Below, one piece after another: positions 1 to 35,263 of a DNA stretch of 35,263 nucleotides. The notes under the pieces were generated by a model, which ran no database searches, was not told where the DNA came from, and was given only the letters and a program-made list of their open reading frames with translations. This DNA comes from a bacterium (GTDB lineage: Bacteria; Arandabacterota; Arandabacteria; Arandabacterales; Arandabacteraceae), in assembly GCA_025774845.1 (NCBI GenBank), contig JALGZP010000010.1, forward strand, positions 46,106 to 81,368, given 5' to 3'. The stretch's first letter is position 1. Every line of letters starts with the position of its first letter. The translations under genes and the position numbers were made by a program.

Positions 1-516
1 ATTGAGCTTATTGTGGTCATGGCGGCCCGAACGCAGCTCGAAGTGGAGGTGTGGGGGTCCCGAGCCGGTGTCCCCGCTAAAGCCCAGGGTATCACCCGGG
101 AGAAACTTGAACACATTGGGCTCGAAGTACATTTCTACAGCGTATGCGCCTCTCAGATCCTGCTCCCTTTCGACCGAAGCCTCGATCCGGGGCGCGTACC
201 GGGAGAGATGTCCGTAGACCACCATCTTGCCATCACTCAACTGCGCATACAGAGCCTTGCCATAGCCCCCGTTCCAGATGCGAATCCTCCACACCCAGCA
301 CGTGTCGACCGCGAGAACGGGAACCCCGGTTACTCCGCCTGTTGAGAAGTCGATACCCGCATGCAGGTGACCGTCACGATAACTCCCGAATGACGATGTA
401 GGGCAGATGTCGACCGTAAGGGGCCTACTCAACCGTCCGGTAAGAGCAGATGTTGACAGGCAGACAGAGATCAGAAGAAACAGCAGGCCGACTCTTGCAG
501 GTGCACTTAATCCCAT
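1..516 (-). CDS. M23 family (LytM-like) metallopeptidase, 3' end cut by window edge
   Basis: The reading frame starts at an ATG at 516 and stays open to the left edge (172 codons visible). The first 24 residues look like a signal peptide: Arg at position 8, then a Leu/Val/Ile-rich core ending in STSA. The rest matches the LytM/M23 zinc endopeptidase fold. An HAGID motif supplies the first His and Asp ligands. An HLHFE motif near the visible C-terminus, preceded by GDTGSGPP, supplies the HxH pair. Members of this family cut peptidoglycan cross-bridges or act as catalytically active envelope regulators. GGAGG lies 3 nt before the ATG, which is closer than usual. A TTGACA promoter candidate lies just upstream. 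It is divergent from the PpiD-like gene. The family call is secure; the substrate and the missing C-terminus are not known. Confidence 0.85.
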   Translation of the reverse strand, partial: MGLSAPARVGLLFLLISVCLSTSALTGRLSRPLTVDICPTSSFGSYRDGHLHAGIDFSTGGVTGVPVLAVDTCWVWRIRIWNGGYGKALYAQLSDGKMVVYGHLSRYAPRIEASVEREQDLRGAYAVEMYFEPNVFKFLPGDTLGFSGDTGSGPPHLHFELRSGRHDHNKLN

Positions 517-536
517 GTTCCTCCAGCAGCCACCCC

Positions 537-566
537 AATGTACCACCACGCGGCCCACCCTGTCAA
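537..566 (-). promoter_or_regulatory. sigma70-like promoter candidate for the M23 peptidase gene
   Basis: On the minus strand a perfect TTGACA (561-566) is followed after 18 nt by TACATT (537-542, 4 of 6 consensus). Transcription would start near 530, leaving a short leader of about 14 nt that contains the GGAGG ribosome binding site. This is a sequence match only. Confidence 0.4.
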
Positions 567-609
567 CCCACCCCCTCGGGGTCAGGTCTTGAAAGTAAAC
601 GTTCTGATT

Positions 610-676
610 GCCGGCTTGCCTCCGGCCCGCCTTGCTCAGGAAAGGCATTCGCTTGCGTCCCGAAGGCCTGGCCGGC
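610..676. repeat. dispersed repeat, copy 1 (single half-unit)
   Basis: A 24-nt stretch at 630-653 recurs exactly at 16471-16494. The longer segment 610-676 also aligns, in inverted orientation, with about 16529-16596. That alignment includes a 16-nt exact block (624-639, CGGCCCGCCTTGCTCA) and a 12-nt exact block (647-658, CATTCGCTTGCG). By eye the match is roughly 80 percent over about 70 nt. This copy lies in the divergent gap between the M23 peptidase and the PpiD-like gene and looks like one arm of the palindrome seen in copy 2. Confidence 0.7.
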
Positions 677-772
677 TTTCCACTCGAGGCGGTGAGGAAA
701 AAGCGCTTGTAGTGCGGGGGCCGAGTTGTTAGTATGCTTTGAGTCAATTCACCATCAGGGAGGAACGGAGCA

Positions 773-2572
773 ATGCTTGCACAGCTGAGACAGAATACAA
801 AGATAATACTCTGGCTAGTTATCGTTGCCTTTGTCGGTTTGATATTCGTGGTCTGGGGCATGAACCTCAGAAGATCGGGCGGACCCGAGGCCGGCTACAT
901 CGGCAGAGTTGGCCGTGATCGTATAACCGTTGAAGAATACCGTAGTGAAGTCATGAATCAGCGGTCCGCCTACTACGAGTCTCAGGGCCAGAGACCCGGG
1001 ATGCAGGAGGAGAGAAACCTGGCTGACAGGGCCTGGGAGACCTTGGTCCAGCAGCATCTTCTCTGGAAAGAGGCCAACAAACATAACTTCATTGCCACCG
1101 ATGAAGAAGTCCTCATGGAACTTCAGACCAATCCGCCCGTATTCATAAGGACCCAGCCAATCTTCCTGACCGACAGCGTGTACGACCACTCGAAGTATAT
1201 AGCGGCTCTGGAAGACCCCGCTTATGACTTCAGCTTTCTTGAGACCTACATAAGAGCAACGCTACCGCTCCAGAAACTCCAGGAGTTCATAGGTTCGAGT
1301 GTCAGGGTCACGGATCAGGAGATCCGGCAGCTGTCAAGGATGCTCGAAGAACAGGTTACAATCTCCTATGTGATGGTGAATCCGGGAACCGATGTTAGAG
1401 AATCGATTCCTGACCCCACGGAGACCGAGCTGGAATCGTTCTACTCCGGCCGTATGGAAGACTTCAGAATACCCGAGAAACGGAAGGTGGCCTACATCGA
1501 GCTCCTGAAGCAGCCAAGTGCGGAGGATGAGAGATACGCCAGGGAAAAGATCGAGGAAGCACATGATCTGGTGGATGCAGGGGAGCTTTTCACTGAGATA
1601 GCCGCCGAGTATTCCGATGATTCCAGAACCGCGGCCGCAGGGGGCGATCTTGGCTGGATAGGCAGGGGCAGGTTGCCGGCAGTCCTTGATTCCGTCGCCT
1701 TCATTTTAGAGCCCGGGCAGATGAGCGACATCATAAAGACCGATCAGGGTTTCCATCTCCTCAAGCTGGACGAGACCCGTGAGGTTGATGGAGCTGAGGA
1801 ACGGAATTTGTCCTATATCCTCTCGAGGCTTGAGGCAAGCCCACTCACCATAGATCAGGTGGGTGCTCAGGCCGCCGAACTCGCAGAGGCGGCAGAGCGC
1901 AAAGGCGTTGAAGAGACCGCTGCCGAGAATGCGTATGAATTCGCTGAGTCCGAGGAGCTGGTGCCTGACCAGCTGTCTATGATGTATGGGATCGATCGTT
2001 CCAAGGCGGACCGTGTATTCGAAGCAACGCAGGATGCCGTGATCGGTCCTTTTGAGGGGTCGAATTCATTCTATATCTTCCAGGTGGTGGACATAATCAC
2101 CTCACGTATCCCCCCCCTTGAAGAGATACGTGACAATGTCACCCAGTCGTATTCCTTTGACCGGAAGCGCCAGATTGCACAGGAGATCGCCTCCGGTGTG
2201 GTCGGTGACCTCTCCCGGGGCGGGACTCTTGAGCAGGCAGCCGCAGGCCATGGTCTCGAGATAAGACAGTCACAACCCTTCACGAGAATGTCCCAGGTTC
2301 CGGGTATCGGAAGCGCTAATGCCGTAATCGCGCAGGCTTTCACGCTCAGCCCTTCGGCGACCAGCGATGTGCTCGAGCAGGGAGGTGTCTTCTACGTTAT
2401 CCGCGTAGACGAGCTGCAGGGTATTGATGAGGACCGATTCGAGACCAATTTCCAGAGTATCAAGATGTCGCTTCTCAATACCAAGCAGCAGGCATTCATG
2501 GGAACCTGGTATATGGGCTTAAGAGGTGCCACCGAGATCGAGGACTATCGCAGCCTCACCCCTACATATTGA
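773..2572 (+). CDS. ppiD: PpiD/SurA-like membrane-anchored peptidyl-prolyl isomerase
   Basis: The product is a 599-residue envelope foldase/chaperone of the SurA_N plus parvulin type, close in length to E. coli PpiD (623 aa). Residues about 11-29 form one membrane anchor after a short N-terminus (MLAQLRQNTK), so the bulk should be periplasmic. Residues 40-190 match the SurA_N-like helical chaperone region. Residues 234-335 match the PpiC rotamase domain (FRIPEKRKVAY at its start, GGDLGWIGRGR, then LEPGQMSDIIKTDQGFHLLKLDE). The remaining 260 residues resemble the C-terminal part of PpiD-like proteins. GGAGG 9 nt before the ATG supports the start. In this family the isomerase activity is sometimes weak or absent, so a holdase role for outgoing proteins is equally possible. 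It converges on tatA. Confidence 0.88.
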   Translation: MLAQLRQNTKIILWLVIVAFVGLIFVVWGMNLRRSGGPEAGYIGRVGRDRITVEEYRSEVMNQRSAYYESQGQRPGMQEERNLADRAWETLVQQHLLWKEANKHNFIATDEEVLMELQTNPPVFIRTQPIFLTDSVYDHSKYIAALEDPAYDFSFLETYIRATLPLQKLQEFIGSSVRVTDQEIRQLSRMLEEQVTISYVMVNPGTDVRESIPDPTETELESFYSGRMEDFRIPEKRKVAYIELLKQPSAEDERYAREKIEEAHDLVDAGELFTEIAAEYSDDSRTAAAGGDLGWIGRGRLPAVLDSVAFILEPGQMSDIIKTDQGFHLLKLDETREVDGAEERNLSYILSRLEASPLTIDQVGAQAAELAEAAERKGVEETAAENAYEFAESEELVPDQLSMMYGIDRSKADRVFEATQDAVIGPFEGSNSFYIFQVVDIITSRIPPLEEIRDNVTQSYSFDRKRQIAQEIASGVVGDLSRGGTLEQAAAGHGLEIRQSQPFTRMSQVPGIGSANAVIAQAFTLSPSATSDVLEQGGVFYVIRVDELQGIDEDRFETNFQSIKMSLLNTKQQAFMGTWYMGLRGATEIEDYRSLTPTY

Positions 2573-2685
2573 TCCAGCCCGACATCGCCGCCAAAGAATC
2601 CTTTGCAGCGAATCTGAGCATGAGGAAATAGAAGCACCTCGTGGGCGACCGTCAGGAAATCGTGCATGTCTGAGGGTTGGGAGGA
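2573..2685. other. convergent intergenic gap (ppiD-like / tatA)
   Basis: These 113 nt lie between two genes that end toward each other. I looked for a shared bidirectional terminator and found only a short AAAG/CTTT inverted match near 2595-2606, with no GC-rich stem followed by a T run. Termination here is probably not a classical intrinsic hairpin. Confidence 0.4.
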
Positions 2686-2892
2686 TCAGCCGGCCCGGTT
2701 GGAGCCGCTGTCGGGCGGGTCGATCGAGGTGTTCTTATCGATCTCGTCTTTTATCTGCTTGACGGCCTTTCTTATCTCCCGGGTGGCCTTGCCCAGCGCG
2801 CGGGCGAACTCCGGAATACGCTTCGACCCAAAGAGGATGAGTACAACAAGGACAACAAGGAGTATCTCCGAACCGCCTATACCACTGAACAT
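2686..2892 (-). CDS. tatA: Sec-independent translocase subunit TatA/TatE
   Basis: This 68-residue protein has the whole TatA layout. A short N-terminus (MFSGIGGSE, with the conserved polar residue before the membrane helix) leads into one hydrophobic helix (ILLVVLVVLIL). The FG hinge (LFGSKRIPEFAR) follows, then an amphipathic helix rich in Arg/Lys and Glu, and a polar acidic tail. TatA oligomers form the passage for folded proteins carrying twin-arginine signals. The ATG lies 1 nt after the stop of the LytR_C gene, and GGAGG sits inside that gene's end, so the two are probably co-translated. It is the last gene of the long left operon. TatC and TatB are not in the window. Confidence 0.93.
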   Translation of the reverse strand: MFSGIGGSEILLVVLVVLILFGSKRIPEFARALGKATREIRKAVKQIKDEIDKNTSIDPPDSGSNRAG

Positions 2893-2893
2893 C

Positions 2894-3286
2894 TTATCTG
2901 ATCCCTCCGGCCAGATCGTTCCCGACCACGACCGTCACATCCACAAAGAACGCGCTGCTTACCTGGTAGATAACGCCGCTTCCCGGCAGTACGGAGGCGA
3001 CCGTATGAGCTTTGCTTCTGTCCCCCGACCGGTCCACGACGAGTGTCTCCCGGTGGTCGAAGTCATCCGCGTTACCGACAAACATGACGTCGCAACCCTG
3101 ATCGACGAGTACCTCGCCGACTTCACGGGCTATGCCCCCAACACCACAACCGTTTAAGACCTCAACAACGATCGGGACCTCGCACACGCTCCCCTGGCTC
3201 CCCGTCTGTGACAGGGTTGTCCAGGCGAAATAGATCACAATTATCGCAAGGCCCAGCATCACCGCTTTGACCAGAGCCCATGTCAT
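2894..3286 (-). CDS. membrane-anchored LytR_C domain protein
   Basis: The product has 130 residues starting MTWALVKAV. A longer open frame runs upstream but overlaps the HIT gene in an implausible, Arg-rich stretch. The ATG at 3286 overlaps the HIT stop codon as ATGA, which decides the start. One N-terminal membrane helix (about residues 5-24, LVKAVMLGLAIIVIYFAW) is followed by a domain matching the LytR_C family: VEVLNGCGVGGIAREVGEVL, then a strand-helix pattern ending FFVDVTVVVGND. LytR_C is found C-terminal to LytR-CpsA-Psr enzymes and also alone, and its exact role is unclear. An envelope protein facing the periplasm is the most that can be said. Confidence 0.75.
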   Translation of the reverse strand: MTWALVKAVMLGLAIIVIYFAWTTLSQTGSQGSVCEVPIVVEVLNGCGVGGIAREVGEVLVDQGCDVMFVGNADDFDHRETLVVDRSGDRSKAHTVASVLPGSGVIYQVSSAFFVDVTVVVGNDLAGGIR

Positions 3287-3777
3287 CGGTCTGAATCGAG
3301 CCCGTTCCCGGCCTCGAGGATCTTGCTGTAGGTGTCTGCCAGGGTCTCCGGCATCACCTTTACCTCGGACAGAACGGGCATGAAATTGGAGTCCCCTTCC
3401 CAGCGAGGGACTATGTGCATATGAACATGGCCGGGAAAGCCTGCACCCGCACACTTGCCTATGTTCATACCGATATTGAAGCCATCGGGATTGAGCGCGC
3501 GTCTCAGGATCTTCTCGCTCCACGCCACGAGATCCATCAACTCACACGCTTCAGCCTCGGAGAGATCGCTCACACAGTTCGTATGCCTGTAAGGTGCGAC
3601 CATAAGGTGCCCGGTCGTATATGGATACAGATTCATGATCACATATGCGAGTTTGCCTCGCCGCACTATGAAGGTGTCCTTGTCCGAATCGGATTCGACC
3701 TTCTTGCAGAATATGCAGTCGCTACTGTCGGCGTTTTCTATGTATTCCATTCTCCAACCCGCGCTTATTATCTTCAT
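3283..3777 (-). CDS. HIT family nucleotide hydrolase/transferase
   Basis: The product has 164 residues. The histidine triad HVHMH lies at 117-121, followed by IVPRW. An N-terminal CIFC pair at 21-24 is the usual half of a structural zinc site in this family. The pattern resembles the bacterial Ap4A phosphorylase/AMP-hydrolase-like HIT group. These enzymes act on nucleoside phosphate bonds through a covalent nucleotidyl-His intermediate. The substrate cannot be read from sequence. The ATG at 3777 has GGGAG 9 nt upstream and overlaps the panC-glmU gene by 56 nt. An alternative ATG at 3750 has GGAG only 2 nt away. The downstream LytR_C gene starts in its stop codon. Confidence 0.88.
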   Translation of the reverse strand: MKIISAGWRMEYIENADSSDCIFCKKVESDSDKDTFIVRRGKLAYVIMNLYPYTTGHLMVAPYRHTNCVSDLSEAEACELMDLVAWSEKILRRALNPDGFNIGMNIGKCAGAGFPGHVHMHIVPRWEGDSNFMPVLSEVKVMPETLADTYSKILEAGNGLDSDR

Positions 3778-5395
3778 TCTTCTGTCTCCCGGAGTAAATC
3801 TTCCTCACCGCGTTGAGTTCCGCAGCAGTGTTAACCCCGAATCCCTCGGTGTGATCATCGATCAGAACCGCTTCGACGCGTCCCCCTCGAGACCTGATGG
3901 ACTGTATCGAATCCGGCAGATAGTACTCCATCTGGACATTGCTTGCCGTCAGAGTGAGAAGTGAATCAAACAGAGGTCCCGCCTTGAAGCAATAGAGGCC
4001 GACGTTTATCTCACTGATCTTCCGCACCTCCCTGTCGGCATCACGCTCCTCCACGATCTTTACAAACGCCCCCTTCTGATTCCTCACGATCCGACCGTAG
4101 CCGCGTGCATCGGGTACCGATACCGTTGCAAAAGTGATGGCGTTGCTGTGCCTGGCGTGCTGGGCGAGCAGCCGTTTCACCGTCGACGCCCGTACGAGCG
4201 GAACGTCACCCGAAAGCACCAGGATGTCCCCGGAAAAACCCGCAAGCAGAGGATAGACCTGCAGTACCGCGTGGCCTGTGCCTCTCTGGACGTCCTGTCT
4301 TACCGTACCTACCCGCAGCTTCTTCATAAGCGGTTGGAGTTTCTCGCTCTTGTGGCCGACTATCGCGAAAACATCCTTTACCCCCGCGGCCCTCGAGGCT
4401 CGAACCACGTGTTCGACCATCGGCACTCCACCTATCTCATGGAGTAGTTTCGGTCTCGGCGATTTCATCCGCTTCCCCTCGCCTGCAGCGAGTATCACGC
4501 ATACGGTGCCGCGCTTCTGGCGGCCCCGCGAACGGCGGCCAACGCGTGAGTCCACGGCGATATTGTCTATCAACCGGGCCCGCCCGACCAGAGCGGCAAC
4601 AGCGATCCGTGCTTCGGAATCAACATAGCGGATGTCATCAAGTGAGACGGGATCGACGACGGCGGCATACTCGACCTTTGTGACCCCGCTATCCACCAGG
4701 AGCGACATGATGCGGTCTTTGATCACATGGGAACGGCGTTCTCCGCTTGCGACGAGCAGTCTGGCAAGCTCAAGCGACCTGAAAAGTGAAGTGGCAATCC
4801 CTCTCTCTTCCTCCGAAAGGTATGCATTCCGGGAACTCAGAGCCAAACCGTCCTTGTCCCGTACGGTCGTCACACCGACGATCTCCACGGGGAGCCCGAG
4901 ATCACCGACCATCCGCTTAATGATCACCAGCTGCTGGTAGTCTTTCTCACCGAAGAAAGCCTTATCAGGCATGACGGCCAGCAACAGTTTAAGTACAACC
5001 ACACACACGCCGTCAAAATGGTCCGGTCTCGTCAAACCGCAGAGCTTGCCCCGTAGATCGTCGACACCCACCGACGTCCCGAAGTCCCGCGGATAGACCT
5101 CCCGCACAGAGGGGACGAAGATCAGATCGCAGCCGTATCGTGCGAGAAGACGCTTATCCCGTCGAAGATCCTTTGGATAACGGTCGAGGTCCTCGGCAGG
5201 TCCGAATTGCTTCGGGTTCACAAAGATGCTGACGACCACAACATCACAGGTACGCCGGCACTCCTCAACGAGCGCCAGGTGGCCGTCATGCAGGTAGCCC
5301 ATTGTCGGGACAAAACCGATGGACTTGCCCTTCTTCCTGGCCCTGGCGAGCTCCCGTCTCAGGTCACCGGTCTTTCTTATTGTCTTTAGCATCAT
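3722..5395 (-). CDS. panC: pantothenate synthetase fused to GlmU-type uridylyltransferase domain
   Basis: One uninterrupted frame of 557 residues holds two enzymes. Residues 1-281 are a complete PanC (pantoate plus beta-alanine to pantothenate): PTMGYLHDGHL at 30-40, FVNPKQFGP at 58-66, EKDYQQL near 150, LALSSRNAYL near 185, and the normal PanC end RARLIDN. After a basic linker of about 15 residues (RRSRGRQKRG), residues 297-545 match the N-terminal uridylyltransferase of GlmU: ILAAGEGKRM, PKLLHEIGG, QRGTGHAV, LVLSGDVPL, GYGRIVR, EINVGLYCF, EYYLPDSI and FGVNTAAEL. GlmU is normally about 450 residues with a C-terminal left-handed beta-helix acetyltransferase. That half is missing here, and the frame ends within about 25 residues. 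No in-frame ATG with a ribosome binding site separates the halves. It overlaps panB by 32 nt, as expected for a pan operon. The reason for coupling the two activities is unknown. Confidence 0.88.
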   Translation of the reverse strand: MMLKTIRKTGDLRRELARARKKGKSIGFVPTMGYLHDGHLALVEECRRTCDVVVVSIFVNPKQFGPAEDLDRYPKDLRRDKRLLARYGCDLIFVPSVREVYPRDFGTSVGVDDLRGKLCGLTRPDHFDGVCVVVLKLLLAVMPDKAFFGEKDYQQLVIIKRMVGDLGLPVEIVGVTTVRDKDGLALSSRNAYLSEEERGIATSLFRSLELARLLVASGERRSHVIKDRIMSLLVDSGVTKVEYAAVVDPVSLDDIRYVDSEARIAVAALVGRARLIDNIAVDSRVGRRSRGRQKRGTVCVILAAGEGKRMKSPRPKLLHEIGGVPMVEHVVRASRAAGVKDVFAIVGHKSEKLQPLMKKLRVGTVRQDVQRGTGHAVLQVYPLLAGFSGDILVLSGDVPLVRASTVKRLLAQHARHSNAITFATVSVPDARGYGRIVRNQKGAFVKIVEERDADREVRKISEINVGLYCFKAGPLFDSLLTLTASNVQMEYYLPDSIQSIRSRGGRVEAVLIDDHTEGFGVNTAAELNAVRKIYSGRQKNEDNKRGLENGIHRKRRQ

Positions 5396-6197
5396 CGTAG
5401 CTTTCGTCGAGGGAAGGGAATGCTCCCGTTCTCACATCCCCTACATATCCCGACAGGGCTTTGAGGATGTCCGGTTTGAGATCCGCGTATTTCCTTACGA
5501 ACTTCGGAACGTAACCGTCATAGAGGCCCAGGATATCGTGACAGACAAGGACCTGCCCGTCACAATGCGGTCCCGCACCTATTCCGATCGTGGGTATGCT
5601 CAGCTTCTCGGTTATCTCCTTGGCCAGTTTCCAGGGCACTCCTTCGAGCACTATGGCAAAACATCCGGCCTCCTCGAGTGCGAGCGCATCGTCGATGATC
5701 GCCTCACGTCCCCTGCCGGTCTTGCCCTGAACCTTGTACCCGCCGAACCTTCTTATAGCCTGCGGGGTGAGCCCGATATGACCCATGACCGGTATCTTGG
5801 CATCGCCGATAGCCTTTGCAGTCGACGCCCTGCAGATGCCGCCCTCTATCTTGACAGCGTCCGCACCGCCTTCCTTTATCATCCTTCCCGCATTCCTGAG
5901 CGCTTCTGACGGAGACACCTGGAAAGACATAAAGGGCATGTCCGCAATGACCAGGGCTGCGGGTTTGGCTCTTGATACGGCTTTTACGTGACAAAGCATC
6001 TCGTCCATGGTAACCGGGAGCGTGGTTTCGTATCCGAGTATGACCATGCCCAGCGTGTCCCCGACCAGGATGATATCGATACCGGCCTGATCGGCCAGCC
6101 TGGCGGTAGGATAATCATAGACTGAGAGCATGGCGATCCGTTTGCCCTTGCGTTTCATCGCCATTACGACGGGGACTGTGACCTTTTTTCTCTCCAT
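5364..6197 (-). CDS. panB: 3-methyl-2-oxobutanoate hydroxymethyltransferase
   Basis: PanB makes ketopantoate from alpha-ketoisovalerate using methylenetetrahydrofolate, the first committed step toward pantothenate and CoA. From the ATG at 6197 the protein has 277 residues, typical for the family. It shows the PanB signature blocks: AMLSVYDYPTARLADQAGID, LVGDTLGMV, DMPFMSFQVS, KIEGG, PVMGHIGLTPQ, FGGYKVQGK, LEGVP, IGIGAG and DGQVLVCHDILG. An upstream ATG at 6272 would add 25 atypical residues inside the kinase gene. The chosen ATG follows the kinase stop by 1 nt and has GGAGGG about 11 nt upstream. The next gene, panC, overlaps its end, so the two pathway enzymes are co-translated. The nearby folate genes fit its cofactor need, though that link is inference. 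Confidence 0.95.
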   Translation of the reverse strand: MERKKVTVPVVMAMKRKGKRIAMLSVYDYPTARLADQAGIDIILVGDTLGMVILGYETTLPVTMDEMLCHVKAVSRAKPAALVIADMPFMSFQVSPSEALRNAGRMIKEGGADAVKIEGGICRASTAKAIGDAKIPVMGHIGLTPQAIRRFGGYKVQGKTGRGREAIIDDALALEEAGCFAIVLEGVPWKLAKEITEKLSIPTIGIGAGPHCDGQVLVCHDILGLYDGYVPKFVRKYADLKPDILKALSGYVGDVRTGAFPSLDESYDDAKDNKKDR

Positions 6198-6198
6198 G

Positions 6199-6837
6199 CT
6201 AGTCCGACCCTCCCCTGTAATACATCGTGCCACGTTTGTGGGTATTGATCGTTTCGATGAGCCTGTCGACATGCGATTGTGAGGCCGGCAGATCGAGTGA
6301 ATCGGTATTCACCATCACAAGCGGCGTCTCGTCATAGTGGAAGAAGAAATGGTTGTAGGCCCGGTTAAGGGTTTCTATGTAATCCCGTGGCATGTTCTTC
6401 TCAAACGGTCTCCCGCGTTTATGGATTCTGTCCATAAGTACATCCGTGCCGGCCTGCAAGTAGACCACGATGTCCGGCCGGGCTATGTCCCTCTCCAGTA
6501 TCTTCACGAGTTTCTCATACAGCATAAGCTCATCGTCGTTGAGATTGATGTATGCGAATATCCGGTCCTTCGCGAAAATATAATCACTTATGACCCGCTG
6601 TGCAAAGAGACTTGCCTGCGCGAGCTCGATCTGCTGTCTGTATCTTGAAAGGAGAAAGAATATCTGGGTCTGGAAGGCGTAACTGCGCATATCATCATAG
6701 AAGTTCTTCAGGAACGGGTTTTCCTCAACCTCTTCAACCTGAAGCTGGGCGCCGAGCTTTTCAGAAAAAATCGTGGCAAGCGTCGTTTTACCGACGCCGA
6801 TCACGCCCTCGATCGCTATGTATCCAGGTTCCGCCAT
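6199..6837 (-). CDS. deoxynucleoside kinase (COG1428 type)
   Basis: The product has 212 residues. Residues 5-19 hold the P-loop (GYIAIEGVIGVGKTT). The family block SDYIFAKDRIFAYINLNDDEL is present, followed by LYEKL. The arginine-rich lid (DRIHKRGRPFE) is followed by YIETLNRAYNHFF. This group of bacterial kinases phosphorylates deoxyadenosine, deoxyguanosine or deoxycytidine in salvage of dNTP precursors. Which base is preferred cannot be decided here. The ATG at 6837 has GGGGAG 7 nt upstream and overlaps the end of folK by 22 nt. A folK-kinase pairing is familiar in other bacteria, including cases where the two are fused. It is cytoplasmic. Confidence 0.88.
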   Translation of the reverse strand: MAEPGYIAIEGVIGVGKTTLATIFSEKLGAQLQVEEVEENPFLKNFYDDMRSYAFQTQIFFLLSRYRQQIELAQASLFAQRVISDYIFAKDRIFAYINLNDDELMLYEKLVKILERDIARPDIVVYLQAGTDVLMDRIHKRGRPFEKNMPRDYIETLNRAYNHFFFHYDETPLVMVNTDSLDLPASQSHVDRLIETINTHKRGTMYYRGGSD

Positions 6838-7310
6838 GAGATCTCCCCGCTCTCCTCGATCTCTTCAAGATAACCCCTCACACACCGTCCCGTCAAAGGA
6901 TGAACAAGATCCGGTGCTATCTCCGCGAGAGGCGCCAGAACGAATGCACGTTCGCAGATATGGGGATGTGGGATGCTGAGGTCCTCCTCATTTATGACCT
7001 CACTACCATAGAGGAGTATATCGATGTCGATCCGTCTCGGGCCCCACCTGGCGCCCTCCTCTCTTCCCAGCTCCCGCTCGATGCTCTTGACCCTTGTAAG
7101 CAGTTCCTTCGGGCTTAAGCGGGTGTCCACCTCCGCCACGGCATTGACGAAGTCTGGCTGGTCTTTGTTACCCCAGGGTCTGGTCTCGTACATACCGGAC
7201 AGCCGTGTTACCACGGTGTCTCCCTCACGATTGATACAGGCAACCGCTCTTGTTATCATGCCTATCCTGTCACTGACGTTGCTTCCGAGCCCCAGGTAAC
7301 ACTGAACCAA
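6816..7310 (-). CDS. folK: 2-amino-4-hydroxy-6-hydroxymethyldihydropteridine diphosphokinase (HPPK)
   Basis: The enzyme transfers pyrophosphate from ATP to the pterin made by FolB, ahead of dihydropteroate synthesis. The signature RWGPRRIDIDILLYG and the N-terminal YLGLGSN, ETRPWGNKDQPDFVNAV and IPHPHICERAFVLAPL blocks are all present. I prefer the TTG at 7310 (164 aa): it follows the folB stop by 4 nt, has GAGG 9 nt upstream, and gives the usual short N-terminus (VQCYLGLGSN). A GTG at 7325 would add 5 residues but has a poor ribosome binding site. It lies between folB and the deoxynucleoside kinase. Confidence 0.93.
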   Translation of the reverse strand: MVQCYLGLGSNVSDRIGMITRAVACINREGDTVVTRLSGMYETRPWGNKDQPDFVNAVAEVDTRLSPKELLTRVKSIERELGREEGARWGPRRIDIDILLYGSEVINEEDLSIPHPHICERAFVLAPLAEIAPDLVHPLTGRCVRGYLEEIEESGEISWRNLDT

Positions 7311-7314
7311 TGCC

Positions 7315-7695
7315 CTAATCCTCACGAAAACGCTTGATCTCTACTGCAACCGACGCCACCCCGGTAGCGATCGGGAGGTTGACCTTCTTCACCCTGACCA
7401 CGATCTCGACCGGGCAGAACTTCTCAAGGACCTTGGCGGCGATATCCGCGGCAAGACTCTCAAGAAGAAGAAACTCCTCATCACCGGCTATCTTCTCCAC
7501 AAGGGTGCATACCGCTTCGTAGTTTACCGTCTTGCGGAGATCATCACCGGCTATCGCGTCTTTAAGATCCAGGTACAGCTCAAGATCTATGATCAGCCGC
7601 TGGCCTACCTGCCGTTCGGCTTCATCAACACCGTGGTGACCGAGCACATTGATGCCCTCGATCTTTATCTTGTCAAGTCCGCTCACGTCATCCAA
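7315..7695 (-). CDS. folB: dihydroneopterin aldolase
   Basis: FolB cleaves 7,8-dihydroneopterin to 6-hydroxymethyl-7,8-dihydropterin, the substrate of FolK encoded next. The 126-residue product has the family marks: IKIEGINVLGHHGVDEAER near the N-terminus, the VNYEAV block, LLLESLA before the conserved helix, and VRVKKVNLPI with the catalytic lysine region. The start is TTG at 7695: GAGGT lies 9 nt upstream, while the next candidate (GTG at 7686) sits too far from it. It overlaps the aminotransferase stop by 13 nt, so translation is probably coupled. Confidence 0.93.
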   Translation of the reverse strand: MDDVSGLDKIKIEGINVLGHHGVDEAERQVGQRLIIDLELYLDLKDAIAGDDLRKTVNYEAVCTLVEKIAGDEEFLLLESLAADIAAKVLEKFCPVEIVVRVKKVNLPIATGVASVAVEIKRFRED

Positions 7696-8864
7696 CGCTT
7701 ACTCACCTCTTGTAGTCGTTCCGTCGCCGTTTTGATCCTTCCGGTTGGGCATGTTATGGACATCCTGAAGTAACCTTCACCACGTTCACCGAAACCTACT
7801 CCGGGAGCTACGAGGACGCCCGCCTCTTCAAGGATCGTCGTGGCAAACTCCACGGATCTCTCCCCACCCGGCACTTTCGCCCAGATATAAAGCGTCGCAG
7901 GCGATCTGTGGTACTCAAGCCCACAGGTTTCCAAACACTCGCGGATCAAGGATCGTCTCAGGCCGTACTCCTTTTCGGTCTCGGCAACAGCCGGCCACTC
8001 GTTCTGTAAGCCTTCGGCGGCAGCCAGCAGCACCGCGCCGAACACCCCGGAATCGACGTTTGACTTGAGCGTACCCAGAGCGCTTATGATCTTCTCGTTT
8101 CCCGCGGCAAACCCCACACGCCAGCCGGCCATGCCGAAGGTCTTGGAGAAAGAATGAAATTCAATACCGAGCTCTCTGGCTCCGGGCGCTTCAAGCAGAC
8201 TCCGCGACTTGTATCCATCAAACGTCGTCTCCGAGTATGCGGCATCACTCGCGATTATGGCATCCGCCTTTCGGGCACGATCGACGATCCCCTCGTAGAA
8301 GTCGATTTCCGCCACGGCGGATGTGGGGTTATTGGGATAGTTGAGATAGACCAGACGCAGATCACGATCATCGAGTGATTCGAGATCGGGGAGGAAGCCG
8401 GTTTCCGCGCGAAGCGCCATCCACTCCACCCGCCCACCGGCAAACCACACACCCCGCGAATACACGGGATATCCCGGGTCGGGTACGAGAGCCATATCGC
8501 CCGGATCAAGTACCGCCAGCGGCAGATGGGCGATCCCCTCCTTGGTCCCGATCACAGGCAGGATCTCGGTGGCTGGGTCCAGATCGACCCCGAAGCGCTC
8601 CGCCATCCATCCGGATACGCCCCGGTTAAAGGTCTCAACAACCCAGTGAGGCGTATAGCAGTGAAGCCTCTTATCGGCCGCATGCCTGGTGAGAGCTTCT
8701 ACGACACCGGCAGGAGCACCGAGGTCGGGATCGCCGATCGACAGGTCGATCACGTCGACCCCCTCGGCCTCCTTCTGTCTCCGTTTCGCCGCCAGGTCTT
8801 CGAAGAGATAGACCGGCAGGTCGCGGAGCCGCTTTGATCTTATTCTGTCCTCAGTAAATCTCAC
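7683..8864 (-). CDS. class I PLP aminotransferase, LL-diaminopimelate aminotransferase-like
   Basis: The 393-residue product is a fold-type I aminotransferase. Lys241 in the motif SFSKTFGMAGWRVGF is the expected PLP lysine. YLNYPNNPTSA supplies the cofactor Asn, and SDAAYSE follows. The N-terminal RLRDLPVYLFEDL and the IDLSIGDPDLGAP block are close to the DapL group, which converts tetrahydrodipicolinate directly to LL-diaminopimelate. That fits a cell whose MurE adds meso-DAP. Other members of the same family act on aspartate, alanine or aromatic substrates, so DapL is a likely but not proven assignment. The start is a GTG, with AAAGG upstream. It lies between the slipin and folB genes in one tight operon. 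Confidence 0.8.
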   Translation of the reverse strand: MRFTEDRIRSKRLRDLPVYLFEDLAAKRRQKEAEGVDVIDLSIGDPDLGAPAGVVEALTRHAADKRLHCYTPHWVVETFNRGVSGWMAERFGVDLDPATEILPVIGTKEGIAHLPLAVLDPGDMALVPDPGYPVYSRGVWFAGGRVEWMALRAETGFLPDLESLDDRDLRLVYLNYPNNPTSAVAEIDFYEGIVDRARKADAIIASDAAYSETTFDGYKSRSLLEAPGARELGIEFHSFSKTFGMAGWRVGFAAGNEKIISALGTLKSNVDSGVFGAVLLAAAEGLQNEWPAVAETEKEYGLRRSLIRECLETCGLEYHRSPATLYIWAKVPGGERSVEFATTILEEAGVLVAPGVGFGERGEGYFRMSITCPTGRIKTATERLQEVSKRWMT

Positions 8865-8878
8865 CTTACCCGGCCTTT

Positions 8879-9622
8879 TCAGGGTTTCTGTCTGTCAAGA
8901 AAGACCTTGAAAAGGTCTATGGGTATCGGGAAAAGCGTCGTGGAGTTATTCTCGGCCGCAACATCAGTAAGGGTCTGGAGATACCTCAACTGGAGGGCCT
9001 CCGGATGCGCGCTTATCACCTTGGCGGCCTCCGTAAGCTTCTCCGATGCCTGGAGCTCACCCAGCGCCTTGATCACCTTGGCACGGCGTTCCCTCTCCGC
9101 TTCCGCCTGCCGTGCCATCGCACGCTGCATCTCAACAGGCAGATCGACGTGTTTGACTTCTACGTTCGATACCTTTATCCCCCACGGGTCGGTGTGCTTA
9201 TCCAGAATCTGCTGGAGCTGGCTGTTGATCTTCTCCCTGCTTGTCAGAAGGTCATCGAGCTCACCTTCACCCAGGACACTTCGAAGCGTGGTCTGCGCAA
9301 GCTGTGAAGTCGCGTAGTTGTAGTCCTCCACCTCGGTCACGGCTTTGTTGGGATCCATCACCCTGAAGTAGACCACGGCATTGACCTTGACCGAGACATT
9401 GTCCTTGGTGATCACATCCTGGGGAGGTACATCCATCACCAGCATACGCAGGCTGACCTTGACCATACGATCCACTATGGGGATGAGGAGTATGAGTCCC
9501 GGTCCTTTCGCCGACACAAGACGTCCGAGCCTGAAAATCACACCTCGCTCGTACTCCCTCAGGATTCTTATTGCATTAGCAAGTATGAAGAGAATCACGA
9601 ATCCGACCGCAATCAACCACAT
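8879..9622 (-). CDS. SPFH/band 7 family protein (slipin, stomatin-like)
   Basis: The product has 247 residues from the ATG at 9622. AGGAGG lies 8 nt upstream, and the ATG follows the nfeD stop by 1 nt. An upstream ATG at 9649 would only add residues within nfeD. A single N-terminal membrane helix (residues 2-18) is followed by [13 protein letters not shown] and [17 protein letters not shown], the classic band 7 entry. The rest of the SPFH domain ([28 protein letters not shown]) runs into an Ala/Glu-rich coiled coil. The C-terminal hydrophobic stretch ([10 protein letters not shown]) is typical of slipins. Slipins form oligomeric membrane platforms, and many are encoded next to an NfeD serine protease, as here. 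In archaeal relatives the protease cleaves the slipin tail. Confidence 0.92.
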
Positions 9623-9623
9623 C

Positions 9624-10922
9624 TTAGTCCCTCCTTCCGGGCTCCTCATGGGAGCCAGCCGGCATGACCTCAGGTTTGAGGCCTTTCATCGACACAACCA
9701 CAACCGCCTCCCCTTTGGCTATTCTCTCACTGCTGGCCACCGTCCACAACTCTCCGTGGATAAAGGCCTGTCCTGTCCGGTCGATATCGGTGGTTGCCAC
9801 TCCCTCTTCACCTATCAGCCCCTCCCTGCCCGTCGCCGGCTTCCTCCTCTGGGCTCTAAGACCGGCACCCACTGCAAAAGCAAAAAAGCCGGCCGTCGCG
9901 ATCACGGCAGGGATTATGACCTTAAGTGATATCTTCAGGTAGGGAAGCGGTGATTCGATAAGCATCAATGAACCGAGGAACATGGCAACCGCACCTCCAA
10001 TGGTCAATAGCCCGCCGCTTGTGACCCAGATCTCGGTTATGAAAAACGCCACGGCAAGCAGTATGAGCAGCACCCCCGCGTAGTTGATGGGCAACATCTG
10101 GAATGAGAAGAATGCAAGCACAAGGAAGATGGCTCCTAAAACCCCGGGGAAGATCGAACCGGGGTTGGAGAGCTCGAAGAAGAGACCGTAGAAACCCAGG
10201 ATCATCAGCATATAAGCGACGTTGGGATTTGAGAGTATATTGAGCAGCCTGTAGCGGAGACCCATCTGTATCTTCTTAACCGTGACATCCCCGGTATCCA
10301 GGGTACCGCCCTTGACCTCATCGATTTCCATGCCGTCAACGGCCTCGAGGAGTCCGGCCAGATCGTCGACGACCACATCTATGATGCCCAACTCCAGTGC
10401 TTCCTCGGCCGTTGCAGTCGCGCTTTCACGCACCGCACTCTCGGCCCACTCCTCATTGCGGCCCCGTTTCGCCGCCAGACTCTTGATATACGATGCACTA
10501 TCATTGACGATCTTATCCATCGTATCATCGTCCACCTCGGCCTCGCCGATTGTGACGGGATGGGCTGCACCGATGGAAGTACCCGGAGTCATACCCACGG
10601 CATCGGCGCTCATGGCGATAAACACGCCGGCCGATGCGCACCTGGCACCGCTCGGTGACACATAAAGCACCACGGGTACTCTCGAGGCAAGTATGCTCTG
10701 GATTATATCCCGCATCGAGGTATCAAGCCCACCCGGTGTGTCGAGCTCGATCACGAGGCATACCGCGGCGGCATCCTCGGCCCGTTCGATCTCCTGGGAA
10801 ATAAAGCGTGCGGCCACGGGGCCGATCGGTCCCTCGACCACGATAACGTGTGCCTCACCCGCCGAGGTCATCCCCGGCAGCAGAAGACACAGTGCAAGTA
10901 CGAGAAGCAGGATATTTCTCAC
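9624..10922 (-). CDS. nfeD: NfeD1b-type membrane-bound serine protease (ClpP class)
   Basis: The product has 432 residues and starts with GTG; GAGGT lies 7 nt upstream. A signal peptide (about residues 1-22) precedes a ClpP-like protease domain to about residue 200. The SGARCASAG motif places the nucleophile at Ser97. Lys137 sits close to the position of the Lys partner in the characterised archaeal homologue (Ser97/Lys138 dyad in Pyrococcus 1510-N). [15 protein letters not shown] is the substrate-binding block. Four to six membrane segments follow (about 235-355). Residues 370-432 form the NfeD OB-like soluble tail ([14 protein letters not shown]...GELWTVAS). The pairing with slipin suggests membrane quality control. 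A promoter candidate upstream makes it the probable first gene of the long left operon. Confidence 0.92.
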
Positions 10923-10951
10923 TCGGACACCTCGAACATTCCCCCAAGTGG

Positions 10952-10980
10952 AGTATCCATTATTCCGAAGGCATAGTCAA
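10952..10980 (-). promoter_or_regulatory. sigma70-like promoter candidate for nfeD operon
   Basis: On the minus strand TTGACT (10975-10980) is separated by 17 nt from GATACT (10952-10957, 4 of 6 consensus). It lies in the 84-nt gap between the HD-domain gene and nfeD, the largest gap in this part of the strand. Transcription would begin near 10945, about 20 nt before the GTG start. Confidence 0.45.
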
Positions 10981-11006
10981 CAACAGGTTTTTCCACCCCA
11001 TCCGCC

Positions 11007-11552
11007 TTACAGACCGAGCTCGTCCGAGACGCTCTGCATCGCCCTAAGTCCAATAGTGACAAACTCATCGAGTTCAAGACCGAGCCCTTCGCACGATCTG
11101 ATCTGATCCCGGTCGGCACCCGCCGCAAACCGCTTCTCCTTGAATCTGTTCAGGACAAACTCCGGTGTTACCCCGCTGAGTTTCTTGTCCGGATGCATGA
11201 GGGCCGCAGCGACAACAAGCCCCGTGAGCGGGTCGGCCGCGAAAAGCGCCTTATCCAGCATTGTCTCCCTGGGAAGATGCCCGGCATGGGATTCGACCGC
11301 ACGGGTTACGTCGTCTTCCACACCCATGTCCCTGAGATATCCCGCGCCCAGTTTGCCGTGTTTCTCCGGATCCTTCACGGTCTCATCATAGTCAAGATCG
11401 TGCACAAGACCTGCCAGGGCCCACTTGCTCTCATCTTCCCCGAGCCTGCCGGCAAGAGCTTTCATCACAGCCTCAACGGCAATCATGTGCTTTATCAGCC
11501 GATCGTTCGTCACGCGGGATTTCACAACCTCCATCGCCTCTTGCCTGTCCAA
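11007..11552 (-). CDS. HD-domain (HDIG-type) phosphohydrolase-like protein
   Basis: The 181-residue product carries the metal-binding pattern of the HD superfamily: His22 (KHMIAVEAVM), His51-Asp52 (GLVHDLDYDE), a His in SHAGHLP, and Asp107 (LFAADPLTGLV). The compact one-domain layout matches the HDIG group often annotated as predicted hydrolases. The natural substrate of these small proteins is generally unknown; nucleotides and phosphoesters are the usual guesses. The start is TTG at 11552 with a very strong AAGGAGG 6 nt upstream, overlapping nothing. It follows recG by 14 nt and is probably the last gene of the DUF1858-recG unit. It is cytoplasmic, with no signal sequence. Confidence 0.85.
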   Translation of the reverse strand: MDRQEAMEVVKSRVTNDRLIKHMIAVEAVMKALAGRLGEDESKWALAGLVHDLDYDETVKDPEKHGKLGAGYLRDMGVEDDVTRAVESHAGHLPRETMLDKALFAADPLTGLVVAAALMHPDKKLSGVTPEFVLNRFKEKRFAAGADRDQIRSCEGLGLELDEFVTIGLRAMQSVSDELGL

Positions 11553-11558
11553 AACGAT

Positions 11559-11565
11559 CCTCCTT
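11559..11565 (-). promoter_or_regulatory. ribosome binding site fixing the TTG start of the HD-domain gene
   Basis: AAGGAGG on the minus strand lies 6 nt before the TTG at 11552 and directly after the recG stop codon. No ATG in the frame has a comparable site at the right distance. Confidence 0.7.
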
Positions 11566-11566
11566 C

Positions 11567-13648
11567 CTATACTATAACTGTCCTTCCTTCGGTTATGCTG
11601 GTCACGGCTTCAATCCACATCTGCCAGTCGGGTGAGGTATCTCCACTGCGTATGCGATCGAACGCCTCCTCTCGTGCCCTGAGCATCAGATCCGTATCAT
11701 CCGGTAGACGGGTGAACTTGAGATCCGGTACGCCATGCTGCCGTGTACCGACCAGATCACCGGGCCCGCGAAAAACAAGATCGCTCTCCGCAATCTCAAA
11801 GCCGTCAAACGTGGATTCGAGCACCGCGATCCGAGCGCGCGCCTTTTCACTCGCAGATTCCGACACAATGAAATACGAGAGTGAGTCCGACACCGTTCTC
11901 GCGACGCGTCCCCGCATCTGGTGAAGCTGGCTCAACCCGAACCTCTCGGCCTGCTCGACAACGAGAATCGTCGCCGCCGGAATATCCATACCCACCTCCA
12001 CAACCGTTGTAGCCACTACCAGACCGATCTTGTTAGCGCGGAATCCTTCTATGATCTCAATACGTCTGTCACGCTCGGTTCTCCCCGTAAGGATCTCGAC
12101 CCGCCGGTCCTTGCCGAGAAGACCCTGCATCTCCTTCTTCACGGTCTTGACATCGATGAGTCCGGCCTCGCCCTGCTCGAGCGAAGGACATACGTGGAAT
12201 GCCTGCCTGCCCCCGCGTATCATGGCCGCAACCTCTTTGAGCACCTCCGGCCTCCGGGTGCTTTCGACCGAGTGCGACGTGTGGGTGCCCCTCCCGGGCG
12301 GCATGTCCCCGATCGTTGTCACGTCGAGGTCACCATAAGCTGTAAGTGCAAGTGTTCGTGGTATGGGTGTCGCGCTAACGACAAGCAGGTTGGATTGGGG
12401 GGCCTTTTTCACCAGCCTTGTCCTCTGGAGAACGCCGAAACGCTGTTCCTCATCGACGATGACCAGCTCGAGATCCTTAAACCGGGTCTTCTCACCGATA
12501 AGCGCATGGGTCCCCACGACGACGCCAAGCGTCCCACCGAGGAGGTCCTCCCGCGTCCGCCCCATCTCATCGGCGGGCATGCTCCCCGTGAGTATCCCGG
12601 TCTTAAAACCGAAAGGAGCGAGGAATGCCCTGAGTGTGCCGTAGTGCTGCTCTGCGAGGATCTCGGTCGGGCACATCAGGGCAACCTGCCCGCCCGTATC
12701 GCATACGACCGCAGCGGCCAGTCCCGCCACAACCGTTTTTCCGCAGCCAACATCACCTTGAAGCAACCTGCGCATCGGATACCGGTCTGTGATGTCCGTA
12801 GTGATCTGGCCCAGGGCTTCGACCTGTGCACCGGTGAGTTCGAAGGGAAGATCGCCTGAGAACCTGTCGACCACATCGTGTACGTCCCGAACCCGGGAGC
12901 CGGTGCCCTCACGCTCAAGCCGTGAAAGCGCAAACAGCGTCTGGAACAACAGGACTTCATCGAACGCCAGACGTCGTCTTGCGGCATTCGCACCAGACGC
13001 ATCCGGGGGGAAGTGGAGATGGCTGATCGCGACCTGAAGGGGGATCAGACCGAGCTTGTTCCTTATAGCCTCGGGCACATAATCGCCGGTGTCGTCAAGA
13101 TGGGTATCGACCGCACTCTTAACAAGTGTCCTCAACTGCTTCTGGCCCAGGCCGGGCCGGGTACTGTACACAGGAACCAGTCTTCCCGTGTGGAGAAGGT
13201 CGTCTCCCATCGGCTCATACTCGGGATGCACGAATGTCTTTCCGAATCTGTCGATCTGGACCGTCCCGCTGAAAACAAACGTATCTCCCTGATGGAACAC
13301 GCTTCGAAGATAGGGCTGGTTGAACCAGACACCCCGCATCTTGCTTGTGGCGTCTTCGATGTGAACGATGAAGAGGCGCTTTCCCCTGGCCGGCTTGATC
13401 TCGCTCCTCGAAACCTTGCCGATGACGCTCTGGATCTCACCCTGGCGGAGCTCGGCGATGCTTGAAAATGATGCCCGGTCGATATACCGGCGCGGTGGGT
13501 AGACGAGAAGATCCCCTACAGTCTTAAGACCAAGTCCGCTTAGAAGTTCCTCGCGTTTTTCACCTACACCAGGAAGTGTCCGGATGCTCGAGGCGAGTGA
13601 AGGCTGAGCATCACTACGCTTCCGGGGTCTCCTTTGAGAAGAGCTCAT
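11567..13648 (-). CDS. recG: ATP-dependent DNA helicase RecG
   Basis: The product has 693 residues, the normal RecG length. The N-terminal wedge/OB region (about 20-260) includes LPGVGEKREELLSGLGL and VGDLLVYPPRRYIDR. The helicase core follows with Walker A GDVGCGKT at 298-305, TEILAEQHY, the DEEQ box at 399-402 (IVDEEQRFGV), VVSATPIPRTLALT (motif III), then VVEVGMDIPAA and RFGLSQLHQMRGRVAR (motifs V and VI). RecG reverses stalled forks and processes branched DNA. The ATG at 13648 has AAGGAG 5 nt upstream, inside the end of the DUF1858 gene, so the 35-nt overlap is real and translation is probably coupled. Confidence 0.97.
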   Translation of the reverse strand: MSSSQRRPRKRSDAQPSLASSIRTLPGVGEKREELLSGLGLKTVGDLLVYPPRRYIDRASFSSIAELRQGEIQSVIGKVSRSEIKPARGKRLFIVHIEDATSKMRGVWFNQPYLRSVFHQGDTFVFSGTVQIDRFGKTFVHPEYEPMGDDLLHTGRLVPVYSTRPGLGQKQLRTLVKSAVDTHLDDTGDYVPEAIRNKLGLIPLQVAISHLHFPPDASGANAARRRLAFDEVLLFQTLFALSRLEREGTGSRVRDVHDVVDRFSGDLPFELTGAQVEALGQITTDITDRYPMRRLLQGDVGCGKTVVAGLAAAVVCDTGGQVALMCPTEILAEQHYGTLRAFLAPFGFKTGILTGSMPADEMGRTREDLLGGTLGVVVGTHALIGEKTRFKDLELVIVDEEQRFGVLQRTRLVKKAPQSNLLVVSATPIPRTLALTAYGDLDVTTIGDMPPGRGTHTSHSVESTRRPEVLKEVAAMIRGGRQAFHVCPSLEQGEAGLIDVKTVKKEMQGLLGKDRRVEILTGRTERDRRIEIIEGFRANKIGLVVATTVVEVGMDIPAATILVVEQAERFGLSQLHQMRGRVARTVSDSLSYFIVSESASEKARARIAVLESTFDGFEIAESDLVFRGPGDLVGTRQHGVPDLKFTRLPDDTDLMLRAREEAFDRIRSGDTSPDWQMWIEAVTSITEGRTVIV

Positions 13649-13826
13649 TGAGCTCCTTCACGATAGGTTCGGGGTCAATCCCATGCATACGGGCGCCCTG
13701 CTCAATAGACTCAGCGGTCGCTCCCATGCAGGCTATGCAGCCGAGATTGTACTTCATGAATACCTGTATGGCATCCGGATGCGCCTTGAGGACCTGTTCG
13801 ATGATCGTGTCTTTGGTTATCTCCAT
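13614..13826 (-). CDS. DUF1858 domain protein
   Basis: The small protein has 70 residues. The DUF1858 pattern is clear: ITKDTIIEQVLKAHPDAIQVFMKYNLGCIACMGATAESIEQGARMHG. It starts with the short beta strand and helix, has the central CxxC (CIAC), and ends with the conserved helix. The domain occurs alone or fused to iron-sulfur and hybrid-cluster type proteins; its role is unknown, with redox or metal binding through the CxxC a plausible guess. GGAGG at 13832-13836 lies 5 nt before the ATG at 13826, which decides the start over the ATG at 13838. A good promoter lies upstream, and recG overlaps its 3' end. Confidence 0.88.
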   Translation of the reverse strand: MEITKDTIIEQVLKAHPDAIQVFMKYNLGCIACMGATAESIEQGARMHGIDPEPIVKELNELFSKETPEA

Positions 13827-13873
13827 GTTTTCCTCCATATTGAGTTGGTATGTCTTCTGATCACCTTTTGTTC

Positions 13874-13902
13874 AAAATAGCAGGTTACGCCGTTCTTGTC
13901 AA
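13874..13902 (-). promoter_or_regulatory. sigma70-like promoter candidate for DUF1858-recG-HD unit
   Basis: A perfect TTGACA (13897-13902) and TATTTT (13874-13879, 4 of 6) are separated by exactly 17 nt on the minus strand. The predicted start near 13867 leaves a leader of about 40 nt before the DUF1858 ATG. This is the best promoter match seen in the window. Confidence 0.55.
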
Positions 13903-13922
13903 CAGGGTTGGCAGCTCCTGTA

Positions 13923-15779
13923 TTACCCGCCGGGGCCGAACATCGGGACGATGGCCCGCACCCCCCTGGCTGCGTCGTATGCACCGAGCACGTCTTCCTG
14001 GTTCGTCTCCACTGGCAGGAGAATATCGATGAAAGCAGGGTTACCGTGATCGAAGTTACCGCCGCCTATCAGGACAGGATGCTCTTCATGTACCGGCAGC
14101 GGGCCGCCAAAGAAGTTCATTGTGCGGTCGCTCACAAGACCTGTACCGACAAAATACCGCCAGTCACCTCTCGGTTCACCAATCGCTGCGACGGGGAGTG
14201 AGAACTCCAGCGTATTCTCATCCTCCTTGAGGATCTCGCCCGACAGGTCTCCGGTAGCGTAGAACACCTTCCCAAAACTGTCCGACATGGACACGCCGAA
14301 ACCGGCGCTGAGTTTGAGATCATACCCGGAACCTTGCTCGAACTCCACCTCGTGGCATATCCGCTGAAGCCGGCGCGGGCCTGTCTCACCCCGCTTTATC
14401 GCGATCACCACCCCCGGTGCAAATCTCTCCTCAGTGAAGTCGTAGGTTACGGGATCGATTCCCTTCTCCAGCTTGACCCTGAAATAGACACGGGCGGAGT
14501 CCCTTGAGACCTCGACCTCTCTGAGGTCGAACGCCCCGCTTGCAAAGCGCCCGTCACCGGGATAAGCATAGTCACCGTCACCCGTGTCATCACCCGGGGG
14601 ATCGGTCATCGAAAAGACAGTCTCCGACCCACCCGCGGCCGAGGTGCCGATATCTAAAACACCCGCTTCGAGCAGATATGCTTTCCACAGGTCCTCCAAC
14701 GCCGAAATGCTCAGACCGTAGGACTCTTCGAGTGCATCTCCTAATTCCATACCCTCCACAAGGTCGTCACAGACCTGTCTCAGTCTGGTGATGCCGAACC
14801 TGTCGATAGCGAACCGCACGAATGATCCGGCTTCCTGGTATGTAATGTAGCTCGCTTGCAGGAAGTCGGTGTCTCCCATCTTGAGCAGCGACTCAAGCCC
14901 AATGAAAGCGGGATTGCCGATGAAATTCCTCGTCTGAACACGGGCGAAACCCGGACTCTGGAAGGTGGTGCCGCCAAAAGCAACGGCATAACCCTCACAG
15001 AACGCGGCATTGACATACGGGATTCCGGCTATTGCCGTCAGGACGTGCATCACCTCGTGCGGGTTATTGAAAGACGTCGATACCGCCACGTTGAACCACG
15101 GAGGATCATTGGGACGATCCGACTTCCGGACAACCGCGTATCCATTGGCCGGGGGGAAACAGACCAGTCTTCCGCACTCCTCCGGTGAGGCGACTTTGAA
15201 GAACTCGATTGGCTTTTCGAGCTCGATTTCGAGGGCATCGAGCATCTTGCCGCACTCGAAATCCATGCGCTCGATTTCATCCATGTGGAGGTTGATATCG
15301 ACATGCGCCGGATAGCGGAATACGAGATGCCCCGTTTCATACCGGTCCCACTCCCGGGTCAGAACGTCAACCGGATTGCCGAGTACCCACTTATCACTTT
15401 CCCGGATGATATAGTAGTGCATCTCATGCCGGGTCTGGTCCACCCATTCGAAGTCGATCACGTCGTAGCCGTTCTCAGAGCGGACACCTTTGATCTCGTA
15501 GTCCACGCCTGAATCGTGCAGAAAGTCGCTCCACTGATTGATGTGGATGGTCCCGCCGACCCACAGGTGCATGGTCTCGAAACCGTCCCTGGCAAGCGAT
15601 TCCCGGGACCAGTGTCGCCGGATCTCCTCAACATCACCGGACCGGAGAGCAGCCACATAGGAGCGCATCAGATCTCCGGCATCGCGCGAAGAAAAGCCCT
15701 CCGAGCCGGCGTCCGTCCCGCACCCGATAGCCAGGCAGAGAATGGGAAATACGAAAAGCCAACCAGGGGATTTGATCAC
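13923..15779 (-). CDS. predicted lipoprotein: HExxH gluzincin-like peptidase with glucodextranase-type C-terminal module
   Basis: The product has 618 residues and starts with GTG; GAGGAGG lies 10 nt upstream. The N-terminus is a lipoprotein signal with Cys20 in LAIGC. Residues 30-145 resemble an NTF2/SnoaL-like fold (LMRSYVAALRSGDVEEIRRHWS). HEVMH at 241-245, with Glu262 in the motif CEGYA, gives HExxH-16-E, the zinc site of gluzincin or peptidase-MA-like enzymes. YQEAGSFVRFAIDRFG further on fits that group. Residues 390-618 match the beta-rich C-terminal module of glucodextranase (DPPGDDTGDGDYAYP, then SGAFDLREVEVS). The expected site is the outer face of the cytoplasmic membrane or the outer membrane. 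Substrate and protease activity are untested, and the combination of parts is unfamiliar to me. It lies 18 nt after tag. Confidence 0.7.
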   Translation of the reverse strand: MIKSPGWLFVFPILCLAIGCGTDAGSEGFSSRDAGDLMRSYVAALRSGDVEEIRRHWSRESLARDGFETMHLWVGGTIHINQWSDFLHDSGVDYEIKGVRSENGYDVIDFEWVDQTRHEMHYYIIRESDKWVLGNPVDVLTREWDRYETGHLVFRYPAHVDINLHMDEIERMDFECGKMLDALEIELEKPIEFFKVASPEECGRLVCFPPANGYAVVRKSDRPNDPPWFNVAVSTSFNNPHEVMHVLTAIAGIPYVNAAFCEGYAVAFGGTTFQSPGFARVQTRNFIGNPAFIGLESLLKMGDTDFLQASYITYQEAGSFVRFAIDRFGITRLRQVCDDLVEGMELGDALEESYGLSISALEDLWKAYLLEAGVLDIGTSAAGGSETVFSMTDPPGDDTGDGDYAYPGDGRFASGAFDLREVEVSRDSARVYFRVKLEKGIDPVTYDFTEERFAPGVVIAIKRGETGPRRLQRICHEVEFEQGSGYDLKLSAGFGVSMSDSFGKVFYATGDLSGEILKEDENTLEFSLPVAAIGEPRGDWRYFVGTGLVSDRTMNFFGGPLPVHEEHPVLIGGGNFDHGNPAFIDILLPVETNQEDVLGAYDAARGVRAIVPMFGPGG

Positions 15780-15797
15780 GGCGGCTATCCCCTCCTC

Positions 15798-16355
15798 TTA
15801 CACCATATCGTATCTGAAGCAGCTTACGACGTGGTCGTTTACCATACCGACGGCCTGCATGAAGGCATAGCATATGGTCGGACCGACAAACCTGAAACCC
15901 CGCGTCTTAAGATCCTTGCTCAGCACCCTTGATTCCTCCGTCTCGGCTGGGATCTCACTTAAGCGGCGCCACTTGTTTCGCCTGGGTTTGCCACCGACGA
16001 ACCTCCACACATAAGCATCAAAACTGCCGAACTCCTTCTGGACGGCAAGAAAAGCCCGAGCGTTCTGGACCGCGGACTCGACCTTGAGCCGGTTCCGGAC
16101 TATGCCGGGGTTCGTGAGAAGCCGCTCTATTTTACGGCGGTCATATCTGGCAACTTTGCGCGGATCGAAATTGCTGAAAGCCTTGCGATAGTTGTCACGC
16201 TTCTTGAGTATGGTATCCCAACTCAAGCCCGCCTGGGCGCCCTCCAAAATCAGGAATTCGAAGAGCAGACGATCGTCATGAACGGGGACGCCCCACTCTT
16301 TATCATGGTAGTCGCGTCCCGGCCCTTGAGTCCCCCATGCACACCGTTTCTTCAT
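15798..16355 (-). CDS. tag: DNA-3-methyladenine glycosylase I
   Basis: Tag excises 3-methyladenine from alkylated DNA. From the ATG at 16355 the product has 185 residues. The zinc-binding set of Tag is complete: Cys near the N-terminus (KRCAWG), His in YHDKEWGVP, and the C-terminal His and Cys in NDHVVSC. FEFLILEGAQAGLSW, the catalytic-pocket block with its Glu, and FVGPTICYAFMQAVG near the end are also typical. GGAGG lies 8 nt before this ATG and only 2 nt before the one at 16361, so 16355 is preferred. An upstream ATG at 16403 would overlap the predicted transcription start region. It is preceded by a TTGACA promoter candidate. Confidence 0.95.
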   Translation of the reverse strand: MKKRCAWGTQGPGRDYHDKEWGVPVHDDRLLFEFLILEGAQAGLSWDTILKKRDNYRKAFSNFDPRKVARYDRRKIERLLTNPGIVRNRLKVESAVQNARAFLAVQKEFGSFDAYVWRFVGGKPRRNKWRRLSEIPAETEESRVLSKDLKTRGFRFVGPTICYAFMQAVGMVNDHVVSCFRYDMV

Positions 16356-16412
16356 ATTCATTCCCTCCGACCCACGCCGAATTCCCAAAGGCGACTCTGT
16401 CACCCTTATCCG

Positions 16413-16441
16413 ACTCTACGCACCGCTGGCTTGTGTGTCAA
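16413..16441 (-). promoter_or_regulatory. sigma70-like promoter candidate for tag
   Basis: A perfect TTGACA (16436-16441) and TAGAGT (16413-16418, 4 of 6) are separated by 17 nt on the minus strand. Transcription would start near 16406, giving a leader of about 50 nt. The -35 box lies 30 nt from the edge of repeat copy 2. Confidence 0.5.
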
Positions 16442-16470
16442 CACCACCCGGCCGGTGCGCCCTTTGCTCC

Positions 16471-16596
16471 CCTTGCTCAGGAAAGGCATTCGCTGGAGAC
16501 CAAAGGGCTTCCCGGCCTGGTCCGATTGGGCTGGCGAAGCCCTCGGGCCGCAAGCGAATGTCTCATTGAGCAAGGCGGGCCGAGGACAAAGCCAGC
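16471..16596. repeat. dispersed repeat, copy 2 (imperfect palindrome)
   Basis: The left arm begins with a 24-nt block at 16471-16494 that is identical to 630-653. The right arm, about 16549-16596, is an inverted relative of the same unit and matches copy 1 over about 70 nt. The two arms pair with each other: CCTTGCTCA, then CATTCGCT, then AGGGCTTC appear on both. They can fold into a long interrupted hairpin around a loop near 16520-16530. No transposase or obvious target duplication was found. It lies between the divergent tag and rpmB genes. Confidence 0.7.
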
Positions 16597-16689
16597 GCGC
16601 GGCGCCGGCGGTCTGACCCGCTATAAAGGGTTGCGGGGTTGGAGGCAAAGTGGTAGGTTGGTGAGAGGTGAATAAGAAGGAGACTTACG

Positions 16690-16881
16690 ATGGCCAAAAG
16701 ATGTGAAATCTGCGGGAAGGGCCCCCTGTTCGGGAGCCGTGTAAGCCACGCACACAATGTCACCAACAGAAGGTGGAACCCCAATTTACAGCGGGTCAGG
16801 GTACGCGTCGCAGGAAAGACGAAGAAGATGTACGTGTGTACCAGGTGCCTGAAGTCAGGCGCTGTGGAGAAGGCCCCCTAA
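16690..16881 (+). CDS. rpmB: 50S ribosomal protein L28 (zinc-binding form)
   Basis: The product has 63 residues with the L28 marks KRCEICGKGPLFGSRVSHAHN and TNRRWNPNLQRVRV. It carries two Cys pairs (CEIC at 5-8 and CTRC near 50), so it is the zinc-ribbon (C+) form. A strong AAGGAG lies 8 nt before the ATG. It is a single-gene unit on the plus strand. Its TAA shares bases with the TAG of the convergent radical SAM gene, so the two transcripts must overlap unless one ends inside the other gene. Confidence 0.97.
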   Translation: MAKRCEICGKGPLFGSRVSHAHNVTNRRWNPNLQRVRVRVAGKTKKMYVCTRCLKSGAVEKAP

Positions 16882-18347
16882 GAAGCGTACTCGTCGAGAA
16901 GCCTCTTCTTTGAGACGCCGCTGTCAATGAAGTCCCAGGGAAGGGGCTTTCGTGTATCCAGCTCTTCGTGAGGATCCCGCATGCGACCCTGTTTGAGAAA
17001 AGTCTTGAGGGGGCGGTGCGTGACCGCCGCTTCGAGGAGCGCGGTCGAGAGTGACCTGTCTCCTCTTGCCAGTATGGCCTCGGTCCAGGCTTCATCAATC
17101 GACGCGAGTTTAAGTGAGCATCCCGTAAAACGTCTGATCTCCCTCAGGATCTTGTACCGTTCCCTGAGTGTCTTCCGCTCCGCAAATGCGGCCCACTGGA
17201 AGGCCGTGTGAGGCTTGGGAACAAATGGGCCCACTGCAACGGAGAGTTTCGACTTGCCCCGAACACCTCCCAGTTCGGACACAAGCGAGACTATCGCTTC
17301 GACGTCCTTGTCGGTCTCACCCGGCAAACCGATCATGAAGTAGAGTTTTATTGTGCGAATGCCCGCGGCCGACAGGTATGAGACGGCATCGAAAATCTGC
17401 TTTCGTGTGATCCCCTTCCCTATCCGCCGGCGGAGCCGCTCACTGCCGGTCTCGGGTGCAATTGCAATCGTCCTCACACCACATGCGGCAAGAAGACCCG
17501 CAACGTGTGGAGAGACCTGGTCGGCCCTCAGGGAGGATATCCCGACCCTGCGTCCTTCACCCTCAAGCCATTCGACAATAGGCACGATATCGGGATGATC
17601 TCCGACCGCAGTCCCCACGAGCCCGACCTTGCGGTGATCCGCGCACCGGTCCATCACTATCTCCCCGGATCTCATCCGGACCGGTCTATAGAGATTGCCC
17701 GCCGCGCAGAACCGGCATCCTCTTCCACATCCCCGCCCGACTTCGACGAGGAACATATCTCCGAAGTGGGAAGCCTCCTGCTTCAAGGGCTCAGCGGCTA
17801 TACTCTCCGTCTCAGCCCAGACCCTGCGTACTTTCTTTCCACCGAGCGTGGGAACATATACGCCTTCGATCCCGCCGATCTCCTCAAGCAGTTCTGCCTT
17901 GGACCGGGCGTAGACTCTGGCATTGTCGACCACACCTAGTAACCGGTCGATCACGACCTCGGCCTCACCGATGACCCCGGCGTCAATGAAATCGGCCACC
18001 GGCAGTGGGTTGGACGACATCGTGAACCCGCCGCAGACGACCAGCGGGAAGACGTCGGTCCTTTCGGATGCCAGCGGCGGAATGCCGGCCATTCCCAGAA
18101 GTTCCGGTATATGGACGAAATCGTTCTCGTACGCGACTGAAAGAGCCACAACGTCGAAACTGCTGACCTCGGTCCGGGAGGAAGCCCCCAGTAAGAGACC
18201 TTTCTTCTTTGAGACTACCTCATCGGTACGGTCCTGTGGCAGGTACGATATGTCCGCCAGACCCAGTTTCCGCCTGAACATCTCAAACACTTTGAGGAAG
18301 CCGAGGCTGGCAAATGCTACCTCTTTGACATTGGGATAAACAAGCAC
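16878..18347 (-). CDS. radical SAM protein with N-terminal B12-binding-like domain
   Basis: About 490 residues follow the chosen GTG. The first 150 residues resemble the B12-binding-like domain of TIGR03960-type proteins (LVYPNVKEVAFASLGFLKVFEM), with no DxHxxG cobalamin motif visible. The radical SAM core then carries VEVGRGCGRGCRFCAAG; Cys207, Cys211 and Cys214 (CxxxCxxC) would bind the 4Fe-4S cluster. ISSLRAD, IAPETGSERLRRRIGKGI and YFMIGLPGETDKDVEAI follow. Such proteins modify RNA, proteins or small molecules; the substrate is unknown. The start is uncertain: the frame is open to an ATG at 18494, but the extra N-terminus overlaps the TPR gene and is Arg-rich, and no candidate has a clear ribosome binding site. 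It is the last gene of the dcw operon and ends in the rpmB stop codon. Confidence 0.82.
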   Translation of the reverse strand: MLVYPNVKEVAFASLGFLKVFEMFRRKLGLADISYLPQDRTDEVVSKKKGLLLGASSRTEVSSFDVVALSVAYENDFVHIPELLGMAGIPPLASERTDVFPLVVCGGFTMSSNPLPVADFIDAGVIGEAEVVIDRLLGVVDNARVYARSKAELLEEIGGIEGVYVPTLGGKKVRRVWAETESIAAEPLKQEASHFGDMFLVEVGRGCGRGCRFCAAGNLYRPVRMRSGEIVMDRCADHRKVGLVGTAVGDHPDIVPIVEWLEGEGRRVGISSLRADQVSPHVAGLLAACGVRTIAIAPETGSERLRRRIGKGITRKQIFDAVSYLSAAGIRTIKLYFMIGLPGETDKDVEAIVSLVSELGGVRGKSKLSVAVGPFVPKPHTAFQWAAFAERKTLRERYKILREIRRFTGCSLKLASIDEAWTEAILARGDRSLSTALLEAAVTHRPLKTFLKQGRMRDPHEELDTRKPLPWDFIDSGVSKKRLLDEYAS

Positions 18348-18390
18348 ACCTGAGAGGCCGGACAAGCCGGAACGATCCGCACGGGGCGGT

Positions 18391-20061
18391 TTACGTCTCA
18401 ACGCTCTGCTTGCCGGTAGATGGCCTGTCGAGCACAAACGATTGCTTCTCCGCAAGCGCCACGACATTGTGGGGATCGATGGCCAGGACTTCATCTACCT
18501 GTTGCAGGGCCTCATCCTCCCTGCCCAGTCTCCTGAGAGCGAAACTGAGTGCGATCCTGGCATCTATGAAGTTGGCATTTATCTTGATTGCTTCATTGAA
18601 CTCCTCTATTGCCTCTTTGATGTCTTCCTTGCTCAGGTAGGCCTCACCGAGTCTACACCTGACATCCGCGAAACCCGGGGATGCGTCCCTGGCTTGCTTC
18701 AAGTAGTCGATCGCTGTGTCCACGTCTCCGTCCGTCCGGGATATCTCTCCAAGATGGATCAGCGCTTCAGTGTTGCCGGGTTCGAGCTTCACCGACTTCA
18801 GGAAGAGATCCCGGGCCCTTTCGGTGTTGCTCTTACGCAGATAGGCCACACCGAGCGTTGAGTATACCGACGCACTCGGAGCAGCACCGAAGTCCCGGCG
18901 CTCGAGCACCTCCACCGCGTCGTCGTAGTCACCCAGCCCGAGCATCAGATGGCCGGCAAGACCCATCTCTTTTTCGATATCCGTGGCAATCGACAGCGCA
19001 CCGGAAAGCGCCTGCCTGGCTTCCTGTTCGCGCCCGAGGAAATAAAGGCATACCGCGCTGTAATACTTGGCACGGGCATAGTCGGGCAGAATGTGGAGGG
19101 CTTCACCGAATGAGGCGAGTGCCTCTTCCACGCGCCCCATCTTGAAGAGCGCCAGACCCTTGCAGCAGTGGATGTCGGGATAACACGCCGCCATTTCAAG
19201 TGCGTTGTCGAACTGCTCTACCGCCTCGACATAACGACCCTTGAGTATGAAGGCATTTCCCAGATAGAAGAGGGCATCTACATAGCGCGGATTCAGCTCC
19301 AGCGCTGCAACAAGTTCTGTGATGGCATCGTCGACGCGGTTATCTTCGAGATAGACGATCGCCAGTTTCACTCTGACATCGGCCCAGGCGGGCTTCTTTT
19401 CGCGCGCGTCCTCGAACTCGGCGATGGCGGCAGAGAGATCGCCGTGATTATAGGCTTCCACTCCCCGGTCGATGTGCTCGTGGCTCACGCGTCTCTCTTC
19501 CATCATGCCTTTGAGATTGCCCAGCATGGTTTCAAGCGCCTGCACGTGATACTTGCCCGACACCGGATGGGACGGCAGGTTCCCGGCCTCAAGACCCTGG
19601 TCGATCGCTTTTCTCAGCTGGGACTTCGCCTCCACCTGGTTGCCCAGCTCGTGGAGGCATATGGCCAGATGACACCGGGCCTCGACATACTCCGGGTTTA
19701 TCTTGATAGCCTCACCCAGTTCCCCGGCCGCTTCCTCGAAGCGCCCCAGGTTCTCATATGCCATGCCGAGGTAGTAGTGGAGATCCGGATACTCGGGGTT
19801 GACCTTGAGCGCCCTCTCAAACTCCAAGAGGGCATCCTCATACTTCCCCTTTCTGTAGTGCACGAGACCGATGTTGGCCCGTGCCCTGGCGGCATAGAAA
19901 ACCCCGAGGTTGTAGTAGGGGCTGCGGTGATCGCTCGTGCCCGATATTACCTCCTCAAACTCCGCTACAGCCTCTTCATACTCGCCATTGCTGTAGTGGT
20001 CCATGCCTTTGAGGTAATGATCGTCCTTCTTTCCACCAAAGACCCTGTCGAGTAGCGACAT
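18391..20061 (-). CDS. large TPR repeat protein
   Basis: The 556-residue product consists almost entirely of tetratricopeptide repeats, about a dozen by eye. The 34-residue units have the W/Y-x-x-L-G, A/Y and P pattern, for example YYLGMAYENLGRFEEAAGELGEAIKINPEY and DALFYLGNAFILKGRYVEAVEQFDNAL. No signal peptide or membrane helix is visible, so it is probably cytoplasmic, a protein-protein scaffold. The start ATG lies 10 nt after the ftsZ stop, with AGGGGGT upstream. Its place between ftsZ and a radical SAM gene suggests a role linked to division or to the modification enzyme. That is inference, since TPR proteins are functionally diverse. Confidence 0.85.
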   Translation of the reverse strand: MSLLDRVFGGKKDDHYLKGMDHYSNGEYEEAVAEFEEVISGTSDHRSPYYNLGVFYAARARANIGLVHYRKGKYEDALLEFERALKVNPEYPDLHYYLGMAYENLGRFEEAAGELGEAIKINPEYVEARCHLAICLHELGNQVEAKSQLRKAIDQGLEAGNLPSHPVSGKYHVQALETMLGNLKGMMEERRVSHEHIDRGVEAYNHGDLSAAIAEFEDAREKKPAWADVRVKLAIVYLEDNRVDDAITELVAALELNPRYVDALFYLGNAFILKGRYVEAVEQFDNALEMAACYPDIHCCKGLALFKMGRVEEALASFGEALHILPDYARAKYYSAVCLYFLGREQEARQALSGALSIATDIEKEMGLAGHLMLGLGDYDDAVEVLERRDFGAAPSASVYSTLGVAYLRKSNTERARDLFLKSVKLEPGNTEALIHLGEISRTDGDVDTAIDYLKQARDASPGFADVRCRLGEAYLSKEDIKEAIEEFNEAIKINANFIDARIALSFALRRLGREDEALQQVDEVLAIDPHNVVALAEKQSFVLDRPSTGKQSVET

Positions 20062-20071
20062 GTCCTACCCC

Positions 20072-21214
20072 CTAGTCACTGTGCCTCCTCATAAAAGCAG
20101 GAGTTTCGTAATCTACGTCGAGGCAGGCATCCACAGAGACCCTTGTCTCACTGTCGACTTCCGGGATGTCACGTCTCTTGAACGCCCTCTGGAGAAAACT
20201 GCCGTTGATCCGGCCGGGCTCACTGTGGTCCCGAAGAATCGATCTGTCCTCGGTCGAGCTCTTGCCGATTCCGGTTGCGATCACAGTCACTCTGATCTCA
20301 TCGTTGAGGGTTTCGTCGATAGCTGTTCCGAAAATCACATTCGCTTCGGATCCCGCGGCGTCATAGATCGTATTCGCTGCATCGGATATCTCCGAAAGCG
20401 ACATCAGGGAGCCACCCGTAACATTTATCAGGAGGCCTTTCGCACCTGCGATGCTGACATCATCAAGAAGCGGGCTGCGGAGAGCTCTATTAGCGGCTTC
20501 CTTTGCCCTGTCATCACCTGACGCACTGCCGGTACCCATGATCGCATCACCCATTTCCGACATTATCGTTCTGACGTCTGCGAAATCAAGGTTGATTTCT
20601 CCAGGTATCGTTATCAGATCGGAAATGCCCCGGGTGGCCTTGAGGAGTATCTCATCAGCCATGGCGAACGCGTCCAGGAGCGGCGTGTCCTTCGCAACCA
20701 CCTGGAGGAGTTTCTGGTTCGGTATCCCGATTACCGTATCAACCTGCCGCTTGAGCTCGTCGATACCTTCCTGCGCCTGCTCCTTCCGTCGCTTGCCCTC
20801 GAAGGCAAACGGTTTCGTGACTATCGCAACAGTCAGGGCTCCGGACGCTTTTGCAATCTCCGCGACGACAGGGCTGGCACCCGTACCCGTCCCACCACCC
20901 ATACCGGCGGTGATAAAAATCATGTCCGCTCCGTCAACGACCTCGCTCATCACGTCACGGTCTTCCTCGGCCGCACGTCTTCCGATCTCCGGATCACCTC
21001 CGGATCCAAGCCCCTTGGTTATGCGGCTTCCGATCTGGATCTTGGTACCGGCCGACGACTTTGTAAGAGCCTGGCAATCGGTGTTAACGGCGACAAACTC
21101 AACACCCTGCAGATTCGAGAAGATCATACGGTTGACTGCATTGTTGCCTGCACCGCCGACGCCGATCACTTTCATCTTTGCGCTGCCAACGTTTTCGATT
21201 TCGAACTGGATCAT
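20072..21214 (-). CDS. ftsZ: cell division GTPase FtsZ
   Basis: FtsZ polymerises with GTP into the ring that guides septum formation. The 380-residue product has the nucleotide loop GGAGNNAVNRM near 20, the tubulin signature GGGTGTG at 106-112, and the T7 catalytic loop NLDFADVRTIM near 205. After a short variable linker comes a canonical C-terminal tail (DYETPAFMRRHSD), the binding site for FtsA and other partners. The linker is short, so the whole protein is near the minimal size. GAGGT lies upstream of the ATG, 18 nt after ftsA. The ftsA-ftsZ order is the usual one. Confidence 0.98.
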   Translation of the reverse strand: MIQFEIENVGSAKMKVIGVGGAGNNAVNRMIFSNLQGVEFVAVNTDCQALTKSSAGTKIQIGSRITKGLGSGGDPEIGRRAAEEDRDVMSEVVDGADMIFITAGMGGGTGTGASPVVAEIAKASGALTVAIVTKPFAFEGKRRKEQAQEGIDELKRQVDTVIGIPNQKLLQVVAKDTPLLDAFAMADEILLKATRGISDLITIPGEINLDFADVRTIMSEMGDAIMGTGSASGDDRAKEAANRALRSPLLDDVSIAGAKGLLINVTGGSLMSLSEISDAANTIYDAAGSEANVIFGTAIDETLNDEIRVTVIATGIGKSSTEDRSILRDHSEPGRINGSFLQRAFKRRDIPEVDSETRVSVDACLDVDYETPAFMRRHSD

Positions 21215-21232
21215 TGAACCTCACCTCTGTTC

Positions 21233-22465
21233 CTAGAACACCGTACTAACCCATCTTCTCACTTTCACCAATACGTTTCCTATTCCTCCCTGCGTGTCGA
21301 CGGCGGTCACACCCCCTTTCACAATTGCATTACCGGCGAAGTGTAGGAGACCTACACCCGTTGACATTCTTGGATCATTGACGTATTCCACGAGGCCACC
21401 GACGTTTTCAGGCGTGCCCATTCTGGCAGGCATCGAAAGAACATCCTCGGCAAGATCTTCAATGCCGGTGATCAGCGATGTCCCACCCGTGAGCACAACC
21501 CCCGCGCCAAGAACCTCATAGTATTCACTCTTCATCAGCTGCCCCTTGACGAGATAGAGTATCTCTTCAAGACGCGGCCTGATTATCTGGGCGATAACCT
21601 TCCTTGATATCGGTCTCGTCTTCCGGCCCTGCACACCCGGCACGTCGATGATTTCGTGCTCAGAGGTCGACGCCCGTGCACAGCCGTACTCGATCTTCAG
21701 GTTTTCCGCCTGGCCGAACGGCGTACGCAGTCCGATCACCAGGTCGTTGGTAACATTGTTTCCCCCGAAAGAAAGGACAGCCGTGTGCCGGATCGCGCCG
21801 TCCTTGAATACAGAGATGTCCGTCGTGCCGCCGCCGATGTCAACCACCGCAACGCCCAGGTCCATCTCCTCCTGAGTCAGGACGGCGAGACCTGTGGCGA
21901 GCGGTTGGAGCACCAGGCCTGAGACGTCGACACCTGCCCGTTTCACGGACTTGATCACGTTCTGCGCGCAGGTGGTGGCACAGGTTATGATATGTGCCGC
22001 AACCTCTAGCCGTATGCCTGACATGCCGATGGGCAGGTCTATCCCGCCCTGGTCGTCGACGACGAATTCCTGCGGTATCACGTGGAGTATGAGCCGGTCA
22101 CTGGGCACAACCACCGCACGTGCGGCGTTAACGACCCGCTCGACATCATGCTCGCTTATTTCCTTGTCCGGTCTTGAAACCGCAACAACACCCGTGCTGT
22201 TCATTCCCCGCACGTGATCACCCGATATACTCACGAATGCCCCGCGTGCCGAGTGGTCGGTCATGATCTCAGCTTCCTGAATGGCCGCTTCAATCGCCGA
22301 GATCGTCTTCTCTATGTCAACTATCACGCCCCTGCGGATCCCTTCACACTTCTTGGTCCCGACACCGATGATCGAGGGCTTACCGCTCTTGTCGATCTCG
22401 GCTACGAGTGCGCTAACCTTGGTGGTACCGAGATCCAGTCCCATCACCTTTGCCGGTAAAGCCAA
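21233..22465 (-). CDS. ftsA: cell division actin-like protein FtsA
   Basis: FtsA tethers FtsZ to the membrane and links it to the septal synthases. The 410-residue product has the actin-like phosphate loops (MGLDLGTTKVSALVAEID and VVDIGGGTTDISVF), an adenosine-binding block (VVLTGGTSLITGIEDLA), and the FtsA-specific 1C region before it. It ends with a short amphipathic helix (VLVKVRRWVSTVF), the usual membrane-targeting tail. Translation begins at TTG (22465), fixed by an excellent AAGGAGGT 7 nt upstream. No in-frame ATG fits as well before the conserved first strand. Confidence 0.96.
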   Translation of the reverse strand: MALPAKVMGLDLGTTKVSALVAEIDKSGKPSIIGVGTKKCEGIRRGVIVDIEKTISAIEAAIQEAEIMTDHSARGAFVSISGDHVRGMNSTGVVAVSRPDKEISEHDVERVVNAARAVVVPSDRLILHVIPQEFVVDDQGGIDLPIGMSGIRLEVAAHIITCATTCAQNVIKSVKRAGVDVSGLVLQPLATGLAVLTQEEMDLGVAVVDIGGGTTDISVFKDGAIRHTAVLSFGGNNVTNDLVIGLRTPFGQAENLKIEYGCARASTSEHEIIDVPGVQGRKTRPISRKVIAQIIRPRLEEILYLVKGQLMKSEYYEVLGAGVVLTGGTSLITGIEDLAEDVLSMPARMGTPENVGGLVEYVNDPRMSTGVGLLHFAGNAIVKGGVTAVDTQGGIGNVLVKVRRWVSTVF

Positions 22466-22468
22466 TTG

Positions 22469-23119
22469 TCATACCTCCTTGTCGAATCCGCGAGGCGCCC
22501 GGTCCCACTCAACAACTACCTGGCGCCCGAACCTGAGATCTATCCTGGCAACATGCATGTTCTGTTGCCTGGCCTGCATGAGTATCTGACCGAGCCTCTC
22601 AACCTTGGCCACATAGGCGCCGTGGCCGAGCTCGGCCAGTGTGCCGCCTGTGAGAATCACCCTGGGATGTTCGAGGTCTTCAAGATTGACCTCAGAGAGT
22701 ACATCCATAAGAAAGGGAGAGAGCTCGAAAGCCCGGACTATCGCGAGTCCCAGCACCGCCTCGGGGGTCGAGAGTCTTACACCGGGTTCACAGCCGGCCG
22801 GGAGAAAACCCGTGAGTGCCGGAAGATCGCCCGCACCGGATGCGCTGTCGCACCAGGTGACATATCCCTCCCGGTCAAGCCCCATGACCATACCCTGGCC
22901 GGTGATCAGCGCCCACGTCTCTCCGGGAGACCTTCCCTCCGAATCTGCATCGCGCGGTCCAAGCACGGTGTCCTTCACCTCGGCCAGGTAGCCCACGGCC
23001 CGCACGGCCACTCTTTCGACGGCGTCCGTGAAAGCATAGTTGACATCACCTGTTACCTTGAATGTCAGCCCGCCCGAGATCAGCCCGATCACGACCAGCG
23101 AAAGCACGCTTACTTTCAA
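22469..23119 (-). CDS. ftsQ: FtsQ-like divisome protein (divergent)
   Basis: This 216-residue protein sits exactly where ftsQ is expected, between murB and ftsA. It has one membrane helix at 4-20 (VSVLSLVVIGLISGGLTF) after a very short cytoplasmic N-terminus and a periplasmic part. The final block (ERLGQILMQARQQNMHVARIDLRFGRQVVVEWD) matches the C-terminal beta domain of FtsQ. The POTRA domain after the anchor is hard to recognise, and the protein is shorter than E. coli FtsQ (276 aa). The assignment relies on position plus topology plus the C-terminal match. The start is TTG with GAGGAG 6 nt upstream. Confidence 0.7.
   Translation of the reverse strand: MKVSVLSLVVIGLISGGLTFKVTGDVNYAFTDAVERVAVRAVGYLAEVKDTVLGPRDADSEGRSPGETWALITGQGMVMGLDREGYVTWCDSASGAGDLPALTGFLPAGCEPGVRLSTPEAVLGLAIVRAFELSPFLMDVLSEVNLEDLEHPRVILTGGTLAELGHGAYVAKVERLGQILMQARQQNMHVARIDLRFGRQVVVEWDRAPRGFDKEV
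22473..22480 (-). promoter_or_regulatory. ribosome binding site fixing the TTG start of ftsA
   Basis: AAGGAGGT lies 7 nt before the TTG, within the last codons of ftsQ. This is close to the full complement of the 16S tail, so a rare start codon is paired with a near-perfect binding site. Confidence 0.75.
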
Positions 23120-23125
23120 GTCGAT

Positions 23126-23131
23126 CTCCTC
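23126..23131 (-). promoter_or_regulatory. ribosome binding site fixing the TTG start of ftsQ
   Basis: GAGGAG overlaps the murB stop region and lies 6 nt before the TTG at 23119. No ATG precedes the membrane helix in this frame. Confidence 0.6.
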
Positions 23132-24032
23132 AGTCCCTTCCGATCACGTTTATTTCGAGCTCCAGGTCGATTCCGTACTCGTCCTGGACCTTGTCTCTTG
23201 TCTCGTTTATCAGGTCGAGGATCTCCCCGGCCGTAGCCCCACCGGTGTTCACTACCCAGTTGCCGTGTATCATGGAGATCTCGGCCCCTCCCTTTCGGGA
23301 ACCTTTAAGACCTGCATGGTCTATCACTCTCCCCGCCGCATCGTCCGGAGGGTTCTTGAACACACAGCCGGCTGTATTCTCCCCGGTCGGCTGGGTCGTC
23401 CTTCTCATATTCAGGTACTCCTCGACCTTGTGACGGGCTTCCTCAACCTCACACCTATACCCGGCGAGGAGGACATCGGTCACAATCCAGGTCTTGTCGA
23501 TGCCGGAGTGCCTGTATCCGAAGCCAAGATCTCCCGGTGAGAGCCTGCGCGCGGTCAGATCGTCGGTCAGCACTCCAAGCTCCACGAGCCGGCTTGAGAC
23601 CCAGACGTCTCTTGATCCTGCGTTTGTAACCACAGCACCTCCAACGGTGCCGGGTATACCGGCAAGAAACTCCAGACCGCCTATGCCCGACGACGTCGCC
23701 TTACTCACTGTTTCCGCAAGGCTCGCACCGGCACCCGCATGGATGTGTTCTCCCTCGGCCTCGATCGTGGCAAAGTCATCAACGAGCCGGATCACCACCC
23801 CTCCCACGCCACCGTCCCTGACCAGGACGTTGGAGCCGTTACCCAGGGCCATCACGGGCAGCGAGTGGGTCTTTGCGAGTGCAAGCAACCTCTTCAAGGC
23901 ATCGATGTCCGATACCCAGACCATGAGATCACAGGGTCCACCCACGGCGAAGCTGGTGTGAAGGGACAGGAGCTCGTCCTTTCTTGCAGCTATGCCTGCG
24001 ATCTGGTCTATCTCTTCAAACACATCAGTCAC
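23130..24032 (-). CDS. murB: UDP-N-acetylenolpyruvoylglucosamine reductase
   Basis: MurB reduces UDP-GlcNAc-enolpyruvate to UDP-MurNAc using FAD and NADPH. The 300-residue product is of the shorter type II form. FAD-binding blocks are HTSFAVGGPCDLMVW, LGNGSNVLVRDGGVGG and AGASLAETV...FLAGIPGTVGGAVVTNAGS, with GYRHSGI following. At the usual proton-donor site the motif reads AGCVFKNP, with Cys223 in place of the more common Ser. Some active MurB proteins have the same change. It starts with GTG with GAGGAGG 8 nt upstream, overlapping the murC stop by 8 nt. Confidence 0.96.
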   Translation of the reverse strand: MTDVFEEIDQIAGIAARKDELLSLHTSFAVGGPCDLMVWVSDIDALKRLLALAKTHSLPVMALGNGSNVLVRDGGVGGVVIRLVDDFATIEAEGEHIHAGAGASLAETVSKATSSGIGGLEFLAGIPGTVGGAVVTNAGSRDVWVSSRLVELGVLTDDLTARRLSPGDLGFGYRHSGIDKTWIVTDVLLAGYRCEVEEARHKVEEYLNMRRTTQPTGENTAGCVFKNPPDDAAGRVIDHAGLKGSRKGGAEISMIHGNWVVNTGGATAGEILDLINETRDKVQDEYGIDLELEINVIGRD

Positions 24033-25398
24033 CTGCCAGCCTCCTCATAGTGTCATCGCCGGTCTTCCAGATATCCCCGGCGCCGAGTGTTATCACAACA
24101 TCCCCCGGCTCAAGCGAGCCGGCCAGGTGCTCCACGATGGCATCCCTGTCGGGCATGTAGAGCACATGCCTGTGGCCGCTTGTGAGCGCCGCCTTCGCGA
24201 CGGACTCCGCCGTCACCCCGGGAATCGGCTGCTCGCCGGCCGCGTATATCGATGTGACGATGACGGAATCGGCATCATAGAAGCTCCGGCCCAACTTCTC
24301 CCAGAGCGCCTGTGTCCTCGAATAGCGATGCGGTTGGAACACCGCCACTATCCTGCCACCCCACATCGCTTTCACCGTCTCGAGCGTTGCGCTTATCTCC
24401 GTAGGGTGGTGGGCATAGTCGTCGACGAAGACGACCCCGTTGGCTTCACCACGCTTTTCCAGCCTCCTCGAGATACCCGTGAACTGTGACAGTCCCTCGC
24501 TTATAGACGGAAACGGGATATCGAGCTCGAGGCCCACAGCCACGGCCGCCAGAGCGTTTGCTATGTTGTGCTGACCCGGCATCCGGAGCAACACACTCCC
24601 CAGTTTGCTCTGTCTCAGGCTGACGTTGAAAGTGACCTTCTGGCCGTCAAGAGCGACATCGGTAGCCCTCACGTCTGCCTGCTGGGAAAAACCATATGTG
24701 ATTACGCGTCTTATTATCCGCGGTATTATCGCCTGGACGTTCTCCTCGTCCAGGCAAACCACCGCTGCACCATAGAAGGGCACCTTGTTCGCAAACTCGA
24801 CGAACGAGGCCTTTATGGCTTCGATGTCGTTGTAATGATCGAGGTGCTCCTCATCGACCGTTGTTACGACGGCAACGTTCGGCGAGAGTCTCAGGAAGGA
24901 GCCATCGCTCTCGTCGGCCTCGGCGACCAGGTACGGTCCACCGCCGAGTTTGGCGTTCGTACCGAGTGCTTTCAGTCTCCCACCGACTATGATGGTCGGA
25001 TCGAGACCGGCAGCGGCCATAACCAGCCCGACAAGCCATGTCGTAGTTGTCTTGCCGTGAGCACCGCCGACGGCGATTCCCTGTTTCATACGCATGAGTT
25101 CGGCAAGCATCTCCGCTCTCGGTATCACCGGTATCCCGCGCCTGCGCGCTTCCAGCACCTCGACGTTGTCACGCTTTATGGCGGAGGAGTAGACCACCAC
25201 ATCGGCCCCTTCAACCCCGGCAGCGCTGTGCCCTTTGATGACGTTGCCGCCGAGTTCGGTCAGCCGCTGGGTCACGTCGGTCGTCGCAAGATCGGTGCCG
25301 CTGACCTTGTAGCCGAGATTGAGCAGGAGCTCCGCGATTCCACTCATGCCCGTGCCACCGATCCCAACCAGATGAATGTGTTTTACTTTGCCGAACAT
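24025..25398 (-). CDS. murC: UDP-N-acetylmuramate--L-alanine ligase
   Basis: MurC adds the first residue of the stem peptide, L-alanine, to UDP-MurNAc. The 457-residue product has the MurC N-terminal signature HLVGIGGTGMSGIAELLLN, the P-loop AVGGAHGKTTTTWLV, the central EADESDGSFL block, the substrate site (EEHLDHY, IANALAAVAVG), and VFVDDYAHHPTEI and FQPHRYSRTQAL in the C-terminal domain. The ATG at 25398 overlaps the end of murG by 16 nt. It is cytoplasmic. Neighbours murG and murB follow the same pathway. Confidence 0.98.
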   Translation of the reverse strand: MFGKVKHIHLVGIGGTGMSGIAELLLNLGYKVSGTDLATTDVTQRLTELGGNVIKGHSAAGVEGADVVVYSSAIKRDNVEVLEARRRGIPVIPRAEMLAELMRMKQGIAVGGAHGKTTTTWLVGLVMAAAGLDPTIIVGGRLKALGTNAKLGGGPYLVAEADESDGSFLRLSPNVAVVTTVDEEHLDHYNDIEAIKASFVEFANKVPFYGAAVVCLDEENVQAIIPRIIRRVITYGFSQQADVRATDVALDGQKVTFNVSLRQSKLGSVLLRMPGQHNIANALAAVAVGLELDIPFPSISEGLSQFTGISRRLEKRGEANGVVFVDDYAHHPTEISATLETVKAMWGGRIVAVFQPHRYSRTQALWEKLGRSFYDADSVIVTSIYAAGEQPIPGVTAESVAKAALTSGHRHVLYMPDRDAIVEHLAGSLEPGDVVITLGAGDIWKTGDDTMRRLAGD

Positions 25399-26531
25399 AA
25401 CTCAGCCAGCACCGTCGCGAGCTTTGAAAGCCTGCCCTTCCTGAGAGCGAGTTCCAGCACGCGCAAAGAGATATCGCGCGCCGCATCCGGTCTTCCCAGC
25501 TCACGCGAGCTGCCGGACATCGTCGTCATTCTGTCAGTGTCATAGATGATTGAGACTATGGCCTCCGCGAGCCGCTCGCCGCACAGTTCCTCATCCCGGA
25601 TCACAGAGGCCGCTCCGATGCGCTCAAGAAGCTTTGCATTCGCCTCCTGGTGGTCTCCCGCGGCATAGGGATAGGGAATGAGAATCGACGGCAACCCGCA
25701 CGCCGTGACCTCCGCAACCGACCCCGCTCCCGCCCTGCAGACCACGAGATCGCTCGCAGCGTAGGCAGAGCCTATGTCATCGATATAAGGATACACCCTG
25801 CACAACGCACTGATCTTCTGTACGGCCTGCGACACGTACTCATAGTCGGCTTTGCCGGTCTGAGCAACGAATTGCAGGTCATCCCGCCCTTGAAGCGCGG
25901 TGGCCGCCTCAACAAAGGCCTTGTTTATGCTTGAGGCCCCGCGGCTTCCGCCGAAAACGAAAACGGTCTTCCGCGCGGACTCGAGATTGAACATGCTGAT
26001 TCCCTTTTCCCTGGTATTACCGAGAAGGGTCGGTCTCGTCGGTACGCCCGTGACCCTGAGATTCGTGCCCTTGGCGAAGTGGCGGACCGACTCCTGAAAT
26101 CCGAGGGCGACTTCATCGACAAAACGCGCCAGCAACATCGTCGTCCTGCCGGGAACACTGTTGGGCTCGATCAGGAGGATAGGTACGCCGAAAAGCCTGG
26201 CCGCGACCACGAAGGGACCGCTCGCATAACCCCCGGTTCCTATGACGACCGCGGGCCGGTCCGTCATCAGTATAACAAGCGACTGCAGCAGCCCGACAAA
26301 GGCGCATATGAGCGAGAGAGCGGATCCCGCACTCAAACCGGTCGGGAGCGGCCGTGATATGATATGATGCATCCTGTAGCCCAGCCCGGGTACTATGCTT
26401 CCTTCAAGCCCGCGCCGCGTTCCGACAAACGACACCTCGACCTGCTTCCCTGCCCCCACCAGGCTGTTTACGACAGCGACGGCCGGATATATGTGTCCGC
26501 CCGTACCACCACCCGCGATCGCGATTTTCAT
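25383..26531 (-). CDS. murG: UDP-GlcNAc:lipid I GlcNAc transferase MurG
   Basis: MurG turns lipid I into lipid II on the inner face of the membrane. The product has 382 residues from the ATG at 26531. This ATG overlaps the ftsW stop as ATGA and has GGAGGG 11 nt upstream; the ATG at 26549 lacks a site. The N-terminal glycine loop GGGTGGHIYPAV, the second loop FGGSRGASSINKAF, and the donor-binding block CRAGAGSVAEVTACGLPSILIPYPYA are all present. Hydrophobic surface segments around 75-110 would dock to the membrane. Confidence 0.97.
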   Translation of the reverse strand: MKIAIAGGGTGGHIYPAVAVVNSLVGAGKQVEVSFVGTRRGLEGSIVPGLGYRMHHIISRPLPTGLSAGSALSLICAFVGLLQSLVILMTDRPAVVIGTGGYASGPFVVAARLFGVPILLIEPNSVPGRTTMLLARFVDEVALGFQESVRHFAKGTNLRVTGVPTRPTLLGNTREKGISMFNLESARKTVFVFGGSRGASSINKAFVEAATALQGRDDLQFVAQTGKADYEYVSQAVQKISALCRVYPYIDDIGSAYAASDLVVCRAGAGSVAEVTACGLPSILIPYPYAAGDHQEANAKLLERIGAASVIRDEELCGERLAEAIVSIIYDTDRMTTMSGSSRELGRPDAARDISLRVLELALRKGRLSKLATVLAELCSAK

Positions 26532-27667
26532 TTGACGAGGGCCCTCCATCTGGAAGGTTGGAGGTCAATAAAACTCTGTCTCCGCCTCGAGACACCCAGA
26601 AGCATTCCGCATGAGGCGAGCAGTATCATCGATGATGTCCCGCCATAGCTCATGAAAGGCATCGGCAATCCCGCCGTCGGCAGAAGCCCCGTGCACACGC
26701 CTGCGCTTACGCAGAAGTAGGCGGCGATAGCCATGGTGATCCCCGTGGCCATCACCGAAGAGAAAACTGTTTGCGCGCGTCTCGCGGCCTTAAGACCCCG
26801 CCACACAAAGACAAAAAACAAGCCTATGATCCCAAGCATACCCAGCAGACCGATCTCTTCGGCGGTGATCGCAAAGACGAAATCCGTGTGAGCGTCGGGA
26901 ACAAAGAGATACTTCTGGTTACCCATACCCACCCCGACGCCCTTCAGACCACCGGCCCCGATCGCTATCAGCGACTGCCAGAGGTGATAGCCTGCGCCCT
27001 CTGCGGAGGAACTGAGATGTGCATCGATCCTCTCCCAGTTATAGCCCGTGACCCGCATGAACATCAGCATTGCGCCTGCGCAGCCCGCAAGACTGGCGGA
27101 GAGGTGAAGCGGATGGGCGCCACCGGCGAACAGGACAACGAGTCCGATAAGAAGGAGCATCGCGGCCGTGCCGATATTGGGTTCCATGGCGACAAGCAGT
27201 ACGACCAGTCCGATCACAAGGAAAGCCGGCAGGAACCCGTTGGAGAACCGTCTGATGTCATACCGCCTCCTCGAGACGAAATCGGCCAGATAGACCACCA
27301 GCGCGATCTTGGTAACCTCCGACGGCTGAAATGAAAAACCTCCGACCTTCAGCCACCTGCTTGCCCCCCGGACACTGTGACTCAGACTTGTCGGCAGCAA
27401 TGTCAACACCAGGAGGACGATCGAAACGATCATCAACGGCCTGGCAAGTGTTCTGAGTGCGTTCTCCCCAACCCTTGCAAAGAGGAACAACAGGAGGAAC
27501 CCGAATACGATTCTCACCACATGCTTCCGGAGGAAGTAGCTCGGGACCTTTGAGCCGGAGATCTCCGGTGCTATAGTATAGCTTGAGCTGTAGACCATCA
27601 CGAGTCCGACCAGTGTAAGGGCCAATACGGCAAACAAGAGAATCTTGTCCATCCCGGCCTCATCCAT
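26528..27667 (-). CDS. ftsW: septal peptidoglycan glycosyltransferase FtsW (SEDS family)
   Basis: This is a SEDS polymerase for septal glycan strands, working with the FtsI transpeptidase. The 379-residue product has about nine to ten membrane segments. Family blocks seen are GLVMVYSSS, the conserved large loop with GVGVGMGNQKYLFVPDAHTDFVFAITAEEIGLLG (carrying the acidic residues of the active centre), and LPTAGLPMPFMSYGGTSS near the end. The ATG at 27667 overlaps murD by 8 nt; an ATG at 27652 is also possible. Cytoplasmic ends are short. Confidence 0.96.
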   Translation of the reverse strand: MDEAGMDKILLFAVLALTLVGLVMVYSSSYTIAPEISGSKVPSYFLRKHVVRIVFGFLLLFLFARVGENALRTLARPLMIVSIVLLVLTLLPTSLSHSVRGASRWLKVGGFSFQPSEVTKIALVVYLADFVSRRRYDIRRFSNGFLPAFLVIGLVVLLVAMEPNIGTAAMLLLIGLVVLFAGGAHPLHLSASLAGCAGAMLMFMRVTGYNWERIDAHLSSSAEGAGYHLWQSLIAIGAGGLKGVGVGMGNQKYLFVPDAHTDFVFAITAEEIGLLGMLGIIGLFFVFVWRGLKAARRAQTVFSSVMATGITMAIAAYFCVSAGVCTGLLPTAGLPMPFMSYGGTSSMILLASCGMLLGVSRRRQSFIDLQPSRWRALVK

Positions 27668-29078
27668 CTGAAGGCGCCTCGTTTTCCTGTTTGAGTTTCA
27701 TCACTATTTCCTTGAAGACACGGCCCCGGTGTTCGAAGTCATCAAACATGTCGAAGCTGGCACAACCGGGTGAAAGCAGGACCACATCCGAAGGTACGGC
27801 AACACCCAGAGCACCCCGTACGGCCGCCTCGAGATCGCCGGCCAACCTCACCTCGGTCAGGGCCGAGAACGCATCCCGGAGCTTCTCACGCGCCTCGCCG
27901 ATCGCATACACCATCTTGACCTTCTCACCAACCAGCGTTGCTACCTGGCTGAAATCCCCACCCTTGTCCCTCCCACCGGCGATCAGCACCACCGGGGATG
28001 TGACGGCTTTGAGTGCCGTCTCGAGTGAATCCACGTTGGTCGCCTTCGAGTCGTTTATGAAGTCGACCCCGCCTATGGAGCCGGCGAACTCAAGTCTGTG
28101 TTCAAGCCCCTCAAACTCTCTTACGCCCCTGCGTATGACTTCGGGTTCAAGGCCGAGCGCTGTGGCCGCCAGGGAGGCTGCAAGACTATTGGCAAGGTTA
28201 TGCGGGCCTCGAATCCTCAAATCTTGTGTGAGGAAAATCTCTCTCTCTTCACGACCGGCCCTGACAACCACACGCTCGCCCCTTACGAAAGCGCCCTCGT
28301 CGAGCTCCTCCGTGAGACTGAAAAACTGCTTCCTGCAGATTGCATCACGGGACGCTTTCAAAGACTCTTTATCGTCATGGTTTATGATTGCTATGTCGTC
28401 CGCTGTCTGGTTGGCAAACATCTGCGCCTTGGACTCCACGTAGGCTTCATACGAGGGGTACCGGTCAAGATGATCCGGTGTGATGTTGAGAAGCACCGAA
28501 ACCGACGGGCTGAAACTCAGGCACGTATCAAGCTGGAAACTCGAAACCTCTATCACCATCGTCCATTCCGGACCGAGCCCCCGGGCAATGGAAGAGATCG
28601 GGAGTCCGATGTTTCCCCCGACCCGGATCCTGCTGGAGGCACCGCTCAAAATCGTACCCAGGAGGCTCACGGTCGTGCTTTTACCGTTGGTCCCGGTTAC
28701 GGCAACAAACTTCGCATCGCTGAGACACCATGCCAGCTCGACCTCCCCTATCACGGTCTTGCTCTGCCCGCGTGCCCAGCGCACAAGTTCGATCTCGAGC
28801 GGTACCCCCGGGCTCATCACCAGGAGATCGCAGTCACGGGCAAACTCAATCGAGTTCCTGCCCAGCTCGACCTGTACGTCTCGCTTGACCAGCTCGGACA
28901 ATGCAGAGTCCAGATCCTCGACTCTCCTGGTATCCGTAGCCTTTACAGTCGATCCGATATCCCGAAGCACGCCGCACGCCGCCAAACCACTCCTCCCGAG
29001 TCCGACGACAAGTACCTTCATGTCTCTGAGTTCGGTTGCGGTCAGTGCTTTTCGCTTTTCCATGGTTCCAGTTATCAT
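27660..29078 (-). CDS. murD: UDP-N-acetylmuramoylalanine--D-glutamate ligase
   Basis: MurD adds D-glutamate to UDP-MurNAc-L-Ala. The 472-residue product carries VLVVGLGRSGLAACGVLRDIG (nucleotide-sugar domain), P-loop VTGTNGKSTTVSLLG, LNITPDHLDRYPSYEAYVESK, INDSKATNVDS and VLIAGGRDKGGDFS, then LLSPGCASFDMFDDFEHRGRVFKE at the C-terminus, all MurD-specific. The ATG at 29078 overlaps the mraY stop as ATGA. It is cytoplasmic. Order mraY-murD-ftsW-murG is the common dcw order. Confidence 0.98.
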   Translation of the reverse strand: MITGTMEKRKALTATELRDMKVLVVGLGRSGLAACGVLRDIGSTVKATDTRRVEDLDSALSELVKRDVQVELGRNSIEFARDCDLLVMSPGVPLEIELVRWARGQSKTVIGEVELAWCLSDAKFVAVTGTNGKSTTVSLLGTILSGASSRIRVGGNIGLPISSIARGLGPEWTMVIEVSSFQLDTCLSFSPSVSVLLNITPDHLDRYPSYEAYVESKAQMFANQTADDIAIINHDDKESLKASRDAICRKQFFSLTEELDEGAFVRGERVVVRAGREEREIFLTQDLRIRGPHNLANSLAASLAATALGLEPEVIRRGVREFEGLEHRLEFAGSIGGVDFINDSKATNVDSLETALKAVTSPVVLIAGGRDKGGDFSQVATLVGEKVKMVYAIGEAREKLRDAFSALTEVRLAGDLEAAVRGALGVAVPSDVVLLSPGCASFDMFDDFEHRGRVFKEIVMKLKQENEAPSDG

Positions 29079-30160
29079 CTCAGTTTGAGTGTGCTCAGTG
29101 TGAACAGCGCAAGCAGCGCAGAAAGAATCCAGAACCTTACAACGAGCTTGGATTCCGACCAGTTCATCAGCTCGAAATGATGATGAAGCGGTGCCATCTT
29201 GAACACCTTCCTGCCTGTAAGTCTGAATGAGATAACCTGTATGATCACCGAAAGCGCTTCGACGACGAATATCCCGCAGACCATGGCAAGCAGTATCTCC
29301 TTCTTGATCAGGATTGCGACTGTGCCGAGCGCGCCTCCCAGCGCCAGCGAGCCCGTATCGCCCATAAATACACGGGCGGGATGGGCATTGAACCAGAGGA
29401 ACCCCAACGACGCGCCGACAAGCGAACCGCAGAAGATCGTGAGTTCACCCGCCTGTTTGAGATAGAGAATGTTGAGGTAACTCGAGAATGTCGCGTGCCC
29501 TGTCATATAGGTTATCCCGACGAATGCCACACCCGCGAAAACAAACATCCCGACGGCCAGTCCGTCCAGCCCGTCGGCGAGGTTGACGGCATTCGACGCC
29601 CCGGTGATCACGAGGATCACGAGGGGGATATAGAAGATCCCGAGGTCGGGGAAGACGTTCTTGAAAAATGGAACCGTCGTCTTGGTGGCAAGTTCAGGGT
29701 TCTCGGGAAAGGCCACAAGCACGGTTCCGATCGCAAGCCCGAGTAGAGCCTGCCCGGCTACCTTGTACTTGCCGACAAGCCCGGCCGGCTTGCACTTCAC
29801 CACCCTCAGGTAGTCATCCACGAATCCCATCGCACCGAGCCAGCAGGTCGCTACCACACTGATGATGATGTACGGGTTCGTGAGATTCGCCCAGAGCAGT
29901 GTGGGCACGACGACTGCGAGAATGATCATGATACCACCCATCGTCGGTGTCCCCTGCTTCCCTGCATGTCTTTCCGGCGTATGGTTTCGTATGCCGTTGA
30001 GGAACTTGCGGTTGGCCAGCATGCGAATCAGCGCGGGACCGAATACGAAACAGATGAAGAGTGATGTCACGGTCGCATATGCTGTTCTGAAGGTTATGTA
30101 CCTGAAGATATTGAAGGCCGATATATACTCCCTCAGGGGATACAGGAGATGATAGAACAA
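29075..30160 (-). CDS. mraY: phospho-N-acetylmuramoyl-pentapeptide transferase
   Basis: MraY transfers phospho-MurNAc-pentapeptide to undecaprenyl phosphate, forming lipid I. The 361-residue product has about ten membrane helices. Signature blocks are KQGTPTMGGIMII, the aspartate pair in MGFVDDYLRV, the catalytic region NAVNLADGLDGLAVG, FMGDTGSLALGGALG, and the cytoplasmic PLHHHFE histidine loop. Translation begins at TTG (30160), immediately after the murF stop, with a GGGAGGG ribosome binding site 6 nt upstream; no closer ATG exists before the first helix. Confidence 0.97.
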   Translation of the reverse strand: MFYHLLYPLREYISAFNIFRYITFRTAYATVTSLFICFVFGPALIRMLANRKFLNGIRNHTPERHAGKQGTPTMGGIMIILAVVVPTLLWANLTNPYIIISVVATCWLGAMGFVDDYLRVVKCKPAGLVGKYKVAGQALLGLAIGTVLVAFPENPELATKTTVPFFKNVFPDLGIFYIPLVILVITGASNAVNLADGLDGLAVGMFVFAGVAFVGITYMTGHATFSSYLNILYLKQAGELTIFCGSLVGASLGFLWFNAHPARVFMGDTGSLALGGALGTVAILIKKEILLAMVCGIFVVEALSVIIQVISFRLTGRKVFKMAPLHHHFELMNWSESKLVVRFWILSALLALFTLSTLKLR

Positions 30161-30161
30161 A

Positions 30162-31547
30162 TCAGGCCCTCCCCTCTACAGCTTGCCGCTTGAGGAGATC
30201 GCAGATCTCTTCAAGACCCGCCATTCTCGATCCCTTGACCAGAACGGCATCACGCGGTTCGACCAGCTGTGACATCTGCTGCATGGCCTCCGTCTTGTCT
30301 CCAAAGAACACGGCGGCATCAGGGCTCATTCCCGACGCCCTGGCCTCATCCACCGTCACCCGTGTCAAACCGCCTATCCCGATCAGGACGTCAACGCCCG
30401 ATGAGGTGACCCACGCACCGACTTCGCGATGAAGCCGGTCTGCATCTTCTCCCAGCTCGAGCATCTCGCCCATGACAAATACTTTCCTGGCCTCCCCCAT
30501 CGCGGAGAACACGTCGAGAGCGGCCTTCACCGAATCGGGATTGGCGTTGTAGGAGTCGTCTATTATCGTCAGATCGGCCGCCTTCACGACCTTCATCCTG
30601 AGGGGCTCGAAGTCCGCCAGAATACGGCAGGCGTCATCAGGTGAAATGCCGAAGAGACCGGCGGCGGCTATGGCGGCAGTCGCATTGTAGACATTGTGTG
30701 TCCCCGGCGTCTTGAGCCGCATGGCAACCTCGTTGACCGAGAATTCGACACCGCGGCCGTCGACCTGTCTTATGCCGGTTGCACGGAAATCGGCGGCCTC
30801 CTTGATACCAAATGTGACAAGATCGATATCGCTCCCGGCAATGGCCGAAAGCAGCAACGGGTCATCGGCGTTGACTATCCCCGTGCCACCCGGTTCAAGG
30901 CATCTCAGGATGTCCGTCTTCTCCCGCGCAATCTCTTCGACACAGCCGAAGTAACCGATGTGCGCCCTGCCCACATTCGTGATCAGCCCGACAGTGGGAC
31001 GCGCAATCTCACACAGCCTCCTGATCTCGCCCCTGTGGTTACTGCCGATCTCTATTACAAGCACCTGATCGGTTTCATCCAGCCCAAGAAGCGAAAGTGG
31101 GACACCTATGTGATTATTGAAGTTGCCGGGGCTCTTGTGGACCCGCATCCTGCTTGCGAGCAACATCGCCAGCATGTCCTTCGTGGTGGTCTTACCGTTC
31201 GAACCGCTTATGGTGACAACGGGCAGGTCAAGCCTGCTTCGTACATACGAGGCTAAGGCCTGGAGTGCGCCAAGCGGAGATTCGACGACGATCTGTATGA
31301 AATCCTCGCCGGTCCCCTCAACCGGGCGTGAAACCACAGCTGCGACCGCGCCCCGGGTGCGGGCTTCATTTACGAAGGTGTGCCCGTCCCGCATCTCGCT
31401 CTCGAGTGCAAAGAAGATCTCACCGGGCTTGAGCCGGCGCGTGTCGAACGAATAGCCGGTCACCATGAGATCCGCCGGTAGTGCCCCACCGGGGATGACC
31501 CGGGCGCCTGTGACCTTCTGGATTTCGTCGATGCTAAGCTTTGGCAT
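30162..31547 (-). CDS. murF: UDP-MurNAc-tripeptide--D-Ala-D-Ala ligase
   Basis: MurF completes the stem peptide by adding D-Ala-D-Ala. The product has 461 residues from the ATG at 31547. GGAG lies 10 nt upstream, and the frame overlaps murE by 14 nt. A TTG at 31562 would add only five residues. MurF marks are GYSFDTRRLKPGEIFFAL, P-loop ISGSNGKTTTKDML, SPGNFNNHIGVPLSLL, EIGSNHRGEI, IDDSYNANPDSV and VFVMGEMLELGEDA, and VLVKGSRMAGLE at the end. No ddl gene for D-Ala-D-Ala lies in this cluster. Confidence 0.97.
   Translation of the reverse strand: MPKLSIDEIQKVTGARVIPGGALPADLMVTGYSFDTRRLKPGEIFFALESEMRDGHTFVNEARTRGAVAAVVSRPVEGTGEDFIQIVVESPLGALQALASYVRSRLDLPVVTISGSNGKTTTKDMLAMLLASRMRVHKSPGNFNNHIGVPLSLLGLDETDQVLVIEIGSNHRGEIRRLCEIARPTVGLITNVGRAHIGYFGCVEEIAREKTDILRCLEPGGTGIVNADDPLLLSAIAGSDIDLVTFGIKEAADFRATGIRQVDGRGVEFSVNEVAMRLKTPGTHNVYNATAAIAAAGLFGISPDDACRILADFEPLRMKVVKAADLTIIDDSYNANPDSVKAALDVFSAMGEARKVFVMGEMLELGEDADRLHREVGAWVTSSGVDVLIGIGGLTRVTVDEARASGMSPDAAVFFGDKTEAMQQMSQLVEPRDAVLVKGSRMAGLEEICDLLKRQAVEGRA
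30167..30173 (-). promoter_or_regulatory. ribosome binding site fixing the TTG start of mraY
   Basis: GGGAGGG lies 6 nt before the TTG at 30160 and overlaps the last codons of murF. It supports TTG as the real start codon of mraY. Confidence 0.6.
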
Positions 31548-33021
31548 TGGCAACAGCTCCAAATGCTTTTCTTACAACCTGCCTGTCATCAAAATCTATT
31601 TTCGTCGTTCCGATTATCTGGTAATCCTCATGGCCTTTGCCCGCGATCACGATGATGTCACCCTCCGTGCTGCGGGCCACGGCGCGGTGAATGGCCTCAC
31701 CCCTGTCGGGTACGACTTCATGGTCTGCCTTGTCGGGGATTCCTTTCACGATTTGATCGATTATCTTGAGCGGGTCTTCGGTTCGCGGATTGTCGGAGGT
31801 TACGATTGTAAGATCTGCTATCCGGCCGGCTATCTCCCCCATCTCGGGTCGCTTGCCCGCATCTCTGTCCCCACCGCAGCCGAACACACAGATGATCCTG
31901 CCGGTGCACATCTGCCTGACATCTTCAAGCATCCGCTCCAGGGCATCCGGGGTGTGGGCGTAGTCCACAATCGCCCACCTACCCGGACCTGCGATAACCT
32001 CCATCCGGCCGGGGACCGACTTGATTTCCGCGATACCTGCCGAGATAGCATCTTCACCGATATCGAGTGCACACGACACCGCGAAGGCAGCGAGCGCGTT
32101 TTCAGCATTCGACCGTCCGATCAGGGCGGTCTCCATTTCGGCCGTCACACCCTCATGTTTCACTCTGAGCTTCGAGCGTTCCCAGCCGAATTCGATGACA
32201 TCCCCTCTTACGTCGGCATCCCCTCCCAGGCAGTAGGTCAGGCACGGAAGCGAGGTGCTGCTCGCGATCTGCCGCCCCACTGCATCGCCTATGTTGGCGA
32301 CCGCCTGCCGGCGGTCACCGAAGTGATGTCCCCCATCATCGATACCCATCAGCTTCATCTTGGTGGCCATGTAATCCTCAAAGCCGTCGTGGAAGTCCAG
32401 ATGGTCCCTCGTTAGATTCGTGAACGCCACAACGTTGAAGTCGACCTGGTCCACACGTCCCTGTGCTATGGCGTGTGAGGAAACCTCCATCACGCAGAAC
32501 TTGATACCGCGGTCGACCATCAATCCCATGTACTTGTGGATCTCCGGCGAACCCGGTGTGGTGAACGCGTCCTTTGTCACCGAGCGTCCTATCCAGTGAC
32601 CGAGCGTCCCCATGATTCCGACCGGCTGCCCCCAGGCCTCCAGGATCGACCGCAGGTAATGAACGGTGGTTGTCTTTCCGTTGGTACCCGTCACGCCTAT
32701 GACTATGAGGTGCTTTGACGGGTCACCGAAGAACCGGGAGGCGACGTTCGCAAGCGCCTTCCGCGCGTCCCTCACTATCACCTGGGTGACCGGTCCGGCC
32801 GTCTCGAGCGGTCTCTCGCAAAGCAGGACCGACGCTCCGCGCTCGATGGCGTCGCCGGCAAAGGAGTGTCCGTCGACCCGCCCCCCCCTGATACAGGCGA
32901 AGAGGCTGTTCTTGCCGACTGCTCTTGAGTCCGATGTCACATCGGAGACAACGACATCGGTACTGCCTGCGACATCGACGGTCTCAAGCGTGTCGATTAT
33001 CGCGCTCAGGTTAATTTTCAT
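31534..33021 (-). CDS. murE: UDP-MurNAc-L-Ala-D-Glu--meso-diaminopimelate ligase
   Basis: The 495-residue product has the MurE layout: SDSRAVGKNSLFACIRG, P-loop GVTGTNGKTTTVHYL at 109-123, EVSSHAIAQGRVDQVDF, FTNLTRDHLDFHDGFEDYMATK, IGRSNAENALAAFA, VDYAHTPDALERML and FGCGGDRDAGKRPEMG. The motif DNPRTEDP at 410-417 is the one used for meso-diaminopimelate; lysine-type enzymes differ there. This predicts a Gram-negative type peptidoglycan. The ATG at 33021 overlaps the ftsI stop as ATGA. Confidence 0.97.
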   Translation of the reverse strand: MKINLSAIIDTLETVDVAGSTDVVVSDVTSDSRAVGKNSLFACIRGGRVDGHSFAGDAIERGASVLLCERPLETAGPVTQVIVRDARKALANVASRFFGDPSKHLIVIGVTGTNGKTTTVHYLRSILEAWGQPVGIMGTLGHWIGRSVTKDAFTTPGSPEIHKYMGLMVDRGIKFCVMEVSSHAIAQGRVDQVDFNVVAFTNLTRDHLDFHDGFEDYMATKMKLMGIDDGGHHFGDRRQAVANIGDAVGRQIASSTSLPCLTYCLGGDADVRGDVIEFGWERSKLRVKHEGVTAEMETALIGRSNAENALAAFAVSCALDIGEDAISAGIAEIKSVPGRMEVIAGPGRWAIVDYAHTPDALERMLEDVRQMCTGRIICVFGCGGDRDAGKRPEMGEIAGRIADLTIVTSDNPRTEDPLKIIDQIVKGIPDKADHEVVPDRGEAIHRAVARSTEGDIIVIAGKGHEDYQIIGTTKIDFDDRQVVRKAFGAVANAKA

Positions 33022-34940
33022 TCCATCGCACCCAGGGTTAAACTACACGTCCTTGCCCCATCAAGCGGCGAATACGCTGCCGGATCCTGGCGTACTACCC
33101 GTCCCGAACCGGATGCGCTCCAGCTGATGCCTGCGCTCGCCAGAACCTGCGTGGCCTCTCTGAGCGACATGCCTTCGATGGACGGGTACAAACCTTCTCT
33201 TCCAGTCTCAAGACGTGAAGATAGTTCAACCCCAGATGCGGGAACAGCGGTACTGCCCTGTGATAAAGGAGACTCCCGGAGACTGGTCAACCTCTGGCAC
33301 TGCGAGGGGATCAGCCTCTTCTCCCTCCTGAGCAGGAATTCCACAATGCTCTTGAATGCAGGTCCGCAAACGGTACCACCGTAGTGTGTCCAGCCGGACG
33401 GCTCGTCCACAACGACTGTACACACATATCTGGCATCATCCGCAGGAGTGAACCCGGCAAAGACCGAGTGAAACTTGCCTTCGATGTACTTTCCGCATTC
33501 GGCTTTCTGACCAGTCCCTGTCTTACCTGCAACGCGGATTCCTTCAATTCTCGCCGGGACGCCGGTGCCTTCCTGGACCACCGTTTCCAGCAAGCGTATC
33601 ATCTCCAAGGCTGTTTCATGTCTAATGACGGTCCTAACAGCCTTTGCCGGGTATCTCTTCTTTATGTTTCCGTCTTCATCTATTATCGCTTTGACAAGTC
33701 TCGGACGCAGCAGCGTGCCTCCGTTTGCGACTGCGGCATATGCCATGGCCAACTGCACCGCGGTCACGCCTATTTCCTGTCCGATGGCCAGAGTCTCAAG
33801 CGAACGCTTCGACCACAGGTGGGGCTCTCTGAGGATGCCCGGTGATTCGCCTTCAAGAGCGATGCCTGTTCTCGAACCGAATCCGAAAGCCTTGAGGTAC
33901 CTGTAGAACTCCCAGGAACCTACAAGACGCGCGATCTGGGCGCTGGCCACGTTGCTTGAAAAGGCAAGAGCATCGATAAGGTCCGGGAAGTCACGCGGGT
34001 GATCGTCCCTTATCCATCCACCCGGAACCTTGAGTTTCCCTCCGTTTGTGTTAAACACGGTGGTGGTGTCTACCTTGCCGAGCTCGAGACCCGTGGAGAA
34101 CGTGCAGATCTTCAGGGCAGAACCGGGTTCGAACACCGTCCTGACCGGGTAGTTACAGCCACGCGGGCTGCTCGCGAGGGCCAGGATGTCACCACAGCGG
34201 GGATCCACAATCACGACACAGCCGCCTTTGCCCTTGTTGCTCTGGATGGCCTCATCGAGTGCGGCCTCGGCGACGGCCTGGAGGTCGGCATCTATTGTGA
34301 GCACCACCGAGTTACCGCTGACCGGCATCTCCACGATCGCTCCCACGCAGGGCCTTGCGTTTCCCAGTGCGTCCCTCAGATAACGCCGCGTTCCGGGCTT
34401 CCCCCTGAGTTCGTCGTCGAGCGACAATTCGATACCACCGAGCGGTCTGTCGTCGACCGACAGGTACCCGATCACATTGCGCGCGACCTGATCCATGGGG
34501 CTGACTCTCTTGCCTGCGGGTTCGAAGTAGACACCCGGAAGGTCAAGACACTTGAGCGCGGCCGCGGCTTCCACATCGGCCGCCCGGTCGATCAGTTTGA
34601 ATCTCGAATCCCTTTCGGCGAGTTTCCCGGCCACCGTCCTGCGATTCACACCAAGCACCTCTGCAAGTCTGGCAGCTACGGGTCCGGCATCCTCGATCAT
34701 GCTCGGATCGGCACAGACCCTGACTGCAGGCAGAGTAACCGCGAGAGGCTGGAGGTTGCGGTCAAAGATCGATCCTCTCTTAGCCGGGATACTCCTGATG
34801 AAACCATGCTGCTGATTGGCTATCTTGCTGTAGTAGTCATGTTTGACGATCTGGATGTCCACCAGCTTCACTACTATCAGAGCGACAAACACCAGAAAGC
34901 CCGCAAAGAGGATGAACATCTTGTATGCGCCGGGTTTCAT
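33018..34940 (-). CDS. ftsI: septal penicillin-binding protein (transpeptidase) with C-terminal PASTA domain
   Basis: The 640-residue class B PBP has one membrane anchor (about 8-26) and a dimerisation domain with RGSIFDRNLQPLA. The transpeptidase domain has all three motifs: S274-x-x-K277 (EPGSALK), S-S-N at 328-330, and K473-T-G-T (AGKTGTGQK). A PASTA module (about 575-640, YPSIEGMSLREATQVLASAGISW) closes the protein. It cross-links septal peptidoglycan with FtsW. E. coli FtsI (588 aa) has no PASTA domain; SpoVD and PBP2x of Firmicutes do, as do PBPs of several other phyla. The ATG overlaps the ftsL stop as ATGA. Confidence 0.96.
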   Translation of the reverse strand: MKPGAYKMFILFAGFLVFVALIVVKLVDIQIVKHDYYSKIANQQHGFIRSIPAKRGSIFDRNLQPLAVTLPAVRVCADPSMIEDAGPVAARLAEVLGVNRRTVAGKLAERDSRFKLIDRAADVEAAAALKCLDLPGVYFEPAGKRVSPMDQVARNVIGYLSVDDRPLGGIELSLDDELRGKPGTRRYLRDALGNARPCVGAIVEMPVSGNSVVLTIDADLQAVAEAALDEAIQSNKGKGGCVVIVDPRCGDILALASSPRGCNYPVRTVFEPGSALKICTFSTGLELGKVDTTTVFNTNGGKLKVPGGWIRDDHPRDFPDLIDALAFSSNVASAQIARLVGSWEFYRYLKAFGFGSRTGIALEGESPGILREPHLWSKRSLETLAIGQEIGVTAVQLAMAYAAVANGGTLLRPRLVKAIIDEDGNIKKRYPAKAVRTVIRHETALEMIRLLETVVQEGTGVPARIEGIRVAGKTGTGQKAECGKYIEGKFHSVFAGFTPADDARYVCTVVVDEPSGWTHYGGTVCGPAFKSIVEFLLRREKRLIPSQCQRLTSLRESPLSQGSTAVPASGVELSSRLETGREGLYPSIEGMSLREATQVLASAGISWSASGSGRVVRQDPAAYSPLDGARTCSLTLGAME

Positions 34941-35263
34941 TCCGATTTGGTCCCTGTCTTCTCGATGACCACTACGTTGTCCCAGTCGATTACGGCCATA
35001 CCGAGCTGTGATGTTGCAACCAGCTGAATTCGACTGAGGGACTCCAGCTCGACGACCTCGCAGTCGAGGTGCTCGGCTTTGGTCCTGACGAGATCGAGTT
35101 GCTTCTCAAGCAGAAGGTTCTGCCTCAGCATCGATTCCACCCTCAGTCCTTCCCAGGTATAGAGGAGGCTTGACGCAGCCCCCAGAGCGACCAGCAGTAA
35201 CCCAAACAGGAGCGACCGACCTGTGCGCTTGACTCCTTTTGCCCTGCCCAGTGTCTCTTCTCT
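34937..35263 (-). CDS. ftsL: FtsL-like divisome protein, 5' end cut by window edge
   Basis: The frame ends at 34937 and remains open to the right edge, so 108 codons are visible and the true start lies beyond. A basic N-terminal part (RAKGVKRTGR) leads into one membrane helix (SLLFGLLLVALGAASSLLYTW). A leucine-zipper-like coiled coil follows (SMLRQNLLLEKQLDLVRTKAEHLDCEVVELESLSRI), then a short tail ending KTGTKSE. Size, topology and position directly before ftsI identify FtsL, which with FtsB and FtsQ activates septal synthesis. An annotation beginning at the GTG at 35140 would lose the membrane helix. Any mraZ/rsmH genes would lie beyond the edge. Confidence 0.85.
   Translation of the reverse strand, partial: REETLGRAKGVKRTGRSLLFGLLLVALGAASSLLYTWEGLRVESMLRQNLLLEKQLDLVRTKAEHLDCEVVELESLSRIQLVATSQLGMAVIDWDNVVVIEKTGTKSE

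Follow-up and report, generated by a model that had tools for sequence, protein, structure and literature searches.

A PanC-GlmU(N) fusion protein in Arandabacterota and a possible division of GlmU between two proteins in bacteria carrying TIGR03991

GlmU, an essential protein and a much-studied drug target, is commonly regarded as a single polypeptide with two functions. In the family TIGR01173 it combines an N-terminal uridylyltransferase domain (GlmU-N) with a left-handed beta-helix that forms the acetyltransferase half. A second family, the 'alternate GlmU' TIGR03991, is named bifunctional in NCBIfam, where it has the model type 'hypoth_equivalog'; it was not reported in the open-licence literature that we searched. 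Pantothenate synthetase, PanC (TIGR00018), also has a fused form, NF010004 or PanC-CMK, the bifunctional pantoate-beta-alanine ligase/(d)CMP kinase of cyanobacteria. A fusion of PanC to GlmU-N, as an architecture, was likewise absent from the open-licence papers searched.

Such a fusion is encoded in the window, by which we mean the whole stretch of 35,263 nucleotides of contig JALGZP010000010.1 that was analysed. It occupies positions 3722-5395 on the minus strand as a single frame of 557 amino acids, from an ATG at 5395 to a TAG ending at 3722, with no internal stops. The fusion and its neighbours are as follows.

2894-3523, minus strand: gene for a LytR_C-domain protein, immediately downstream of the HIT gene
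3283..3777, minus strand: gene for a HIT-domain protein (PF01230), with its start at 3777 or 3750, within the 3' end of the fusion
3725..3754, minus strand: C-terminal tail of the fusion, ENGIHRKRRQ, conserved among the fused proteins
3755..4504, minus strand: GlmU uridylyltransferase (N-terminal) domain, residues 298-547, from profile and structure matches and motifs
4505..4549, minus strand: basic linker SRVGRRSRGRQKRGT of about 15 residues, residues 283-297, from comparison of relatives
4550..5395, minus strand: PanC (pantothenate synthetase) domain, residues 1-282, from TIGR00018 (above cut-off), PF02569 and catalytic motifs
5364..6272, minus strand: panB (PF02548; TIGR00222 above cut-off), sharing 32 bp with the 5' end of the fusion
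6199..6837, minus strand: deoxynucleoside kinase gene (dNK; PF01712), a member of the conserved gene order described below
6816..7325, minus strand: folK (HPPK; TIGR01498 above cut-off), a member of the same conserved order
7315..7695, minus strand: folB (dihydroneopterin aldolase; PF02152), upstream in the same gene run

The N-terminal half is a complete PanC, distinguished from other members of TIGR00018 by the extra C-terminal GlmU-N. In the profile search it scores 302.5 bits against a curated cut-off of 212.75, with residues 4-282 covering profile positions 2-283 of 283, and it matches PF02569 at E=6e-98. The catalytic motifs PTMGYLHDGH, FVNPKQF, GEKDYQQ and SSRN are present and largely invariant among 17 aligned sequences, and the motifs PTMGxLHxGH, KDxQQ and SSRN that mark PanC fall in invariant columns of the alignment. 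This half is the sole PanC match of the source genome. As in PanC-CMK, an N-terminal PanC is followed by an unrelated nucleotide enzyme, but here the partner is GlmU-N and not cytidylate kinase; NF010004 matches the PanC half only, ending at profile position 284 of 514 and, at 297 bits, falling short of its cut-off of 524, so the protein does not belong to that family.

The C-terminal half is the whole N-terminal uridylyltransferase domain of GlmU, placed behind PanC. Residues 299-547 align with TIGR01173 positions 3-249 of 452 at about 233-234 bits, and the match to PRK14354 (positions 2-243) reaches 245 bits; the next different family, archaeal GlmU, reaches 91 bits only. Among solved structures the best match is GlmU (E=1e-51, positions 5-241, covering the whole N-domain), far ahead of other sugar nucleotidyltransferases. 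The motifs LAAGEGKRM...PK, Q..QRGTGHA, SGDVP, GYGRIVR, EERDA, EINVG, EYYLPD and FGVNT, which include every element of the GlmU signature (LAAGxGxRM...PK, GTGHA, GD.P, E.N, G.NT), are kept in an alignment of 35 panC-linked or fused GlmU-N sequences. After the GlmU-N domain there is no left-handed beta-helix or hexapeptide helix, and the score lies well below the TIGR01173 cut-off of 366.85, so the protein is not a complete bifunctional GlmU. An AlphaFold model was confident for the PanC half and poor for the GlmU half because just three rows covered the latter, and it was not used.

Is the open frame inherited? In a protein search of 60 genomes, the relatives G002, G003, G005 and G006 proved to encode the fusion without interruption, at 62-65% identity, and G001 and G004 to encode pieces of it, cut by contig ends alone. 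The fusion spans two families of one order. Since it is open and free of stops in those four relatives, no local base error is involved, and the frame is confirmed as real and inherited. The linker differs between relatives in length and sequence. Depending on the relative, the GlmU half is preceded by the codon GTA, GTG, GTT or GCC, so the fused relatives share no start codon in or just after the linker, and an internal translation start for GlmU-N was rejected on this ground. The preliminary description of this DNA, made from the sequence alone, had read the locus as an in-frame PanC-GlmU(N) fusion with a 15-residue basic linker, a genuine GlmU as its C-terminal half and no acetyltransferase half, and had proposed a search for the same fusion in related genomes; it gave no strand, and its reading was right on each of these points.

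If the fusion supplies the uridylyltransferase, where is the acetyltransferase? A full GlmU above the cut-off was not found in the source assembly, which is 87% complete; the best match was the fusion itself. The same genome encodes, on contig C117, a TIGR03991 protein whose score of 384 bits clears the cut-off of 225, and this is a strong candidate for the separate acetyltransferase. The expectation in the preliminary description that a separate enzyme would be needed is thereby supported. Searches of this 87%-complete assembly for GlmS and GlmM were likewise negative. A scan of 80 genomes, most of which (nearly all) carry TIGR03991, gave GlmS, the entry step, above cut-off in 67; because three close relatives (G002, G005 and G007) have it above cut-off, its absence here is likely an assembly gap.

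The distribution of the two families was surveyed across 290 genomes, with the best few candidates scored per genome. TIGR03991 is present in 82 and full-length GlmU in 116, and the two never occur together. A short GlmU is present in 60 of the 82 TIGR03991 genomes, and in the other 22 (one with a contig-cut and one with a weak match) there was no GlmU match at E<=1e-40. In some of these 22, therefore, either the divergent N-domain of TIGR03991 or another nucleotidyltransferase must act. In the fused relative G003, TIGR03991 was not found. GlmU-N adjoins or is fused to panC in 32 of 57 TIGR03991 genomes compared with 2 of 24 others (Fisher, hand tally, p=5e-5), a value that overstates independence, as do all such values where genomes share ancestry, and the counts carry more weight as a pattern than as probabilities. 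Some genomes, among them G123, G126, G150, G153, G260 and G287, encode GlmU-like proteins of about 340-380 amino acids that end around profile position 310-335 with just part of the helix; TIGR03991 is present as well in G150 and G287.

The explanation that we consider probable is a bifunctional PanC::GlmU-N protein, formed by loss of a stop/start, together with a split GlmU in which TIGR03991 acetylates. Two neighbours in an operon, panC and a separate glmU-N whose translation was coupled, would have lost the stop/start between them to give one polypeptide. Its N-terminal half would make pantothenate and its C-terminal half would convert GlcNAc-1-P and UTP to UDP-GlcNAc, with GlcN-1-P acetylated by the protein encoded on contig C117. 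The contribution of TIGR03991 would be its conserved left-handed helix, its own nucleotidyltransferase half appearing degenerate, and UDP-GlcNAc synthesis would run on a split GlmU. The gain from the join is probably co-expression and not channelling; the PanC dimer could perhaps also serve as a scaffold for a GlmU half that has no trimerising helix of its own.

It is also conceivable, though in our judgement unlikely, that TIGR03991 is fully bifunctional, as its NCBIfam name states, and that the GlmU-N of the fusion is a redundant or specialised uridylyltransferase acting, for example, on another amino-sugar phosphate. The 22 TIGR03991 genomes in which GlmU-N was undetected would fit this, and PF13562, 'sugar nucleotidyl transferase', still matches the N-domain of TIGR03991. 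However, the nucleotide-binding signature GxGxR[MFL] occurs in none of 76 TIGR03991 proteins, in which the beta-helix half is highly conserved and the N-terminal half poorly so, and in some the N-domain is largely missing (G204, 256 amino acids). In addition, GlmU-N retains its GlmU motifs and a short GlmU co-occurs with TIGR03991. The nearest solved relative of the TIGR03991 helix is the archaeal enzyme 2ggo/5z09, by description a dual sugar-1-phosphate nucleotidylyltransferase. TIGR03991 proteins with a short or missing N-terminal domain are found at L213 (G204:C10), L216, L219, L214 and L217, and the genomes concerned retain a stand-alone GlmU-N.

The origin of the fusion can be seen in more distant genomes. 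In G007, of the same class, panC and glmU-N are two abutting genes, and panC followed by glmU-N, in the same order and on the same strand, was found in 29 further loci representing about 20 family labels and three Bacteroidota records. Often the stop of panC overlaps the start of glmU-N, or a few bases lie between them; in a few loci the distance ranges from some hundred bases up to about 1.2 kb. Most of these loci have panB upstream, folK and a deoxynucleoside kinase gene are frequent, and a HIT gene sometimes lies downstream. The order folK-dnk-panB-panC-glmU-N is common to many of them, as it is to the window, and the ancestry of the fusion lies in this operon. A separate stop and start between the halves, which the preliminary description had named as evidence against a fusion, is thus seen among the more remote relatives, though in none of the six nearest genomes. 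Because the two genes adjoin, and often overlap, in many families, loss of the stop would suffice for fusion, and comparison of these loci indicates that the fusion is a small step, by stop/start loss, from an old gene pair. The Bacteroidota loci L060, L072 and L082, as well as G060 and G088, were considered as further fusions and rejected, as each has separate overlapping genes.

A second fusion is present in G179, from an unrelated family. It is 549 amino acids long, 44% identical and free of stops, with both domains above cut-off and a different linker. In a tree of PanC and GlmU-N together it falls outside the clade of the window, and a single origin is compatible with the tree (p-AU 0.28); the fusion has arisen once or possibly twice. 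In the tree of GlmU-N, panC-linked copies were not resolved as one clade.

Does the join tie the making of CoA precursors to the supply of UDP-GlcNAc within a single polypeptide, as the preliminary description suggested? Retention of the fusion across two families, and its recurrence in G179, would be in keeping with such a role, which we nevertheless regard as very improbable. Adjacency explains the fusion, given that the genes belong to a mixed folate/nucleoside/pantothenate run; the two reactions have no intermediate in common; and the part of GlmU that is absent is the very half that uses acetyl-CoA. That two ordinary genes were joined by an assembly or sequencing error which deleted the stop codon separating them, as a draft of 198 contigs and the commoner separate state elsewhere might suggest, is already refuted by the frame conserved in independent relatives and can be dismissed.

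For the 82 TIGR03991 genomes as a group, we put at about even the chance that 'alternate GlmU' is a GlcN-1-P acetyltransferase only, with a stand-alone GlmU-N, often in a folate/pantothenate operon, completing UDP-GlcNAc synthesis, so that GlmU is split and PanC has acquired its N-terminal half by fusion, possibly on two occasions. The pattern suggests that many bacteria split GlmU, and the family name 'bifunctional' may be half wrong. It would also offer a simple annotation rule, in that the missing GlmU half may be found adjoining or inside PanC.

The 3' end of the fusion (3722-3777) shares 29 to 56 bp with the start region of the HIT gene, according to which HIT start is used, and because of this overlap translation of the two genes is probably coupled. 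The DNA encoding the tail ENGIHRKRRQ also holds the HIT start region (GGAGAATGGAATACATAG), which accounts for the conservation of the tail; a special role for this basic C-terminus was considered and rejected, as the overlap is a sufficient explanation. The minus strand also carries, from 20072 to 34940 and thus some 15 kb away from the fusion, a division and cell wall (dcw) cluster with all its genes on that strand. It encodes a PBP, three Mur ligase-type proteins, an MraY-type glycosyltransferase, FtsW, a MurG-type protein, a further Mur ligase, MurB, FtsA and FtsZ, and represents the pathway that consumes UDP-GlcNAc.
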